Positions 1-64,000 of a stretch of 64,000 bases of DNA are shown piece by piece. The number at the start of each line of letters is the position of its first letter. The stretch's first letter is position 1. The notes beneath the pieces were generated by a model that saw nothing but the letters and a program-made list of their open reading frames with translations, was not told the DNA's origin and did no database searches. The position numbers were made by a program, and so were the translations under genes. The stretch comes from Phycisphaera sp. (lineage in GTDB: Bacteria > Planctomycetota > Phycisphaerae > Phycisphaerales > UBA1924). The stretch lies in assembly GCA_025916675.1 (NCBI GenBank), contig CP098402.1:2661205-2725204 (forward strand), given 5' to 3'.

Positions 1-855
1 GTTGTCGAACGGTGCGGGCAGACCGCAGCTCGAACGTGAGCCCGGACACCCAAACGTGGGGCTGCTCTCGCCATTTGTATCGCAGATCAGGTCGCCCGTG
101 GTGTTGCAACTGCTGGTCGATCCGCAGCCACCGCTGAACGTGTGCAAGAGGCCTAAATAATGCCCAACTTCGTGCGTCGCGGTGCGCCCCAGGTCGAATG
201 GGCGGAGTGGCGAGCTCCTGCCAAAAGCCGAGTGCAGCACGACCACGCGGTCGGCATCGTCGCCCACGATGCCACCCTGCGGCAGGTCGGGCACATAGCC
301 CAGCGCGCCCGAGGCGCTGTTGGTGTAGATATTGAGGTATCGGTTGGTGTCCCAGGCGAGCGTCTGCCAATAGCGGCCGCTGTCGTTGTACCAGGTGTTG
401 TTGGTGCTGTTGGTGATGCCGTCGGTGGGGTTGCCGTCGGGATCTTCGGTGGCCAGGTAGAACTCGATGCCCGTGTCGGTGCCCGGCGCGCCGAGCGTGC
501 CGGCGATGGCGCGGAAGTCCTCGTTGAGGATGTCGATCTGCGAGCGGACGCGGGCATCGGGTATGAATCCGGTGCCGTCGGTGCGCTGGATGACGTGGAC
601 GACCACAGGGATGCGGTACACACCCTGGCTGGGGTCGTAGGCCTCGTCGGGGTTGGTCCGCGTGAACGAACAATCGCTCGGCACGTCGATACCGGGCAAC
701 AGCCACGGATCGGGCGTCAGGCAGCGGGTGTGCTCCTGCTGGAAGTACTGCCCGAAAGCCACGGGGTCAGCGGGCTGGGCTTCCTGAGCAAGAGACGTGG
801 ACGAGAAAACAGCAGCGACGCAGGCAGCGCCGGCGAAAGCACAACGGCTCGGCAT
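1..855 (-). CDS. M43-family (pappalysin-like) secreted zinc metalloprotease, C-terminus outside window
   Basis: The 285 visible codons run off the left edge, so the C-terminus is missing. The ATG at 855 follows GGAGG with good spacing. Residues 1-23 look like a signal peptide ending in SLAQ. The middle of the protein has the family pattern RIPVVVHVI, then SQIDILNEDF. The zinc motif is HEVGHYLGLLH (HExxHxxGxxH), followed by Cys-rich GDLICDT, as in pappalysin-type M43 proteases, which are exported endopeptidases. The catalytic Glu and three His ligands are all present. What follows the Cys-rich stretch cannot be seen; related proteins often carry a sorting or adhesion domain there. No neighbour suggests a substrate. 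Confidence 0.9.
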   Translation of the reverse strand, partial: MPSRCAFAGAACVAAVFSSTSLAQEAQPADPVAFGQYFQQEHTRCLTPDPWLLPGIDVPSDCSFTRTNPDEAYDPSQGVYRIPVVVHVIQRTDGTGFIPDARVRSQIDILNEDFRAIAGTLGAPGTDTGIEFYLATEDPDGNPTDGITNSTNNTWYNDSGRYWQTLAWDTNRYLNIYTNSASGALGYVPDLPQGGIVGDDADRVVVLHSAFGRSSPLRPFDLGRTATHEVGHYLGLLHTFSGGCGSTSSCNTTGDLICDTNGESSPTFGCPGSRSSCGLPAPFDN

Positions 856-1007
856 GGTGGACCTCCCCAGTCCGCTTCAACCAGCCGGGGCGGACAGGCC
901 CGGGCATCGGAATGGGGGTGTATACGCGGAACACGGGCGGCTGTTTCCGGCATTCATCGCCGATCAGGCCCGAGAACGGGATATCAAGTGTGAGGACCCC
1001 GCGGTGC

Positions 1008-2537
1008 TCAACCGCCGGCGGCGTCGTTGATGGCCTTTCGCGAAGCCTCGGCCTGCTCGACGATGTCTTCTGGAGGGAACGCGAAGGGAGAATTAGCAAA
1101 GTGGTCGCCCGGATTTCTGGGAAGTCCAAGCGGCGGTCCGATCATCGGAACGCGCCGCCGAACGCCGCCGAACGCCCTGAACTCGAAGGGCTTGTCCGTC
1201 GGGGCATGGAGCAGCATGGTGGCGTTGCTGCCGCGGAGATCTCGCAGGCGGGTCTTGGGGTTGCCGAGGTAGACGTAGGAGCAGTGATCGCGGATCCACT
1301 GGGCGTCAGGGATCTGTGTGACGCTGGCCTCGTTCTCATCGGCCCGGATAAGGAACACACGCGCGGGCTCGCGCTCGTGGATGCCCCAGAGGCCATCGAT
1401 GTATGGCATGACCTCGCCCAGGTCCGGCGGCAGGAACCCCTGGTTGGCGCGCGCGTAGGCGGCGATGGCCTTGCTCAGAATGCGCAGGTCGTGCATCGCG
1501 TCGTTAAGCGGTGGCAGCGGATCCCCATCGCGAATGGTCTCGAACAGGTCGCGGGCCTCATGCACTCGCACCTCGAGTAGTTCGCTCTCGGCCGTGTCCG
1601 CTCGGCCATCCGCCGTCGCGAACGCCAGACGGCGAACGTGCTGTCGCTTGCGGCGATCGGGCGCTTCCACCCAAGCATCGGCCCTGGCATGGAGCATCAC
1701 CGTGAAGATGGGGTTCGGCACCCGCCAGAGGTTGGTACCAAGCGCGTCGCTGCGCCACATGCTGCGGGCGTTAATCCACTGGTCGCGTTCGGCTCGGCCT
1801 TCTGGAGTGTCCTCGAACTCAGGGAGGAAGGTGTTGCCGCGTGCCTTGGGCGAGAGGTACACGCGCAGGCGGTCCTTGTCGGCCTTGCCTTCGCGACGCG
1901 GGTTGTCGGGCAGGAACTCGAATGTCGCGGCCCAGTCTTTCGGAGCGATACCGTCGTGTTGCGCGGCATGGGCGATCATGGCTTGGGCAAGGAGGCCGGC
2001 GTCCTGCTCGAGCTGGCGGTACATGGGCATGGGCCCGCCATCGCGCAAAGCGGCGAACGTCTGCTTCGCGTCGTCGATCAGCCACTGCGCTTCCATGAGC
2101 GAGACCATCTCGACGTGGCCGTCGAGGAAGGCGACCGGCACCACCGCGCCATCGGGGTTCTCGGGGTGTGGCTGGACGGCAAAGGCGTGGTCGAGCGAGC
2201 GGTGGGCGATGGCGATGTCGCCCCAGTCGGGCACCTCGCCGGCGGAGATGCCCTCGACACCGAGGTAGCCATAGGGGACGCCGTCGTGGAGCCAGGTGGT
2301 GCCGTCGTCGCCCGGTGCGCCGGTGGCGGGCAGGTACTTGCCATCGGCCAACGCCTGGATGCTGGCGGGCATGGTGCTGTTGGCGTCGGTATAGACGATG
2401 ACGGCCATGGCGAGGTGGCGGGCCTGGATCATGGCCGCCATCTCGGGCGCGGGCGGCGGCGAGTCGTCCTGGGCGAGAACGGAGGTCGGCACGAACAGGA
2501 AGGCCGAGAGGACGAGGGCGAGCCGGGTGAGGATCAT
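1008..2537 (-). CDS. Secreted planctomycete protein with three pseudopilin-like segments
   Basis: About 509 aa. I chose the ATG at 2537 because GGAGG precedes it and the first 23 residues form a signal peptide ending TSVLAQ; a longer upstream open frame lacks these features. Three segments resemble the post-helix part of planctomycete pseudopilin-like proteins, a 'LxxAxxxYxxxxxxxxPxxLxxL' pattern: near residues 30-60 (AVIVYTDANSTMPASIQAL), 165-195 (AMIAHAAQHDGIAPKDW) and 365-390 (AIAAYARANQGFLPPDL). A 'VAFLDGHVEMV' stretch near residue 115 recalls the H-x9-DG family tail. No type IV prepilin cleavage site is visible. The function is unknown; it may be an envelope protein built from duplicated pilin-like units. 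Confidence 0.75.
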   Translation of the reverse strand: MILTRLALVLSAFLFVPTSVLAQDDSPPPAPEMAAMIQARHLAMAVIVYTDANSTMPASIQALADGKYLPATGAPGDDGTTWLHDGVPYGYLGVEGISAGEVPDWGDIAIAHRSLDHAFAVQPHPENPDGAVVPVAFLDGHVEMVSLMEAQWLIDDAKQTFAALRDGGPMPMYRQLEQDAGLLAQAMIAHAAQHDGIAPKDWAATFEFLPDNPRREGKADKDRLRVYLSPKARGNTFLPEFEDTPEGRAERDQWINARSMWRSDALGTNLWRVPNPIFTVMLHARADAWVEAPDRRKRQHVRRLAFATADGRADTAESELLEVRVHEARDLFETIRDGDPLPPLNDAMHDLRILSKAIAAYARANQGFLPPDLGEVMPYIDGLWGIHEREPARVFLIRADENEASVTQIPDAQWIRDHCSYVYLGNPKTRLRDLRGSNATMLLHAPTDKPFEFRAFGGVRRRVPMIGPPLGLPRNPGDHFANSPFAFPPEDIVEQAEASRKAINDAAGG

Positions 2538-2571
2538 GGCGTGTGCCTCCACGAGTGTGGGTCTCATGTCT

Positions 2572-3552
2572 TTATGGTGCCCGGGTGGCCTCGGGTTGCA
2601 GGGGCAACGCGCGGAAGCCCAGATTCGAGCCGACGACGCGCTCAAAGCCGCCGCTGGGGCTATTGAGGAGTTGGCTCGCGCCGTCGGGATCACGCAGGAC
2701 CATGGTGGTGGAGCCGCCGCCGTCGACGTTGAGGGCGTCCGACGCGCCAACATGGTGCATGATGGCGGCGGCCTCGGCCAGGCTCGCGCCCATGCTGAAG
2801 GCGGGCTGGCGGCCGTCGATGGTGACGAGGTAGAGCGTGTTCTGGTCGCCGCTCACGCCCACGAGCGTGCGCGGGTGGTGATTCGTCGCAAACGCATCGC
2901 TGCCAGCGTGCGTTTCTCCGCCGATGAGGATCGCGTGGCCAGCGATCGCGTGTGAGACGCCCAGGAGCCAGTCGATGCTATCGGTGTTCACATCAGGAGC
3001 GTCCAGGTGCAAACGCGCATTCAGGCTGTGTTCGTCCCCAACGAAGTCGGAACCGAAGACCATCACATCACGCTGGCTCTGATCAGCATTGGGGCTGACC
3101 AGGCGTTCTTGGGCGATCGACAGCCCAATCAGGTCCTTGGCCTCGCCCGGGAGCCGGTTGCAACACGGGTCGAAGAAGTGGGTGTTGATCGCGACGCTGA
3201 GCTCATTCTCTTCGAGGAAGGCGCGGGTGGTCTGGCCGTCGGTCTCGAGGGGCTTGTCGCCGTTGCCGGGAGTGGCGAAGAGCTCGAGGCCATCGGCGCT
3301 GGTGTCGATCCGCAGCATCTGAACCACCAAGGCCCGGGGCGTGTCGGTGGCCAGTTCGGCGTGCTCGATGCCCTGGAAGATTGGCCGCCAGCGGGGTTCG
3401 CTGGTGAAGAAGGGTTGGGCGGATGCGGCTTGGCCTTGCTCGGACTGTGCCGGGGTCTCGGCGGTGTTCGTCGGCGTCGTACACGCCGTGAGTTGCAAGG
3501 CGACAAGGACAGCAAACAGGGCTTGGGTGGGCGTGGGTGCTCGCTTTGGCAT
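2572..3552 (-). CDS. Lipoprotein of the phosphodiester glycosidase (NAGPA/DUF2233) family
   Basis: About 326 aa from ATG 3552 (MPKRAP). A hydrophobic N-terminus ends in a lipobox, LTAC, near residue 26, so the protein is probably a lipoprotein. Family landmarks are 'AINTHFFDPC' (the N-x-xFF core), 'RTLVGVSGDQNTLYLVTIDGRQ' broken around residue 235, and 'DALNVDGGGSTTMVLRD', the typical NVDGGGS active-site signature of NAGPA-like exoglycosidases. Members remove GlcNAc-1-phosphate or similar groups from phosphodiester-linked glycans or act on cell-wall polymers. The substrate here is unknown. The gene is convergent with nothing and divergent from uvrA. Confidence 0.85.
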   Translation of the reverse strand: MPKRAPTPTQALFAVLVALQLTACTTPTNTAETPAQSEQGQAASAQPFFTSEPRWRPIFQGIEHAELATDTPRALVVQMLRIDTSADGLELFATPGNGDKPLETDGQTTRAFLEENELSVAINTHFFDPCCNRLPGEAKDLIGLSIAQERLVSPNADQSQRDVMVFGSDFVGDEHSLNARLHLDAPDVNTDSIDWLLGVSHAIAGHAILIGGETHAGSDAFATNHHPRTLVGVSGDQNTLYLVTIDGRQPAFSMGASLAEAAAIMHHVGASDALNVDGGGSTTMVLRDPDGASQLLNSPSGGFERVVGSNLGFRALPLQPEATRAP

Positions 3553-3700
3553 GACCAGAATGTACCGCCGTAGGGGTGATCCGTCGCGTGGGGGCTTCCC
3601 GGTGTTCGTTCGGTGTTTGGGCGCGCTATCGTCCCGGCTCAGCCTTTGGATACCCGCGATCACCACCCCGAACGCCCAGAAACGCACGGAAGCAGCAGGC

Positions 3701-6700
3701 ATGGCACCCCCTTCGAAAGCCGTCAAGACCGGCGAGATCGAGCCCAAACCGCCCCGCGGCGGCAAGAGCACCCGACGCACCAAGAAGCCCGCGGCCGAGC
3801 CTATCCGCCTGGACACCGGGCCGGCCATCCGCGTGAAGGGTGCCCGCGAGCACAACCTGAAATCGATCGACGTGACCATCCCGCGTGACAAGCTGGTGGT
3901 CATCACCGGCCTGAGCGGCAGCGGCAAGAGTTCGCTCGCGTTCGACACGATCTTCGCCGAGGGGCAGCGCAAGTACATGGAGAGCCTGTCGGCGTACGCC
4001 CGGCAGTTTCTGGACCAGCTCAAGAAGCCCGACATCGACGAGATCGAGGGCATCCCCCCCACCATCGCGATCGAGCAGCGGAGCGCCGCCCACAACCCGC
4101 GCTCGACGGTCGCCACGACGACGGAGATCTATGACTACCTGCGGTTGCTGTTCGCGCGCTGCGGCACGCCGTACTCGTGGCGGCCGACCAAGACGAAGCG
4201 TGACGGCACGGTCACGAGTCGCAGTGGCAAGAAGATCAGCGCCACCAGCGCGACGCAGATCGTCGACGCGGTGCTGCGCTTTGGTGACGACACCCGGCTG
4301 ATGGTGATGGCGCCGGTCTTGCGCGGCAAGAAGGGCTTCCACCGCGACGTGCTCGAACGCTTGCAGGGCATGGGCTGGCAGCGGGCGCGCGTGGACGGCA
4401 ACGTCGTCGACCTACGTGACGTGCTGAAGGAGCCAAGCGACAACCCGCTGGACCTGGAGCGGTACGCCAAGCACGATATCGACGCGGTAGTCGACCGCGT
4501 CGTGATCCGCGAAGACGTGCGGCAGCGGCTGGCCGAGTCGATCGAGGCGGCGTTGCAGGTGGGCATGGGCTCGGTGGTCATCAGCGTCGAGGAAGATGGC
4601 GCGTGGACCGACCACAGCTTTAGCGCGAAGCTGGCCGACCCGGACGACCCGGCGTATGCGCTCGACGAGCTCGAGCCCCGAGTATTCAGCTTCAACTCGC
4701 CGTTTGGTGCGTGCGCATCGTGCCTGGGCTTAGGGCACATCCTGGAGTTCGATGAGGAGCTCGTCGCGCCCGATGGCGAGAAGGGCATCCTGCAGGGCGG
4801 CATCGCGCCGTGGAAGAAGAGCGGGCCGGGGGGCATGGTGTACCCCAAGCGGCTGCGGTGGTTCTGTCGGAAGTTCGGCGTGGCCCAGAGTACTTCGCTG
4901 AACGACCTGGACGATGAGGTGTACGACATCCTCATGCACGGGACGAGCCCCGACCAGGAAGAGGTGTACAACGCGCACTGGGCGGGCGTGCTCACGATGC
5001 TCCAGGACTGGTTCAACAAGACCGAATCGAGCTGGGTAAAGGACCACCTGCACAACTTCCAGAGCGAGCGGATCTGCCCGACGTGCTGCGGCGATCGGCT
5101 GCGCATCGAGGCGCTGCACGTGTGCGTCAAGAGCACGCACAAGGCCGATACGGCGCGCGCGGGCTCGCCGACGGTCATCGGCCGGCCCAAGAACGACGGC
5201 ACACTGCTGAACATCAGCGAGCTCAGCCGCTTGAACATCGACGACGCGATGGCGTTCGTGGAGGGGCTGGAACTCAGCGAAGAAGGGATGGCGATCGCCG
5301 AGCCCATCATGCGCGAGGTGGGGAATCGGCTGCGGTTCCTGCAGAGCGTGGGACTGGATTACCTCTCGCTCGATCGCCGAACCGCGACGCTGTCGGGCGG
5401 CGAGGCCCAGCGCATCCGCTTGGCCACGCAGGTTGGCAGCGGGCTGGTCGGCGCGTGTTATGTTCTGGACGAACCCACCATCGGCCTGCACCAGCGCGAC
5501 AACGATCGGCTGATCCGCACGCTGCGGCACCTGACCGACATCGGCAACACCGTGCTGGTGGTCGAGCACGACGAGGACATGATCCGCTCGGCCGACCACG
5601 TGCTGGACATCGGGCCTGGGCCGGGCGTGCATGGCGGGCGCATCGTGGCGCAGGGCACGGTCGAGCAGATCTGCATGACCCAGGGCTCGATCACGGGCGA
5701 TTACCTGGCGGGGCGCAGGAAGATCGATGTGCCAGAGGAGCGGCGGGCGCTCAGGACGAAGCAGGCCATCGTGGTGAAGGGTGCCAAGGAGAACAACCTC
5801 AAGGGCATCGACGCGGCCTTCCCGCTCGGCGGCATCGTGTGCGTCACAGGCGTCTCGGGCAGCGGCAAGAGCACGCTGGTGAACGACATCCTGCTCAAGA
5901 GCCTGAAGAAGGAGATCACCGGCACGCGCGTGAAGCCCGGGGCCCACACCCGGGTGAACGGGCTGTCGAAGGTCGATCGCGTGATCGAGGTGGACCAGTC
6001 GCCGATTGGTCGCACGCCTCGGAGCAACCCGGCGACGTACACGGGGGTATTCGACGACATCCGCAAGGTGTTTGCGAGCACGCGAGAATCGAAGATGCGG
6101 GGGTACATGCCCGGGCGATTTAGCTTCAATGTGCCCAGCGACCGCGCGGGCAAGGCCGGCGCGGGCGGGCGGTGCGAGGCCTGCGCGGGCCAGGGCGTGA
6201 AGAAGATCGAGATGCACTTTTTGCCCGACGTGTTCGTGCAGTGCGAGGTGTGCAAGGGCAAGCGGTACAACCGCGAGACGCTCGAGGTGCTCTACAAGGG
6301 CAAGAACATCGCCGACGTGCTGGCGATGACCGTCGAGGACGCGTGCTCGTTCTTCGAGGCCCAGGGCAAGATCCTGCGGTTCGTGCAGTGCCTTCATGAT
6401 GTCGGGCTCGACTACCTGACGCTGGGCCAACCCAGCACCACGCTCTCGGGCGGCGAGGCCCAACGCGTGAAGCTGGCCACCGAGCTGGGCAAGGGCACCC
6501 GCATCGACGGCACGCCCAGCACCGAGCACACGCTCTACATCCTCGATGAGCCCACGACGGGCCTGCACTTCGAGGACATTAACCGGCTGGTGGGCGTATT
6601 CGACCGCCTGGCCGACGCGGGCAACACGCTGGTGGTGATCGAGCACAACCTTGATGTGATCAAGCGTGCGGACTGGATCATCGACCTTGGCCCCGAGGGC

Positions 6701-6805
6701 GGCGACGGCGGCGGCACGATCGTGGCCGAGGGCTCGCCCGAGGACGTGGCGAGGGTGAAGGGCAGCCACACGGGGCGGTATCTGAAGGGGATGCTCGAGG
6801 GGTAA
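3701..6805 (+). CDS. uvrA: Excinuclease ABC subunit A
   Basis: The damage-sensing ATPase dimer of nucleotide excision repair. From ATG 3701 it is 1034 aa, longer than the usual ~940 because of a ~40-residue Lys/Arg-rich N-terminal extension. Walker A motifs are GLSGSGKSS near residue 70 and GVSGSGKST near 717. Two ABC signatures read LSGGEAQR; Walker B motifs read VLDEPTIGL and ILDEPTTGL. Zinc-binding sites are GACASC...CPTCCGDRL in the first half and GRCEACAGQG...CEVCKGKRYN in the second. All parts needed for activity are there. Upstream in-frame codons lack UvrA-like sequence, so the downstream ATG is preferred, although its ribosome site is weak. Confidence 0.96.
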   Translation: MAPPSKAVKTGEIEPKPPRGGKSTRRTKKPAAEPIRLDTGPAIRVKGAREHNLKSIDVTIPRDKLVVITGLSGSGKSSLAFDTIFAEGQRKYMESLSAYARQFLDQLKKPDIDEIEGIPPTIAIEQRSAAHNPRSTVATTTEIYDYLRLLFARCGTPYSWRPTKTKRDGTVTSRSGKKISATSATQIVDAVLRFGDDTRLMVMAPVLRGKKGFHRDVLERLQGMGWQRARVDGNVVDLRDVLKEPSDNPLDLERYAKHDIDAVVDRVVIREDVRQRLAESIEAALQVGMGSVVISVEEDGAWTDHSFSAKLADPDDPAYALDELEPRVFSFNSPFGACASCLGLGHILEFDEELVAPDGEKGILQGGIAPWKKSGPGGMVYPKRLRWFCRKFGVAQSTSLNDLDDEVYDILMHGTSPDQEEVYNAHWAGVLTMLQDWFNKTESSWVKDHLHNFQSERICPTCCGDRLRIEALHVCVKSTHKADTARAGSPTVIGRPKNDGTLLNISELSRLNIDDAMAFVEGLELSEEGMAIAEPIMREVGNRLRFLQSVGLDYLSLDRRTATLSGGEAQRIRLATQVGSGLVGACYVLDEPTIGLHQRDNDRLIRTLRHLTDIGNTVLVVEHDEDMIRSADHVLDIGPGPGVHGGRIVAQGTVEQICMTQGSITGDYLAGRRKIDVPEERRALRTKQAIVVKGAKENNLKGIDAAFPLGGIVCVTGVSGSGKSTLVNDILLKSLKKEITGTRVKPGAHTRVNGLSKVDRVIEVDQSPIGRTPRSNPATYTGVFDDIRKVFASTRESKMRGYMPGRFSFNVPSDRAGKAGAGGRCEACAGQGVKKIEMHFLPDVFVQCEVCKGKRYNRETLEVLYKGKNIADVLAMTVEDACSFFEAQGKILRFVQCLHDVGLDYLTLGQPSTTLSGGEAQRVKLATELGKGTRIDGTPSTEHTLYILDEPTTGLHFEDINRLVGVFDRLADAGNTLVVIEHNLDVIKRADWIIDLGPEGGDGGGTIVAEGSPEDVARVKGSHTGRYLKGMLEG

Positions 6806-6853
6806 GTTGCACAAAAGCGCAGGCTGGCGTCAGAGCCTCGTTTGAGCTCTTCA
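6806..6853 (-). terminator. Possible weak intrinsic terminator
   Basis: Between the converging ends of uvrA and the small minus-strand gene, AGGCT (6821-6825) and AGCCT (6834-6838) can pair. Read on the minus strand the hairpin is followed closely by CTTTTG. The stem is only 5 bp, so this is tentative. Confidence 0.3.
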
Positions 6854-7201
6854 CTACCCCGGCAGCACCATCCCGCTCTCCGGCCCACCCCCGGCCGAAC
6901 CGTGGCGGAGCAGGTCGTCCAGGTCGGGCAGCCAGCGGCGGGCGGTCGAGCAGTCGAAGTGCTGGGGCAGGCTCTCGGGCATCGCACCCTTGCCGAGTTG
7001 GCGGGTGAGCAGGGCCAGCAGGCGCTCAACCAGGCGGCTGGGGGCGAGGGCGCCGCCACACCAATAGTCGTGGTCGTGCCAGCTCAGGCTGATGTCGTGG
7101 TTGGTGGAGGTGCCCCGGCTGGTCACGGTGACCTCGTACAGCCAGCCGCGGCTGGTAGCCGTTTCGATGCCGACTTCGATGGTTCCCGCGGCCTGTGGCA
7201 C
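6854..7201 (-). CDS. Small hypothetical protein
   Basis: 115 aa, starting at GTG 7201. An in-frame stop lies just upstream, and AAAAGGG sits about 9 nt before the GTG, which fixes this start. The composition is that of a real soluble protein: TSTNHDISLSWHDHDYWCGG near residue 31, then an amphipathic segment LVERLLALL. No signal peptide or known motif is visible. It is convergent with uvrA and divergent from the ABC permease. I do not recognise the family. Confidence 0.55.
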   Translation of the reverse strand: MPQAAGTIEVGIETATSRGWLYEVTVTSRGTSTNHDISLSWHDHDYWCGGALAPSRLVERLLALLTRQLGKGAMPESLPQHFDCSTARRWLPDLDDLLRHGSAGGGPESGMVLPG

Positions 7202-7349
7202 TGTGGTCGGTATCCCTTTTCACGATTCGCTGTTTCCCGAGCCGCCTTCGTGACGGGCCGGGGGGCCTCTACCATCCTTGGTCGTGGCCCGGGGTCTATT
7301 CGTATCCCGAGCCGTTCGGCTCCATTGGCCTTCTATCGGGTGATTCCCC

Positions 7350-8675
7350 TTGGCATTTCTGCTCGAAACCATCCGACTTGGTATTGCCAACCTCCGGCTG
7401 CACAAGCTGCGGAGCTTTCTGACCGCCCTGGGCATCATCCTGGGCGTCGCGGCCGTGATCTGTATGGTGTCCATCGGCGAGGGGAGCAAGCAGGAGGCCT
7501 TGCGGCAGATCGAGCAGCTCGGTGCCCGGAACATCATCGTCCGCAGCCAGCGGCCGCCAGAATCTCCCCAGCAGGGGCAGGAGCGGTCGTTCGTGGTGAA
7601 ATACGGGCTGACGTGGACCGATCTGAGGATCATCGAAGACAACTTCTCGGACGATGCCAGGATCGTGGCCCTCAAGGAGATCGGCTCGGAGATCATCCGC
7701 GGGCCCATCAAGCAGACCAGCCAGGCCTACGGCGTCGACCCCCAGCTCGCCGAGGTGGCCAACCTGCGTGTCAATCGTGGGCGGTACCTCACCGACGGCG
7801 ACAACGCCGAGCGGGCGATGGTGTGCGTGATCGGCGCGGAGGTGGCGCGGCAGTTCTTCCCGATTGAGGACCCGCTGGGCAGCACCATCCGCATCGACGA
7901 CAAGGCCCTGCGCATCGTGGGCGTGCTCGAACCGGTGGGCCTCGCCGGCGGCGCGGGCTCGGCGCTCGTCGGGCGAGACCTCAACCTGGACATCCACATA
8001 CCCATCGAGACGGTGCGGTACGTATTCGGCGATTCGGTCTTCCGCCGCACCTCGGGCTCGTTCAATGCCGCCGAGGTGCACGTGTCGGAGTTGTACCTGA
8101 CCGTGCCGTCACGTGATGCGGTGGTCGGTGTCGCGAAGCGGCTTGAACGTGTCCTCGAATCACGACGCGATGGCATGACCGATGTCACGATGGTCGTGCC
8201 GTTCGAGTTGCTGGAGAACGCCGAGCGGGCGGCCCTGCGCGGCACGCTGATGCTGATGGCCATCGCGGGTATCAGCTTGCTCGTCGGCGGCATCGGCATC
8301 ATGAACATCATGCTGGCCACCGTGACCGAGCGCACGCGCGAGATCGGCATCCGCCGGGCGCTGGGCGCGACGCGCCGGCACATCGTCTGGCAGTTCCTGG
8401 TGGAAACAAGCGTGCTGAGCCTCATCGGCGGGCTCATCGGTGTAGCCATCGGCGTGGGGCTGAGCCTGCTGCTGGGCTGGGCCGTGCCGCTGCTACCCAG
8501 CATGCCGGTGCTGGGGCGGTTCATCCCCGCCGATGCGAGCCTGCCGACGCAACTGGCGTGGTGGTCGGTCATCGTGGCGATGACGGTGGCGGTGCTGACG
8601 GGGCTGATCTTTGGGCTCTACCCGGCGCGCAAGGCGGCGCGGCAGGATCCGATCGTGGCGCTGCGGCACGATTGA
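7350..8675 (+). CDS. MacB/FtsX-type ABC transporter permease
   Basis: 441 aa, apparently from TTG 7350 (MAFLLETIRLG). Layout follows MacB permeases: N-terminal membrane helix (LRSFLTALGIILGVAAVICMV), a periplasmic MacB_PCD domain of about 220 residues, then three C-terminal helices near residues 305-335, 350-380 and 405-430. Family signatures include SIGEGS, the GGIGIMNIML stretch, TERTREIGIRRALGAT and the closing GLYPARKAAR. Such permeases use an ATPase to move or extract envelope substrates. No ATPase is adjacent; the one at 12027 belongs to another permease. The substrate cannot be inferred. Confidence 0.88.
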   Translation: MAFLLETIRLGIANLRLHKLRSFLTALGIILGVAAVICMVSIGEGSKQEALRQIEQLGARNIIVRSQRPPESPQQGQERSFVVKYGLTWTDLRIIEDNFSDDARIVALKEIGSEIIRGPIKQTSQAYGVDPQLAEVANLRVNRGRYLTDGDNAERAMVCVIGAEVARQFFPIEDPLGSTIRIDDKALRIVGVLEPVGLAGGAGSALVGRDLNLDIHIPIETVRYVFGDSVFRRTSGSFNAAEVHVSELYLTVPSRDAVVGVAKRLERVLESRRDGMTDVTMVVPFELLENAERAALRGTLMLMAIAGISLLVGGIGIMNIMLATVTERTREIGIRRALGATRRHIVWQFLVETSVLSLIGGLIGVAIGVGLSLLLGWAVPLLPSMPVLGRFIPADASLPTQLAWWSVIVAMTVAVLTGLIFGLYPARKAARQDPIVALRHD

Positions 8676-8697
8676 TGTACGCGGATCTGATGGAGCA

Positions 8698-9429
8698 TCA
8701 CTCGACCGCGGGTGGCGTCTTCGGGAGCAGCGGCTTGGGGAAGCGGCCCTCGCTCTTCTTGAGCAGTTCAAGCCGCAGCTTGAGGCGCTGGGCCTCGATG
8801 CGGTCGTGCAGCAGGGTGAGCATCTCGGTGGCGTCGCGGGGCAGGTCGTCGGGCATGATCGGGTGGCCGTATTGCACGCCGATGGGCCCCTTGAACAGCG
8901 TGGGCTTGCTCTGGCCTGGGGGGAACACGTCGTAGACGCCATCGATGGCGACGGGCAGCACCGGGCAGCGGGCCTTTCGTAAGATCAGGGCCATACCGCG
9001 CTTCAGGGGCATGACGTGGCCGTCGCGGGTGCGCCGGCCCTCGGGAAACAGCAGCACGGCCCCACCGGCCTTCAGGCGACCGATCACAGCCTCGAGTGCG
9101 GCCCGGTCGCCGCTGTCTTCCTTGATCGGGAACGCGTTGAATGCGCTGATGAAGCTGCTGAAGAATGGGTTGTTGAACAGGCCCGCGCGGGCGAGGTAGT
9201 CGAGCGGCCGGCTGGTGATGCCCCCGCCGATGAGGGGCGGGTCGTAGTAGCTCTGGTGGTTGGCAACGACCAGCACCGGGCCCCGTGTTGGCACGCGTTC
9301 AGGATGGAGCCACTGGACGTTATGGAACGTGCGGAAGTAGGCTCGGGTGATGGGCTGGCCGACGCGATAGGCGAAGCCCGCTGTTGGCGAGACGTAGCTT
9401 TGTTGTTCGTCAAAAAACGGCCCGCTCAC
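8698..9429 (-). CDS. plsC: 1-acyl-sn-glycerol-3-phosphate acyltransferase-like enzyme
   Basis: 243 aa from GTG 9429, which overlaps the cmk stop in a GTGA coupling. It transfers an acyl chain to lysophosphatidic acid in phospholipid synthesis, at the inner membrane. The catalytic H-x4-D motif appears as NHQSYYD near residue 67, and the FPEGRR substrate motif near residue 131. Downstream 'GMALILRKARCPVLPVAIDG' matches the family's third and fourth blocks. The length is normal. The cmk-plsC order is a common bacterial arrangement, here preceded by a TIM-barrel gene in a coupled unit. Confidence 0.88.
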   Translation of the reverse strand: MSGPFFDEQQSYVSPTAGFAYRVGQPITRAYFRTFHNVQWLHPERVPTRGPVLVVANHQSYYDPPLIGGGITSRPLDYLARAGLFNNPFFSSFISAFNAFPIKEDSGDRAALEAVIGRLKAGGAVLLFPEGRRTRDGHVMPLKRGMALILRKARCPVLPVAIDGVYDVFPPGQSKPTLFKGPIGVQYGHPIMPDDLPRDATEMLTLLHDRIEAQRLKLRLELLKKSEGRFPKPLLPKTPPAVE

Positions 9430-10256
9430 GCGACGCCGACGCGATCGAGGACGTCGCGCTCCAGGCGATCGACCACGCCATCGAAGCTGAGGTCGCTGGT
9501 GTCGACGGTGATGGCGTCCTTCGGGCACACCAGCGGGCCCTCGTCACGATTGCGGTCGGCGTCATCGCGGCGGGCGAGGTCGGCCATGAGTTCGTCGGCC
9601 TCGACGGGGTAGCCCGCGGCACGCAGCTGGTCGGCCCGGCGTTCGGCACGAACGCGCAGGTCGGCGTCGAGGAAGAACTTCACCATCGCGTCCGGGAACA
9701 CGACCGAGCCCTGGTCGCGGCCCTCGGTGACGAGCCTTGGGTGCTGCTGGCCGATGATGCGCTGCTTGCGGACCATGTGGCGCCGCAGGGGCGTGATGCC
9801 AGCGACGACCGAGACGGCCTTGGTGACGTCGGGCGTGCGGATGCGGTCGTTCATGGGCTCGAAGCGCTCGTGGGCCTTGAGCCAGGCCATGATGGCGGGC
9901 GGGTCGGTTTCCCAGTCGAAGTGCAGGTCGGCCTCGGCGATGATCTCGACGAATCGATCGATGGCGGCGTCTTCACCGGCGCGTATCGAGTCGATGAGCC
10001 CCTCGTCGATGGCGATGGCGGCGGCGGCGCGATACATGGCGCCGGTGTCCAGCAGGTCGAGGCCGAGCCGCTCGGCCAAGGCCTGGGCGACGGTGCTCTT
10101 GCCGGTGCCGGCCGGCCCGTCGATGGTGACGATGATGTCCACGTCGAGGGGGATCACGCTGGGTCGCCTTCCGGGCTGGCTTGCCGCTGGCCTTCGATCG
10201 CGGGCGGCTGGAACAACCACGGCCGCCGTCCGGAGGGTATCCCGCGTGGGAGTCAT
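9426..10256 (-). CDS. cmk: Cytidylate kinase
   Basis: Phosphorylates CMP and dCMP. Walker A is DGPAGTGKST near residue 46, followed by LDTGAMYRA, the cmk CMP-site signature; later landmarks are TEGRDQGSVVFPDA and RAERRADQL. From ATG 10256 the protein is 276 aa with a ~38-residue extension before the kinase fold. That ATG overlaps the upstream stop (ATGA) and has GGAG before it, so I keep it. A GTG at 10157 would give a more usual length of 243 aa. The downstream plsC overlaps by 4 bp. Confidence 0.9.
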   Translation of the reverse strand: MTPTRDTLRTAAVVVPAARDRRPAASQPGRRPSVIPLDVDIIVTIDGPAGTGKSTVAQALAERLGLDLLDTGAMYRAAAAIAIDEGLIDSIRAGEDAAIDRFVEIIAEADLHFDWETDPPAIMAWLKAHERFEPMNDRIRTPDVTKAVSVVAGITPLRRHMVRKQRIIGQQHPRLVTEGRDQGSVVFPDAMVKFFLDADLRVRAERRADQLRAAGYPVEADELMADLARRDDADRNRDEGPLVCPKDAITVDTSDLSFDGVVDRLERDVLDRVGVA

Positions 10257-11464
10257 GCCTTGTCTCCATCGGCCGGGTCGTCGGCCGCTGGCTCAGGATC
10301 GGCCTTGGCGGCGGTCTTCTTCGAGGTTTTCTTGGAGGTCTTCTTGGACGTTTTCTTCTGGGGTTCGGCTTCGGGCTCGCCGCTGTCGGCCTTGGTCGAG
10401 GCCTTCTTGGTCATCTTCTTCTTTGTGGTGGTCGCGGGCTTCGAGGATTCACCGTCTGTGTCCCCGTCCGTGTCCGTGTCCGCGTCGTCTTCGTCGTCGG
10501 CCTTGCCCTTGGGATCCTCTTCGTCCTCGCCGTCTTCTTCTTCTTCGCCCTCGTCGTTGAAGATCGCGTCGAGCAGGGCGGCGGCGGCGGCGTCCATCTC
10601 GTCGTCGAACTCTTCCTCATCCTGGATGAGGCTGAACGGGCCGCCCTTGCCTTCCATCGCCAGCGAGAAGCCCTCACGGCTGCGACGCAGGCCCATGCTG
10701 AGGTCTCCCGGCCCGCGATAGTCGAGGCCCACGGCCCCGTCGTATCCCACCGCCGCGATGGCCTCGACGGCGGCGGCCAGGTCGAAGCCGTCGTGCTCGA
10801 CGATGGCGCGCTCGTCGTCCAGCTCGCCTTCCAGGGCCTTGAAGCCCAGCGTCGAGCCCAGGACGGCCGAGGCGTAGGGCGTGACCTTGCGCAGATAGGC
10901 GGGCATATCCTCGGCCTTGGCGGCGTCGGCGAAGTCGGGCATGGTGCCGACGCGGAAGCCGCCAATCTTCTTGAGCAGCTCGGTCAGCCGCTCGGGCGAG
11001 GACGTGAGGCTCTGGCTCTTGCCGATCGGGCCGGGCATGATCAGCAGGTTGATCTCCCGCTGCTCGGCCTCGCTCATAAGGCGTTTGAGCCGCTCGGATA
11101 CCTGGTCGAGAGCGTCGGGCGTATCGGGCGCATCGAGGGAGACACCGGCGGCGTTGCAGCCCAGCAGGCTAGCGGCGGCCATGACCCTGCGGATGCGCTC
11201 GTCGGCGGCGCTCGCGTCGGCGGCGGCCAGCTTCTGGGGATCCTCTTCGAGCAGCACCAAGCACGAGCAGCGGGCGCGGTCGGCCGAGTCTCGCAAGCGG
11301 GCCAGGTCGTCGCGGGTGCGGCCGGCGAGGAGGTCGGCCGAGAGCATGAGCCCATGCAGGCCCAGCTGCTCGTGCGCGTAGCGCGGCAGGTCGGTGAGTG
11401 ACAGGCTGGCGTCCTTGCCCACGAGCATGGAGCGCAAGGAACGGGCGGCAAGGGCGAGCAGCAT
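10253..11464 (-). CDS. Sugar-phosphate isomerase-like TIM-barrel protein with acidic and KKTS-repeat tail
   Basis: About 403 aa from ATG 11464. Residues 20-290 look like an AP-endonuclease-2/xylose-isomerase-type TIM barrel: strands such as LLIMPGPIG, FRVGTMPDF and GAVGLDYRG near the expected metal-site positions. The catalytic metal ligands are not clearly conserved, so enzyme activity is uncertain. Residues 305-403 are low complexity: an Asp/Glu-rich block, then a basic block with KKTSKKTSKKTSKK, resembling histone H1/AlgP-like tails. The tail could bind nucleic acid or a polyanion; that is inference. It is translationally coupled to cmk (ATGA overlap). Confidence 0.7.
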   Translation of the reverse strand: MLLALAARSLRSMLVGKDASLSLTDLPRYAHEQLGLHGLMLSADLLAGRTRDDLARLRDSADRARCSCLVLLEEDPQKLAAADASAADERIRRVMAAASLLGCNAAGVSLDAPDTPDALDQVSERLKRLMSEAEQREINLLIMPGPIGKSQSLTSSPERLTELLKKIGGFRVGTMPDFADAAKAEDMPAYLRKVTPYASAVLGSTLGFKALEGELDDERAIVEHDGFDLAAAVEAIAAVGYDGAVGLDYRGPGDLSMGLRRSREGFSLAMEGKGGPFSLIQDEEEFDDEMDAAAAALLDAIFNDEGEEEEDGEDEEDPKGKADDEDDADTDTDGDTDGESSKPATTTKKKMTKKASTKADSGEPEAEPQKKTSKKTSKKTSKKTAAKADPEPAADDPADGDKA

Positions 11465-11614
11465 CAAGGCACTGTAGTCGCCCTGTCGCCGGGCATCCCC
11501 GGGCGTTTCCCCCCCGGGGTGGCTTTCATGGCCTTGGTCCATAGCATTGGCCCGACTGCCCCCGGCCGCCGGAGCCGGGCACCGCCGACCACTTGGCCCG
11601 AGGACAACCCGACC
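11465..11614. promoter_or_regulatory. Divergent region with two GC-rich hairpins ahead of gcvH
   Basis: Between the minus-strand TIM-barrel gene and gcvH. CCCCGGG (11497-11503) can pair with CCCGGGG (11513-11519), and CCCGGC (11561-11566) with GCCGGG (11574-11579). Both lie in the likely gcvH leader. I saw no glycine-riboswitch core, so any regulatory role is unproven. Confidence 0.3.
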
Positions 11615-11995
11615 ATGCCCGCTCCAGACGACCGCCGCTACAGCGACTCCCACGAATGGCACAAGCTCGAGGGCGACACGGTGGTGGTCGGCATCACCCA
11701 GTTCGCCGTCGATCAGCTCACCGACGTGACGTTCGTCGAGATGAAGCCCGCCGGCACGAGCCTGAGCAAGGGCGACGCCGTGGGCGAGGTCGAATCGGTC
11801 AAGACCACCAGCGACATCTACAGCCACATCGACGGCGAGATCACCGAGATCAACGAATCGTTGGGGGACAACCCGGGGCTGATCAACGAGGACTGCTACG
11901 GCAAGGGCTGGCTGGTGAAGGTGAAGGCCAGCGACGTGGGCCAGCTCGACGCCATGATGGACGCGGGTGCGTACGCCAATAGCGGCGGGGCCTGA
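11615..11995 (+). CDS. gcvH: Glycine cleavage system H protein
   Basis: 126 aa from ATG 11615 (MPAPDD). This lipoyl carrier shuttles the aminomethyl group between the P, T and L proteins. The family pattern is complete: YSDSHEW at the N-terminus, GITQFAVDQL, then GEVESVKTTSDIYS with the lipoylated Lys, and the C-terminal NEDCYGKGWL block. Length is normal. The P, T and L genes are not in the window, and the next gene belongs to an ABC transporter, so the gene seems to stand apart from its pathway. Confidence 0.95.
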   Translation: MPAPDDRRYSDSHEWHKLEGDTVVVGITQFAVDQLTDVTFVEMKPAGTSLSKGDAVGEVESVKTTSDIYSHIDGEITEINESLGDNPGLINEDCYGKGWLVKVKASDVGQLDAMMDAGAYANSGGA

Positions 11996-12026
11996 AAGTC
12001 TTGGTGCTCCAGGCCAAACAAGTGGC

Positions 12027-12764
12027 ATGATCCGCTGCACCGGATTGCACAAGCGGTACAGCCTCGGCGAGCGCACGGTGTGTGCGCTGCGCGGGCTCGA
12101 CTTGACCCTTGACGAGCCGGGCTTCTTTGCCATCATGGGGCAGAGCGGCAGTGGCAAGAGCACGCTGCTGCACCTGCTGGCCGCGATGGACACGCCCGAT
12201 GAAGGCGAGATCGAGGTCGCGGGCGTGCGTGTGGACCAGCTCAGCGAACGGGAGGCCAACGCCTACCGCCGGCAAGCCATCGGCATCATCTTCCAGCAGT
12301 TCAACCTGATCCCAACACTCACGGCACAGGAGAACGTGGAGCTGCCCGGCTCGCTCGCGGGCGAGCCGGCGTATCAGCTACGCGAGCGGTCGTCGGCGTT
12401 GCTCGACCGTTTGGGCGTCGGCGATCGGGCCGACCACCGGCCCGACGCCCTGAGCGGCGGCGAGCAGCAACGGGTGGCGATCGCGCGGGCGCTGCTCTTC
12501 TCACCCAAGGTGATATTGGCCGATGAGCCGACGGGGGCACTGGACTCGGAGACCGGCCAGAAGCTCTGGAACCTGCTTCGTGAAGTGGCTCGCGAGCAAG
12601 GGGCCACCGTACTGATGGTGACCCACGAGCCCGCGGCGGCGGCGCATTGCCAGCGTGTGTACGTGCTGCGCGATGGGGTCATGGACGGGCACATCGAAAC
12701 GGAGGGGCTCGATGCGGCCGGCGTGGCGGCTCGCTATCACCAGCGCGTGGCGCAGGCGGGCTAG
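12027..12764 (+). CDS. LolD/MacB-type ABC transporter ATPase
   Basis: 245 aa from ATG 12027. Walker A is GQSGSGKST (residues 38-46), Q-loop region FQQFNLIPTLT, signature LSGGEQQR, Walker B VILADEPTGALD and switch His in VMVTHEP. FQQFNL and DEPTGALDS are typical of the LolD/MacB/FtsE-like exporter branch. It overlaps the start of the next gene, a two-module FtsX permease, by 53 bp; the two surely form one transporter. An upstream open frame adds 20 unrelated residues, so the downstream ATG is preferred. Confidence 0.92.
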   Translation: MIRCTGLHKRYSLGERTVCALRGLDLTLDEPGFFAIMGQSGSGKSTLLHLLAAMDTPDEGEIEVAGVRVDQLSEREANAYRRQAIGIIFQQFNLIPTLTAQENVELPGSLAGEPAYQLRERSSALLDRLGVGDRADHRPDALSGGEQQRVAIARALLFSPKVILADEPTGALDSETGQKLWNLLREVAREQGATVLMVTHEPAAAAHCQRVYVLRDGVMDGHIETEGLDAAGVAARYHQRVAQAG

Positions 12765-15483
12765 GACCGCCCTGCTGACCGCGGCCGTCGCGTTGTCGGC
12801 GGCGCTCATCGCCGCCGTGGCGTGCGCGTTGTCGTCGGCCAACAACGCCGTCACCTCACGCATGGACGCGACCTTCGGCACCGCCGAGGTGCGCCTGGAG
12901 CCCACCGGCCGCGGCGGGATGATGCCGCAGAGCGCCCTGGACACCGTGCGCGCCTGGCCCGAGGTCGAGCTGGCCGCCCCACGGCTGTCGAAGGACCTGG
13001 CACTGGAGATCTCCCGCGTGGTGTACACGCCGCGCGAGGATGATCCCGAGGGCCGCTATTACAAGCGGATCGCCAACTTCCGCGTGAACGCCATGGGCAT
13101 CGGCATCGACCCCGAAGCCGAGGCGGCGATGCGGCCGATCCGCATCATCGCGGGCCGTGCGCCACAGGGGCCGGGTGAGGTCGTCGTCGACGGCACGCTC
13201 GCGGGGCGGCTGACCTGGCAGGGGAGCCTCGAACAGGTCCGCAAGATCGGTGTCTTCAATCGGGCCGAACCATTGATCGCCGAATCTGGGAAGAAGGCCC
13301 TGCCCGGCGCGCCAACCGAGGCGCCCACGAACGAAGAAGAAGCCGAGGCGTTCAATGACCTCCAGGGCGTTCGGATAGGCGACACGGTGACCGTGCGACG
13401 GCTGCTGGGCACCGAGAAACTGACCGTCGTTGGCATGAGCGAGCCCCCGCCACTGGGCGGGCGGCCGCAGGCGTTCCTGACGATCGACGCGTTGCGCGGG
13501 GCGATTGGCCGGGAGAGCGCCGACGAGCTGACGCAGGTCGACATGACGCTCTCGCCCGGTACCGACCCAGCGGCCATGGTCGAGAGGCGGCAGGACGAGG
13601 CGCCCGAGGGCGCGCTGCTGCAGACGACCGAGCGCATCACCAGCGGGCTCGATCGCAACATGCGCAGCAGCCAGTTCGGGCTGGTCCTCGCGATCATGCT
13701 CGCCCTGCTCTCGGCGGCGTTCATCATCGTGACGGGCCTTGGCGCGGGCGTGGTCGAGCGGCAGCGCGAGCTCGGCATGCTGCGATGCATCGGCGCGTCA
13801 CGCGGGCAGATCGCCCAGGCACAATTGGTCGAGGGGTTGCTCATTGGCGTTGTCGGGGCGTGCGTTGGCGTGCCGCTGGGCGTGGGTGTCGCGGCAGCCG
13901 GGGCGTGGTACTACCGGGAGGTGCTGCCCGGCGGCCTGGCCACGCCGCCGGGGATGCTCGCACTCGCGTTTTTTGGTTCGATCGCAGCCGGCTTGCTGGG
14001 CGCGGTCTGGCCCGCGCTGCGTGCGAGCCGCACGAGCCCGATGGGCGCGCTAGCCAGCCGAGCGAACGCGCCACGCCCGCGCGGGATGGTCACCCTGGCC
14101 GTCATTGGGTTCGTGTTGCTGCTGGTGCAGGCCCTTGTGGTTGGCCTCCCCGATGATGGCCAGGTGGTGTTCTGGGGCTACGCAACGCTTGGCCTGCCGG
14201 CCGTGTTTGTTGGATACTTCTTGCTCGGGCCACCAGTGGTATACGTGCTCGCTTCGCTGTGCGCCGGGCCGCTCTCCAAGCTGCTCGGATTGCCAGCCCA
14301 GATCGTGCGACGAAGCGTTCGCTCCATGCCCTACCGGATGGGCTTTACGGCTGGCGCACTCATGACCGGGCTGGCACTGATGATCTCCAACTGGATCACC
14401 GGCGGGGCGATGTTGCGTGACTGGCTGGGACAGATGGAGTTCTCCGACGCGTTCGTAAGCGGGCTGCGCCTGACCGAAGACAGCCAGGGCACGCTCGACA
14501 AGCTGCCGTTTGTCGAGCGCACGTGCGCGATCACGCTGTTTCCGGTGGAGACCGACGCGTTCGGCATCCGTGCCTTGCAGACGTACCAGACCACATTTGT
14601 CGCGTTCGAGCCCGACCCGTTCTTCGAGATGAACAACCTCGTGTGGGTGCAGGGCGAGAAGGAGGCCGCAATCCGGCGGCTGAACGAGGGCGGGGCCGTG
14701 CTGGTGGCACGCGAGTTCTACGTCGCCCAGGGCATCGGCGTGGGTGATACGTTCACCTGTCGCGTGCAGGACGTGGAATACGAGTTCGAGGTCGTGGGCG
14801 TGGTGGCAAGCCCGGGGCTCGAGATCGTCGGGCAGTACTTCAACGTGGGCGAGGACCTGGCGCGGCAGGCCGTCCATGCCGTGCTCGGCACGCGGCGGGA
14901 TCTGGTCGACAAGTTTGGCGTGAGCGCGATCCACCTCATCCAGATCGATCTGAATGAGGCCATCGACGACGAGGTTGCCGTCGCCGAGATCCGCGATTCG
15001 CTCTTTGGCGGCGGCGTGCTCGACGCGGGCAGCGGGCGGCAGATCAAACGCGAGATCGAGTCGGTCGCCGGCACGACGCTGGCGGTGTTCTCGGCCGTCG
15101 CAATCATGGCGATGATGGTGGCCTGCTTTGGTGTCGCCAACCTCATCGTCGCGGGCATCCACGCCCGGCGGTACGAACTGGGCGTGCTGCGCGCGATCGG
15201 CGCGTCGCGGGGCATGGTTGCACGGCTGATCCTGGCCGAGGCCATTCTGATCGCGATCGCGGCCATCGTGCTCGGCACGGCACTCGGGTTCCAAGCGGCC
15301 TGGGCGGGGCAGCGGATGTACGCGCTGCTGGTGGGGCTCTCGCTCTCGATCCGCCCGCCGATCGGGCCCGTGGCGTTCAGTTGGGCGGTGACGCTGGTGC
15401 TCACGCTGCTGGCCGCCGCGCCGGCGGTGATCACGCTCGCGCGGCGCAAGCCGTTGGAGCTGCTTGGAGCGCGGGGCGGCTGA
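12712..15483 (+). CDS. Large two-module FtsX-type ABC permease
   Basis: 923 aa from ATG 12712, which has GGAGGGG just upstream inside the ATPase gene. One N-terminal helix (LLTAAVALSAALIAAVACAL) leads into a periplasmic domain. The first FtsX module follows at about 325-450, with the 'ERQRELGMLRCIGASRGQI' signature. A linker with several helices comes next, then a second periplasmic domain and a second FtsX module at about 790-915 (RRYELGVLRAIGASRGM). Such 2 x FtsX permeases work with a LolD-like ATPase in lipoprotein, lipid or peptide transport. The partner is the overlapping gene upstream. The substrate is unknown. Confidence 0.88.
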   Translation: MRPAWRLAITSAWRRRARTALLTAAVALSAALIAAVACALSSANNAVTSRMDATFGTAEVRLEPTGRGGMMPQSALDTVRAWPEVELAAPRLSKDLALEISRVVYTPREDDPEGRYYKRIANFRVNAMGIGIDPEAEAAMRPIRIIAGRAPQGPGEVVVDGTLAGRLTWQGSLEQVRKIGVFNRAEPLIAESGKKALPGAPTEAPTNEEEAEAFNDLQGVRIGDTVTVRRLLGTEKLTVVGMSEPPPLGGRPQAFLTIDALRGAIGRESADELTQVDMTLSPGTDPAAMVERRQDEAPEGALLQTTERITSGLDRNMRSSQFGLVLAIMLALLSAAFIIVTGLGAGVVERQRELGMLRCIGASRGQIAQAQLVEGLLIGVVGACVGVPLGVGVAAAGAWYYREVLPGGLATPPGMLALAFFGSIAAGLLGAVWPALRASRTSPMGALASRANAPRPRGMVTLAVIGFVLLLVQALVVGLPDDGQVVFWGYATLGLPAVFVGYFLLGPPVVYVLASLCAGPLSKLLGLPAQIVRRSVRSMPYRMGFTAGALMTGLALMISNWITGGAMLRDWLGQMEFSDAFVSGLRLTEDSQGTLDKLPFVERTCAITLFPVETDAFGIRALQTYQTTFVAFEPDPFFEMNNLVWVQGEKEAAIRRLNEGGAVLVAREFYVAQGIGVGDTFTCRVQDVEYEFEVVGVVASPGLEIVGQYFNVGEDLARQAVHAVLGTRRDLVDKFGVSAIHLIQIDLNEAIDDEVAVAEIRDSLFGGGVLDAGSGRQIKREIESVAGTTLAVFSAVAIMAMMVACFGVANLIVAGIHARRYELGVLRAIGASRGMVARLILAEAILIAIAAIVLGTALGFQAAWAGQRMYALLVGLSLSIRPPIGPVAFSWAVTLVLTLLAAAPAVITLARRKPLELLGARGG

Positions 15484-15501
15484 TCCCCGATACCATGCCG
15501 C

Positions 15502-16776
15502 GTGAGTACGCCGCAACACGCCACCGTTCCCGACGACCGCTCCACGAGCTTCCCGAAGGAAAAGATCCGCATCGTGCTGCTCGAGGGCATCCACCGCAGC
15601 GCCCGCGAGAGCTTGGAAACCGCTGGTTTCGCGGTCGAGAACGCTGGCGGTGCGCTCACCGGAACAGCCCTGGCCAAGGCGATCGCCGGTGCTCACGCGA
15701 TCGGCATCCGCAGCAAGTCGCAGATCGACGCGGATGTGCTCGGGCACGCCAAAAATTTGCTCGCCGTTGGCTGCTTCTGCATCGGGACGAACCAGGTCGA
15801 CCTGGGCCGCACCGCGGCGATGGGCGTGCCAGTGTTCAACAGCCCGTTCAGCAACACCCGCAGCGTGGCCGAACTCGTGGTCGCCGAGGTCATCGCGCTG
15901 CACCGCCGGCTGGCCGATCGCTCGGCCCAGATGCACGCGGGCGTGTGGCGTAAGAGCAGCGCGGGCAGCCACGAGGTGCGCGGGCGGACGCTGGGCATCG
16001 TGGGCTACGGGCGCATCGGCTCGCAGGTGAGCGTGCTGGCCGAGGCGCTGGGCATGCGTGTGATCTACCACGACACGGTACCCACGCTGGCCATGGGCAA
16101 CGCGAGGCTGGCGGGCTCGCTGGACCAACTGCTGCGTGAGAGCGATGCCGTCACGCTGCACGTGCCGGCGACCGCAACGACCAAGAAGCTCATTGGCAAA
16201 CGCGAGCTGGGCTTGATGCGTGAGGGGGCGGTACTGCTCAATAATTCTCGCGGCAGCGTGGTCGATGTCGACGCGCTCGCCAGCGCACTCGGGTCGGGCC
16301 ATCTGGCCGGGGCCGCGGTCGATGTCTTCCCCGAAGAGCCGGCGGCCAACACCGATGGCTTCGAGAGCCCGTTGCGCGGGCTCGACAACGTGATCCTGAC
16401 CCCGCACGTCGGTGGTTCGACGGGCGAAGCACAAGAGGCTATCGCCCGCGACGTGGCCGGCAAGCTCGTGCGATTCATCAATATCGGCTCGACCACCGGG
16501 GCCGTCAACGTGCCCGAGGTCGAGCTGCCCGAGCAGCCCGGTGGCGACCGAGCCCGCCCCCATCGCATCCTGCACATGCACAAGAACGTGCCCGGCGTGC
16601 TGGGCAAGCTGCACCAGGTGCTAAGCGCCCACGGCGCGAATGTTAGCGGCGAGGTGCTGCGGACGAATCAGGACCTGGGCTACGTCGTGCTCGACGTCGA
16701 CCCGGGTGATTCGCGGCCGGTCGTCGAGGAGTTGGCGGCGATTCCCGAGACTGTGCGGGTGCGCGTGTTGTGGTGA
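15502..16776 (+). CDS. serA: D-3-phosphoglycerate dehydrogenase
   Basis: 424 aa from GTG 15502. It oxidises 3-phosphoglycerate, the first step of serine synthesis. Landmarks are the NAD site GIVGYGRIGSQ near residue 172, LNNSRGSVVD, the catalytic Arg/Glu/His blocks ending TPHVGGSTGEAQ, and a C-terminal ACT domain (LHMHKNVPGVLGKLHQVL) expected to sense serine. The arrangement matches the E. coli-type short enzyme. It lies 18 bp after the permease gene and may be cotranscribed, though no functional link is evident. Confidence 0.95.
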   Translation: MSTPQHATVPDDRSTSFPKEKIRIVLLEGIHRSARESLETAGFAVENAGGALTGTALAKAIAGAHAIGIRSKSQIDADVLGHAKNLLAVGCFCIGTNQVDLGRTAAMGVPVFNSPFSNTRSVAELVVAEVIALHRRLADRSAQMHAGVWRKSSAGSHEVRGRTLGIVGYGRIGSQVSVLAEALGMRVIYHDTVPTLAMGNARLAGSLDQLLRESDAVTLHVPATATTKKLIGKRELGLMREGAVLLNNSRGSVVDVDALASALGSGHLAGAAVDVFPEEPAANTDGFESPLRGLDNVILTPHVGGSTGEAQEAIARDVAGKLVRFINIGSTTGAVNVPEVELPEQPGGDRARPHRILHMHKNVPGVLGKLHQVLSAHGANVSGEVLRTNQDLGYVVLDVDPGDSRPVVEELAAIPETVRVRVLW

Positions 16777-16819
16777 GCGGGTAACATGAGTGGGGTGCTT
16801 ACACACGGAGGCCCGTCCC

Positions 16820-17815
16820 ATGCGCATCGCTCGGCTTGCCCTTGTTGTAATCTTCACACTTCTCACATCTGGCGCTCATTCGCAGGACACATCGCGATCC
16901 GAATCTCTCGCCGTTATCAGTGTTCATCGTGTCGATCGCATCCTTGAAGCATGGCACGATGTGGGCGACGCGACCGTTCTCGTCGTCGCGCACCGTGCGG
17001 CCCATCGCGGGCCGGGCGCTGGCGGGCCGGAAAACTCGCTGCCAAGCATTGAGGCGGCTGTTGCGATGGGCTGCGACATGGTCGAAGTGGACGTGCGTCG
17101 GACGGCCGACGGGCACCTCGTGCTCATGCACGACAAAACCGTCGATCGCACGACGAACGGCACAGGCCGTGTCGATGCCATGACGATGGAGCAAGTACGC
17201 GAGCTTCGCCTGCTCGACGATGACGGTTCGCCGACGGACTTGCGCGTACCGACGCTCCGCGAAGCGCTGCTCGCGTGTCGCGGGCGGATCATGGTCAATC
17301 TGGACAAGGCGAGCGGATATCTCGCCGAATGCCTCTCGACGGCGACACGATTGGGCATGCGTAGCCACGTTGTGCTCAAGGCGAGCGTACGGCCGGAGGA
17401 CGCCCGCGGCTACCTGGCTTCTCACGGCCTTGCCAGCCTCGCGGGCGGACAATCCGAAGACACGCTGAGCTTCATGCCCATCGTCGCGTACGCGGGCGAT
17501 ACAAGCGTGGACGACGTGTCACACCATCTATCGGCACTCCGAGTGCTGGACGCGCCGACGATCGAGGTGTGTTTCGATGGTGTCCAAGCGGGCGATCGCC
17601 TAATCGATCCGGTCGCAGAGCAACTCGACGGCCGCGCCAGGCTGTGGATGAACTCACTCTGGGATTCGATCTCCGGTGGCCGCTCGGACGCCCAAGCCAT
17701 CGACGACCCGCACGCGGTGTGGGGGTGGATGGTCGACCACGGCGTGAGCGTCATCCAGACCGACGAGCCGCAAAGGCTGCTCGAATACCTTCGCTCTCGC
17801 GGGAGGCATTGGTAA
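16820..17815 (+). CDS. Secreted glycerophosphodiester phosphodiesterase-family protein
   Basis: 331 aa from ATG 16820, with ACGGAGG upstream. A signal peptide ends around GAHSQ (residue 22). The GDPD core follows: VVAHRAAHRG near residue 56, PENSLPSIEAAVAMGCD, VEVDVRRTADGHLVLMHD and DRTTNGTGRV. The general acid/base His pair and the metal-binding Glu and Asp are present. It should cleave glycerophosphodiesters outside the cytoplasm, releasing glycerol-3-phosphate, but related planctomycete proteins may act on other phosphodiesters. C-terminal 'VSVIQTDEPQRLLEYL' is typical of the family. Confidence 0.9.
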   Translation: MRIARLALVVIFTLLTSGAHSQDTSRSESLAVISVHRVDRILEAWHDVGDATVLVVAHRAAHRGPGAGGPENSLPSIEAAVAMGCDMVEVDVRRTADGHLVLMHDKTVDRTTNGTGRVDAMTMEQVRELRLLDDDGSPTDLRVPTLREALLACRGRIMVNLDKASGYLAECLSTATRLGMRSHVVLKASVRPEDARGYLASHGLASLAGGQSEDTLSFMPIVAYAGDTSVDDVSHHLSALRVLDAPTIEVCFDGVQAGDRLIDPVAEQLDGRARLWMNSLWDSISGGRSDAQAIDDPHAVWGWMVDHGVSVIQTDEPQRLLEYLRSRGRHW

Positions 17816-17830
17816 GTCGGGTGCGGAAAG

Positions 17831-17856
17831 TGGTGGTCGCGCAACGGTGGTCGAAG
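17831..17856 (+). repeat. 26-bp near-repeat, left copy
   Basis: Matches 58947-58972 at 23 of 26 positions in the same orientation, by eye. The similarity stops at both ends of the 26 bp. The copies bracket the metal and accessory region, with a serine recombinase close to the right one. Confidence 0.45.
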
Positions 17857-18039
17857 GGGCTCCAGAATTGGTCAGCGACTAGATTCCCGCCAGATTGCTT
17901 GCACCGTTCAATCAGCCCAGGAGTTTGGCTGCACTCGGCTGGCGAGGTGCGAACAGTTTCAGGACCATCAGAGCGGCGTGGGCGTGGCCTGGCAGCATCA
18001 CTTGCCGCGGGATGTCTCAGATCAACCCGGCATGTGACA

Positions 18040-18057
18040 ATACCCCGTTTGGTATTT
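18040..18057. promoter_or_regulatory. Candidate operator: AATACC-N6-GGTATT
   Basis: A perfect 6-bp inverted repeat (AATACC, CCGTTT, GGTATT) sits about 110 bp before the first gene of the copper operon. No regulator gene lies next to it. The symmetry suits a dimeric regulator, but identity is unknown. Confidence 0.35.
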
Positions 18058-18164
18058 GACCGGATAACCTCGCCATTCTGAGTTTGCCCGCACGGCACTG
18101 TCTCTGGAATATCTCGCCTGTCGCGCACATTCCCACCCGTTGACCTTCGGGGTAAAGTACAGCC

Positions 18165-18584
18165 GTGATCCGTCTCCTGGCCATTTTGGTTTTCGCCCTC
18201 GCCGGCCTCCCCGGCTTGGGTGTAGGTATGCTCGGGGCGCTGCCGTCCGAGCAGGACCACCAGTGCCAGGAATCCGACTGCCACATGGTGGTAGTCGAGG
18301 CGTCCTGCTGCTCAGAGCAGATCGAGCCGGCATTCTGCCCCGCCAGCGGTGGTGCGTGCCAGTGCGGGGTGGCACCCCTGACGGATCCGCAACCCTGGCC
18401 TGACGCGCCGCTCCCCGGCTCTCAGCGCGACCAGATCGTCACGGCAGCACAAGCCGCCGTGCGACCAGTCCCGATCCTGTCCGCCCCGGCGACGCACCCT
18501 CGCGTCATAGCCGCTCGGCTCAGCCTGCTGGCGGGGATGACCCACAACGACATCCAGGCCTTCCTGGGCACCTGGCGAACGTAG
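18165..18584 (+). CDS. Small exported Cys-rich protein heading the copper operon
   Basis: 139 aa from GTG 18165. The N-terminus is hydrophobic (LLAILVFALAGLPGLGVGML). Residues 34-67 carry a cluster of Cys and His: HQCQESDCH, then SCCSEQ, FCPASGG and CQCG. The rest is Pro/Ala-rich. A periplasmic or membrane-tethered metal-binding role is inferred from the Cys cluster and position, directly before the OMF gene. I know no named family. A protein of the same architecture but little sequence identity starts the second RND operon at 59945. Confidence 0.7.
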   Translation: MIRLLAILVFALAGLPGLGVGMLGALPSEQDHQCQESDCHMVVVEASCCSEQIEPAFCPASGGACQCGVAPLTDPQPWPDAPLPGSQRDQIVTAAQAAVRPVPILSAPATHPRVIAARLSLLAGMTHNDIQAFLGTWRT

Positions 18585-18680
18585 AGCGCCGTTCCTACGG
18601 AGATTCCGCGCGCCCATCGTGGCGGTGCGGCTTCCGTTGGTTTGGCCTCGATCCGTTCTCCACGTTCCCAGGAGCCATCC

Positions 18681-20120
18681 ATGGCATCGCGATATGTCGC
18701 GTGCGCTCTGAGCGCCGCTACGGCGGGCGTGCTCGCGGGGTGTTCATCCCCCTTGCACCAGCCGCAAGAAAATCCTCTTTTGCTCGACCGCACGCTGCCG
18801 CGCGGGGTTTCATCGGCGTCGCTATCGGCGTACCGGCGAGACGGCGCGTCCAGCCAGAGCGACCAGTGGACGCTCTCGGAAGCCTCGTCGCCCGATGACT
18901 ACATCCGCTACGCGCTGTACCACAGCCCGGCGGTCGAGTCGGCATACCAGCAGTGGCGCGTCGCGTCGGAGCGGCTGCCCCAGGTCGGGTCGCTGCCCGA
19001 TCCGCGGCTGACGTTCGGGTACTTCGTGGAAGAGGTCCAGACACGCACGGGCCCGCAAAACGCACGCATAGGTTTGCAGCAGACGATCCCCTGGCCCGGA
19101 CGGTTGGATGATCGAGAAGACGCCGCATCGAAGGCGGCCGCGGCGGCTTGGCGGCGCTTCGAGGCCGCCCGTCTGATGGTTGCCGAGCGTGTGATCGTCA
19201 CGCTTCACGAACTGGCTTACCTCGATAGCACGATCCTGGCGACCCAAGGCACGCTCGAACTGACCCAGACGTTCGAGGAGGTCTTGAGGGCGCAGTACCG
19301 CGTCGGTGCCGGGTCGCACCCCGAATTGATCCGCGCCCAGGTCGAACTCGGCGAACTCGAGGACCGCGTCTTGCAACTCAAGGCGATGCGACCGGCCCTG
19401 GTCGCCGAGCTGAACGCCGTGCTCGACCGCCCGGCATCGACCGAGGTCCCGGCGATGGATCAGCTTCCCGGGCGCGTGGCGCAAGCCGGTGCCGAGGGGC
19501 TCGTCGAGATCGCCCGGCGATCGAATCCGGTATTGCTCGGATTGGACGAACAGGTCGCCGAGCAGCAGTACATGGCACAAGCCGCCCGCAAGGACGGGCT
19601 GCCCGATCTGACGGTCGGTGTGGACTACATCTTCACGGGCCAGGCGCTCACGCCCACCACCCCCGGCAGTGGAGACGACCCGATCATGCTCAGCGTCGGC
19701 ATTAACCTGCCGATCTGGCGCGACAAGTACGACGCGGCCGTGCGCGAGTCGCTCGCCCGCAGGCTCTCGGTCGCCAGCGAGCGGGCCGACCAGGCGAATC
19801 GGATTGGCGCCGCCATCCATCGCGCATGGTTCGAGCACACTGACGCCGATCGGCGCGTGCGGCTCTACGAACAAACGTTGATCCCCAAGGCCGAGGAATC
19901 GCTCCGCGCCTCGCTTGCCGGTTTCCGGGGCGGTGAGACGAGCTTTCTCGACCTGCTGGACACAGAACGCACGCTGCTGGAGTTCGCAGTCGCGGTCGAA
20001 CGAGCGCGGGCCGATCGCGGCAAGGCGCTCGCGCGGCTGAACACGCTCGTGGGCGAGCCCGTGGCAACAGACGCCCAGACCCCGAGCCCAGACCCCGAAT
20101 CCACCGAGGTTCAGCCATGA
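18681..20120 (+). CDS. TolC-family outer-membrane factor of a Cus-type efflux system
   Basis: 479 aa from ATG 18681, with GGAG 10 nt upstream. Residues 1-23 are a lipoprotein signal with lipobox LAGC. The rest follows the OEP/TolC layout: two long coiled-coil halves separated by beta segments (PDPRLTFGYFVE... and LPDLTVGVDYIF...), and the 'IGLQQTIPWPGRLDDRE' stretch typical of CusC/CzcC relatives. It forms the outer-membrane duct of the tripartite pump. It overlaps the adaptor gene by 4 bp (ATGA). Confidence 0.9.
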   Translation: MASRYVACALSAATAGVLAGCSSPLHQPQENPLLLDRTLPRGVSSASLSAYRRDGASSQSDQWTLSEASSPDDYIRYALYHSPAVESAYQQWRVASERLPQVGSLPDPRLTFGYFVEEVQTRTGPQNARIGLQQTIPWPGRLDDREDAASKAAAAAWRRFEAARLMVAERVIVTLHELAYLDSTILATQGTLELTQTFEEVLRAQYRVGAGSHPELIRAQVELGELEDRVLQLKAMRPALVAELNAVLDRPASTEVPAMDQLPGRVAQAGAEGLVEIARRSNPVLLGLDEQVAEQQYMAQAARKDGLPDLTVGVDYIFTGQALTPTTPGSGDDPIMLSVGINLPIWRDKYDAAVRESLARRLSVASERADQANRIGAAIHRAWFEHTDADRRVRLYEQTLIPKAEESLRASLAGFRGGETSFLDLLDTERTLLEFAVAVERARADRGKALARLNTLVGEPVATDAQTPSPDPESTEVQP

Positions 20121-22141
20121 CCCAGATGCTCTCCCACGCACAAACTTGGCTGCTCTGGCTGTGGAAGCACGCTTCGGCCGCCGTCGCCGTCATCCTGATC
20201 GTCGCGGCTCTGGCCATCGGCTACATGTTGGGTAGCCCGCCCGAGCCCGAGGGAAACTCCGAGATCGTCGCCGACACCCACGATCATGGCGGCGAGCCGC
20301 AGGAGTACACGTGCTCGATGCACCCGACGGTGCGATTGACCGACCCCAACGCCAAGTGCCCCATTTGCTTCATGGACCTGATCCCCGTGCAGGACGACGG
20401 GGGCGAGGGCAGCGAACTGCGCGTGACCATGAGCGAGTCGGCCGCGGCCATGAGCCGGATCGAGACCGCGCAGGTTGGTCGCTTCTTCCCAACTTCAGAG
20501 GTACGCCTGTATGGCAAGGTGACATATGACGAGACGTCCGTCGCCCGGCTGACGGCGTACTTCCCCGGTCGCATCGAGCGGCTGTTTGTCAACTACATGG
20601 GTGTGCCTGTGTCAAAGGGCGACCACATGGCCGAGCTCTACAGCCCCGAGTTGCTCGCGACGTTCGAGGAACTCCGCCAAGCCGGGAGCGCCGACGCCGG
20701 CTCCACTAGCACGAGCGAGCTTGTCCGATCGGCCACGCGGGGCACGCTCGAAGCCGCGCGTGAGAAGTTGCGGCTGTTCGGCCTGACACGCGAGCAGATC
20801 GCCTCGATCGGGGACGGCTCGTTCGATTCGGACAGCCTGACCATCTATGCGCCGATCGGCGGCGTGGTGACCGACCTTGCTGTGCGCGAGGGCGACTACG
20901 TCCAGACAGGCGCGCCACTGGCCACCATTGCCGACCTCTCGCGGCTGTGGCTCGATATGGAGGCGTACGAATCGCAGTTGCCGCTGCTGCGCTGGGGCCA
21001 GCGTGTCCGCTTCACCGTTGAGGCCCACCCCGGGGATACCTTCGAGGGTCGCATCTCGTTCATCGAACCCATGGTGGACGAGCGCACACGGACCGCCGCG
21101 GTCCGTGTCGCGGTAGACAACGACGACAAGAGGCTGAAGCCGGGCATGTTCGCCTCGGCGATCGTGCGAACGCGCGTGGGTGCGAGCGGGGCCGTCGTGG
21201 GTGACGAACTCGCCGGCCGGTGGGTGAGCCCCATGCACCCGACCATCGTGAAGGACGGGCCCGGGCAGTGCGACGTGTGTGGCATGGACTTGGTGCCGGC
21301 AGAGTCGTTGGGCGTGGTCGGCGACGCTTCCAGCGCGGAAGAGCCGCTGGTAATCCCGCGATCGGCCGTGTTGTTCACCGGCGCACGGTCGGTCGTCTAT
21401 GTGAAGGTCAATAGTGCTGAGAAGCCGACGTACGAGGGGCGGGCCGTAGTGCTCGGGCCGCGTGCGGGCGAGTTCTACATCGTGCGCGAGGGGCTCAACC
21501 GCGGCGACGAGGTTGTCGTGAAAGGCGCGTTCCGCATCGATAGCGCGATGCAAATCGCCGCCAAGCCCAGCATGATGACCCCCGGCGGTGGCGGCGGTGG
21601 AGACCCGCACGCCGGCCATGGCGGCATGGCCGGCGGGATGGGCGCGACGCCCGTGCGCGCGACCGTACCCGACGCATTCATCCATGGTTTGAAACCCGTG
21701 TACGCGGCGTATCTCGATGCGCAGGAAGCGTTGGCGGCAGACGACCTGGGCGGTTTCGTGCAAGGGGCGGGCGACCTGCGCACGGCATTGGACCTGGTCG
21801 ACGAAGCGGGGCTTGTAGGAGAGCCCCTGGGCGCGTGGCGTCGTGCAGCCTTGCGCTTGCGAGTGGAGGAGGCCATCACCACGATCGACGCGGCACGGGA
21901 TCGCTTCGAGGCGATGAGCGAGGGCGTGATCGCGCTCCAGCGGCGCTTCGGGCACCATGGCAGCGAGGCGTGGAACCTTGCGCACTGTCCTATGGCCTTC
22001 GACAACAAGGGAGCCGACTGGCTGCAGCGCGGCGAGACCATTAACAATCCGTACTTCGGGGCGTCGATGCTCCGCTGCGGGGACGTCCGCGAGTCATTCG
22101 AGCCCCTGAACAACGACATGGAGGGGCACTCCGATGGCTGA
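20117..22141 (+). CDS. CusB-like periplasmic adaptor with two HMBD modules and DUF3347
   Basis: 674 aa. One N-terminal membrane helix (AAVAVILIVAALAIGYML) anchors it. The first heavy-metal-binding module, YTCSMHP...CPICFMDLIPV, covers residues 64-91. A membrane-fusion-protein core follows, with lipoyl/hairpin segments. A second HMBD, VSPMHP...CDVCGMDLVPA, lies near 366-396, inside the adaptor, which is unusual. A Gly/His-rich linker (GGGGGGDPHAGHGG) leads to DUF3347 (about 515-660), recognised by HCPMAFDNKGADWLQ, INNPYFG and MLRCG. The protein probably hands Cu/Ag to the pump. Its 3' end overlaps the cusA-like gene by 8 bp. Confidence 0.92.
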   Translation: MTQMLSHAQTWLLWLWKHASAAVAVILIVAALAIGYMLGSPPEPEGNSEIVADTHDHGGEPQEYTCSMHPTVRLTDPNAKCPICFMDLIPVQDDGGEGSELRVTMSESAAAMSRIETAQVGRFFPTSEVRLYGKVTYDETSVARLTAYFPGRIERLFVNYMGVPVSKGDHMAELYSPELLATFEELRQAGSADAGSTSTSELVRSATRGTLEAAREKLRLFGLTREQIASIGDGSFDSDSLTIYAPIGGVVTDLAVREGDYVQTGAPLATIADLSRLWLDMEAYESQLPLLRWGQRVRFTVEAHPGDTFEGRISFIEPMVDERTRTAAVRVAVDNDDKRLKPGMFASAIVRTRVGASGAVVGDELAGRWVSPMHPTIVKDGPGQCDVCGMDLVPAESLGVVGDASSAEEPLVIPRSAVLFTGARSVVYVKVNSAEKPTYEGRAVVLGPRAGEFYIVREGLNRGDEVVVKGAFRIDSAMQIAAKPSMMTPGGGGGGDPHAGHGGMAGGMGATPVRATVPDAFIHGLKPVYAAYLDAQEALAADDLGGFVQGAGDLRTALDLVDEAGLVGEPLGAWRRAALRLRVEEAITTIDAARDRFEAMSEGVIALQRRFGHHGSEAWNLAHCPMAFDNKGADWLQRGETINNPYFGASMLRCGDVRESFEPLNNDMEGHSDG

Positions 22142-25100
22142 CCAGCCCACGCTCCTCCAACCCACGCGGCGCGGGCCGCTCGATAGCCTGATCTGGTTTT
22201 GCCTGCGCCAGAAGCTTGTCGTTGCGATCGTGCTGCTGGGCACCCTGTTCTGGGGCGTGCTCGTCGCGCCGTTCGACTGGGACCTGGACGGGCTGGCGCG
22301 CAGCCCCGTTCCGGTCGACGCGATCCCAGACATCGGCGAGAATCAGCAGATCGTCTTCACCGAGTGGCCCGGCCGCAGCCCGCAGGACATCGACGACCAG
22401 ATCAGTTACCCCATGACGGTCGCGCTGCTGGGGCTTCCCGGCGTGAAGGACATCCGCAGCTACTCGGTGTTCGGCTTCTCGACCATCTACGTCGTGTTCG
22501 AGGACGGCGTGGACTTCTACTGGTCGCGGTCGCGCGTGCTGGAGAAGCTCAACGCCCTCCCCGCCGGGACGCTGCCGCCTGGCGTGACGCCCTCGCTGGG
22601 CCCGGACGCAACGGCGCTGGGGCAGGTCTTCTGGTACACGCTCGAGGGCCGCGACCCCGACGGCAACCCGACCGGCGGGTGGGATCCGCACGAGCTGCGA
22701 TCCATCCAGGACTTCGTCGTCAAGTATAAGCTCGCCGGCGTGCAGGGCGTGGCCGAGGTTGCCTCAATCGGCGGCTATGTGCAGGAGTACCAGGTCGACG
22801 TCGACCCCGACGCCATGCGCGCCGCGGGCATCTCGCTCCAGCAGGTCATCGGTGCTGTCCGGCAAAGCAATCTGGACGTGGGAGCCCGGACGATCGAGGT
22901 GAACCGGGCCGAGTACATCGTGCGTGGGCTGGGGTTCATCGAGAGCGTCGAGGACCTTGAGCAAGCCGCCATCACCGCACGCAACGGTCAGCCCATCCTT
23001 GTTGGCGACATCGCGAAGGTCTCGCTCGGACCGGCCCTGCGGCGAGGGGTGCTAACCAAGGCGGGCGAGGAAGCCGTGGGCGGCGTGGTGGTGGTGCGGT
23101 ACGGCGAGAACCCGATGGCCACGATCCAGCGGGTGAAGGCCACGATCGACGACATCGCCTCGGGCCTGCCCAGCAAGGTGCTGGCCGACGGCACCGAAAG
23201 CCGCGTTACGATCGTGCCGTTCTACGACCGCTCGGGGTTGATCAGGGAAACACTCCAGACGCTCAACTCGGCCATCTCTCAGCAGGTGCTGGTGACCATC
23301 ATCGTGGTGGTGCTCATGGTGATGCACCTGCGCAGCAGCCTGCTGATCGGGGCGATGCTGCCGATCACGGTGCTGATGACCTTCATCGGTATGAGGGTGT
23401 TCGGGGTGGACGCCAACGTCGTGGCGCTCTCGGGCATCGCGATCGCCATCGGCACCATCGTCGACATGGGCATCGTGCTGAGCGAGAACATACTGAGGCG
23501 CTTGGATGAGGCCGAGGCCAAGCAGAGCGCCGAGCCGGCGATCGACGTGATCTTTCGGGCCACCAGCGAGGTAGGCGGGGCGGTGCTGACCGCCGTGGCA
23601 ACCACGGTCGTGGGCTTCCTGCCAGTCTTTACGATGGAGGCGGCCGAGGGCAAGCTCTTCAAGCCACTGGCGTATACCAAGACGTTCGCGCTGGTGGCTT
23701 CGATCATCATCGCGCTGACCATCCTGCCGGCGGCCGCCCACGTCATGATGGGGTGGCGTCCACGCATGCGGGTGGTCCGGCTGCTTGGCGCGGCGGCGTT
23801 GTGCGTCACAGGCATCGCGATCGCGATCTGGCTGCACGTGGTCGGCGGGCTCATCATCGCTGCGTTCGGGGCGTTCTATCTGGCCCAGCCCTGGCTGCCG
23901 AAGCGAGTCGCCCGGGGTCTGCGGTGGTCGGCCAACATCGTTGCCGTGCTCGTGGTGCTGATCGTGCTCGCCGGTGCGTGGGAGCCGCTGGGCCCCGAGC
24001 CCGGCGTGCTCGGCAATTCGCTCTTCATCGGCGTCATCGTCGGCGGGCTGCTGCTGGCGTTCTGGGGCGTGCGCCTTGCGTTCCCGCACGTCTTGGCCTG
24101 GACGCTGCGTCACAAGATCATCGGGCTCTCGCCCGCGATGCTGGTCGTGCTCTTCGGTGCAACGGTGTGGCTTGGGTTTGATCGTGTCTGGGGATGGCTC
24201 CCCGAATCGCTGCGCCAGCGCGAGTCGATGGTCGAGATCGCCCACGCCTTCCCCGGGTTGGGCAGCGAGTTCATGCCGTCGCTCGATGAGGGGGCTTTCC
24301 TCTACATGCCGACAACGATGCCCCACGCGTCCATCGGCGAGGCCACCGAGATCTTGAAGGAACTCGATCGACGCATCATGAGCGTGCCCGAGGTCGAGAT
24401 GGCCGTGGGCAAGATCGGCCGCGTCGAGAGCCCGCTCGACCCCGCGCCGATCTCGATGGTCGAGACGATCATCGAGTACAAGAGCGAGTATCGCACCGAC
24501 GAACAGGGGCGGCGGCTGAACTTCCGCTATGACCGCGAAGCAGACACGTTCTTGCTTGACGAGCAGGGCCAACTGATCGAGGACGAGGACGGGCGCCCCT
24601 ATCGCCAGTGGCGAGACGAGATCGAGTCGAACCAGGACATCTGGGACGCGATCGTCGAGGCCGCCGGCATGCCGGGCGTGACGAGCGCCCCCAAGCTGCA
24701 GCCCATCGAGACGCGCATCGTCATGCTGCAGTCGGGTTTCCGGGCACCGATGGGCATCAAGGTCTACGGGCCCGACCTGGAGACCATCGAGTCGTTCGGC
24801 CTGGAGCTCGAGCGATTGCTCAAAAACGTCCCGAGCGTCCAGCCCGCCGCCGTCTTCGCCGACCGAGTGGTGGGCAAGCCTTACCTCGAGATCGAGATCG
24901 ATCGCGAGAAGATCGCCCGCTACGGCTTGCGCATCGCCGACGTGCAGGAGGTCATCGAGGTCGCCATCGGCGGTAAGCCCCTGACCATGACCGTCGAGGG
25001 CCGCGAGCGGTATCCCGTGCGAGTGCGATACCTCCGTGAGCTGCGCGACCAGCCCGAGACGCTGGGCGACATCCTCGTGCCCACGCCTATGGGTGCCCAG

Positions 25101-25967
25101 GTGCCGTTGCGGGAGCTCTCCACCCTCAACTACCGCCGCGGCCCGCAGATGGTCAAGAGCGAGGACACCTTCCTGGTGGCCTACGTGCTGTTCGACAAGA
25201 TGCCCGGCAACGCCGAGGTCTCGGTGGTGCGCGACGCCCAGGCCTCCATCCAGGCGGCCATCGATTCGGGCGACCTCGCCGTGCCCGCGGGCGTGAGCTA
25301 CGAGTTCTCGGGCTCGTACAAGAACCAGGTGCGCGCGGCGAAGCGGCTGAGCATCGTGCTGCCGTTGTCGTTGGTGGTCATCTTCCTGCTGCTCTACTTC
25401 CAGTTCCGCAAGGTGGGCGTCACGCTCATGGTTTTCAGCGGCGTGTTCGTCGCGTGGGGTGGCGGCTTCATGATGCTGTGGTTCTACGCCCAGCCGTGGT
25501 TCCTTGATGCCGGCCTGCTGGGCACGAACCTACGCGAGCTCTTCCAGGTCCGTCCGTTCAACCTCAGCGTCGCGGTCTGGGTGGGCTTCCTCGCGCTGTT
25601 CGGCATTGCCACCGACGACGGCGTCATCATGGCCACCCGCATCGAGCAATCGATGGCCGAGGATAAGCCCGACTCGATCGAGGCAATCCGCGCGGCGGTC
25701 GTCAACGGTGGCCAGCTTCGCATCCGCGCCGCCGTCATGACCAGCGCCACCACCACCCTCGCGCTGCTGCCCGTGCTTACCAGCACCGGCCGCGGCTCGG
25801 ACATCATGGTCCCCATGGCGATCCCGTCGTTCGGCGGCATGGTCGTGGCGTCCATCACCTGGTTTGTTGTTCCAATCCTGTATTGCTGGGCGGCGGAGCT
25901 GAAGTTCCGCATCGCGCAGCGTTCGCGTCTTGCAACCCATTCGCATTCCAAAGGAGTGTCACCATGA
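22134..25967 (+). CDS. cusA: CusA-type heavy-metal RND efflux pump, enlarged
   Basis: 1277 aa, against about 1050 for E. coli CusA. Helix-4 signature GIAIAIGTIVDMGIVLSENI near residue 435 contains the proton-relay Asp and Glu. The second periplasmic domain has SEFMPSLDEGAFLYMPTTMP, matching the Met-bearing substrate region of CusA, and KIGRVESPLDPAPISMVET. About 110-150 extra residues (roughly 545-660) with three or four additional hydrophobic helices lie between the usual helix 6 and helix 7. A further ~30-residue acidic insertion follows QLIEDEDGRPYRQ. The pump exports Cu(I)/Ag(I) using the proton gradient. It overlaps the next gene by 4 bp. Confidence 0.93.
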   Translation: MADQPTLLQPTRRGPLDSLIWFCLRQKLVVAIVLLGTLFWGVLVAPFDWDLDGLARSPVPVDAIPDIGENQQIVFTEWPGRSPQDIDDQISYPMTVALLGLPGVKDIRSYSVFGFSTIYVVFEDGVDFYWSRSRVLEKLNALPAGTLPPGVTPSLGPDATALGQVFWYTLEGRDPDGNPTGGWDPHELRSIQDFVVKYKLAGVQGVAEVASIGGYVQEYQVDVDPDAMRAAGISLQQVIGAVRQSNLDVGARTIEVNRAEYIVRGLGFIESVEDLEQAAITARNGQPILVGDIAKVSLGPALRRGVLTKAGEEAVGGVVVVRYGENPMATIQRVKATIDDIASGLPSKVLADGTESRVTIVPFYDRSGLIRETLQTLNSAISQQVLVTIIVVVLMVMHLRSSLLIGAMLPITVLMTFIGMRVFGVDANVVALSGIAIAIGTIVDMGIVLSENILRRLDEAEAKQSAEPAIDVIFRATSEVGGAVLTAVATTVVGFLPVFTMEAAEGKLFKPLAYTKTFALVASIIIALTILPAAAHVMMGWRPRMRVVRLLGAAALCVTGIAIAIWLHVVGGLIIAAFGAFYLAQPWLPKRVARGLRWSANIVAVLVVLIVLAGAWEPLGPEPGVLGNSLFIGVIVGGLLLAFWGVRLAFPHVLAWTLRHKIIGLSPAMLVVLFGATVWLGFDRVWGWLPESLRQRESMVEIAHAFPGLGSEFMPSLDEGAFLYMPTTMPHASIGEATEILKELDRRIMSVPEVEMAVGKIGRVESPLDPAPISMVETIIEYKSEYRTDEQGRRLNFRYDREADTFLLDEQGQLIEDEDGRPYRQWRDEIESNQDIWDAIVEAAGMPGVTSAPKLQPIETRIVMLQSGFRAPMGIKVYGPDLETIESFGLELERLLKNVPSVQPAAVFADRVVGKPYLEIEIDREKIARYGLRIADVQEVIEVAIGGKPLTMTVEGRERYPVRVRYLRELRDQPETLGDILVPTPMGAQVPLRELSTLNYRRGPQMVKSEDTFLVAYVLFDKMPGNAEVSVVRDAQASIQAAIDSGDLAVPAGVSYEFSGSYKNQVRAAKRLSIVLPLSLVVIFLLLYFQFRKVGVTLMVFSGVFVAWGGGFMMLWFYAQPWFLDAGLLGTNLRELFQVRPFNLSVAVWVGFLALFGIATDDGVIMATRIEQSMAEDKPDSIEAIRAAVVNGGQLRIRAAVMTSATTTLALLPVLTSTGRGSDIMVPMAIPSFGGMVVASITWFVVPILYCWAAELKFRIAQRSRLATHSHSKGVSP

Positions 25968-26947
25968 AATCGTTCCTGACTTGCGCATCGATCGCCTGCT
26001 GCACCCTGGCCGCCGCACCGGCGCTAGCCCAGCACAACGAAGGCGGCTCGCACGCCAAGGCCGAGCAGAAAACCGCCAACGCCATGTGCCCTATCGGCAA
26101 GGAGCCCATCGTGGCCTCCGCGGGCACCGTCGAGTACAAGGGCCACGCCATCGGCACCTGCTGCCCGGGCTGCGGCGAGGCGTTCCTGAAGTGGGACGAG
26201 CAGCGCAAGGACGAGTTCGTCGCTCTTGCGGTCGCCCACCGAGAGCCCGGCATGGATCAGAGCAAGATGGACCAGCACGGCAACCAGGACAAGGCCGCCG
26301 ACGAGAAGCCTTGGACCGGCCCCTACGCGCTGGACACCTGCCCGGTTTCGGGCGGCAAGCTCGGCTCGATGGGCGATCCCATCGTCAAGACCTACGACGG
26401 GCGCGAGGTCCGCTTTTGCTGTGCCGGGTGCATCGGCAAGTTCGAGGCCGACAAGGCGGGCTACTGGCAGAAGATCGACGAGCAGATGATCGCCGCCCAG
26501 ATGCCGTACTACCCCACCGAGGTCTGCCTCGTGTCGGGTGAGCCCCTGGTCGAGGACGGCGAGGACATCGCCAACAACGTCATCTATGGCAACCGCCTGG
26601 TACGCCTGTGCTGCAAGATGTGCGAGAAGGAGTTCAAGGCCGACCCGACCAAGTACATCGCCAAGCTGGACGAGGCCGCCGCCGACGCCCAGCGCAAGGA
26701 CTACGCCATGGACACCTGCGCCGTGGCCGGTGGCAAGCTCGGCTCGATGGGTGAGCCCGTCGAGATGGTGGTGGCCGGCCGTCTGATCCGCCTCTGCTGC
26801 GGTGGCTGCAAGCCCAAGATTGAAGCCGATCCCGCCAAATACGTCATGATGATCGACAAGGCATGGCAGGCCGAGGGCAAGTTCATGCCCAAGGCCAAGG
26901 AGGGCGAGCACGCCGGTGATCACGGCGATCACAACCACGGCGGCTAA
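25964..26947 (+). CDS. Exported protein with four YHS-like Cys modules
   Basis: 327 aa from ATG 25964 (AAGGAG upstream, ATGA overlap with the pump gene). A signal peptide ends at ALAQ (residue 23). Four repeats follow a 'C-x(23-27)-CC-x2-C' pattern: C42 with C66/67/70, C126 with C152/153/156, C188 with C216/217/220, and C252 with C278/279/282. Each is followed by an amphipathic 'KFEADPxKY'-like helix, as in YHS domains. Modules 2 and 4 share GGKLGSMG. The tail is His-rich (HAGDHGDHNHGG). This suggests a periplasmic multi-site copper buffer or chaperone for the pump; that role is inferred. Confidence 0.8.
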   Translation: MKSFLTCASIACCTLAAAPALAQHNEGGSHAKAEQKTANAMCPIGKEPIVASAGTVEYKGHAIGTCCPGCGEAFLKWDEQRKDEFVALAVAHREPGMDQSKMDQHGNQDKAADEKPWTGPYALDTCPVSGGKLGSMGDPIVKTYDGREVRFCCAGCIGKFEADKAGYWQKIDEQMIAAQMPYYPTEVCLVSGEPLVEDGEDIANNVIYGNRLVRLCCKMCEKEFKADPTKYIAKLDEAAADAQRKDYAMDTCAVAGGKLGSMGEPVEMVVAGRLIRLCCGGCKPKIEADPAKYVMMIDKAWQAEGKFMPKAKEGEHAGDHGDHNHGG

Positions 26948-26979
26948 CACCAACACGTATCAAACACAAGGACACCAGC

Positions 26980-27858
26980 ATGAACACTTCAAGATCTCGA
27001 TTCGCTCAAGCCGGATGGATCAGCGTGTGCGTCATGCTGGCCGTCCTTGTTTCAACGGTTCGGGCCCAGACGCCCTCTTCGGGTACGACCGGAGGGGGCG
27101 GCGGCCCGATCAACACGATGTGTCCGGTGACGACGGACGAGCCCATCGACCCACGATTCACCGTGGAGTACGAGGGCGTGACGGTGGGCCTGTGCTGCCG
27201 CCGGTGCAGAACGAAGTTCGAGGATGACCCGGCGGCGTACGTCGCCAATCTGCCAGCCTCATTTGTTCCAGCCGCAGCTGAACAAGAGCATGACGCTGAC
27301 GCGCACGAACCGACAGAACGGCCCACGGATGATGGTCACACACATACCGACGAAGAGTCGGACACGGGTGACGCGTCCGAGGACGGTCACGACCACGCGA
27401 CCGATCACGACACCGCCAAGCGATCCAAGATCGCGGTTTGGATCGGCAAGTTCCACCCCCCGGCCACGCACCTACCCATCGGCTTGCTCATCGGTGCTGC
27501 TATCGCCGAGGCATGCATGATCGCCACGGGCCGTTCCTACTTCCGCCATGCTGCGGGATTCTGTCTCGCACTGGCTGCCGCTTCCGCCCTCGTCGCGGCT
27601 GGGCTGGGCTGGTTCAACGCCGGGATCACGTTCTGGGAAGACGATTGGCTGCTGGCGACCCATCGCTGGTTGGGAGCTTCGACGACAACCCTGTCGGTGC
27701 TCGCGCTGATCGTGTTCGCACGTGCAAACCGCCAGTCCGCTTCGAGCCGGGCCGTGCTCTGGTATCGCGGTCTGTTGTTCTTGACGGCGGGCCTGGTCGG
27801 TGCCACCGGCTTCTTTGGTGGGGCCCTTGTGTACGGGATCAATCACTATGCGTGGTAA
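26980..27858 (+). CDS. YHS-like module fused to DUF2231 membrane domain
   Basis: 292 aa from ATG 26980. A signal peptide ends at VRAQ (about residue 30). One Cys module follows, MCPVTTDEP...LCCRRCRTKFEDDPAAYV, equivalent to those in the preceding gene. A His/Asp/Glu-rich linker (about 100-150) may hold metal. The C-terminal 140 residues form DUF2231: GKFHPPATHLPIGLL, then four helices with conserved His, ending GGALVYGINHYAW. DUF2231 proteins are often found with cytochrome or copper genes; one proposed role is redox or metal handling at the membrane. Function here is inferred from context. Confidence 0.8.
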   Translation: MNTSRSRFAQAGWISVCVMLAVLVSTVRAQTPSSGTTGGGGGPINTMCPVTTDEPIDPRFTVEYEGVTVGLCCRRCRTKFEDDPAAYVANLPASFVPAAAEQEHDADAHEPTERPTDDGHTHTDEESDTGDASEDGHDHATDHDTAKRSKIAVWIGKFHPPATHLPIGLLIGAAIAEACMIATGRSYFRHAAGFCLALAAASALVAAGLGWFNAGITFWEDDWLLATHRWLGASTTTLSVLALIVFARANRQSASSRAVLWYRGLLFLTAGLVGATGFFGGALVYGINHYAW

Positions 27859-27967
27859 AGCCAGCGGGTGCCGCAGAAGCCATTTGGCTCGTATTCCTGC
27901 GGTGGCGCATATTGACCGAGCATCAACACACAGTGTCGTGTTCGGCAACTGACTAGAGAGCCCTGAG

Positions 27968-29356
27968 ATGCATCGATCCTCATTCGCCATTCGACGGTCC
28001 GCTGACTCCGAGACGGCTCATGCGCACGACGACCAGTACGAATCTGGAAGCCTGACCCTCACCGGTTCGATCGCGATGGGCACGGGCGTCATGATCGGTG
28101 CCGGCATCTTTGCCCTCACCGGCCAGGTCGCCGAACTTGCGGGGGGGCTGTTCCCGCTTGCATTCATCGCGGCCGCCGTCGTCGTCGCCTTCAGCGCGTA
28201 CTCGTACGTCAAGGTCTGCAGCCAGTATCCCTCGGCGGGCGGCATCGCCATGATCCTCAAGAAGGCCTACGGGCCCGGGGTCGTCACCGTCGGCTGCTCA
28301 CTACTGATGTACTTCTCGATGGTCATCAACGAGAGCCTGGTCGCACGCACCTTTGGCACCTACACGCTACGCATCTTCGGCAAGGGCTCCGACTCGTGGC
28401 TCGTGCCCGTCCTGGCCGTCGGCCTCATCGCCGTCGCGTTCGTGGTCAACCTACTTGGCAACACGCTCATCGGAGGGTTCAGCAAGGTCACCGCCGTTGT
28501 CAAGATCCTGGGCATCGCCGTGTTCGCCGGCATCGGTTTGTGGGTGTCGGGCCTCTCGTTTGACACCCTCACCTCAGGCGGTGCCGACCAGGCCAGCGGC
28601 GGGGTCACAGGCTTCCTTGCCGCGGTGGCGCTCTCGATCCTGGCCTACAAGGGCTTCACCACCATTACCAACAGCGGTGATGAGATCAAGAACCCGAAGA
28701 AGAACGTCGGGCGATCCATCATCTTCTCGCTCATCATCTGCACCGTTCTGTACATCATCGTTACCCTGGCCGTCGCGGCAAACTTGAGCGTCAACGAGAT
28801 CATCGCTGCCAAGGACTCGTCTCTGGCCGAAGCCGCGCGCCCTGCCGTGGGCCAGTGGGGCGAGTGGCTTACCGTCGCTCTGGCCATCGTCGCTACGATC
28901 TCCGGGCTCATCGCCAGCATGTTCGCCGCCTCGCGCATGTTTGCGATGCTTACCGACATGAAGCTTGTCCCGCACAGCCACTTCGGCATGCCCGGGCGCA
29001 TCCAGAAGCACACGCTTGTGTACACAGCCGTCATCGCGATGGTGCTGGCCACCTTCTTCGACCTCAGCCGGATCGCGTCGCTCGGGGCCATCTTCTACAT
29101 CGTCATGGATATGGCCATCCACTGGGGGGTCTACCGCCACCTCCGGAAAGATGTCGGCGCAAAGGCCCCCATCGTCCTGACCGCATTCGTGCTCGACGCG
29201 ATCGTACTGGGCGCGTTCCTGTACCTGAAGGCTACCTCTGACCCATTGGTGCTCGTGGTCTCGGTGGTCGGTATGGCCATCATCTTCGGTGCCGAGTGGT
29301 GGTTCATCAGGCGGTCCAATACCGCAGAGTCGACTCACAACAACGAAGCGATGTAG
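27968..29356 (+). CDS. APC-superfamily amino-acid permease
   Basis: 462 aa with about 12 helices. The first helix carries the APC substrate loop, [15 protein letters not shown]. Later landmarks are the SSYPSAGG-like '[19 protein letters not shown]' stretch, [24 protein letters not shown] and [15 protein letters not shown]. All agree with the APC (amino acid-polyamine-cation) family. It probably imports an amino acid. Its place between metal-binding proteins and a copper ATPase suggests a link to copper stress, for example uptake of a Cu-chelating or protective amino acid, but nothing in the sequence proves this. Confidence 0.87.
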
Positions 29357-29408
29357 TCAGTACCCGATACCCATTCGATCGATGGGAACGCCCAAGAGGA
29401 ACCAATCA

Positions 29409-31703
29409 ATGCCACGCGACCCCGTCTGCGGGATGGAAGTTACGCCTGACAATGCCGCCGCTCGTGTCGAGCACAACGGCCAGGAGCACCTGTTCTGCAG
29501 CACGGGGTGCGCTGACAAGTTCCGCGCCGACCCAGACAAGTACCTCGGTGGGCAAGCTCTCAAGTGCGAAGGCGCCGAGGATGCTATCTACACCTGCCCC
29601 ATGCACCCAGAAGTCAGGCAAGTCGGCCCGGGTGACTGCCCCAAGTGCGGCATGGCCCTCGAACCCGTCGACGCCACCGCCGAGCAGGATGACACCGAGC
29701 TGCGCGACACCACTCGTCGCTTCTGGATAGCCGCCACCCTCACCGCGCCGCTGCTGGTCTACGTCATGGGCAACATGCTACTGGGTCATCCTTTCGATCG
29801 CTGGATCAGCCCTGCAGTCAGCCAGTGGGCCGAACTCGCTCTGGCAACCCCGGTCGTGATCTGGTGCGCCTGGCCATTCTTCGTTCGCGGCGTTCGCTCC
29901 ATCAGGGCCCTCAGCCCGAACATGTGGACGCTCATCTCCATCGGTGTCTCGATCGCCTATGTCTTCAGCGTCGTGGCCACTATCGCCCCTGGCCTCTTCC
30001 CCGAGTCCCTGCGCGGCGAGTCGGGCCAGGTGGGGGTGTACTTCGAGGCTGCCGCCGTCATCGTTACCCTCGTGCTCTTGGGCCAAGTCATGGAGCTGCG
30101 TGCTCGCCGTCAGACCGGCGGCGCGATCCGCGAACTCCTCGAGCTTGCGCCACCCACGGCGCGACTGATCCGTGACATCGGCTCCGACGAGGAGGTGCCC
30201 GTGGATCAACTCGCTACCGGCGACCGCGTCCGTGTCCGCCCCGGAGACAAGATCCCCATCGACGGCAGCGTCAAGGAGGGCAAGAGCACCGTTGACGAGT
30301 CCATGCTCACCGGTGAGCCCGTGCCCGTTGAAAAGTCCTCGGGCGACGACGTCACCGGCGGCACCGTGAACAAGACCGGGTCCTTCGTTATGACCGTGAG
30401 TCGAACCGGCTCGGACACGACCCTCGCCCAGATCGTACAGATGGTCGCCGATGCCCAGCGCTCCAGAGCGCCCATCCAACGCCTGGCCGACGCCGTCGCC
30501 GCGTGGTTCGTGCCGATCGTCGTCGCCATCGCAATCATCGCCTTCATCACGTGGCTGCTAGTAGGCCCGTCGCCCTCGTTCAGCTACGCCCTGGTCGCCG
30601 CCGTTTCGGTGCTCATCATCGCATGCCCCTGTGCCCTCGGGCTGGCGACGCCCATGTCCATCATGGTCGCCGCCGGCCTGGGTGCCAAGCAGGGTGTGCT
30701 CGTCAAGAATGCCGCCGCGCTCGAAGCGTTCGAGTCCATCGACACCATCGTCGTCGACAAGACCGGCACGCTCACCGAAGGCAAGCCCAAGCTCGTGGGC
30801 GCCGACATGCAAGGCCGCCAGGACGAGCCACGCATCTTCGCCCTCCTGGCCGCCGCCGAACGCGGTAGCGAGCATCCTCTCGCTCAAGCCATCATCGAAG
30901 GCCTCGAAGAACACGCCCACGAGCGATTGGAAGCCACCGACTTCGAAAGCATCACTGGCAAGGGCATCATCGCCACCGTGGAGGGCTCCAAGATTGCTAT
31001 CGGCTCGCCCGCCCTCATGCAAGACCAGGACGTGGACATCACCGCGCTCACCGATCAGGCAGACCAGCACCGCAAGGAAGGCGCCACTGCCATGTTCGCC
31101 AGCGTCGATGGTCGGCTCACGACACTACTGGCCGTCGCCGACCCGATCAAGAAGACCACCCGCGTCGCCATCGACGCCCTGCACAAGCAGGGCCTCACCA
31201 TCGTCATGCTGACGGGCGACAACCAGACCACCGCTCGAGCCATCGCCGACCAACTCGGCATCGACCGTTTCGAAGCCGAGGTGCTACCCGAGCAGAAGGC
31301 CGCGACTATCCGCAAACTCCAGGCCGATGGTCACAAGGTCGCTATGGCAGGCGACGGCGTCAACGACGCGCCCGCACTGGCACAGGCCGACATCGGCGTC
31401 GCGATGGGTACCGGCGCGGGCGTGGCCATCGAGAGCGCCGCCATCACCCTCGTTGGCGGGGACCTCAACGGACTCGTCCGTGCCCGCGAACTCAGCCGCG
31501 CCACCATGCGCAACATCCGCCAGAACCTCTTCTTCGCATTTGCTTACAACACCGCCGGCGTGCCCATTGCCGCGGGCATCCTCTACCCCTTCTTCGGCGT
31601 CCTGCTCAGCCCCATGCTCGCCGCTGCGGCCATGAGCTTCAGCAGCGTCTCGGTCATCCTCAACGCGCTTCGGCTTCGCCTTCACGTCTTCCCTCGCTCC
31701 TGA
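29409..31703 (+). CDS. copA: CopA-like P1B-type copper-exporting ATPase with YHS and HMBD N-terminus
   Basis: 764 aa from ATG 29409 (AAGAGGAAC upstream). Instead of a CxxC HMA domain the N-terminus has a YHS domain ([13 protein letters not shown]...[17 protein letters not shown], residues 4-45) and an HMBD (YTCPMHP...[11 protein letters not shown], about 60-88). P-type landmarks follow: TGEPVPVEK in the actuator, the transmembrane CPC motif in [13 protein letters not shown] near 405, phosphorylation site DKTGTLTEG near 450, SEHPLA, GDNQTTA and [13 protein letters not shown] marks the Cu(I)/Ag(I) subfamily. It pumps copper out of the cytoplasm and ends the operon. Confidence 0.94.
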
Positions 31704-31898
31704 CCTTATCCCTGAGGCACTCAATCGCGAGGACGACAGTCGTCTCATGATCTTAAGTCCCCTGCTTGCGAAGCGATGGCATTGTAGGTTCAGGACCGCA
31801 ACACGTTGTCGTGCCAGCTACAAGCCATGTGCGGCTTCGGCAAGCAAGACTATTCCGAAGTACCCCGCAATTGCCTTGGATGCGGTGGTCTCATCCGA

Positions 31899-32441
31899 TC
31901 AATCAGACCACCGAGAGCCGCTGCGATTGTTTGCGAAGAGTCGCCTGCTATTGGTAGGTAGTATCGAGTTCTTTCGTACATATGCCTCGTGGATCAACGT
32001 GGACATCCGCTCAGGGTCTTCTGTCCAATCGAACAACTTTGCGTAGCCGCACTCCACGTTGTCGTGCAGTCGCGGAGGGATGGTGTGTTGGTCGTACTCC
32101 TTACGGCCACACGCAGGGTGGGTAGGCAGGAAGAGTCCCAGCAGGCCAGACCGCGGGCTGGCTCGAGTATCGCGAATGCTGGCCGAGAGTTCCCAGTCAA
32201 CGAATTTTCGTTGCCACGTATTGGCACCAATGAGCACTACAGTGACTGAACTATCTCGAAGATACTCGTCTCGGATACGCTGCATGACGGTCTCCGTGGG
32301 GAGCGGGCCTTCAAAGTCTCCACGGTCAACGGACCCTCGAACCAGTGTGTCAAAGTGGACGCCAAGACGTTCAAATAGCAATTTGTAGCGTTCATCTGCG
32401 TCATGGTGGTAGCTGACGAAGACCTTGTGCCGCGCTGTCAT
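31899..32441 (-). CDS. MTH538/ThsB-type TIR-domain protein (TIR-A)
   Basis: 180 aa from ATG 32441 with GGGAGATCACC upstream. It opens with KVFVSYHHDADERYKLLFERL split around residue 15, the start of the TIR-like DUF1863 (MTH538) fold used by Thoeris ThsB proteins. VTVVLIGANTW and the following FVDWELSASI contain the W-x-E segment where the catalytic Glu of this family lies. The C-terminal 60 residues are less typical. These proteins produce a nucleotide signal from NAD during phage infection in Thoeris. No recognisable ThsA is next to it; the neighbouring plus-strand gene is a membrane protein transcribed divergently. Confidence 0.85.
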   Translation of the reverse strand: MTARHKVFVSYHHDADERYKLLFERLGVHFDTLVRGSVDRGDFEGPLPTETVMQRIRDEYLRDSSVTVVLIGANTWQRKFVDWELSASIRDTRASPRSGLLGLFLPTHPACGRKEYDQHTIPPRLHDNVECGYAKLFDWTEDPERMSTLIHEAYVRKNSILPTNSRRLFANNRSGSRWSD

Positions 32442-32731
32442 AGGTGATCTCCCTTGCTTGTACATCCTGACGGTGACAATAACGATAGTCAACCGCTCGA
32501 ATATCAAGGCACCTTGCCGCATCTAGAAAATGCACCAGGCTGTCTGAGGCTAATTCCCCAAAATGCTAAGTATCGCGCTGCTGTTCCAGCCACCGTCGTG
32601 GAGCCGCTGGCAGTGGGGATGTCTGCGGTCGCACTCGTCGCTAGCCTATCTGGTGGAGGACAAGACCAGCTCATGCGTAACGAGTGGGACCTAGCCCGGA
32701 CGAGAGCAGAACAGAAGTGCTGAGGCCAAAG

Positions 32732-33793
32732 ATGAATCTTGTGGTGTTAGCTTTAGTCGTACTGCCCGCATGGACAACATACTCGTCCTTTCGCGAAGGC
32801 GACTTATTCGGCCAGTGGACAGGCCTGACCCTCGTATGGGTAGTGCTCGCCACGGTCTTTTTGGACAATAAACTCCTTCCGACGCTGAAGAACGCCCTCA
32901 TAACCGTAAGCGCTGTCAGTGCTGTTCTGATGTATCGTGAAGGCTCCGGATATATGGCGTTGCTATTGGGCATTGTTGTGGTCGTGTTGCTCCTATCACT
33001 CTTGCGAGCGCCGATCGGTACAGGGTCAGCAGTCGGATCACGGTCTCATGTGGCGTCCGCTGGTGAAGGGGAGAAGACAGATGCAGCAGCCGACGCCGCT
33101 CGCGGGCGACCGTTGCGTTCGGTGGCCATCCCGGCTTTCAGCTGGTTCCTGTGGATTGGGCCAGTCGCGTTGATTGCGCTTCAGTTGTATTGGCTGATTG
33201 CGAGCACACAGGGTCTGCGGGATCTGCTCGGCCAGGAGGAGTTCCGGGCCTCTCAGTGGGGCATGCTTCATCTCCAATTTCTCTGCTTCATTCCAGCAGT
33301 GGCTTGCCTTGCGGCATGCAAAGCCGCGATAGATCGCGGGCCTCGCATTCTACTTCTTCGTGGTTTTGGCGACATGACTCTCTCGGAGACGGTGCTCAAG
33401 AGACTTATCCCTGTTCTGGCGTCTTTGGGACGAGTTGTAACCGTTGAAGACGAGTCGCTGCTCGACCAACGCATTCACCCTTGGCGTGCGATCGTGTATC
33501 CGAATACACTGGTGACGACTGACGAGGCTACCTGGCCCGCCACAGTCGCTAACGAACTGTCCTGTGCCGATGCAGCGGTATTTGTAGTCGGCCCTACCTG
33601 GAGCCCGAATCTCCAGCGCGAACTCGATATGTCCAAGCGACGCTTGCCAGGTAGCCGAGTGATCATCATTGCAGACGCCAAGCGTGTCGCTGCTCCGCCC
33701 TTGGATTGGCAGGGATGTCAGGTCTACTGCGAACCGAAGACTCGAGCCGACCGAGCCCGACTGATGCTGGCGCTCTTGGGTGTACTGGACTAG
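32732..33793 (+). CDS. Polytopic membrane protein with C-terminal 'LLLRGF' cytosolic domain
   Basis: 353 aa from ATG 32732 (GAGG upstream); a GTG at 32684 would add 16 residues. Hydrophobic helices are visible at about 1-18, 28-45, 52-68, 73-92, 132-157 and 181-198. The last 150 residues look soluble: PRILLLRGFGDM, LIPVLASLGRVVTVED, then an alternating strand-helix pattern with AAVFVVGPTWSPNLQREL and RVIIIADAKRV. This resembles the Rossmann-like region of uncharacterised TM proteins in bacterial conflict loci and could sense or bind a nucleotide. I know no named family. It converges with the SLATT gene (15-bp gap) and diverges from TIR-A. Confidence 0.7.
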   Translation: MNLVVLALVVLPAWTTYSSFREGDLFGQWTGLTLVWVVLATVFLDNKLLPTLKNALITVSAVSAVLMYREGSGYMALLLGIVVVVLLLSLLRAPIGTGSAVGSRSHVASAGEGEKTDAAADAARGRPLRSVAIPAFSWFLWIGPVALIALQLYWLIASTQGLRDLLGQEEFRASQWGMLHLQFLCFIPAVACLAACKAAIDRGPRILLLRGFGDMTLSETVLKRLIPVLASLGRVVTVEDESLLDQRIHPWRAIVYPNTLVTTDEATWPATVANELSCADAAVFVVGPTWSPNLQRELDMSKRRLPGSRVIIIADAKRVAAPPLDWQGCQVYCEPKTRADRARLMLALLGVLD

Positions 33794-33808
33794 TCTGGGA
33801 CAGGATTA

Positions 33809-34696
33809 TCAGCGTCCGGGAATCTTGACCCGCTCGATCCACAAACGGTGTTCGCGCGAGATCGCTCCCTCGACTTCCTCAATGAAATCGCCGAATTCTT
33901 CCTCCGTGCGCACATGATCGGCGCGTGTTGCAAGTCCATTGAGGTCCCGGCTTGCCACCCCGTAGGAGTTGGCAAGATCTGAGAATCGCTTTGTCTGGGT
34001 CCAAGCGAGCAGGCAGGCGGCGAGTGCGGCGATCCCACCAGTCGGGTTGTACTGCACGTCAACGAGCAGCCGCACCACCGCAAGCACGACGGCCAAGCCA
34101 TCGGCAACCAGAATTGCATAAAACCACCGCTGTTCCAAGCGAGCATTGGACTTCGCTTTTTTTGTGTACCAGTCGAGTTGATCTCGAAGCCTAAGCGACT
34201 TGTACAATGTGAGCCTCTCGGCAAGCTGTAGCGATCGAATCTCTCGCATTGCTGGCACGATTTCCGGGCCATCAACTTGATGCTGTGAGAGGTATTTCTC
34301 GACCTCCGGAAAGCGAGCCCGGATTTGCTGCAACTGGTCTAGAAACGCACGCTCTTGGCTTTTAGTGTCCGCCTCGTCGGCGGGCCGCGGAGTCATCATG
34401 AATCGCCATGCGGCGTGTTTCGTGTTCTCGGCGAAGGCTCGGGCCCGAAACCATGCGTCGTCGAGCCCGCCCATCTTGAGTACGAGCCCGATGAGCAACG
34501 CCAGAAACATAGCGAGTGCAATCGCGATCGAGACAGCCTGCTCCCAGCGATCGGATGTCGGACTCCAGCATGCGAGCAGTCCGGTTATCGCAAGGAGCCC
34601 AAGGTGGGTCTTCACCGCGAGCATGTACCAACGCTGGCATGAATTTGATGCCGCGTCACTGCACTTGTACAAAGCAGGATAATCGATACCGTTCAT
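33809..34696 (-). CDS. Tandem SLATT (DUF4231-type) membrane effector
   Basis: 295 aa from ATG 34696, overlapping the TIR-B stop (ATGA). Two transmembrane pairs are visible: about 27-45 with 55-74, and about 191-212 with 220-234. After the first pair comes DDAWFRARAFAENTKHAAWR, the conserved SLATT signature; after the second comes QTKRFSDLANSYGVASRDL, its DUF4231 counterpart. SLATT domains are predicted pore-forming effectors in nucleotide-signal and TIR-linked conflict systems (the SLATT families of the Burroughs and Aravind survey). Coupling to a TIR gene fits a signal-producer and membrane-effector pair. That role is inferred. Confidence 0.85.
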   Translation of the reverse strand: MNGIDYPALYKCSDAASNSCQRWYMLAVKTHLGLLAITGLLACWSPTSDRWEQAVSIAIALAMFLALLIGLVLKMGGLDDAWFRARAFAENTKHAAWRFMMTPRPADEADTKSQERAFLDQLQQIRARFPEVEKYLSQHQVDGPEIVPAMREIRSLQLAERLTLYKSLRLRDQLDWYTKKAKSNARLEQRWFYAILVADGLAVVLAVVRLLVDVQYNPTGGIAALAACLLAWTQTKRFSDLANSYGVASRDLNGLATRADHVRTEEEFGDFIEEVEGAISREHRLWIERVKIPGR

Positions 34697-35109
34697 CGGC
34701 CATCCGAGAGCGCGTAATTGCGGATCGCGCGGACGATGGACTCTGTGTTCCAGCCCACGATGTCCTTTGCCGCACGAGCCACCGCATCCGGAGTGCGCTC
34801 AGACGCCCATGGACGGATTCCAATAATCGGTCTTCCGATGCGCCGCGCGAAATTGATCTCGTACTGGATCCAATCACTGTGCGACACATACATCCCACCC
34901 AGGATCAGGAAGACGTTGGCAGGGCGCATTTGGTCGTTCAGGCGGGATGTCAACTGCTCGCTGGTCTCCAGCGGGTCGTGCCTCGGCACGCTGAGGTTGG
35001 TCCAGTAGAAGTTTGGAGCCGACTCGAGGAAGCTGACGATTCGGTTATAGCTCTCGCTGTAGGCCCATGCATGACTGATAAACACTTTGTAATCGCGGAG
35101 GGTGGGCAT
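34693..35109 (-). CDS. MTH538/ThsB-type TIR-domain protein (TIR-B)
   Basis: 138 aa, first gene of a two-gene unit with the SLATT protein. YKVFISHAWAYSESYNRIVSF at the N-terminus (split here near residue 14), VFLILGGMYVSHSDWIQYEI with the W-x2-YE catalytic-type Glu near residue 104, and RRIGRPIIGIRPWASE are all typical of compact ThsB-like TIR proteins. It would be expected to make an NAD-derived messenger that opens or activates the SLATT protein. It is only distantly similar to TIR-A, so the two are not a recent duplication. Confidence 0.87.
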   Translation of the reverse strand: MPTLRDYKVFISHAWAYSESYNRIVSFLESAPNFYWTNLSVPRHDPLETSEQLTSRLNDQMRPANVFLILGGMYVSHSDWIQYEINFARRIGRPIIGIRPWASERTPDAVARAAKDIVGWNTESIVRAIRNYALSDGR

Positions 35110-35220
35110 GTAGACAATTCTCGCTCAGCTGCCATGACGGACTGTGTAGAACTGGAGGACTCGCGTCCAAGCTGGCTAAGCATAGCTAATTGGGCTTGGC
35201 AACACTGACCCATGCTCGCC

Positions 35221-35787
35221 TTAGCCTGCCGCTTCCCGGCGGATCCGCTCCCGCGCCGCCTTGACTTGGTCCTCGGCAACCCGTCGGACCGCGTCCCAGC
35301 CCTTTTTGTCCAGGCCCAGCTGCTCCGCCGCATTTTGCGCCACCGCGCGCGGCAGCTCGTCGAGGGCCTGGCAGACGATGCCGAGGGCTTCGTTCCAGCT
35401 CGCCCGCACCTCGTCCACCGGCAGCAGCTCCCCCTGCATCTTCCGCAGCTCGATCACCTTCATGTTGGCGATGGCGGTCTCTTTGATCGCTCGGGCCTTG
35501 TTGTACTCCTGCTGGGTCATGCTGGGGGCTCCGGTCGTTCGCGCGTGCCAGGGCTTGGCCGGTGAACTGCCCGGCTTGCGGCCGGCGCCCTCGCGGCGCC
35601 CGCCGTGGCCGGTGTCGAGGACATGATCTTCGAGCCACGCGCGGCATGTGGCCTCGTCCCACAGCCGGCCTCCATCGGGCGTGTGGCCGGCGGGCGGCAT
35701 GCCGTCCTGGGCGTACTTGCGCACCGTCGACGCGGCCAGACCCAGGCGGTCGGCGAGCTGCGAGGTTGTGAGCGGGTCGGGCGGCAT
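35221..35787 (-). CDS. Nu1-like HTH protein, possible terminase small subunit
   Basis: 188 aa. The N-terminal 50 residues form a winged-helix/MerR-like HTH: LTTSQLADRLGLAASTVRKYA followed by GRLWDEATCRAWL, as in lambda Nu1 and DUF1441 proteins (shown in two parts). After a basic hinge (GGRREGAGRKPGSS) comes a helical region with NKARAIKETAIANMKVIELRKMQGELLP split here, typical of phage terminase small subunits that use this helix for oligomerisation. No large terminase is next to it. It is the last minus-strand gene of the phage-like module. Confidence 0.65.
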   Translation of the reverse strand: MPPDPLTTSQLADRLGLAASTVRKYAQDGMPPAGHTPDGGRLWDEATCRAWLEDHVLDTGHGGRREGAGRKPGSSPAKPWHARTTGAPSMTQQEYNKARAIKETAIANMKVIELRKMQGELLPVDEVRASWNEALGIVCQALDELPRAVAQNAAEQLGLDKKGWDAVRRVAEDQVKAARERIRREAAG

Positions 35788-36038
35788 GTCACGGGCTCAT
35801 CCTGGTCCACTGGCGATATCAAGATTCTGTGGGCCATTCGCACACGAAACGCGAACCCACGCCAACCTTCGTTTCTCATAGGGCCTGACTAGTACCCAAC
35901 AGGGGGGCTAGGCGGCCCGCGCGTCATCGCTTTCCCCTGCGGTGTGCGATTGATCGGCGGCTCGCCTTGCCTCGCGCGAGATGCGAGGGCGTCATGTGTG
36001 CCAACGCGTGGCATGGGGCCACGCCGGAGGACACGACC

Positions 36039-36452
36039 ATGACGACGACGACGAAGACCGCCACGAAGAAGACGGCCACGAAGACAAGCACCAAGCCCGC
36101 GGCGAAGAAGCCAACGGCGAAAACAAAGGCGCCCGCCAAGCCCAACGCGAAACCGAAGGCCAAGCCCGCGCCCAACGCCGTCACCGCGGCGACCAAGAAG
36201 CCCGCCAAGCCCACGCCCCGCAAGGGCAAGCAGCCCAGCGGCCTCGACCTCGCGGCCAAGGTGCTGGCCGACGCCAAAGAGCCGCTGGCGGCCAAGACGA
36301 TCGCCGAGCGCGTGATCGCCGCGGGCTGGCAGACCAGCGGCAAGACGCCGCACGCGACGCTGTACGCCACGATGACGCGCGAGATCCAGACCAAGGGCAA
36401 GGACGCTCGCTTCGTCAAGGTCGAGCGCGGCCGGTTCAAAGCAAAGGCGTAA
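36039..36452 (+). CDS. HARE-HTH protein with histone-H1-like N-terminal tail
   Basis: 137 aa from ATG 36039 (GGAGG upstream). Residues 1-68 are nearly all Lys, Ala, Thr and Pro (for example TKTATKKTATKTSTK), like eukaryotic H1 tails and bacterial AlgP/HupN-type tails. Residues 70-137 fit the HARE-HTH fold: LDLAAKVLADAKEPLAAKTI, then GWQTSGKTPHATLYATMTREI in two pieces, closing with FVKVERGRFKAKA. The domain occurs in RNA polymerase delta and chromatin proteins. A nucleoid-binding role is likely. It is the only plus-strand gene between 35.2 and 45.7 kb and could belong to the host lineage or to the element. Confidence 0.8.
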   Translation: MTTTTKTATKKTATKTSTKPAAKKPTAKTKAPAKPNAKPKAKPAPNAVTAATKKPAKPTPRKGKQPSGLDLAAKVLADAKEPLAAKTIAERVIAAGWQTSGKTPHATLYATMTREIQTKGKDARFVKVERGRFKAKA

Positions 36453-36472
36453 CGGCATCACTCCCTACCCCC

Positions 36473-37837
36473 TCACGCTCCGGCCTTCGCCGTGGCGTTC
36501 TCGCGTTCCGCCTTGCCACCGGTGAACTGCTCCCACCGCGTCACGATCACGTCGCAATACAACGGGTCCAGCTCCATCAGCAGCGCCCGCCGCTGGGTCT
36601 GCTCGGCGGCGATGAGCGTCGAGCCGCTGCCACCAAACAGATCGAGGACGCGCTCGCCGGGGCGCGACGAGCACTGCATCGCGCGGACCGCCAGCTCGGC
36701 GGGCTTCTCGGTCAGGTGCACCATGCTCTGGGGGTTGACCTTCTTGACCTGCCACACGTCGGGCACGTTGTTCGGCCCGAGGAACACGTGGGCTGCGCCC
36801 TCGCGCCAGCCGTAGAAGCACCACTCGTGGTCGCCCATGAAGTCCTTGCGGCTGATCACCGGGTGCATCTTGTGCCAGATGATCTGCTGGGCGAACTTCA
36901 GGCCCGCAGCGTCCAACGCGCTGGGGTAGTTGGCGATGTTCGCGTAGCCGCCCCAGATGTAGAACGCGCGGCCGGGCTCGAGCGCGTCGGCTGCGTTGTG
37001 GAACCACGCCATGAGCAGCCGATCGAACTCCTCCCCGCTCACGAAGTCGTTGGCCAGCGGCCGGTCCTTGGCCCGCAGCTTGGCCGTCGTGCCGCTCGTA
37101 GGCCCGGCCTTGCCCTTCGCATCCAGGCCGCGCCCGCGCTTGGTCTTGCCCTGCTTCTGGGGCGCGAAGTTGGTCTGCCCGGTGACGAACGCGTTCTTGC
37201 TGCGCGGCTGGACCGCCACGTTGTAGGGCGGGTCGGTGTTGACCAACTGCACGGGCTCGCCATCGAGCAAGCGTTGGACGTCGTCTGCGTTCGACGAGTC
37301 GCCGCATAGCAGCCGGTGCTCGCCGAGGATCCACAGGTCGCCGGGCTGAGTGATCGCCTCGTCGGGCGGCTCGGGCACGCTGTCGGCCTCGCCCTCACCC
37401 TCGGCCACCTCGGGCTCGAGCAGCTTGTGCAGCTCGCGCTCGGCGAAGCCCAGCAGGTTCCAGTCCAAGCCGATCTCTTGCAGGCCAGAGAGCTCGAGCG
37501 GCAACAGCTCCAGGTCCCACTCGCTCAGCTCGGCGGTGCGGTTGTCGGCGATGCGGTAGGCCTTGGCCTGCTCGGGCGTCAGGTCCGCCGCGACGTGCAC
37601 GGGCGCCTCGGCCAGCCCGAGCGACTGGGCCGCCTTCCACCGCGTGTGCCCGCAGACGATCACGCCATCGCCGTCTACCACGATCGGCTGGCGAAAGCCG
37701 AAGCGCGTGATGCTCTCGGCCACCGCCGCGACGGCCTGGTCGTTCACGCGCGGGTTGCGCTCGTACGGAACGATGTCCGCCAGCCTCCGCATCTCGATCG
37801 CCAGCCCCGCCTTCGATCCACTCGCCACCTTCGTCAT
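36473..37837 (-). CDS. ParB/Srx-domain fused DNA methyltransferase (phage type)
   Basis: 454 aa. Residues 15-110 are a ParB-like nuclease/sulfiredoxin fold: IVPYERNPRVNDQAVAAV, IVVDGDGVIVCGHTRWKAA, then LTPEQAKAYRIADNRT. The methyltransferase follows, with motif IV DPPY near 210, a variable middle region, and motif I FGGSGSTLIAAEQ near 410. The order (IV before I) marks a beta-class N6-adenine or N4-cytosine methyltransferase. Such fusions are frequent in phages and integrated elements and methylate without a cognate nuclease, often to protect phage DNA. Last gene but one in the minus-strand module. Confidence 0.9.
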   Translation of the reverse strand: MTKVASGSKAGLAIEMRRLADIVPYERNPRVNDQAVAAVAESITRFGFRQPIVVDGDGVIVCGHTRWKAAQSLGLAEAPVHVAADLTPEQAKAYRIADNRTAELSEWDLELLPLELSGLQEIGLDWNLLGFAERELHKLLEPEVAEGEGEADSVPEPPDEAITQPGDLWILGEHRLLCGDSSNADDVQRLLDGEPVQLVNTDPPYNVAVQPRSKNAFVTGQTNFAPQKQGKTKRGRGLDAKGKAGPTSGTTAKLRAKDRPLANDFVSGEEFDRLLMAWFHNAADALEPGRAFYIWGGYANIANYPSALDAAGLKFAQQIIWHKMHPVISRKDFMGDHEWCFYGWREGAAHVFLGPNNVPDVWQVKKVNPQSMVHLTEKPAELAVRAMQCSSRPGERVLDLFGGSGSTLIAAEQTQRRALLMELDPLYCDVIVTRWEQFTGGKAERENATAKAGA

Positions 37838-38152
37838 TGTCCACGCTCCTTGGCGCCTCGCGCCGTGTGTTCGGTCCGTTGCCCGCTTGCCCGCCCGTTG
37901 GCCCGTCGTGGGCCCGTGTCGCGTTGGGTGGCCGAGGTTGGGGTGTCGCCGCCTCTAGGCGCCCTCGGCCGCACGCGGGCACGACGGGCGGAAGTCTGAA
38001 AGAGGGGAGAATCCCTAGAGATATGAAAGAGAGAGATACTTCTTTCACTTTCTTCAACCTTGTTCCTCTGCGCACCTTCTCCCCCCGCTTCCCTTCTCTC
38101 TGTAACACCCAGAGAAAGAAGTGAAAGATGTGAAGGAAGCCCCTGGCGCTGC
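37838..38152. other. Purine/pyrimidine-biased intergenic region with paired segments
   Basis: 315 bp between the prim-pol and ParB-methyltransferase genes, with no convincing gene. The half next to prim-pol is strongly purine-rich on the minus strand. CTTCTTTCACTTTCTTC (38038-38054) is an imperfect inverted match (14/17) to GAAAGAAGTGAAAGATG (38114-38130). Inside it TTCTCT and AGAGAA (38095-38117 area) can pair around GTAACACCC. A structured transcript or terminator between the two genes is possible. Confidence 0.4.
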
Positions 38153-40285
38153 TTATGGAAGGGCATAGACCACCTTCCTTCTGCCCTTGGTGGGCTCGGC
38201 CCGCTCGACAAGCTGCCCGGTCTCCAGCAGGTTGTCGATGACCTCCTGCCGCTCGCGCTGGGTCAGGGCCTGCGTGCGGCGGCACAGCTCGCTGCGGCCG
38301 AGCTCTCCGCCCATCTCGCGCACGACGCGCAGCACCCGCTTCTGCCTCGCGTCGAAGACGCCCTCGGACACCCACTGCCCCGCAACATGCAGCAGCCGCA
38401 GCGTCAGGTGCTCGCTCAGGCCGCACGCCCACCGCGCGGCGGGCGCGTCGATCACCGCGTTCTCGCGGTCGGCCGAGCACGCGTGCAGCAGGGCCAGCCG
38501 GCAGGCCTTCTCCTCGGCCCGCGCCCACGCCGCTGACACGCTGCCCGGGGCGCCCTCCATGCGGGCGTCGACGGTCTTGGCCAGCGCGTCGAAGACCGCG
38601 CGGGCCTCCTTGGTCGTCTCGACCAGGCGTGGCTGTGGGTGCTCGCGGGCCAGGTTCCCGCCGGGGATGTGCTCGTGCCACCACCGGGCCGCCTCGACCA
38701 CCGTCGCGGGCGCGTCGCGCTGCGTGGCCCAGCGGCGCGCCGGCCGCTCGTCGGTCTCGAAGACCAGCAGACGCGCCGCGAAGCCGTCGGCCAGGCTCTC
38801 GGTGGTCAGCGACTGGTAGAAGTGCTCGAAGACCGTCGTGCCGTAGACCACCACGCACGGCTGGTCGATGACCTTATTGCGCTTGGGGTCGGCGTAGGCC
38901 TTGCCGCGGTACACCGTGTCGGCGCTCGAGTACAGCTTCATGAGCGCCGTCAGCACGTTGTACAGGTGCGGGGCCCGCTTGGGGTCGCCGATGGTTCGCA
39001 GGAAGCGGCCGAACTCGTCCATCTGGAAGAGCACCGCCGGCTGGGCCTCGACGGCACTGAACAAACCGGCGTCCGAGGCCAGGTCCTCGTTGCCTTCCAG
39101 CTCGATCGCGCCGGCCTCAAAGAGGATCGCCTTGTTGACCTTGCGGGCGTGGTCCTTGCCCGCGCCCGAGTCGGCCACGCCCACGGCGTAGAGGTTCGTG
39201 CGGTTGCCCAGGGCGTCGCGCACCTTGCGCGCGGTCAGTACGGCTTGCAGGCACAGCGCCCCGGCCAGGGCCAGCACCGGCTGGGGCCGCTTGGCGGTCT
39301 CGAGGTTGAATCGCACGACGTCGCCCACGAAGCCGGGCACATCGAGCAGGTGCTCGGGGATCGGGCCGGGGTCGGCGTGGACGATATGACGCGGCGTTGC
39401 CGTGAGCGCAGACAAGTCAACCGCAGTATGCAGCTCGTCGCGCTTCGCCTCCAGCAGCCACCCACGTGGGCGCTCGTGCGGCTTGCTCGCTGCGTCGTCG
39501 ACCTTGTGGCGTAGCTCGCGCTCGCTCCACGGCGGCTCGCACCTCGGGTTGTACCGAGTGGCCAGCAGTTGTAGCGCCACATCGGGCGAGAGCGCGAAAC
39601 CATGGACGAGCGCGGTGGCCGCCGCGTAGGTCTGGTTGTGTCCGCCGCTACCGGCGATGGCGGGGGGCATGGCGTCGAGGTACGCGGCCGCGCGACGCTC
39701 GATCTCGTCGCGCGACGTGATGATGCAGGGCGCGCTGCGTGCCGGCTCGATGGTGCTGCGCCTCTCACGCACCGCGTCCGCCAGCGCCCGCACGCACGCG
39801 GCCAGCATCGCCGCGGGCACGACCGCCGGCTCGCCCTCGAGCACGTCGTACCACCCGCCGCTGGGGTGGACGCTGGGGCCGACGACGGTCTGACACCCGG
39901 TTGATCGCAGCTCGACGATCATGGTGCCATCGGCGTCCGTGTGCTTGGTCGTCGCCGCGCCCTCGGAGACATACCAGCGATGCGAGCCAGGCCGGCCCTC
40001 GCGCCCCGTCACCGCGTTTGTCGCAGGCAGGTACTGGTCCGCCAGCTCGACCGCCTCGTCGCAGTCCAGGTCGACGTCCACCAGCCAGCCGCTGGGCTCG
40101 CCGAGGATCAGGCCGATGTTGCACTCGCCCTGGAAGTGCGACGCGAGTTCGTGTTCGTCCAGTCGCAGCGCGGGCCAGCCCTTGAGCGTCGGGGCCTTCG
40201 CGCCCGCGGCGATCGGCAAGACCCGCCAGCTGCGACGCGTGTACGTGACGGCGGCCTCCAACGAGCTGGGAAGCGTGGCAGCCAT
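38153..40285 (-). CDS. Prim-pol/DUF3987-type replication protein
   Basis: 710 aa from ATG 40285, sharing one base with the helicase stop (TGATG). Residues 10-170 are a bifunctional primase-polymerase domain: WRVLPIAAGAKAP, GLILGEPSGWLVDVDLD with the Asp-x-Asp metal pair, and SHRWYV. A helical primase-C-like segment follows (GGHNQTYAAATALVHGFAL). From about 320 comes a DUF3987-type ATPase, with GVADSGAGKDHARKV in place of a standard Walker A: the residue after GK is Asp, not Ser/Thr. FQMDEFGRFL resembles Walker B. The C-terminus has a winged-helix pattern (GELGRSELCRRTQALT). It should initiate or prime element replication. Confidence 0.82.
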   Translation of the reverse strand: MAATLPSSLEAAVTYTRRSWRVLPIAAGAKAPTLKGWPALRLDEHELASHFQGECNIGLILGEPSGWLVDVDLDCDEAVELADQYLPATNAVTGREGRPGSHRWYVSEGAATTKHTDADGTMIVELRSTGCQTVVGPSVHPSGGWYDVLEGEPAVVPAAMLAACVRALADAVRERRSTIEPARSAPCIITSRDEIERRAAAYLDAMPPAIAGSGGHNQTYAAATALVHGFALSPDVALQLLATRYNPRCEPPWSERELRHKVDDAASKPHERPRGWLLEAKRDELHTAVDLSALTATPRHIVHADPGPIPEHLLDVPGFVGDVVRFNLETAKRPQPVLALAGALCLQAVLTARKVRDALGNRTNLYAVGVADSGAGKDHARKVNKAILFEAGAIELEGNEDLASDAGLFSAVEAQPAVLFQMDEFGRFLRTIGDPKRAPHLYNVLTALMKLYSSADTVYRGKAYADPKRNKVIDQPCVVVYGTTVFEHFYQSLTTESLADGFAARLLVFETDERPARRWATQRDAPATVVEAARWWHEHIPGGNLAREHPQPRLVETTKEARAVFDALAKTVDARMEGAPGSVSAAWARAEEKACRLALLHACSADRENAVIDAPAARWACGLSEHLTLRLLHVAGQWVSEGVFDARQKRVLRVVREMGGELGRSELCRRTQALTQRERQEVIDNLLETGQLVERAEPTKGRRKVVYALP

Positions 40286-41967
40286 CAGAACGGGATCTCG
40301 TCGTCGGGGATGGCGAGCGCCATCTCGGGCACGGCGTCGGGGTTGTCCAGCCGCTCGGGCTTGGGACCGAGCTCGCATGCGATGATGCGGTCGAACTTCT
40401 CGCCGGCCACGCGGCGCACCGTGATGCGACTCGGCTCGGCCAGGGCACCAGCGTTGGCCAGCTCCACCGCCTCTTCGGCATCGCCCGGCGCGGGCTCGCG
40501 CGAGCGGAGCCGCCACCAATCGACCGACTTCGATCGCGCGTAGCCGTCATGGCCGATCGCGATCCACTCGCTGACGACCTCGGCCAGCGCGATGTGGTAG
40601 TCGACACGCATGGTCGGTGGCGCGTCGGGCTTGCGGCGGCTGTGGTGCACGCGGTAGCTCACCGACTGCACCTCGTGCTCGGCCTCGCTGATCTGGCCCG
40701 TGAGGATGCCCGCGTCGCTCGCGACCACGCCATGTTGTGTGCGCTCGGGCTCAGGGAAGGCGTACCCGCACTCGGGGCAGTCCCTGCAGCCGGTCGCGAC
40801 CAACTCGTTGCACGCGGGGCACTCTTTCGCCGGAGGCAGGCCACCGTTCTGCCCGGGCCGCTTCGCTGAGAGCGCATCGACCGGGCCGTGCCGCAGCACG
40901 TTGCCCGCGAAGTCGAGCACCAGGCAGTCGGCCTTGCCCGGCGATAGGCGAAACCCCCGCCCGACCATCTGGTAGTACAGCCCGCAGCTCATCGTCGGCC
41001 GCAGCAGGGCGACGCAATCGACGTGCGGGGCGTCGAAACCCGTGGTCAGCATGTTCACGTTGGCGAGGTAGCGCAAATCACCCGATCGAAACCGCCCGAT
41101 CAGCCCGTCGCGCTCGGCCGGGGGCGTCTTCGAGCACACGAAGCCGCACTCGATGCCGTGGCGTTCGGCCAGTTTTCGGGCGACGTGGCGCCCGTGCCGC
41201 ACGCCGCTGGCGAAGATGAGCGTCGCGTGGCGGTCCTTCGTGCACTCGGCGATCTCGGCGCACGCGCCTTGGACGAGCGACGCCTCGTCCATCATCGCCT
41301 CCGTCTCGCCCGCGATGAACTCCCCGCCGCGCATGTGCAACGAGCCAAGGTCCGCCCGCGTCGTGCCGGCGCGCGTGCGGAGCGGCGAGAGGAAGCCATC
41401 GCGGATCAGCTCCGCGACCCCGACCTCGTAGCACACGTCGCTGAGCACGTGGCCGTCCCCGCACAAGGGCCCACCCTTCAAGCGATACGGCGTGGCGGTC
41501 AGTCCGACGACACGGGCGTGCGGGCAGTTGGCTTTGAGGTCGCTCAGGAACCGCCGGTACATCCCCTCGTCGGCGTGGGGAACCATGTGGGCCTCGTCGA
41601 TGAGCACCAGGTCGATCGGCCCGCCCTCGGTCACCAGCTCGCACGCGCGGCCCCACACGCTCTGGATGCCTGCGACGGTGATTGGCGCGCTCAAGTCCTT
41701 GCGCTTCAGCCCCGCTGAGTAGATGCCCATGGCCAGCCCGGGCGCGACCTCGTGCATCTTGCCCGCCGCTTGCTCGAGCAGCTCCTTGACGTGTGCCAGG
41801 ATCAGCACGCGGCCGTTCCACTCCTCCGCCACGTCGCGGCAGATCGTCGCGATGACGGGGGTCTTGCCACCGCCGGTGGGGATGACCACGCACGGGTTCC
41901 CATCGCGCTTTTCAAGGAACGCGTACGCCGCGTCGATCGCCTCGCGCTGGTAGGGGCGCAGCTCCAT
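40285..41967 (-). CDS. SF2 DEAD/DEAH-box helicase (phage type)
   Basis: 560 aa. Motif Q/I: LRPYQREAIDAAYAFL and PTGGGKTPVIA (residues 30-40); motif II DEAH near 125; motif III LTATPYR; motif VI QMVGRGFRLSPGK. A zinc-ribbon-like segment, CPACNELVATGCRDCPECG, follows near 390. A C-terminal region of unknown function contains VSYRVHHSRRKPDAPPTM. Such helicases unwind replication or recombination intermediates in phage genomes. It is coupled on both sides: its ATG shares a base with the RusA stop and its stop with the prim-pol ATG. Confidence 0.9.
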   Translation of the reverse strand: MELRPYQREAIDAAYAFLEKRDGNPCVVIPTGGGKTPVIATICRDVAEEWNGRVLILAHVKELLEQAAGKMHEVAPGLAMGIYSAGLKRKDLSAPITVAGIQSVWGRACELVTEGGPIDLVLIDEAHMVPHADEGMYRRFLSDLKANCPHARVVGLTATPYRLKGGPLCGDGHVLSDVCYEVGVAELIRDGFLSPLRTRAGTTRADLGSLHMRGGEFIAGETEAMMDEASLVQGACAEIAECTKDRHATLIFASGVRHGRHVARKLAERHGIECGFVCSKTPPAERDGLIGRFRSGDLRYLANVNMLTTGFDAPHVDCVALLRPTMSCGLYYQMVGRGFRLSPGKADCLVLDFAGNVLRHGPVDALSAKRPGQNGGLPPAKECPACNELVATGCRDCPECGYAFPEPERTQHGVVASDAGILTGQISEAEHEVQSVSYRVHHSRRKPDAPPTMRVDYHIALAEVVSEWIAIGHDGYARSKSVDWWRLRSREPAPGDAEEAVELANAGALAEPSRITVRRVAGEKFDRIIACELGPKPERLDNPDAVPEMALAIPDDEIPF

Positions 41968-42344
41968 CAGCCGATTCCCTCCACGGTCACGAGCACGAGG
42001 CCGCCCTTGACCACCTCGCCGCGCAAAGCTTCGAGTTCGTCTATCTGCGCATCGTCGCGGTACGCCCCGCCCGGCTGGGCCAGCGCGTCGAGCAGGGCCT
42101 TGAGGACGTTGTCCAGGTCGCGGCGACGGCGGTCCGGCGGGTGGACCACGATGCGCACCGCCACGCGGCCGTCGAACCGGCGGACGTGCGCGAACGCCAG
42201 CTCGGCGGCGACCTGCGTGCGGAACCGCCGGCCCCGGGCGCTCACGATCGTGCGTGAGCCCGCCCGCCGCCAGTAGTGGTTCACACTCGGCGGGTAGGGA
42301 AGCCTCAGCTCGATGGACCGGCTCGGCTCACTGGTCCGACTCAC
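41967..42344 (-). CDS. rusA: RusA-family Holliday-junction resolvase
   Basis: 125 aa from GTG 42344, a 4-bp GTGA overlap with the DUF669 gene. RusA landmarks: LRLPYPPSVNHYWRR near the start, VRIVVHPPDRRRRDLDNVLK with the paired catalytic Asp residues in DLDN, then KALLDALAQPGGAYRDDAQID with the further conserved Asp residues in DD (both split here). It cuts four-way junctions in phage recombination or packaging. Length and motif order are normal. Confidence 0.9.
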   Translation of the reverse strand: MSRTSEPSRSIELRLPYPPSVNHYWRRAGSRTIVSARGRRFRTQVAAELAFAHVRRFDGRVAVRIVVHPPDRRRRDLDNVLKALLDALAQPGGAYRDDAQIDELEALRGEVVKGGLVLVTVEGIG

Positions 42345-42802
42345 TTGCGCCACGGCACGCCGCCCCCGGTGCTCGAGGCCGTGTTGGCCGGTGCGGTGTG
42401 CGAGCCGCCACGCTTGGCGTAGCCCTTCACCGTGTTGGTGATCTCGCCGGTGTCGTTGCGCTTCGTGCACGCGACCCTCACCAGCACCGGGACGTTGTGC
42501 AGCTCGGCCGAGTCGCGCGGCCGCGTCACGCCCACGGCCGTACACAGGCTGGCCAGCGACGACTTTGCGATCGCCACCGTGCGCTCGTTCGGATGCTCGA
42601 GCACGAAGCGGTCCCACAGCTTGCGGCCCTTGTGCTCGCCCTCGAGCACCTCCAGCTCGACCTGCAGGTACTTCCCGTCGCCCTTTTTGGTCGGCTTCAT
42701 CTGCGAGTCCACCGCGGCACACAGGTACTGCCCCGCGGGCAGGGGCGCGAAGTTGCCGGCGGGCTCCACTTGCGTCGCGTCGAATCCGTTCAGGTCTGCC
42801 AT
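42341..42802 (-). CDS. DUF669 phage protein, ssDNA-binding-like
   Basis: 153 aa. Begins MADLNGFDATQVEPAGNF and has LPAGQYLCAAVDSQMKPTKKGDG (split), YLQVELEVLEGEHKGRKLWDRF and AIAKSSLASLCTAVG, matching DUF669 proteins of phages, which sit beside recombination genes and probably bind single-stranded DNA. The C-terminal 20 residues are Gly/Ser/Thr-rich, then VPWRK. It lies between the Sak4-like ATPase and RusA genes, a standard place for this family. Confidence 0.85.
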   Translation of the reverse strand: MADLNGFDATQVEPAGNFAPLPAGQYLCAAVDSQMKPTKKGDGKYLQVELEVLEGEHKGRKLWDRFVLEHPNERTVAIAKSSLASLCTAVGVTRPRDSAELHNVPVLVRVACTKRNDTGEITNTVKGYAKRGGSHTAPANTASSTGGGVPWRK

Positions 42803-42893
42803 GGTCGTGTCCTCTGTATTGCGTGCGGTCGGACGCCGGTGCGCGCCCGAATGCGTCGGTGCGCACCGGCCAACCGGTTCGCAAGTGCTTGCG

Positions 42894-43685
42894 TCAGTCG
42901 GTGTTGGGTCCGGTCTCGTTTTGTTCGTTGGTGTCGATGTCGGGCGCCTCGCCGCGCGCGTACGCCCGGTAGACGCGCTCGTCGAGCGGGATCTCGTCGG
43001 GCAGGTTCAGCCGGTTCTTCGCCAGGTGGCTGGGCCGCTCGGTGGTCTTGAGCACCCGCTCCCCCTGACCGATGGCCTGAACGCGCGTGCGGTCGAAGCC
43101 CTCCTTGGTGGTCTTCGTGTGCACGCGGTACGTGGCGAACAGCACCTCGTCGCACCACTCCTGCACGAGTGCCGACGCGTGGCGATTGAGCCGCGGGCCG
43201 TAGCGGTCGTAGCTCTCGGTCTCGGGGTTGCTGAACTTCTCGATGGCCGCGTGGGCGATCAGCACGACCTGCATGCCGCGCTCGCGGCGCAACGCGTCGA
43301 GCCCGGCCAGTACCTCGCGCCATGGCTCGAGGGCGAACACGTAGCCCTTGCCATAGCCGATGTCCTCGATCGATTGCACCTGCCGATCGCGGCAGACCTT
43401 GGTGTGGATCAGCCGCTCGAGCCAGTCGAGGCTGTCGATGACGATGGTCTTGTAGGTGTGTTCTTCGGTGTAGAGCTCACCGAGAGCGCCGATCACCTGT
43501 TCGAGGTCGGTGGCCAGCGGGAAGCGCGGCGCGTCGATGTCCGCCAGGCCGTCCTCGGTCTGGACGAACACCGGGTCCTCGGCCATCGCCCCGAACGTGC
43601 TCTTGCCGATGCCGTGCGTGCCGTACACAAGCACGCGCCGCGGCATCCGCGTGCGGCCCGTTTCGATGGATTCCAGAAGTCCCAT
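42894..43685 (-). CDS. Sak4-like/AAA_24 phage recombination ATPase
   Basis: 263 aa from ATG 43685 with AAGGAG upstream. Walker A is YGTHGIGKSTFGAMA near residue 21. Next come EDPVFVQTEDGLADID, Walker B-like YKTIVIDSLDWLERLIH and GMQVVLIAHAAIEKFSNPET, all typical of AAA_24 nucleotide-binding proteins. The family includes the Rad51/RecA-like Sak4 recombinases that anneal or exchange strands during phage replication. Flanked by the RecE-like nuclease and DUF669, as in other phage recombination cassettes. Confidence 0.87.
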   Translation of the reverse strand: MGLLESIETGRTRMPRRVLVYGTHGIGKSTFGAMAEDPVFVQTEDGLADIDAPRFPLATDLEQVIGALGELYTEEHTYKTIVIDSLDWLERLIHTKVCRDRQVQSIEDIGYGKGYVFALEPWREVLAGLDALRRERGMQVVLIAHAAIEKFSNPETESYDRYGPRLNRHASALVQEWCDEVLFATYRVHTKTTKEGFDRTRVQAIGQGERVLKTTERPSHLAKNRLNLPDEIPLDERVYRAYARGEAPDIDTNEQNETGPNTD

Positions 43686-43708
43686 GGTGAATCTCCTTGG
43701 TGTGTTGG

Positions 43709-44620
43709 TCAGTTGGTGGGTGTGGGGGTCTGCGCGGTCAGCAGCCGGAGCGACTCGTACCCAGTGGGCCACGCGTCCCGCTCGCGGCAGCGCCTGAGCT
43801 CGGCCATGGCTTGTTCGTTTTCGATCCGCGCCGTCTCCAGCAGCGCCTCGTCGAGCTTCCACACGCCGCAGCGGAAGGGCTCGCGCTTCTCGACGGCGAT
43901 CAGATGCGCCGGCAACGCGTGCCCGCAGGCCCGACGCACGAGCTCGCGGTAGAACGCCAGTTGGTGCGCGTACCCGAACTCGCTGACCTGGGCCTCGAAG
44001 CCGTCCAGGTCCTGGCAGGTCTTGAGGTCGACGATGCCCCGACCCTCGACCGGACTGATCCAATCCAGCCGCCCCTGGCACGCGTGCCCGTCGTACTCGA
44101 CCCGCACCACACCCTCGGCGACCCCGTCGGCCAGCAGCTCGCGGGCGAAGATGTGGTCCTTCACCGCGCCGGCCATCCGCTCGACGATGGCCGCGTCGGT
44201 ATCGCCCAGCACGGCTTTGCCGCAGCGGGCCGCCCACTTTTGGAACGCCTTGGTCGTCGGCCCGAACGGCTCGCCCCTCCTGGGATTCACCGGCCCGCCC
44301 ACCGCGTACTCGTCCCTGTACCGCTCACGGCCCTCGAGCGTCAGCACGTGCGCGGCACGCCCGACGATGTACGCCGAGCGGTCCGGCTCTCGGATCAGCC
44401 CCTGCCGCTTACGCCGGTACAGCAGCGGGCTGCGCCGGAAGTCCCCCAGCGCGTGCGAGCTGAGGTGGTCGCGAGCCTTAGCGTGGTACACCGCTGCGGG
44501 CTCGCGGATGAGGAAGGACAGACAGAGCGAGGCCGGATCGCCCGACGAGCGGTGCCCCTCGGGGCAACGCGGGCAGGGAGGACGCCCGGGCTCGTGCCGG
44601 CGGCAGCAGCGCGAACTCAT
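43709..44620 (-). CDS. RecE-like PD-(D/E)xK exonuclease (DUF3799 type)
   Basis: 303 aa from ATG 44620, overlapping the upstream gene stop (ATGA). The N-terminus is Cys/His-rich (CCRRHEPGRPPCPRCPEGH), which may bind zinc. The nuclease core follows: AYIVGRAAHVLTLEG, then CQGRLDWIS with the catalytic Asp, GIVDLKT with the D-x-K pair, and YAHQLAFYRELV. These are the hallmarks of DUF3799/RecE-type 5'-3' exonucleases. It should resect DNA ends for the Sak4-like ATPase. Length is that of the C-terminal nuclease part of RecE. Confidence 0.85.
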   Translation of the reverse strand: MSSRCCRRHEPGRPPCPRCPEGHRSSGDPASLCLSFLIREPAAVYHAKARDHLSSHALGDFRRSPLLYRRKRQGLIREPDRSAYIVGRAAHVLTLEGRERYRDEYAVGGPVNPRRGEPFGPTTKAFQKWAARCGKAVLGDTDAAIVERMAGAVKDHIFARELLADGVAEGVVRVEYDGHACQGRLDWISPVEGRGIVDLKTCQDLDGFEAQVSEFGYAHQLAFYRELVRRACGHALPAHLIAVEKREPFRCGVWKLDEALLETARIENEQAMAELRRCRERDAWPTGYESLRLLTAQTPTPTN

Positions 44621-44961
44621 CGCACACCCCCACCCTCGTTCCGTGGGCACGAAGTGCATCGAGGCTTGCCGCAAGTGCCGTCGGATCGGGTACAGGTCAC
44701 ACGGCGGATCCTGAAGCCGTCGGCCCCAAGCTCCCGCGTCAGGAACGCAGCGAAGACCCGAGCGACGGCCCGACCCGAGCCGGTCTGGCAATCGAGTAGC
44801 ACCGATGTGGTCGGCGTATCGATGCGATAGCGGACCTCCAGCCGCACGCGGGCCTCGCCGTGCAAGCCTTCGACGGCCAGCACGGCGAGGTGCAGCGTGC
44901 TCTCGATCTCGGCCAGGTCGGCGCCCTGGCCAAACTCGAAGCGGGTGATCGTCTTGTCCAT
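44617..44961 (-). CDS. Small hypothetical protein of the phage recombination module
   Basis: 114 aa from ATG 44961 with GGAGGG upstream. Begins MDKTITRFEFGQGADLAEIE and ends with a Cys-bearing tail (VTCTRSDGTCGKPRCTSCP). It overlaps the RecE-like gene by 4 bp, so it is coupled to it. I do not recognise a family. Its position between sigma factor and nuclease suggests an accessory recombination or regulatory protein. Confidence 0.6.
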   Translation of the reverse strand: MDKTITRFEFGQGADLAEIESTLHLAVLAVEGLHGEARVRLEVRYRIDTPTTSVLLDCQTGSGRAVARVFAAFLTRELGADGFRIRRVTCTRSDGTCGKPRCTSCPRNEGGGVR

Positions 44962-45027
44962 GGCACAGGCCCTCCGGCGGGGTGCTCCCCCACCGTTGAC
45001 CTATGCCATGTGTTGCCGGGGTGCGCG

Positions 45028-45732
45028 CTAACCGAGGTCGAGGTCCTCCAACTGCCTCGAGATCCGCTTGCGTTCGCGGTCGATCGCGTGGCGAGCCACC
45101 GACTTCCCAGTCCGTCGCGACCACTCTCGGGCCGTCGCCGTAGAGCCGTGGGCCGCGACATGCTCGATCAGCTCGCGGTCAGAGGCGGTAAGCCGGTCCA
45201 GGGCCAGGCGAAGATCCTCGGCCAGGTCCGATGACTCCAGATCCGATCGGCTCCACAGCTCCTGGCGGCGTCGGCCATCGGCCTCAGACAAACCTGCAGC
45301 CAGCGTGAACCCGGTCTGGCTATCGATATCCTCATCGATCGAGGCCGGCCTCTGCCACCCGCCCCGCTTGAGCGCCCGCCTGGCCCGGAGCTCCATGCGG
45401 AAGCAGTTGGTGGCGAGCTTGATGGCGAACGCCTCGATCGTGCCCTGGCCCGGGTCGTACCGGTGGGCGTTCCTGAAGAGCTGCATCATCGCGAGTTGGA
45501 CAAGGTCGTCCTCGTCGGAGCGGGAGAAGCCCGGTTTGCAAGCTAGTTTCTTAGCTTTCTGGCGGATCAGCTCGCCGATGAAAGGGTGAGAGCAGATCAC
45601 GGTTCTACTGGTCTGTCGTGAGTTGTCCAACAGAATCTCCCGTTGGCTGGGAGACGCTGTGGGTGCCGACAGCGACAGCTGCATAAGAGAAAACGGAGGG
45701 CGTTGCAGGTATGCCGCTACTGCGGCACCCAC
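45028..45732 (-). CDS. Sigma-70/ECF-like sigma factor of the phage-like module
   Basis: 234 aa from GTG 45732 (GGAGG four bases upstream); ATG 45684 is an alternative giving 218 aa. Region 2 is visible as FSRSDEDDLVQLAMMQLFRNAHRYDPG, split here, and the -10-binding part IEAFAIKLATNCFRMELR. Region 4-like HTH is near the C-terminus: LTASDRELIEHVAAHGSTATAREWSRRTG (split), then HAIDRERKRISRQL. It probably directs transcription of the minus-strand genes downstream of it, which follow with short gaps. Confidence 0.8.
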   Translation of the reverse strand: MGAAVAAYLQRPPFSLMQLSLSAPTASPSQREILLDNSRQTSRTVICSHPFIGELIRQKAKKLACKPGFSRSDEDDLVQLAMMQLFRNAHRYDPGQGTIEAFAIKLATNCFRMELRARRALKRGGWQRPASIDEDIDSQTGFTLAAGLSEADGRRRQELWSRSDLESSDLAEDLRLALDRLTASDRELIEHVAAHGSTATAREWSRRTGKSVARHAIDRERKRISRQLEDLDLG

Positions 45733-45811
45733 AACGCCTCCACTCTGTGGCCGGTTGGTTGTCAGGTACTTCTACACTGTCATGTCATGTTGAGGAGACG
45801 ACCCTCTTCAC

Positions 45812-46162
45812 CTAGGCAGGCACCTCCTCCACGGTCATCCGGAAGGGAAGGCCATGCCGAACCTCAAGCGACTGGATGACGCCGTCGCCAAGCTGGTCGA
45901 TGAGCGCGAACAGCTCGACAACCTGCCGCTTCAGCAGAAAATCGCTCTTGACTGATTCGGGTCGAGGGCTGTTGTCTGCCTGGAACTTGAACTCGTGCAT
46001 GATCCGGGGCATCGGGTCGAGCACGGGCTCACCGCCCCGTATCACCAGCCCTTCGATCCGCCCGAAGTTGATTTTCTGGAGCGTCTCAACCAGGTTCCGA
46101 CGGTCCGAGGACAGGTGGTGCTTCCAATGCGTGGCGGTCATGCCCAGGTCATAAACAACCAC
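45812..46162 (-). CDS. Hypothetical protein at the head of the accessory region's central block
   Basis: 116 aa; MTATHW, seven residues in, is an alternative start. Soluble composition with FGRIEGLVIRGGEPVLDPMP and a Glu-rich hydrophobic C-terminus (LFALIDQLGDGVIQSLEVRHG). The region just upstream has three AGGAAAG repeats at exactly 21-bp steps (46229-46277). I do not recognise the family. Its strand matches both neighbours, the sigma factor downstream and the AAA+ gene upstream. Confidence 0.6.
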   Translation of the reverse strand: MVVYDLGMTATHWKHHLSSDRRNLVETLQKINFGRIEGLVIRGGEPVLDPMPRIMHEFKFQADNSPRPESVKSDFLLKRQVVELFALIDQLGDGVIQSLEVRHGLPFRMTVEEVPA

Positions 46163-46228
46163 CGTGCCGAATCGAGCACCGTCGTTCCTGGCTCAGGAAT
46201 GGCGATGGGAAGCTCATGATCGGGTGCC

Positions 46229-46291
46229 AGGAAAGCCGTGGAGCGGGCGAGGAAAGTCGGCCGGGGCCTCAGGAAAGTCGGCAGCCACCCG
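46229..46291 (-). repeat. Three 21-bp iterations beginning AGGAAAG
   Basis: AGGAAAG starts at 46229, 46250 and 46271, exactly 21 bp apart, two helical turns per step. The second and third units share AGGAAAGTCGGC. They lie between the end of the 979-aa AAA+ gene and the start of the 116-aa gene. They may be binding sites for a regulator, or a leftover end of an IS21-type element, whose termini carry similar tandem transposase sites. Confidence 0.5.
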
Positions 46292-46298
46292 ATGAGAC

Positions 46299-49238
46299 TC
46301 AAGCGCTGATCGACTCCTTCAGCCCCAGAGCGCAGTACATCTTGGACGCCTGAGCTTCCTTCACGCCCATGATCTCCGCTGCCCGCCGCTGAAGGCCGGT
46401 GCCCGGCTCGTAGCCCTCAACTCTTGCAATCGAGTCGGCGAGGTGCCAGAGTTCGCGCCGACACTCATCGTCGGCGAGCCCTGCTACCTCCTTGACGACG
46501 GAGTTCGGCAGGTCGCAGTGCTCGACGGAGAGTCGGCCCGAATCGTCGCTCTGGGCACGTACAACGGCTAGGCTGAGAATCTTCTGGAGCTCGCGGATGT
46601 TGCCGGGCCAGTCGTGGCGAATCAGAGCGACCTGACAACGTTCATCAATGGCGGTGGCGCCAGCGAAGTGTCGTGCTAGTAGGAGGATGTCACCGCGGCG
46701 ATCACGCAGGGGCGGGATCTGGATCGTGGTGCTGATTCGATCCAGCAAATCCCGCCGTAGGGCACCAGTTGTTACCGCTTCATCGACGTTCGCATTCGTT
46801 GCGAAGACGCAGCGCACATTCGGCGTGATCGAGTCGCCACCGATCAGCTCGATCGAACGCTGCTCGAGCACCGAGAGGAAGATGACTTGAAGGTCTGGTG
46901 ACAGAGCAGCAAACTCGTCGACGAATAGCGTGCCCCCATCAGCACGAATAAGGTATCCGGGCCGCCCCTTCGGATCGACGCCGGAGATACCGTGCCCTCG
47001 CCCGTATCCGATCCACTCCCCACGCTGGATGTTGAGGTCACCTCCGGCACCACCGGCGTTGACTTCCAGTAACGCCGCAGATGATCGCTCGCTGGACCCG
47101 TGGATTAACTTGGCGATGTGCGTCTTGCCGACCCCGGGCTCACCGAGAATCAGAACGGCGGCGGCATCATCCATCATGTTGGAGTGATGGATCTCTTCAA
47201 ACACCCGCAAGAGTGACCGGCTGGACCCAATCACCAGCCCGCTCGGGTCGATCTGTTGGCGGTGATTCCGTTGCGCTTCAATGCGTTTGCGGTTGATCGG
47301 GAGTACAGGGCTAGTGGCCGCGATCGGGGACGAAGGAGCAATGCCGTAATGATCAAGGCGGAGTGATAGACGACGTTCCGAACCAAATTTCTTGAATTGG
47401 ATCTCTGCCTCGCGCGGCTGCCCGTTGAAGGCTACGGTTACTGTGCTGCCAGCAGCAACGTCGCTGAGGTCGGCATCGCCCTCCTCGAACAGAGAACCAC
47501 ACTGGCGCACCGCGAGGCCTGGCGCCGCTCCGACGCCATCGTTCGACACAACGACACCATTGTCGGAAGTGCTCGCGCGGAGCGAAGGCCAGGCAGGCAA
47601 CCCGAACTGATCGAGCAGTGCATGATCGAGGTCCTCGAATGATTCCGCTGGATCTCGAAGGACTCGAGCGCTCTCGTTAGGCAGCCGCGGGACCAGCCCC
47701 GACGCGATCAGACGGAGCGCAGGCGATAGTCGATGGTGATTGGCCGGCAGCGCCGACGCCGCTTCTACGCACCATCGCATCTGCTCGAGGTGCGACCGAA
47801 TATCCCCGTCTGCGCCCATGAGTCCAGCGTGTAGAGCCGTGAGCAGCCTTCCGAGGACCGCGACAATCGTGTCGAGGCAGAGATCGTCAAGCCGCACACA
47901 AAGACGTCCGATCTTGATGGCTCCGGCTTCGACATCCACGTGCCAAACATCGTCTGGTTGCGCTAGCGCCCACGCTGCGAGTTCAGACTCCACCGCGGCG
48001 CGATGTGCTGCCGGTACGCTCTGAAGCGCGTCGCGGCACGCGGCCGCCAGCACGCCCCCGAGCCGCTTGAGTTTGGTATCCTCCCGACACGCTCGAAGCA
48101 CGTCCGCCACCCTCGCGGGCGCGGCGGCAGCAAGCTGACGGAAGAGCTCGGAGCAGTGGTATGACACCGGGTCAGCCTCGACCAGCTCATCCAGCGACCG
48201 AAGGTGCGGCTGCCAGTGCTGCCATCCGTCCCCGAAGTCCGCGGTCTGGAGAAACTCTGTCCGAGAATCCGGATTGGCCATGACCTCGCGGAACGGAGCG
48301 AGGTCGACCATGTCGATGAACATGCCGTGATCAAGGTCAAGCTCATCGAGCGTTCGCGGTTGATGGGTGTAGTAGTCTGCGTCAATGATGGCGGTGACGG
48401 CCGTATCGACAAGCCGATAGAACACCTGGGCATGTTCGTCCGGCGTTCGCGGCTCTTTCTTGTAGCGGATCTTCGGGAAGCGGAGTCGTAGCGAGCCACT
48501 TAGGCCGCGGAGAAAGAATCGGACGCGGAGCTTGGCGGCGAGATTGGATGACTGCACTTCGACATCCGAGTCGAACGACTCGATGATCACCTTCGGATCG
48601 GCCTGGATCTCCTTCAGACGCTCGGCCTCGGGATCGATGTACTGTCTGCTCTGGAAGAGCGCGTGATCGATGCTCCGGTACTCTTCGCCTGATGGATCGG
48701 CAAAGCGCAACATGTAGAGCCGGTCGACGAACTGTGTGAAGCACAGTGACCGGAGTTTGGCGAGATCAAAATGCTGCTTGGTTACTGATGCCTTGGGAAT
48801 TCCGAGGAAGTTGGTGTTAAAATCGTGGAGGAGATCATCCGTGATTCGTCGCCCCCCCCCAGTCGCTGTGAATCGCAGAAGTCCGTGGTCGTCGCGGCAA
48901 TATCGCATACTTACCGTATCGACGATAACGTTCTGCCACGAGTACCAAAGCGGTCGCCGCTTGTCATAGTCATACGTGCGCACGGACAATTCATCTTGAA
49001 GTCCGAGGACAACGGTTGCCGAGGTGTCACTCCGAACGGACAGTCGAGAGAAGATGCCTAACCGGTTCGTTGGCGAGAGCCAGGCACTCTCGAGCCCGGC
49101 CTCCAACACCTCCAGATTGAATGGAACGGTCGACTGGTACGATTGAACTGTGACCTCGCGCTGATCGAGCACGCTCTCGTCGCGAGGTGCGGTGGCCAGT
49201 GGCTGAATGTGCTCTGACGGTTCGTATCCGGAAGCCAT
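46299..49238 (-). CDS. Sigma54-type AAA+ protein with a large unknown N-terminus and no GAFTGA loop
   Basis: 979 aa from ATG 49238 (AAGGA upstream). Residues 1-660 match nothing I know; 50-270 are beta-rich, 380-560 helical. The AAA+ part follows: Walker A GEPGVGKT near 699, Walker B GGTLFVDEF near 768, sensor FATNANVDEA, arginine-finger segment RRDLLDRISTTIQIPPLRDR, and NIRELQKIL. The sigma54-contacting loop, normally GAFTGA, reads GHGISGV near 746, so standard sigma54 activation is doubtful. A Fis-like HTH closes the protein (RRAAEIMGVKEAQASKM). A run of nine G codes for GGG at 48852-48860. It is divergent from the restriction cassette. Confidence 0.8.
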   Translation of the reverse strand: MASGYEPSEHIQPLATAPRDESVLDQREVTVQSYQSTVPFNLEVLEAGLESAWLSPTNRLGIFSRLSVRSDTSATVVLGLQDELSVRTYDYDKRRPLWYSWQNVIVDTVSMRYCRDDHGLLRFTATGGGRRITDDLLHDFNTNFLGIPKASVTKQHFDLAKLRSLCFTQFVDRLYMLRFADPSGEEYRSIDHALFQSRQYIDPEAERLKEIQADPKVIIESFDSDVEVQSSNLAAKLRVRFFLRGLSGSLRLRFPKIRYKKEPRTPDEHAQVFYRLVDTAVTAIIDADYYTHQPRTLDELDLDHGMFIDMVDLAPFREVMANPDSRTEFLQTADFGDGWQHWQPHLRSLDELVEADPVSYHCSELFRQLAAAAPARVADVLRACREDTKLKRLGGVLAAACRDALQSVPAAHRAAVESELAAWALAQPDDVWHVDVEAGAIKIGRLCVRLDDLCLDTIVAVLGRLLTALHAGLMGADGDIRSHLEQMRWCVEAASALPANHHRLSPALRLIASGLVPRLPNESARVLRDPAESFEDLDHALLDQFGLPAWPSLRASTSDNGVVVSNDGVGAAPGLAVRQCGSLFEEGDADLSDVAAGSTVTVAFNGQPREAEIQFKKFGSERRLSLRLDHYGIAPSSPIAATSPVLPINRKRIEAQRNHRQQIDPSGLVIGSSRSLLRVFEEIHHSNMMDDAAAVLILGEPGVGKTHIAKLIHGSSERSSAALLEVNAGGAGGDLNIQRGEWIGYGRGHGISGVDPKGRPGYLIRADGGTLFVDEFAALSPDLQVIFLSVLEQRSIELIGGDSITPNVRCVFATNANVDEAVTTGALRRDLLDRISTTIQIPPLRDRRGDILLLARHFAGATAIDERCQVALIRHDWPGNIRELQKILSLAVVRAQSDDSGRLSVEHCDLPNSVVKEVAGLADDECRRELWHLADSIARVEGYEPGTGLQRRAAEIMGVKEAQASKMYCALGLKESISA
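48852..48860 (-). repeat. Homopolymer of nine G (coding strand) inside the AAA+ gene
   Basis: Nine consecutive C on the plus strand encode Gly-Gly-Gly in the N-terminal domain. Slippage by one base would truncate the protein at about residue 130, so the tract could act as a phase switch. Only this single sequence is available. Confidence 0.6.
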
Positions 49239-49391
49239 TCGCTGGTCCTTCCTGCAAAACGCCCGTCCGGGACGGGACGCTGGGCTGCCTCCGGTCCATT
49301 GGCGCGCAGCGACGGATGATAACCCCTATAGTGGCCGCAGTGCCCCCCACCCCCGGTCCCAAGACGCCCCAGAGACCCCATATCTCCTGAG

Positions 49392-49561
49392 GTGACGACA
49401 ATCAACGACATCGCGGGTTACCTCCAATTCTCGAAGACGTCGCCTACGTGCTCGCCCAATAGTGGCGGATCACCCGCCAACAGGTGGGGCGGCACAGGCG
49501 GTTTCACAAGGTCACGATCGACCAGTGGATCAGGCAGAACCCGAGGGATGCACGTCAGTGA
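49392..49561 (+). pseudogene. Broken excisionase-like HTH gene
   Basis: Reading from GTG 49392 gives MTTINDIAGYLQFS, the start of an HTH_17/excisionase domain. The match then continues one frame over: EDVAYVLAQ, a stop codon, WRITRQQVGRHRRF and HKVTIDQWIRQN, ending at 49561. A frameshift and an in-frame stop therefore separate the two halves of a 'GRHRRFxxxxIDxW'-type Xis protein. It is probably a dead relic of an earlier integrated element. Confidence 0.6.
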
Positions 49562-49892
49562 ACACCAGCAGGCAGAGCGGCAAGCCGTGATGTCACCCGT
49601 CGCTCAAGAACACACCTTTTCGACACTGCTATCCACCGCAGTCGTCGATGGCACCCGCGAGTCAAGTGGAATAGCACACTACACCATTTTTGCTTGAAGA
49701 TCTCCCCCCAGATCGGATGAGTACGCCACGAGCATGGTGGCCCAGTTATGAACGGTGACCTTCGGCTTGCGTCGCTTTTGGCCAAACCACCGCCAGATCT
49801 CAGGGCAAGCAGGCAGCAGACTCAGTGAAAAGCCACCGATTGCTGATAGCGGGGCCTACCCCAGAGCCGTCAGCCAGCAACAATGCCAACGC
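49562..49892. other. Intergenic region before the HsdM remnant
   Basis: About 330 bp, AT-richer than the chromosome average by eye. I saw no gene and no clear sigma54 -24/-12 promoter. It presumably contains the promoter of the old type I locus. Confidence 0.4.
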
Positions 49893-50318
49893 ATGAGCAC
49901 CAAACCAGCCCCGAGCACCGACCTCGACTACGCCGACACCCTTTGGAAGGCCGCCGCCGCCCTGCGTGGCCAGGTCGACGCGGCCAAGTACAAGCATGTC
50001 GTCCTGCGCCTGCTCTTCCTCAAGTACATTAGCGACTCGTTCGAGTCTCGTCGCGACGAGCTCAAGGCCGAACTCGAGGCCGAACTCGAGGCCGACGGCA
50101 TCAAGGGGAAGCAGCTCGACGGACTGCTCGAGAGCCGCGACCAGTACACGGCCGAGCGGGTGTTCTGCGTGCCGCCCGAGGCCCGCTGGCCCAACCTCCA
50201 GAACCAGGCGACTCGGGCCGACATCGCCACGCTGATCGACGACGCCACCCTCGTCGTCGAGCGAGATGTTCCGGAGCCGGTGGACGATGTAGCAGAGCCG
50301 GTTCTATACGCAGGGTAA
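49893..50318 (+). pseudogene. hsdM: Truncated type I methyltransferase subunit (HsdM N-terminal fragment)
   Basis: 141 codons from ATG 49893. The first ~120 residues are a good HsdM N-terminal domain: DLDYADTLWKAAAALRGQVD, then KHVVLRLLFLKYISDSFESR, YTAERVFCVPPEARWP and QNQATRADIATLIDDA. After ERD the sequence leaves the family and ends at VLYAG. The catalytic domain with the NPPF motif is absent, so this cannot methylate. It looks like the left stump of a type I locus broken near 50265. Its possible right stump is the HsdR piece at 55517. Confidence 0.82.
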
Positions 50319-50414
50319 TCTCGCCCGCCGGATTCGCTCCCTCGCTTCTCAACCATGACCAACACGTAGGCCTGCCTCATTCCGCTCCACACAATCCCAT
50401 CGCAGAGTGTTCAC

Positions 50415-52565
50415 ATGACAGACCTGATACAACAAGGCCTGAAGCGCAAGCTAATCCGATTCAGCGATGATGACCGCAAACACATCGTCTACCTGCATCA
50501 GAAGCAGCGGCGAAACTACAACAATCCAGAAGAGATCGTTCAAGCCGACGCGTTTCTTCAACTGGTCTTGACATACGAATACCCCGTGGAGCACATCCGG
50601 CTCTTCGTCCCGGTCCAGATGGGCGTGTCGACGAAGGAAGCCGACATCATCGTCTACAACGACTCCGCCCACAAGTCGCCGCACATCGTGGTGGAATGCA
50701 AGCGGGAGACCGTGAGCGAGCAAGAGTTTGCCCGCGCTGCGGACCAAGCAGTCGGATACGCGATTGCCGAGGGTGCCCGATACGTTTGGGTCACCAGCAA
50801 GATCAAGAACGAGTACTTCGAGATCCCGGCGAAGAAGCCGAAAGATCGGATCACGATCCCCGATGTGCCGCAGCATGGCGTCAAGGAGCTCGCCCGCTTC
50901 AAGTATGCCAAGGATGGCGGTAAGACAAAGGACGGCCAGCGGCTCTTCCCCCTTGAGAAGGTCGGCGAAGATGAACTCACACGCCGTTTCAAACAGGCTC
51001 ATCAAGCGCTGTGGGGCGGCGGGGAACTCAACCCATCGGAAGCATTTGACGAGCTCGACAAGCTCATTTTTTGCAAGCTGTGGGACGAGCGAAAGCCTCG
51101 AAAAGCGGGTGAGCCTTACGACTTCCAGGTCATCACCGTTCCACCTGACAGCGGCTCAGAAGAGGCAAAGAAAGCCGCCAACGAGGCGACCAGCCTCAAC
51201 TTGTTTGAGCGGTTAAAGACGCTCTACGAGGACGGCCGTAAGAAGGATCCTGAGGTCTTTAAAGACGGCATCCGCCTCACCCCTACAAAGGCAAGGACGG
51301 TTGTCTCCTATCTGGAAGGAGTCAATCTTCAGGACACCGACCTAGACAGCAAGGGCCGCGCCTTCGAAACCTTCATGGGCTCCTTCTTCCGTGGCGATTT
51401 CGGGCAATACTTCACACCGCGTGTTATTGTACAGTTTGTCGTTGATGTGCTACCAATCGAGCACGACTCGTTGGTGCTCGATACATCTTGCGGCTCTGGC
51501 GGCTTCCTGCTGCACGCTCTTGACAAGGTTCGTCGCCAGGCGGGCGAGTACTACAAATCGGGAACCGTCAAGCACTACGAACATTGGCATCGCTTCGCCG
51601 AAAGGAATCTCTACGGCATCGAGATCAACGAACAAATCGCCCGGACGGCCAAGATGAACATGATCATCCACGACGACGGCCACACAAACGTGGTTGCCGC
51701 CGACGGCCTGATCCCTCCGCGCGATCTTCGCGACCGCACCAAGAATCAAGGCTTCAAGCCTGACCGATTCGACTTCATCATCACCAATCCCCCATTCGGC
51801 TCCACGATCAAGCAGACGGAAAAGGCCTACCTCCAGCACTATCGATTGGCGAATCGGGACGTGGACTGGCTCAACCCCAAGAGCAAGGCCGGTGAGCGCC
51901 CAGGACAGAGCACCGAGATTCTCTTTATCGAGCAGTGCCACATGTACCTCGCCGAGGGCGGGTATCTGGCCGTTGTCATCCCGGATGGCATCTTGACGAA
52001 CTCGTCACTGCAGTACGTCCGTGACGAGATCGAGGATTTATACCGGATCGTCGCCGTCGTCTCTCTGCCCCAAACCGCCTTTGCGGCGACCGGTGCCGTC
52101 GTCAAGAGCTCGGTACTGTTCCTACGGAAGCACCCAAAGGGCGTGACCGATCGCATGAGAGTGGCCAAGCAGACGCTCAAAGACGAGATTGCCGCCGAGG
52201 GCAAGCTCGTCCGAAAGCTCCGAGACATCGATAGCCGGCGGAAAACAATGCTTCGCGATCTGGCCGATCGCCCAGACTTTGCTGAGCGAACCAAAAACGA
52301 ACTCAAGAACAACGAGGAATATCAGGCCGCAAGAAAGGAACTTGCCGACACCTTCGCCACCGAATCAGAGGAACTACGTTTTGCGCTGAACGAGCGGTTC
52401 ACCGAAGCCCGCCGCTCTGAATTGCCTGACTATCCAATCTTCATGGCCATCGCTGAGGATATCGGTTACGACGCCACCGGACGGCCGACCGCCACTAACG
52501 AACTCGAGACCATCGCCACCGAACTCGCTCGCTTTGTAGAGTCCATCGCAGGGGAAGCGTTGTGA
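50415..52565 (+). CDS. BcgI-like fused nuclease-methyltransferase restriction subunit
   Basis: 716 aa. The N-terminal ~150 residues are an HSDR_N_2-type PD-(D/E)xK nuclease: AFLQLVLTYEYPVEHI, EADIIVYND and HIVVECKRE with the E-x-K pair. A helical linker follows. The gamma-class adenine methyltransferase has RGDFGQYFTPR, motif I LDTSCGSGGFLLHALD near 355 and motif IV NPPF near 460. No SF2 translocase is present. The order nuclease-methylase in one chain, with a separate HsdS gene next, resembles type IIB BcgI rather than type I enzymes. It overlaps the HsdS gene by 4 bp. Confidence 0.85.
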   Translation: MTDLIQQGLKRKLIRFSDDDRKHIVYLHQKQRRNYNNPEEIVQADAFLQLVLTYEYPVEHIRLFVPVQMGVSTKEADIIVYNDSAHKSPHIVVECKRETVSEQEFARAADQAVGYAIAEGARYVWVTSKIKNEYFEIPAKKPKDRITIPDVPQHGVKELARFKYAKDGGKTKDGQRLFPLEKVGEDELTRRFKQAHQALWGGGELNPSEAFDELDKLIFCKLWDERKPRKAGEPYDFQVITVPPDSGSEEAKKAANEATSLNLFERLKTLYEDGRKKDPEVFKDGIRLTPTKARTVVSYLEGVNLQDTDLDSKGRAFETFMGSFFRGDFGQYFTPRVIVQFVVDVLPIEHDSLVLDTSCGSGGFLLHALDKVRRQAGEYYKSGTVKHYEHWHRFAERNLYGIEINEQIARTAKMNMIIHDDGHTNVVAADGLIPPRDLRDRTKNQGFKPDRFDFIITNPPFGSTIKQTEKAYLQHYRLANRDVDWLNPKSKAGERPGQSTEILFIEQCHMYLAEGGYLAVVIPDGILTNSSLQYVRDEIEDLYRIVAVVSLPQTAFAATGAVVKSSVLFLRKHPKGVTDRMRVAKQTLKDEIAAEGKLVRKLRDIDSRRKTMLRDLADRPDFAERTKNELKNNEEYQAARKELADTFATESEELRFALNERFTEARRSELPDYPIFMAIAEDIGYDATGRPTATNELETIATELARFVESIAGEAL

Positions 52566-53986
52566 GCTTCGCTCTTAACGATGCGGTGAACCCTCCGAAC
52601 GTGTTCCTGATGGATCACTCAGAGCTGGAGTCCCGCTGGGATCCCAATTTCTACCGCTGCATGCGAGAGTTTCATCGGCGTATGGAGTCATGCCCGTACC
52701 CGATTCAGAGGCTTCGCAAATCGCTCGATCTGGTTCAGTATGGCAGCTCGGACCGGGCATCGGAGGTGCCCGAAGGCCTGCCAATGCTGCGAATGCTCAA
52801 CCTTCAGGACGACACATGGGACATCTCCGATCTCAAGTACATCGAGATGTCGGAGGACGACGAGAAGCGGTACCTGCTCAGGCATGGCGATATCCTGTTT
52901 AACAGAACGAATTCCAAGGAGCTCGTCGGCAAGTGTGGCGTGTTCGAACTGGACGGCGAGTACGTATTCGCGTCCTATCTGATCCGAGTCCGACTCAAGC
53001 CAAGCACGTTTGTTCCGCACTATGTCACGGCCTTTCTCTCCTCCGGGATCGGCCGGCTTCAGATCGAGGGGGTGAGCCGGCAGATCGCCGGGATGACGAA
53101 CGTCAACGCTGAGGAGATACGCGATCTCCTGATCCCCAATCCTGGACGGACAATTCAGGAGGAGATCGTTCGCCGCTGGCAAGACGCCGTTAGGCAGAGA
53201 GACCAGACGCTGGAAGAGGCGAAGCGGGTGCTGGCGGGGATCGACGATGTCCTGCTGGGTGAGCTCGGTGTCCCTCTGACGTCTAAATCACCGAATACGC
53301 TTGAGCGCCGGATGTTCTTACGCGCGTTCTCAATGGTTAGCGGAAAGCGCATCGATCCAAATGCGAACTGGAAGTCCCTGAGCTTTGCCGGGGGCAAGTA
53401 TCAACTTCGAAGATTCCGTGACGTAGTTGATATAAATCCGCCAACCAGTTTCGCACATGTTGAGCGACATGCGGACGTGTCTTTCGTTCCAATGGACGCG
53501 GTCTCAGAAGTGTTTGGTGATGTTGAGAACACTTTGACTCGACCCGTTGAAGGCCGCAGCGCTTATACAAAGTTTCAGGACGGTGACATCATTTGGGCTA
53601 AAATCACCCCCTGTATGCAGAACGGGAAGGCAGCGCTGCTGTCACAGCTAACCAAGGGTGTGGGGTATGGCTCTACCGAGTTTCACGTGTTCCGTGTCAA
53701 GGACGCGGATCTCCGCCACGATTATTTGCACCACCTGCTTCGACTGCAATCTGTCCGGGATCATGCGCGACTGTTCTTCACTGGCTCCGCCGGTCAACAA
53801 CGTGTTGATGCCGGGTTTTTTCACGAGCTTGACATTCCATTGCCGCCGGCATCTGTGCAAGGCAAGATTGCCAAAGCCGCGAGCGAGGCTCAACGACAAG
53901 CAAGGCAACTGGTCAAACAAGCTCGCATCGAGCTTGACAGATCGAAGCGAGGTATCGAAGCTCTCATTCTCGGCCAGGGAGACTGA
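52562..53986 (+). CDS. hsdS: Restriction-modification specificity subunit (HsdS-like)
   Basis: 474 aa from GTG 52562 (GTGA overlap). Two target-recognition halves are visible. The first ends in the usual conserved region (IPNPGRTIQEEIVRRWQDAV) with a coiled-coil spacer QRDQTLEEAKRVLAGID. The second, from about 285, contains YTKFQDGDIIWAKITPCMQNG (in two parts) and ends IPLPPASVQGKIAKAASEAQ plus a second coiled coil. It sets which bipartite DNA site the nuclease-methyltransferase binds. Only 3 bp separate it from the next gene. Confidence 0.87.
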   Translation: MSFALNDAVNPPNVFLMDHSELESRWDPNFYRCMREFHRRMESCPYPIQRLRKSLDLVQYGSSDRASEVPEGLPMLRMLNLQDDTWDISDLKYIEMSEDDEKRYLLRHGDILFNRTNSKELVGKCGVFELDGEYVFASYLIRVRLKPSTFVPHYVTAFLSSGIGRLQIEGVSRQIAGMTNVNAEEIRDLLIPNPGRTIQEEIVRRWQDAVRQRDQTLEEAKRVLAGIDDVLLGELGVPLTSKSPNTLERRMFLRAFSMVSGKRIDPNANWKSLSFAGGKYQLRRFRDVVDINPPTSFAHVERHADVSFVPMDAVSEVFGDVENTLTRPVEGRSAYTKFQDGDIIWAKITPCMQNGKAALLSQLTKGVGYGSTEFHVFRVKDADLRHDYLHHLLRLQSVRDHARLFFTGSAGQQRVDAGFFHELDIPLPPASVQGKIAKAASEAQRQARQLVKQARIELDRSKRGIEALILGQGD

Positions 53987-53989
53987 CCC

Positions 53990-55516
53990 GTGAAACTCCG
54001 CGGCTTACTAGACTCATCTCTCGGCGGCTTTCTGTGCATCCGCGGCTACGCTCCCCTCGGCGAGTTGGCCCGCTGCTCGGTCGCCGACGACAGCTACCAG
54101 CGCGACCTGATTACAACGCATCAGGAACGCATCCGCGAGTTTCTTGCTGACGGCGAGAATCTGTTTTTCCCCGAGGTCACCCTTGCCTGCCGCCTCCAAT
54201 ACGACCCTGACCGACCGCGTGCCAAGTCCGGCATTCAGATTCTCGCGTCTGTGCGCAATGGCGACCGCTTCAAGTCAAACGTCAACCAGATCGAAATCAC
54301 GAGCACCGCCAAGAAGTTCCAGAGCCCAGCCGACGTTCGTGCGTATGACACGGTTCGTGTCGCCACGCTCGACATCCCAGATGATTTGATCGACGCCGGA
54401 AGCGGCCCCCTGTCCCGGATCGACGGCAACCACCGCATAAGCGCGCACGATCTTCAGCCCAGCTTTGCAAAGCTACGATGCCCGTTTTGCGTGATCCTGT
54501 TCGACTCGTCGGACGAGGACCGACGGAAGAGCAAGACAATCTTTCATAACGTCAATTTTAAATCGATCCCGCTCACCGCTGAGCAGCACCTCAAGGTCGT
54601 ATTCGACGACGTGAGCCTTTTCCCCGACGAGATGCTTAAGAGCAGTCGCAGTTTCGGCGAGAGCTACGTGCTCGGCCGCCACGCCACGGCGAACGTGGAT
54701 CTGTCCGCAGCGCCAGCGATGTCGACAGCAGTCGACGGGAAGCGCCGAACCCTGTTCCACAAGCTTTACGAGTTGCTCATCCAGCATGGGCACGCTGTTG
54801 GGACGGTTGACCTGCAGTCAGCTTTGGCCCGCGTCAATAGCTTCTACTTGGACTACCCGACCATCGCTGAGAAGAAGTGCTTCGGCCTCGTGCTCGCGCT
54901 TGCCTATTACGCAGCGACAAACGATGCTGATGGACGCTTCAACTCGTTCAAGCGCTGGGTTGTCCGGAATCACATCGCAGAGATGGCCGAGGCCGATGCG
55001 GCCTCATTAGTCGCAATCTTCAACCGTGTCTACGAAGCCCGGAGCCGAACGGTCTTCGTATCCATGCCCTTCAACAAGAGCACGGACAGCGCGTATGAGG
55101 CAATAAAGGCCGCCGTGGGCGAGGTCAACAGTCGCCATCATCCGGGCATCGAACTGGAACAACTACGCATCGATAAGTATGACCAGGGCCACTCCTTTCG
55201 AATCAATGACAAGATCCTGGAGATGATCGATGACGCTGGCCTGTTGATCGCAGACCTGACACAGGGGAACCCGAACGTGTACCACGAGATTGGGTACATG
55301 ATGGGACTCAATCGCGGACGGCGTCGCCCGCAGGACAACTTCATCTTGATCGTCGATGGCACTGATCCGGAACAGGTCCGGAAGGACGTTGGCTTCAATC
55401 TTCAGGATTGGCAGCAGGTGCGATTCACCGACACGCTGGGACTGACAAGGCAGCTATACGAGAAGCTGTGCACGCACTACAAGTTGGACCCGAATGCGGA
55501 ATCTGCGACGGGTTGA
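53990..55516 (+). CDS. DGQHR/DndB-like domain fused to a deoxyribosyltransferase/TIR-like effector domain
   Basis: 508 aa, starting 3 bp after hsdS. Residues 30-230 follow the DGQHR (DndB-like) layout: DSYQRDL, FFPEVTLACRL, the hallmark RIDGNHRISA at 143-152, and IFHNVNFKSIPLT. Residues 235-345 are helical. From about 352 comes a nucleoside-2-deoxyribosyltransferase-like fold: TVFVSMPFNKSTDSAYEAI, IDKYDQGHSFRINDKIL, LLIADLTQGNPNVYHEIGYM with the catalytic-type Glu near 432. Domains of this kind act as NAD- or nucleotide-consuming or -sensing modules in defence proteins. I know no named family with this fusion; a guard or accessory role for the restriction cassette is inferred. Confidence 0.75.
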   Translation: MKLRGLLDSSLGGFLCIRGYAPLGELARCSVADDSYQRDLITTHQERIREFLADGENLFFPEVTLACRLQYDPDRPRAKSGIQILASVRNGDRFKSNVNQIEITSTAKKFQSPADVRAYDTVRVATLDIPDDLIDAGSGPLSRIDGNHRISAHDLQPSFAKLRCPFCVILFDSSDEDRRKSKTIFHNVNFKSIPLTAEQHLKVVFDDVSLFPDEMLKSSRSFGESYVLGRHATANVDLSAAPAMSTAVDGKRRTLFHKLYELLIQHGHAVGTVDLQSALARVNSFYLDYPTIAEKKCFGLVLALAYYAATNDADGRFNSFKRWVVRNHIAEMAEADAASLVAIFNRVYEARSRTVFVSMPFNKSTDSAYEAIKAAVGEVNSRHHPGIELEQLRIDKYDQGHSFRINDKILEMIDDAGLLIADLTQGNPNVYHEIGYMMGLNRGRRRPQDNFILIVDGTDPEQVRKDVGFNLQDWQQVRFTDTLGLTRQLYEKLCTHYKLDPNAESATG

Positions 55517-55750
55517 CGAAGCCCAGTCCCGCAGGTCCGGCATTCGCTCGCCGAGATGAGCGTCATGGCCCGCGAGCTGTCCGAGATGCCCAAGCTCGAC
55601 TGGACCCAGCGCGAGAGCGTCCGCGCCGGTCTGCGCCGCAGTGTCCGCCGGTTGCTGGCCAAGTACGGCTACCCGCCCGACCTAAGCGAGGGCGCGACGC
55701 AGTTAGTCTTGAGACAGGCGGAGCTCTCGACGGAGCATGGGAGCGAATGA
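55517..55750 (+). pseudogene. hsdR: Type I restriction subunit HsdR, C-terminal fragment
   Basis: Open directly after the stop of the preceding gene and in the same frame; an internal ATG is at 55556. The translation reads [20 protein letters not shown], then [41 protein letters not shown] and ends [10 protein letters not shown] (parts quoted separately). This is the DUF3387 end of HsdR. The nuclease and translocase parts are missing. With the HsdM fragment at 49893 it frames the newer cassette. Confidence 0.8.
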
Positions 55751-55758
55751 TCACTCTT

Positions 55759-56205
55759 TTACATCGAAGCCGAATCGAGCCGCTTCCGCCACAGCGTTCT
55801 CTGACGCGACCAACTCGTCGTCCGAGTAATTGCCCTCATGTGTCGCTCGGTGACCGGATCCCGGCCCTCCGCGACGGCCGACAGAAAGAGAACCTCTTCC
55901 TGGATATCAGGGGCTAGGTGCAGCAGGTTCATGATCTGGGTCATGCGCGGCTGGGTAACTCGAGCGAGATGGGCCAGCTCGGTCAGGTTGTCGACTACGC
56001 CGTCGCGGAGAAGACCGTCATAGCGGATCGCAAGGGCCATCAGGCGCGACACCCGCGGCACACGGCCAACCGGAGCGTCTGGGGCCCCGCCACTGGCCAG
56101 AGGGGTACTCGCCAGATCTTGGCCTGGCTCAAGTGGTGAGCCGATGACGGCCCGCTTGCGGTGGCCCTTGACGGCGAAGTGGATCTGGCGGGTTACGGTG
56201 GTCAT
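55759..56205 (-). CDS. Small HTH (ParB/KorB-like) protein of the recombinase element
   Basis: 148 aa from ATG 56205, which overlaps the recombinase stop (ATGA). An HTH is visible near residues 85-108: VVDNLTELAHLARVTQPRMT followed by QIMNLLHL. The N-terminus reads MTTVTRQIHFAVKGHRKRA. Proteins like this follow a serine recombinase and DUF2924 gene in many bacterial elements; the role is unclear, perhaps control of the recombinase genes. It ends 8 bp from the HsdR fragment on the other strand. Confidence 0.72.
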   Translation of the reverse strand: MTTVTRQIHFAVKGHRKRAVIGSPLEPGQDLASTPLASGGAPDAPVGRVPRVSRLMALAIRYDGLLRDGVVDNLTELAHLARVTQPRMTQIMNLLHLAPDIQEEVLFLSAVAEGRDPVTERHMRAITRTTSWSRQRTLWRKRLDSASM

Positions 56206-57788
56206 GCCGCGTCTCCGAGTTTGCGGTCGATGAGGGCTCGGATGCTCGTTGGGCGGAACGTTACCGAGACGCTCTGGGCCTCGGCGTCGTACTCAACCAC
56301 GCTGATCAGCAGTTGCAGCAGCCGGGCCTGCTCGCGAGGGATCAGATTCTGCCAAAGTAGTTCGAAGTCGGCGAATGCCGCCGATGCCTCCTCCGGGCCG
56401 ATGCTCTCTCGCCCGAGCTCGGCGAGCCGCTCTTCGACCGCGGGCAATCGGTTCTGGGCATCGCTCAGACGCTCGTGGAGTTCTGCAATGCGTGCGGAGA
56501 CCTCCGTGGTGGCGGCGCCGTCGGAGGCCAGCCGTCGAAGCTCGCGATCGTGCTGGGAGAGCTCCCGTCTCAGCCCATCACGTTCGGCTTTGGCCGCTTC
56601 AATGTCAGCCCCCACCGCGGTTTGGGCATCGGCCAGCACTCGCACAAGCAGATCCCGGTCGTTGGCTAACCCACGGATCTCGTCGATGACGACCCGCTCG
56701 ATTTCTGCTGCCGGCAATGTCCCGGAAGGACATGAGCCCGCCCCACGCTTCATGGCCCGAACGCAGCGGTAGTAGCGGTACGACTTTCCGTTGCGGCCGC
56801 CGGTAAAGGTGTGGGACATCGAGTGATCGCAGCACTTGCACCGAAGCAGGCCTCGGAGCAGCGCACCATACTTGTTGCGCACCTCGACCCCTCCGGTTCG
56901 GCCGTTGTGCTTCAGCAAGGCCTGAACCCGATCGAACACCTCGCGGTCGATGATGGGCTCGTGCTCGCCGTCGTACACATCCCCCTTGTGGCAAATCTTG
57001 CCAACGAACACGGGGTTGGTCAGCAGTACATACAACGTGGCCTTGTCGAAGGGTCGGCCGCCGAGGTGTTTGCCTTTCTTTGTGATGCGTCGCTTGTTGG
57101 GCCACTGGCGATGGGCGAGCTCGCTGGCCACCGTGAGCAAAGACTCCTTGGCCAAGTACAACTTGAAGATCTCGCGGACTCTGGCCGCCTCCTTTGCGTT
57201 GATCACTAGCCGCGGGCTTGGACCGGACCGATCGACGTCGTAGCCCAGAACCGGCACGCCACCCGCCCACTTACCCCTGCGCTTCTGGGCCGCGATCTTG
57301 TCGCGGATGCGCTCTCCGATGATCTCACGCTCGAACTGGGCGAAGGACAGCAGGATGTTCAGCGTCAGTCGTCCCATCGAGCTGGTGGTGTTGAACTGCT
57401 GCGTCACCGAAACGAACGAGACGCCATTGCGATCAAACGTTTCCACGATCCGGCTGAAGTCCATGAGAGATCGGCTTAGGCGATCGACCTTGTACACCAC
57501 GACACAATCGATCTTGCCCGCTTCCACATCTCGGAGAAGCCGGTCGAGCGCCGGCCGCTCCATGCTGCCACCAGAGAATCCGCCATCGTCGTAGCGGTCG
57601 GGCAGACACGTCCAGCCCTCGGCCTTCTGGCTGGCAACGAACGCCTCGGCGCTCTCCCGCTGGGCGTCGAGCGAGTTGAATTCCTGGTCTAACCCCTCCT
57701 CGCTGCTCTTTCGGGTGTAGATGGCGCATCGCACCCCTGGCCTTGGCTTGCCAGCCCCCGCGTCGCTCTTCTGACGAGAAGTTCTCAT
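56202..57788 (-). CDS. Large serine recombinase
   Basis: 528 aa. The resolvase domain starts CAIYTRKSSEEG, with the catalytic Ser probably at 28 in the Y-x-R-x-S motif. Further landmarks are DDGGFSGGSMERPALDRLL, VYKVDRLSRSL and LTLNILLSFAQFEREI. The recombinase domain (about 190-300) contains HLGGRPFDKATLYVLL. A zinc ribbon follows, CKCCDHSMSH...YYRC...C, then a coiled coil (about 400-480). This is the large serine recombinase type that integrates and excises elements by short att sites. It is coupled by ATGA overlaps to DUF2924 upstream and the HTH gene downstream. Confidence 0.93.
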   Translation of the reverse strand: MRTSRQKSDAGAGKPRPGVRCAIYTRKSSEEGLDQEFNSLDAQRESAEAFVASQKAEGWTCLPDRYDDGGFSGGSMERPALDRLLRDVEAGKIDCVVVYKVDRLSRSLMDFSRIVETFDRNGVSFVSVTQQFNTTSSMGRLTLNILLSFAQFEREIIGERIRDKIAAQKRRGKWAGGVPVLGYDVDRSGPSPRLVINAKEAARVREIFKLYLAKESLLTVASELAHRQWPNKRRITKKGKHLGGRPFDKATLYVLLTNPVFVGKICHKGDVYDGEHEPIIDREVFDRVQALLKHNGRTGGVEVRNKYGALLRGLLRCKCCDHSMSHTFTGGRNGKSYRYYRCVRAMKRGAGSCPSGTLPAAEIERVVIDEIRGLANDRDLLVRVLADAQTAVGADIEAAKAERDGLRRELSQHDRELRRLASDGAATTEVSARIAELHERLSDAQNRLPAVEERLAELGRESIGPEEASAAFADFELLWQNLIPREQARLLQLLISVVEYDAEAQSVSVTFRPTSIRALIDRKLGDAA

Positions 57789-58291
57789 GGCTTGCCTCCG
57801 AGGCGGAAGAATCGGAAGCCGTTGATGTGGCTTCCAGTTACGTGCTTTGCCACGGCGGTTAGCGTGCGGAAGCGGTCGCCGTCGTACTCGAATCCCTGAC
57901 CCTCGGGCAGCACCAGCACTCGGATCGTGCGGCTCTTGTACTCGCGCACGATGACTGATCCTGGCTCCGGTATCCTCGGGTCGGGATCGCTGCCGGGCCG
58001 GAAGGCACGCTCGTGCGTCACGATCGAGCCTGTCTGCGGCGGGTGGATGACGGTCTTGGGAGCCATCACTCGTACCTCGGCATCGTCGGCCAACTCGGCT
58101 GCCCGGCGCCTCGCACGCTCGGACAGGTCGCCCTCAGCCTTGGCCTGCATGCGCCAGGCGATCTTTCGGATCAGATAGTGCCGATGCCGCGTGCGGCTCC
58201 GATAGCCGTGCAACTCCACGAATCGATCGAGTAGGTCGCCCGTTGTCATCGCATCGAGTGACGCGAGTTGTTCATCCAAAGCGGTTGCCAT
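57785..58291 (-). CDS. DUF2924 protein of the recombinase element
   Basis: 168 aa. DUF2924 landmarks: DLLDRFVELHGYRSRTRHRH near 20-38, YLIRKIAWRMQAKAEGDLSE, PGSVIVREYKSRTIRVLVL and GFEYDGDRFRTLTAVAKHVTG split here, then HINGFRFFRLG. The C-terminal half resembles a SPOR/winged DNA-associated fold found in phage-like proteins. The family nearly always sits before a serine recombinase, as here (4-bp overlap), so it probably assists recombination; its biochemical role is not known to me. Confidence 0.88.
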   Translation of the reverse strand: MATALDEQLASLDAMTTGDLLDRFVELHGYRSRTRHRHYLIRKIAWRMQAKAEGDLSERARRRAAELADDAEVRVMAPKTVIHPPQTGSIVTHERAFRPGSDPDPRIPEPGSVIVREYKSRTIRVLVLPEGQGFEYDGDRFRTLTAVAKHVTGSHINGFRFFRLGGKP

Positions 58292-58315
58292 CGCGGGCTC
58301 CTCCTTCAGCGCCGT

Positions 58316-58540
58316 TCAGAGACTCGGCCCTTCACCACCGGGCCGCGGAGCCACACTGAGGCCGGAATCTTCCGCAAGGTCAAGGCATGCACCGCTTGCT
58401 TCTGAACCGTTATTGAAGGAACTGGTGGTCCGCGATCGTGCGAGGCGAACCGAACGAATCAAGCCCTGCGAGAGGATGCTGGCCACCTCGTCGCGGCGCT
58501 CGTCTGTGGTCATGCTCTCTGGATTTCGCGTCCTGTCCAT
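58316..58540 (-). CDS. Small leading protein of the recombinase element
   Basis: 74 aa from ATG 58540. MDRTRNPESMTTDERRDEVA and SILSQGLIRSVRLARSR match, from memory, the short proteins that precede DUF2924 and recombinase genes in many proteobacterial and planctomycete elements. The tail is Ser/Gly-rich. Function unknown. It is the first gene of the four-gene element, 24 bp before DUF2924. Confidence 0.6.
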   Translation of the reverse strand: MDRTRNPESMTTDERRDEVASILSQGLIRSVRLARSRTTSSFNNGSEASGACLDLAEDSGLSVAPRPGGEGPSL

Positions 58541-59305
58541 GGGGCACCCTGGGAATTGTCGGCGAAGGGGCGACCGCGTCGGCCTCCCTCTGGTGACTAT
58601 GCCAACCACCCGCGTGGTGCGCGCACGCATGACCCGCGAGTCTGTGTTTTGGCTGCTATTGCGTCATGATGGAGAGCACAATCACAGTGGTTGTGCGCGC
58701 GTTGCAGAGACAACCACGCGTGAACCACGACGGCGGTCTCCTTCCCGGGCCGAGAGACTCGGGCCGAGGGTTGGCCGTCGATCGAGGATCGAAGCCGACA
58801 TGGGTTATCAAGTGGGAGCAGGTGAGAGACCGCTCGGATGTCGCAACACGCGCCCGACGGCGGCAAGCGGCCCGAAACAGCTGGCGTCTCTGACGAGCGT
58901 CCCCTGAAAACCACAAAGCCGGCTACTTTCGCAACCGGCCGGGCAATGGTGGCGGCGCAACGGTAGTCGAAGCACACTGCAGATCAATGGGAGGCGCACA
59001 TGGAGTGTCATCTTTCGCAGGTAGCAGATTCCGCTGCGATAACGTTCTGATCACTGCCATCCACATCCCGGCTCGGGCCGATTTCAAACGGGGAGATCCG
59101 AAGTCGTCGGCCGGTTGGGCTCACGGGGAGTGTCTAGTACTTGCTCCGCATGATGCGCCGTTGGGGCCTTCGCGGCTCCACCCGTTGCTCTGGCTCAGGT
59201 TCAGTTGTCCTGGTACGACTCCAACCTCTTCACGAAGAACAGTCGGTCGTTCTGATCGATGTGGCTGCTGCTTTTCAAATCCGGGGATATGGCCGGAAAG
59301 TACTC
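58541..59305. other. Long intergenic region, probable element boundary
   Basis: About 765 bp with no gene I trust. It contains the right copy of a 26-bp near-repeat (58947-58972) and, just before it, a small hairpin GCCGG...CCGGC (about 58919-58940). It likely contains an edge of the recombinase element. Confidence 0.4.
58947..58972 (+). repeat. 26-bp near-repeat, right copy
   Basis: 23 of 26 positions match 17831-17856, same orientation. It lies about 400 bp beyond the last gene of the serine-recombinase element. Confidence 0.45.
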
Positions 59306-59413
59306 GAGACGGTGCCCGAGGCCCGAGTGATGATCGAGTGGTGGCGTGAGCACTGCAATGCCGAGCGGCCGCAGGCGTCTCTGGGCTACCGGCCTCCGGC
59401 ACCCGAGACAATC
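59306..59413 (+). pseudogene. IS3-family transposase remnant (OrfB C-terminus)
   Basis: The translation ETVPEARVMIEWWREHCN followed by AERPQASLGYRPPAPETI is the closing 'IxxWRxxYNxxRPHSSLGYRPPAPE' block of IS3 OrfB. The catalytic DDE core is absent; upstream codons are unrelated. This is a scrap of a dead insertion sequence. Confidence 0.8.
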
Positions 59414-59472
59414 TCTGCTGGGCGGCTCAAAGCGGAGGGCGGGTCAGCAGCGGCGTATCGCCAGCGGAATAT

Positions 59473-59844
59473 TCACACAGACTTTGGACTGTTTACCGGG
59501 GAAAGGTCGAGGGCATACTCGTCGATGTGGCACCAGCCGCGTTCGAGCAGCACGGGCACGCAGGGATCGATCACGCGATACATGACCTGGAGCCCATCGC
59601 GCCGCTTGCCGACCACTCCCACCTCTGCCAGACGTTGCAACTGATTCGACACCGCCTGGACCGTCATGCCGGTCTCATCCGCGAGTTCTCCCACGCTGAG
59701 TTCGTCCACCCGGATTAGGGAGTGGAGCAGGCGGAGCCGGGTTGGATGGGCCAAACTCTTGAAGAGAGATCCAACCCGCTCAGCATCGAGCGCACCGATC
59801 AGCGGACGGGCGGCCAGGGGCAGTTTTGGGCGGCAAGACTCCAT
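59473..59844 (-). CDS. ArsR/SmtB-family metal-responsive repressor
   Basis: 123 aa from ATG 59844 with AAGGG upstream. Winged-helix landmarks: LFKSLAHPTRLRLLHSLIR near 30, LSVGELADETGMTVQAVSNQLQ (split) as recognition helix, and VGVVGKRRDGLQVMYRVID as wing. The alpha-3 ELCVCDL-type Cys pair of CadC/ArsR is absent (DELSVGELA). Possible ligands lie in the C-terminal helix, CVPVLLERGWCHIDEYALD (Cys, His, Asp, Glu), as in alpha-5-type sensors such as CzrA or SmtB. It should repress both itself and the divergent efflux operon through the inverted repeat at 59883-59916. Confidence 0.88.
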   Translation of the reverse strand: MESCRPKLPLAARPLIGALDAERVGSLFKSLAHPTRLRLLHSLIRVDELSVGELADETGMTVQAVSNQLQRLAEVGVVGKRRDGLQVMYRVIDPCVPVLLERGWCHIDEYALDLSPVNSPKSV

Positions 59845-59882
59845 GTGAGACCCTTCCGGATTCTTGAACAGCGAAATTCTCG

Positions 59883-59916
59883 CTTGACTATTACACGATA
59901 GTGTGTAATAGTCAAG
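59883..59916. promoter_or_regulatory. Divergent operator/promoter: perfect 14-bp inverted repeat
   Basis: CTTGACTATTACAC (59883-59896) and GTGTAATAGTCAAG (59903-59916) form a perfect inverted repeat around GATAGT. Each arm contains TTGACT, a good -35, and TAATAG 16 bp further in either direction could be the -10. The promoters for the ArsR gene and the efflux operon would therefore overlap the operator exactly, so repressor binding would block both. Confidence 0.75.
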
Positions 59917-59944
59917 ACATTCCGATCTAATCGACTCCACACCC

Positions 59945-60385
59945 GTGAAACACCAACCGGCCATCTCGATCCTGCTCGCTCTCTGGTTCGTCCTGGGAGC
60001 CGGCCTCGGTCCGCGGTTCCTCTGCATCTGTCCTGATGGAACAACGACCACCCAGTTCGGCGAGCAATACTGCTGTGACGAGCCAAGCAAGAGCCCATGC
60101 CCCCCCAACCCAGAGCACGGCGATTCCTTGAATCGCTGTGTTGCCTGCCCGGACGGCGGATGCCAGTCCACCGAGGTGGAGTCAGAATCAATTGTCGCTG
60201 CCGACCGATTCGAAAGAGACGCGGATTATGGCAGGTCGTTAGACGGGTCGGATGGTCAGGTCATCGCACTCCGCGAACTCCTCGCGAAGCAGCCAGCGAT
60301 AACACAACCACCATTCCGATCTCTGATGATGGAGAGGGCTAGGCCCTTTCATCGCCATCTCCGTACGGTAGTTCTCCTCGTTTAG
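59945..60385 (+). CDS. Small exported Cys-rich protein heading the second RND operon
   Basis: 146 aa from GTG 59945. A hydrophobic N-terminus (ISILLALWFVLGAGLG) is followed by a Cys cluster: FLCICPDG, QYCCDEPSKSPC, NRCVACPDGGC (nine Cys between residues 27 and 73). The remainder is charged. It is the first gene after the ArsR operator and precedes the OMF gene. Metal binding in the periplasm or at the membrane is inferred. It parallels the 18165 protein in size, export signal, Cys cluster and position. Confidence 0.7.
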   Translation: MKHQPAISILLALWFVLGAGLGPRFLCICPDGTTTTQFGEQYCCDEPSKSPCPPNPEHGDSLNRCVACPDGGCQSTEVESESIVAADRFERDADYGRSLDGSDGQVIALRELLAKQPAITQPPFRSLMMERARPFHRHLRTVVLLV

Positions 60386-60478
60386 GACGACCTGGGATTC
60401 TGCGCGGTACCTGTACCTCGCTCGATACTCCCAGGGGCTCGGCGCGTGCCGGGCAACGTATCTATCCGAGTGGAACAC

Positions 60479-61885
60479 ATGCGATTGACTGAACCCCACC
60501 TGTTGTGCTGCTTGAGCGCCGTCGTTCTGCTGAATGGTTGCGTGCGTTCGCCTTTCGACTTCGAGCCGCCCGCCGCACGGCCTCTCTTGCGTGACTTGCC
60601 TCGCTACGAAGCACCGGAGAATCCTGACCGAGCTGTAGGAGGAACTGATGTGGTCGTCATCGGGGCGGAACTGCCCCTCCGTCAGGCTCTCGCGGCTGCG
60701 CTCGTGCGCAACCCGCGGCTGCGATCGCTTGCGTGGGAGCCCAGGATCGCCGAGGCGCAACGCCTGCAGGCCGGCCTCTTGCCCAACCCAAGCGTCGGTG
60801 TCGAAGTCGAGGACTTTGCGGGCACAGGAGACTTGAGTCGCGCTGACTCTGCCGAGACAACCATTGCGTTTAGCCAGCTTCTTGAGCTTGGTGGGAAACG
60901 AGACAGCCGCGTACGGATCACGGAAGACCAATGGACTGTCGCCGTTCTCGATCTCGAGGCGCAGCGGCTGACCGTCCTGACCGAAACCGCGTCTCGTTTC
61001 GTGCGTGTCTTGGAACTCCAGCAGCGCGTCGCGTTCGCCGGTCGTGCACATGCACTCGCGGAGGAGAATCGGCGCGTCATCGATCGGCGGGTGCAGGCCG
61101 GGGATGTTTCGCCCATCGACGAGATCAAGGCCCGACTCGAAAGCGAATCCGCTCGCATTGCCGCAGATCGGCTGGGCCGCGAACTCGATGCGGCGAGACG
61201 CGAACTTAGTGCCATGTGGGATGCGACCGAGCCCGGCTTCGATGTTGCCGTCGGATCGCTTGATGATCTCATGCCGGTTCCGTTGCTCGACGCGCTCACC
61301 AATCTCGTGGAGCAGCACCCTGAAGTACAGCGTTGGGTCGCAGAGGCCGAGCGACGATCGTCGGTAGTCGCTCTCGAACGAGCTAGAGCGGTCCCGGATG
61401 TGACGGCCGGGTTTGGCATTCGGCGTTCCGAAGAGAGCGATGATGTTGGGCTCGTGGTGTCGGCGTCCGTACCACTGACCATCTTCGATCGCAATCAGGG
61501 GGGTATCCTGGCTGCTCGTCTGCGGGCAGCGCAAGCGATCGCCGAAGGCCGGGCATCCCGCCGCGATCTAGCGACCCGACTTGTTCGGGCGCACGCACGG
61601 TTGACTGCTGCGTATCACGAGGCGAAGGCGATCGACACCGCTCTGCTTCCCGCCGCACAGGACGCTTACGAGGCAACGCGCCGGGCCTACGACGAGGGCA
61701 AGCTTCCGTACCTCGATGTCCTCGATGCACAGCGCACACTGTTTGAGACCGAAACACAACGGCTCGAAGCCCTCGCGGAATACCACGCTGCAAAAGTACA
61801 GGTCGAAGGACTTGTCTCGGAACCGCTGGACTCCGAATTGCTCCGCGAAGACTCTGATCACCACCATCAAGGAGAAACACCGTGA
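60479..61885 (+). CDS. CzcC-like TolC-family outer-membrane factor
   Basis: 468 aa from ATG 60479. Lipoprotein signal with lipobox LNGC near residue 20. The OEP architecture follows: LPLRQALAAALVRNPRLRSL, LLPNPSVGVEVEDFAGTG, IAFSQLLELGGKRDSRV as the CzcC-type signature, then two coiled-coil halves, closing with AYDEGKLPYLDVLDAQRTLF. The C-terminus is His-rich (DHHHQGE). It forms the exit duct of the pump and overlaps the adaptor gene by 4 bp (GTGA). Confidence 0.9.
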   Translation: MRLTEPHLLCCLSAVVLLNGCVRSPFDFEPPAARPLLRDLPRYEAPENPDRAVGGTDVVVIGAELPLRQALAAALVRNPRLRSLAWEPRIAEAQRLQAGLLPNPSVGVEVEDFAGTGDLSRADSAETTIAFSQLLELGGKRDSRVRITEDQWTVAVLDLEAQRLTVLTETASRFVRVLELQQRVAFAGRAHALAEENRRVIDRRVQAGDVSPIDEIKARLESESARIAADRLGRELDAARRELSAMWDATEPGFDVAVGSLDDLMPVPLLDALTNLVEQHPEVQRWVAEAERRSSVVALERARAVPDVTAGFGIRRSEESDDVGLVVSASVPLTIFDRNQGGILAARLRAAQAIAEGRASRRDLATRLVRAHARLTAAYHEAKAIDTALLPAAQDAYEATRRAYDEGKLPYLDVLDAQRTLFETETQRLEALAEYHAAKVQVEGLVSEPLDSELLREDSDHHHQGETP

Positions 61886-63648
61886 GACTGTCACACTGCG
61901 TCGTGCCACTTACCTGTCTGTTCGCAACAGCGTTGCTACTCGGCGGGTGCGACGACGAGAACCGCTCGTCGCCCAGTTCAACCCAGTCGCTGGATGTAAC
62001 GCAGGTCGCACATTCGCACGAGGACGGCGGAAGCTGCTTTGTCTGCGACGCTGCGAAGCGAGACGCGGGTCGCCTGTGGTGTACCGAGCACGCCCGGTAC
62101 GAGAACCGTTGCTGGATCTGCCAGCCGCAGCTTGAGGAGCCATCTCGGCCGTACTGCGAAGAGCACTATTTGTACCAGGACGAGTGCCACCTCTGCAATC
62201 CGGTACTCGCTACTTCCGAGGGAGCAGCGGCGGAATCCAGAGGTGGCCTACATGGGCACGGTGCTGACGAGACCTGCTTCATGTGTGACCCAGAGAAACG
62301 TGACGCGGGCCGCTTGTGGTGCACCGAACATACTCGGTACGAGGACCGTTGCTGGATCTGCCAGCCCCAGTTGAAGGACAGCTCTCGAGCGTACTGCGAG
62401 CAGCACTTCCTCTACGAAGATGAGTGCCACCTTTGCAACCCATCGCAGGGTGGCGCCTCGGCTACACCATCTCGCGATGATGCTCCGGCGATGTTCTGTC
62501 ATGAGCACGGCGTGGACGAGATTGAATGCGGGATCTGCCAGCCACAGCTCGCCACGACGCTCGCTCCTGGCGAGTCGTTGCTCGTCCGCATGCCCTCAGC
62601 GAGATCGGCCGAACTTGCCGGGCTGACGCTTGAGCGACCAGACCGCGGGGCCGCATCGCCCTCGATCAGCCTCCTAGGCGAGGTCCGCTACAACGGGAAC
62701 AGGTTGGCGAAGCTCACGCCGTTAGCCCCCGGTGTCATCACAGACATCCGTGTTGATGTTGGCGACCAGGTTGAAGAAGGGAAGATTCTCGCGGTTATCA
62801 ATTCCATGGCGGTGGCACAGGCGAAGTCCGCGTACCTGTCCAAGATCGCAGAGCTCGAAGCGAGAACCACCGTGTTCGATCGTGAGCAGAAGCTCGTCAA
62901 CGAGAACATCGCGGCTCGCCGGGACTTCCAGGATGCCCAGGCGGCTCTGAAGCTCGCTGAGCTTGAGATGCGTCGCACACACCAGCAACTCATCAACCTC
63001 GGCTTTATCGAGTCGGAAGTCTCCGGCATCGCAGCCGAGCAGTCGTCGTCATCGGACCTGTACGTTAGGGCACCTTTTAACGGCACTGTCGTAGAACGGA
63101 CAGCCGTTCTGGGCGAGGCAGCGGATTCGGAGGGGTCACTCTTCGAGATCGCCGACCTGACGACCATGTGGATCGAGCTTGCGGTCCCTGAAGAGCAAGC
63201 GTTTCAGATCGAGCGTGGCGGGGACATCGTCGCGAGAGTCCGGGCTTTGCCCGGACTGGAGATCCCCGGACAGATTACCTGGATCAGCCCGCGTATCGAT
63301 GAACGCACACGCATGGTTCGGGCTCGTGCGACGGTCCTGAACGACCGCAGCGTCCTTCGGCACGGCATGTTCACAGAGGTTGCCGCGATGATCGGCGGTA
63401 CTACGAACTCGCTGCTTGTCCCCGGTGAAGCGGTGCACGAGATCGATGGCACATCTTTCGTGTTTGTGCAGCAGGAACCGGATCTGTTCGCGGTTCGGCG
63501 TGTCGATGTAGGCGTGCGCACAGCCTCAGGTACCGTTGCGATTCTGGCGGGCCTCACCGAGAACGATGCCGTTGTAACCGGTGGCAGTTTCACCATGAAG
63601 ACTGAGTTTCTCAAGTCCCGACTCGGCGCGGGATGCGTCGACGACTGA
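61882..63648 (+). CDS. CzcB-like adaptor with an N-terminal Cys/His repeat region
   Basis: 588 aa from GTG 61882. Lipoprotein signal, lipobox LGGC with Cys23. Residues 50-223 contain five copies of 'C-x2-H-x6-C-x-[IL]-C-x-P' (C67, C92, C147, C172, C206 begin them) plus two leading C-x2-C-D motifs (C52, C132). The two large units repeat every 80 residues. The membrane-fusion core follows: NRLAKLTPLAPGVITDIRVD, coiled-coil hairpin (about 305-370), RAPFNGTVVERTAVLGEAAD and beta-barrel ISPRIDERTRMVRARATVL. It should deliver or sense divalent metal for the CzcA pump. Confidence 0.9.
   Translation: MRLSHCVVPLTCLFATALLLGGCDDENRSSPSSTQSLDVTQVAHSHEDGGSCFVCDAAKRDAGRLWCTEHARYENRCWICQPQLEEPSRPYCEEHYLYQDECHLCNPVLATSEGAAAESRGGLHGHGADETCFMCDPEKRDAGRLWCTEHTRYEDRCWICQPQLKDSSRAYCEQHFLYEDECHLCNPSQGGASATPSRDDAPAMFCHEHGVDEIECGICQPQLATTLAPGESLLVRMPSARSAELAGLTLERPDRGAASPSISLLGEVRYNGNRLAKLTPLAPGVITDIRVDVGDQVEEGKILAVINSMAVAQAKSAYLSKIAELEARTTVFDREQKLVNENIAARRDFQDAQAALKLAELEMRRTHQQLINLGFIESEVSGIAAEQSSSSDLYVRAPFNGTVVERTAVLGEAADSEGSLFEIADLTTMWIELAVPEEQAFQIERGGDIVARVRALPGLEIPGQITWISPRIDERTRMVRARATVLNDRSVLRHGMFTEVAAMIGGTTNSLLVPGEAVHEIDGTSFVFVQQEPDLFAVRRVDVGVRTASGTVAILAGLTENDAVVTGGSFTMKTEFLKSRLGAGCVDD
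62032..62442 (+). repeat. Two 171-bp coding repeats, 240-bp period, in the adaptor gene
   Basis: Units at 62032-62202 and 62272-62442 encode near-identical Cys/His-rich segments (residues 51-107 and 131-187), separated by a variable acidic/Gly-rich spacer. Shared strings include RDAGRLWCTEH and RCWICQPQL. The protein identity is higher than needed for metal ligands alone, suggesting fairly recent duplication. Confidence 0.8.
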
Positions 63649-63660
63649 TCCGGAGCCCCT

Positions 63661-64000
63661 ATGCTGACCCGTCTTATCGAGATCTCGCTCCGGAACAGGG
63701 TGCTCGTCATTCTGCTGTTCGCGATTGCATGCGCCGCAGGCGTCTATCGGATGATCCAGCTCCCGATCGACGCGTTTCCCGACACGACACCGATCCAGGT
63801 GCAGATCAACACGGTGGCCCCCGCGCTCAGCCCCGAAGAGATCGAGCAACAGATCACGCTCCCTGTCGAACTCTCAATCGGCGGGCTTCCCGGTCTCCAG
63901 AACGTGCGGTCGGTCTCAAAGTTCGGGTTCTCGCAGGTCGTAGCCACGTTCGATGATGACATTCGCATCATCGACGCCCGGCAGTACATCACGGAGCGGC
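63661..64000 (+). CDS. czcA: CzcA-type heavy-metal RND pump, 5' part
   Basis: 113 codons visible from ATG 63661, 12 bp after the adaptor gene; the rest lies beyond the window. MLTRLIEISLRNRVLVILLF is the first helix, followed by LPIDAFPDTTPIQVQINTVA, LSPEEIEQQITLPVELSIGG and LPGLQNVRSVSKFGFSQVV (quoted in pieces), the typical N-terminal block of CzcA/HME-RND pumps. 'FPDTTPIQVQINT' is closer to Czc-type (Zn/Co/Cd) than to the FPDIGENQ of the CusA-like pump at 22134, in line with a different metal. Confidence 0.93.
   Translation, partial: MLTRLIEISLRNRVLVILLFAIACAAGVYRMIQLPIDAFPDTTPIQVQINTVAPALSPEEIEQQITLPVELSIGGLPGLQNVRSVSKFGFSQVVATFDDDIRIIDARQYITER

Follow-up and report, generated by a model that had tools for sequence, protein, structure and literature searches.

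The RND periplasmic adaptor encoded at 61882..63648 (+) of the window, the 64,000-nucleotide stretch of DNA analyzed here, probably carries seven four-ligand Cys/His units ahead of its core. The best reading of this region as a whole, held with moderate confidence, is that of an array capturing Zn/Cd-type metal for a Czc-type pump. Metal binding by the units is likely; a relay of metal from the array to the pump is plausible, and gating of the pump by the array would be speculative. That Zn, and not Cu(I), Fe, or Co, would fill the sites is a chemical expectation.

The Adaptor and Its Cys/His Units

The adaptor is a predicted lipoprotein of 588 residues, found by profile matches in a reading frame that is uninterrupted over its full length. 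Its GTG start codon overlaps the stop of the upstream gene for the outer-membrane protein, and the predicted lipidation site, the lipobox cysteine C23 (LLGGC; 61948..61950, +), was identified by eye. The protein is placed among the RND efflux periplasmic adaptors by the position of its gene between those for the outer-membrane protein and the RND pump and by two profiles that exceed their cut-offs, RND_mfp (TIGR01730; 153.6 bits, cut-off 94.9, residues 271–573) and HlyD_D23 (149.3 bits, cut-off 30, residues 259–497). These delimit a CzcB/ZneB-like core (62656..63618, +).

The exact pattern C-x2-H-x6-C-x-[IL]-C-x-P occurs five times on the plus strand: in units B1 (CxxH-x6-CxxC, residues 67–80, 62080..62121), C1 (92–105, 62155..62196), B2 (147–160, 62320..62361), C2 (172–185, 62395..62436), and D (206–219, 62497..62538), with ligands at residues 67/70/77/80, 92/95/102/105, 147/150/157/160, 172/175/182/185, and 206/209/216/219, respectively. 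Alignment and a structure model place unit D next to the core, in the slot taken by the HMBD module in copper adaptors. Two further CxxC pairs, at residues 52–55 and 132–135, are each preceded by HxH (HSHEDGGSCFVC at residue 44 and HGHGADETCFMC at residue 124), giving units A1 (HxH-x5-CxxC, residues 44–55, 62011..62046, +) and A2 (same pattern, 124–135, 62251..62286, +). Equivalent positions are separated by exactly 80 residues (52 to 132, 67 to 147, and 92 to 172). When residues 40–236 (19 Cys and 12 His) were shuffled 20,000 times, CxxHx6CxxC had a mean of 0.009 and a maximum of two copies, so that five were never obtained; seven CxxC were attained in 7 shuffles and two HxH-preceded CxxC in none. 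Coordinates and shuffles thus confirm the arrangement given in the preliminary description, five motif copies and two CxxC ahead of the core in two 80-residue periods. Its estimate of five to seven metal sites holds in that there are about seven four-ligand Cys/His units, but the two CxxC are not bare. Because both follow HxH, and because four verrucomicrobial homologues (L024, L026, L028, and L029) have a canonical CxxH at the A1 place, the array is read as seven four-ligand units, probably two ABC triplets followed by D, rather than as five units and two half-sites.

The full-length AF2 model, used for confidence and secondary structure only, shows one short hairpin per CxxH unit, five in all, with pLDDT values (in blocks of ten residues) of about 72–82 at most B and C units and 85–93 at D. 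At units A1 and A2 the model has none, and the blocks there range from 52 to 78; the assignment of these two as full sites therefore rests on the ligands and the homologues. A model of the array by itself (pLDDT 54, pTM 0.21) was set aside.

No Pfam or NCBIfam family attains its cut-off on the array. The closest Pfam family, CxC6, scores 27.3 against a cut-off of 27.5 bits in one relative (L030) and 11.1 bits in the window row, and membership was rejected; the remaining 18 of 19 array rows have no Pfam family over the cut-off (E 0.02). As no Pfam zinc family reaches its cut-off in these 19 rows, the earlier "zinc-ribbon" label is not borne out. Searched against PDB sequences, the array profile found no matching chain (best E 0.061, unrelated), and a protein search of a plasmid collection with the array gave no match.

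Operon and Pump Type

The adaptor gene follows that of an outer-membrane efflux protein (OEP profile; 60446..61885, +) and precedes that of a CusA/CzcA-family RND pump, identified by profile, which starts at 63661..64000 (+) and continues to L085:10979. A gene with a Cation_efflux (CDF-type) profile match lies after the pump (L085:10976-11578). Upstream are a small exported Cys-rich protein of 146 residues (59945..60385, +), with 35–63% identity in orthologous operons, and a divergent ArsR/SmtB-type regulator (59473..59841, −; start picked by eye) with a D-x-C-x10-H-x2-E, alpha5-like site. Between the regulator and the operon is a perfect inverted repeat with 14-nucleotide arms (59883..59916), a probable operator; its core is exact in 9 of the 18 examined loci that carry the regulator. 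The closest NCBIfam model to the outer-membrane protein is IhpA, and IhpB is the third-best for the adaptor (IhpABC, NF045679/NF045680). An Ihp assignment was rejected, with 229.7 of 650 bits for the former protein and 128.6 of 450 bits (NF045680) for the latter.

Transmembrane segment 4 of the pump reads LGAIDFGILVDGSVVMTEAN and contains DFGxxxD......E, which we take to be the mark of CzcA-type divalent HME-RND systems. By this signature the window pump is predicted to be of that type, and the operon combines a DFG pump with an SmtB-like sensor site and two Cation_efflux genes nearby. The 76 adaptors examined for pump type include near-identical rows (e.g. L009/L010 and L015/L016) and L045, which ends at a contig edge; left out were L021, truncated and removed by the length rule, and L058 and L061, second copies of L036 and L048. 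Of the 72 readable pumps beside array adaptors, 70 have DFG, none has A[IL]G, and two, the divergent pumps of L169 and L171, have GFG, whereas adaptors with HMBD adjoin an A[IL]G pump in 15 of 15 cases. This partition mostly tracks two ancient pump clades rather than many independent events.

Conservation and Copy Number in Relatives

Units detected in relatives with a profile keep three Cys and one His; 283 of 287 are complete for C/H/C/C, as may be expected in part of a profile seeded on canonical units, and the other four differ by a gap or X alone. A count of CxxC that did not require upstream ligands, made across 83 array open reading frames, found a ligand pair upstream in 360 of 366 (300 CxxH, 46 HxH, and 14 CxH); one of the six bare cases, in L049, reads HxxH by eye. 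The C/H swaps among the units thus preserve four ligands. Losses are seen in L034 (one A-unit ligand pair) and L023 (one A-unit CxxC). The dN/dS ratio was calculated separately for array and core in ten pairs of Phycisphaerales-type adaptors. Six pairs have a dS under 1.5 in array and core alike, and their ratio is 0.019–0.087 for the array and 0.048–0.092 for the core, whereas in the other four the array dS is 2.9–3.0 (two pairs) or is not computable (two pairs). One adaptor that falls within the Phycisphaerales clade, L014, is labeled Acidimicrobiia and is probably from a mis-binned contig.

The survey of repeat number called for in the preliminary description found 1–9 units, varying by lineage and with differing linkers, which fits a capacity (buffer) role. 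Of 40 planctomycete stretches examined, 16 encode small proteins with two or three units, most with a lipobox, close to the pump or adaptor; in 12 of the 16 the gene lies directly behind an RND gene. A close relative, L162, has no array, so this pump type can do without one; among 11 more distant adaptors, at 43–47% pump identity, nine are without it, and six of these nine have a His/Asp/Glu-rich tail in its place. In a tree of triplets (69 columns, few starred forks), T1 does not join T2 of the same protein in L027 and L030, and separate expansion in these two is therefore not shown.

Proposed Role and Known Systems

In the mechanism that we favor, the N-terminal third of the lipoprotein adaptor would be a chain of seven mini-units of about 25 residues, each offering four soft or borderline ligands (Cys3His, or His2Cys2 in the A units) and most likely forming one Zn2+/Cd2+-type site. 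The array would capture divalent metal in the periplasm and keep it beside the inlet of the Czc-type RND pump, the product of the following gene, with the ABC triplets as expandable capacity (a buffer or antenna). Unit D, invariant and fused to the core, would be the likely hand-over point and may additionally report loading to the pump.

An unlikely alternative is that the metal is purely structural, so that Zn-stabilized beads stiffen, space, or oligomerize the adaptor or dock it to the pump or peptidoglycan, and the metal is never exchanged. Zn is often bound tightly at C3H sites, unit D is modeled with high confidence beside the core, and Glu186, Pro199, and Leu205, which are not expected ligands, are invariant in 41 of 41 aligned rows, as are the ligands of unit D. 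However, a range of 1–9 units with differing linkers is a poor fit for a part whose geometry is critical, the units also exist as small separate proteins, and the acidic and His-rich tails of related adaptors put no fold in this place.

It is less probable still that the array acts mainly as a sensor and, once loaded, triggers opening or assembly of the pump, as in CusB. The precedent for such a gate is the CusB N-terminal fragment 1–61, which is described as having three Met ligands and being competent for CusCBA activation (PMC6235853), and unit D occupies the HMBD slot; but one site would do for a switch, not seven, and arrays of one unit (L053 and L103) and of nine (L086, L088, and L093) stand beside the same pump type.

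Marginally weaker again, and improbable, is the refuting case named in the preliminary description, a disulfide-bonded Cys-rich periplasmic domain with no metal. The periplasmic location and the seven CxxC pairs are in keeping with it, but the canonical unit has three Cys and a fixed His, a composition that fits coordination better than Cys pairing, and His replaces the first Cys in the A units. Disulfides are further disfavored because the complete genome, in which DsbD was found, has no recognizable match to DsbB or VKOR in searches that were positive in 6 and 3 of 14 control genomes, respectively; this absence leaves room for other oxidants. Attachment of c-type heme has a negligible chance: although CxxCH occurs in 76 of 287 units in relatives, the position after CxxC varies among Gln, His, Asn, and Asp in homologues while the upstream Cys and His are fixed, and in the window protein heme c is ruled out by CxxCH in 0 of 7 units (Asp, Gln, or Asn follows). 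Ligand conservation, the C/H swaps, the lack of a DsbB or VKOR match, and the divalent-type pump together leave metal as the best reading of the Cys/His units, as was first proposed.

To our knowledge, periplasmic metal collection in divalent HME-RND systems is less well understood than the copper route through CusF, CusB, and CusA. With 1–9 copies of the unit, fused or free, beside one pump type, the relation of site number to efflux capacity or threshold becomes testable. The array domain lies outside the coverage of the Pfam and NCBIfam copies used and of solved structures, and on the metal-capture reading a group of small planctomycete lipoproteins that belong to no family may be metal carriers.

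Among known systems, the core is closest to ZneB/CzcB, with 3lnn as its best match (fold E 8.5e-24, sequence E 3.5e-24); ZneB binds Zn2+ between its barrel and membrane-proximal domains (PMC4446572). The phmmer match spans only residues 256–567 and so leaves the array unaligned. Unit D resembles HMBD (PF19335), a short C-x2-H ... C-x2-C module that immediately precedes the HlyD_D23 core of CusB-type adaptors: hhalign pairs its CxxC with the HMBD CPxC and continues through the core (E 2.4e-51), which suggests common descent. HMBD differs in its longer inter-pair loop, usually ending in CGM, its few copies, and its A[IL]G (Cu/Ag-type) pumps, and its profile (cut-off 23.6 bits) has no match in the window protein at E 0.1 or in the 19 array rows at E 1. 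The genome has three HMBD copies, none at the array adaptor gene; one Cus-type adaptor with an HMBD profile match lies in the window (20117-22141). A metal-chaperoning periplasmic module that is both adaptor-borne and stand-alone is also known from HME-RND pumps as the CusB N-terminal Met site, CusF, and the SilB C-terminal domain (PMC4446572, PMC6235853), CusF being either free or fused in SilB-type adaptors (PMC4446572). CusF, however, is a Cu(I)/Ag(I) β-barrel, whereas here multi-unit Cys/His arrays stand beside divalent-type pumps. Metallothioneins likewise hold many Cys-based sites in a small protein, but each array unit has its own four ligands, His included, and the array is periplasmic. 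A literature search (titles and the start of abstracts, mostly of papers open without subscription) found nothing on the array motif, the peptide EHGVPES, or adaptor N-terminal domains. We give an even chance to the broader proposal that these Cys3His units of about 25 residues are a metal-binding repeat family new to the literature, serving a single branch of divalent RND pumps, as adaptor-fused antennae and stand-alone anchored chaperones, in Planctomycetota, Verrucomicrobiota, and further phyla. The number of units would be tuned by lineage-specific tandem duplication, the last unit would have replaced HMBD, and the whole would be a pump-coupled periplasmic analogue of metallothionein.

Architecture and conservation of the array

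The complete genome of this planctomycete (3.62 Mb, one contig) encodes at 61882-63648 on the + strand a 588-residue RND periplasmic adaptor, identified as an ORF with profile matches. It has a lipobox recognized by eye (LLGGC23), an N-terminal Cys/His array, and an adaptor core that begins at residue 259, and it belongs to the known HME-RND adaptors. The five copies of C-x2-H-x6-C-x-[IL]-C-x-P listed ahead of the core in the preliminary description are exactly present, as are the two further CxxC motifs and the two 80-residue periods; five copies arose by chance in 0 of 20,000 shuffles. The pattern is better read, however, as seven four-ligand units than as five plus two, because both extra CxxC motifs have HxH five residues upstream and the verrucomicrobial loci L024, L026, L028, and L029 have a canonical C-x2-H-x6-C-x2-C unit in that place. 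The window protein thus appears, from its sequence, to contain two triplets and a last unit, [A B C][A B C] D, with D adjoining the core. In an AF2 model, the five CxxH units each form a short hairpin, with pLDDT of about 72-82 at most B and C units and 85-93 around unit D; the A units are without a hairpin and reach only 52-78.

In 83 distinct array ORFs, tallied without demanding upstream ligands, 366 CxxC motifs were found: 300 with CxxH, 46 with HxH, 14 with CxH, and 6 with neither, one of which (L049) is HxxH by eye. A profile detected 287 units, 283 of which have all four ligands; the other four have a gap or X, and the figure is biased upward because the profile was seeded on canonical units. 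In the 287 units, the residue following CxxC is mostly Q, H, N, or D and free to vary, and Glu is nearly fixed at position 10 (266) and position 5 (237). The dN/dS ratios of array (0.019-0.087) and core (0.048-0.092) are alike in the 6 of 10 adaptor pairs with usable dS.

Distribution and duplication of the units

A collection of genome contigs contained 47 matching loci, assigned to Planctomycetota, Verrucomicrobiota, Acidobacteriota, Latescibacterota, Omnitrophota, and Eisenbacteria, and also to Desulfobacteraceae, with the labels of MAG loci used as given; the closest named relatives carrying the array are Phycisphaerales MAGs. The array was matched at 1e-3 in 29 of 294 genomes of the phylum and in none of the plasmid records searched. 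A pump-first survey of 119 genomes, in which at most six candidates were scored per genome, gave at least 23 pumps of 49% identity or more. An array adaptor lies beside 21 of these 23; L162 has none, and at L174 the adaptor is off the contig. Among 17 pumps listed at 43-47% identity, 11 were fetched and two had array units nearby; six of the nine array-less adaptors have a His/Asp/Glu-rich tail in place of the array. A Phycisphaerales-type operon is also found on a contig binned as Acidimicrobiia (L014), with 67-86% identity for regulator, OMF, adaptor core, and pump; this contig is likely mis-binned.

The survey of repeat number proposed earlier gave one to nine four-ligand units per adaptor, L060 having nine and, in addition, one bare CxxC. 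In a tree of adaptor cores made by a quick method, the seven-unit Phycisphaerales group is in one clade (support 100) with the four-unit L031-L033 and with L034, which has three units and a bare CxxC; the seven-unit L024/L026/L028/L029 group joins the four-unit L036/L038/L040/L044 (87), and L027 and L030 (seven units) join L042 (four units) (96). A triplet tree of 69 columns unites the first (T1) and second (T2) triplets of the L024 group in a single clade (99) and has a further clade of Phycisphaerales T2 triplets (97); this favors independent duplication in the L024 and Phycisphaerales groups. The triplets of L027 and L030 are not grouped by protein, and separate duplication is therefore not claimed there. 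T1 and T2 share 93-94% protein identity within L024 and L029 and 93% DNA identity in L050, so these copies appear to be recent.

A second, small ORF containing two or three units is present in 14 of 20 planctomycete stretches around array matches of the phylum search (L087, L088, L089, L091, L094, L095, L096, L098, L099, L100, L101, L102, L104, and L105) and in 2 of 20 stretches selected for their pump (L157 and L160). Twelve of the 16 are directly behind an RND gene on the same strand, that of L088 is about 1.4 kb behind one, and those of L095, L096, and L102 are upstream of the adaptor. Visual inspection shows a lipobox in 12 of the 14 ORFs from the first set of stretches.

Operon context and pump type

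The product of a divergent ArsR/SmtB-family gene ahead of the operon contains D-x-C-x10-H-x2-E, which matches the spacing of the SmtB alpha5 site; the motif is retained in 16 of 18 orthologous loci, the exceptions being L011, which differs, and L012, which is unreadable. A perfect inverted repeat with 14-nt arms, CTTGACTATTACAC-n6-GTGTAATAGTCAAG (59883-59916), lies between regulator and operon; its core occurs once in the window (0 expected) and exactly in 9 of the 18 loci. Past the repeat, the operon encodes a small exported protein rich in Cys, then the OMF, the adaptor, and the pump, whose gene is overlapped at its end by a Cation_efflux gene; beyond it come another RND set, a gene for a His-rich lipoprotein, and another Cation_efflux gene. 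This context points to a divalent metal. In L085, the stretch that runs on past the window end, a lipoprotein-like ORF (L085:18401-18946) is rich in His and Asp over a long segment and adjoins a Cation_efflux gene.

Small exported Cys/His-rich proteins are encoded in metal-efflux operons at 59945-60385, L085:11694-12119, and L091:5083-5526 and may act in the periplasm as metal carriers or regulators. The one at 59945-60385 is conserved among orthologous operons, and neither it nor the second matched Pfam. Shortly before the metal operon, type I restriction-modification genes are followed by a serine recombinase (56202-57788, on the - strand) and a DUF2924 gene (50415-58291 in all), a possible mobile-island edge.

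In the HME classification, DFG in TM4 marks divalent pumps and AIG marks Cu/Ag pumps. For 76 array adaptors, a script found 66 neighboring pumps, all DFG. Reading the ten misses by tblastn added DFG pumps in L051, L052, L087, and L090 and GFG pumps in the first set of L169 and in L171; L013, L014, and L022 (contig ends) and L102 (no pump on the stretch) are without a readable pump. The 72 readable pumps thus comprise 70 DFG, 2 GFG, and no A[IL]G. In 20 stretches fetched for comparison by HMBD (PF19335), all 15 adaptors recognized by pattern neighbor an A[IL]G pump (14 AIG and 1 ALG). The association of array and HMBD adaptors with their pump types is clade-level, because both pump types are old clades, and the rows are not independent. 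In L138 and L140 the HMBD is borne by ATPases, and in L145, L150, and L155 the pattern found no HMBD adaptor, though the pumps there are AIG or AVG. In the divergent pumps of L169 (G106:C44:4671-7736) and L171, GFGNITD replaces DFG...D, and the adjoining adaptors have one or two array units.

The window also contains a Cus-type set of OMF, adaptor, and pump (18642-25967). Its adaptor (20117-22141) has two HMBDs and a DUF3347 match below the cut-off, and its AIG-type pump (22134-25967) contains IAIAIGTIVDMGIVLSEN. Together with a P-type ATPase with YHS and HMBD (29289-31703), they make up a copper/silver set that lies some 30 kb from the divalent one.

Probable metal binding and comparison with known adaptors

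A disulfide-bonded unit without metal, put forward earlier as the refuting outcome, is disfavored by the odd number of Cys with a fixed His and by C/H exchange that keeps four ligands. In the complete window genome, VKOR and DsbB gave no match in searches that were positive in 3 and 6 of 14 control genomes, respectively, and DsbD is present. These features together argue for metal rather than disulfides, and judged on sequence the units very probably bind it. That the array captures or relays metal is somewhat likelier than otherwise; that it gates the pump seems doubtful. The triplets would most likely collect Zn2+/Cd2+-type ions and retain them close to the membrane, and unit D, adjoining the core, would then pass them to the pump.

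None of the 19 array rows reached a Pfam family cut-off (CxC6 was nearest, 0.2 bits under in one row), and the array module had no NCBIfam match below E 0.005 and no match of note among PDB sequences. Among the papers listed in literature searches, judged by title and the start of the abstract, none was devoted to the module.

Array unit and HMBD have the ligand order C-x2-H...C-x2-C in common. Unit D falls in the HMBD slot in a profile alignment, which places CxxC opposite CPxC and continues through the core (314 columns, E 2.4e-51). When the N-terminal pieces are compared, local alignment begins only at CxxC and both ligand pairs match only in a forced global alignment; the units may have a common origin. 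A precedent for the proposed mechanism comes from CusB, whose N-terminal fragment is reported to bind Cu(I) and to be able to activate CusCBA (PMC6235853). The occurrence of array units in free and fused form parallels that of CusF, which is found on its own as well as within SilB-type adaptors (PMC4446572).
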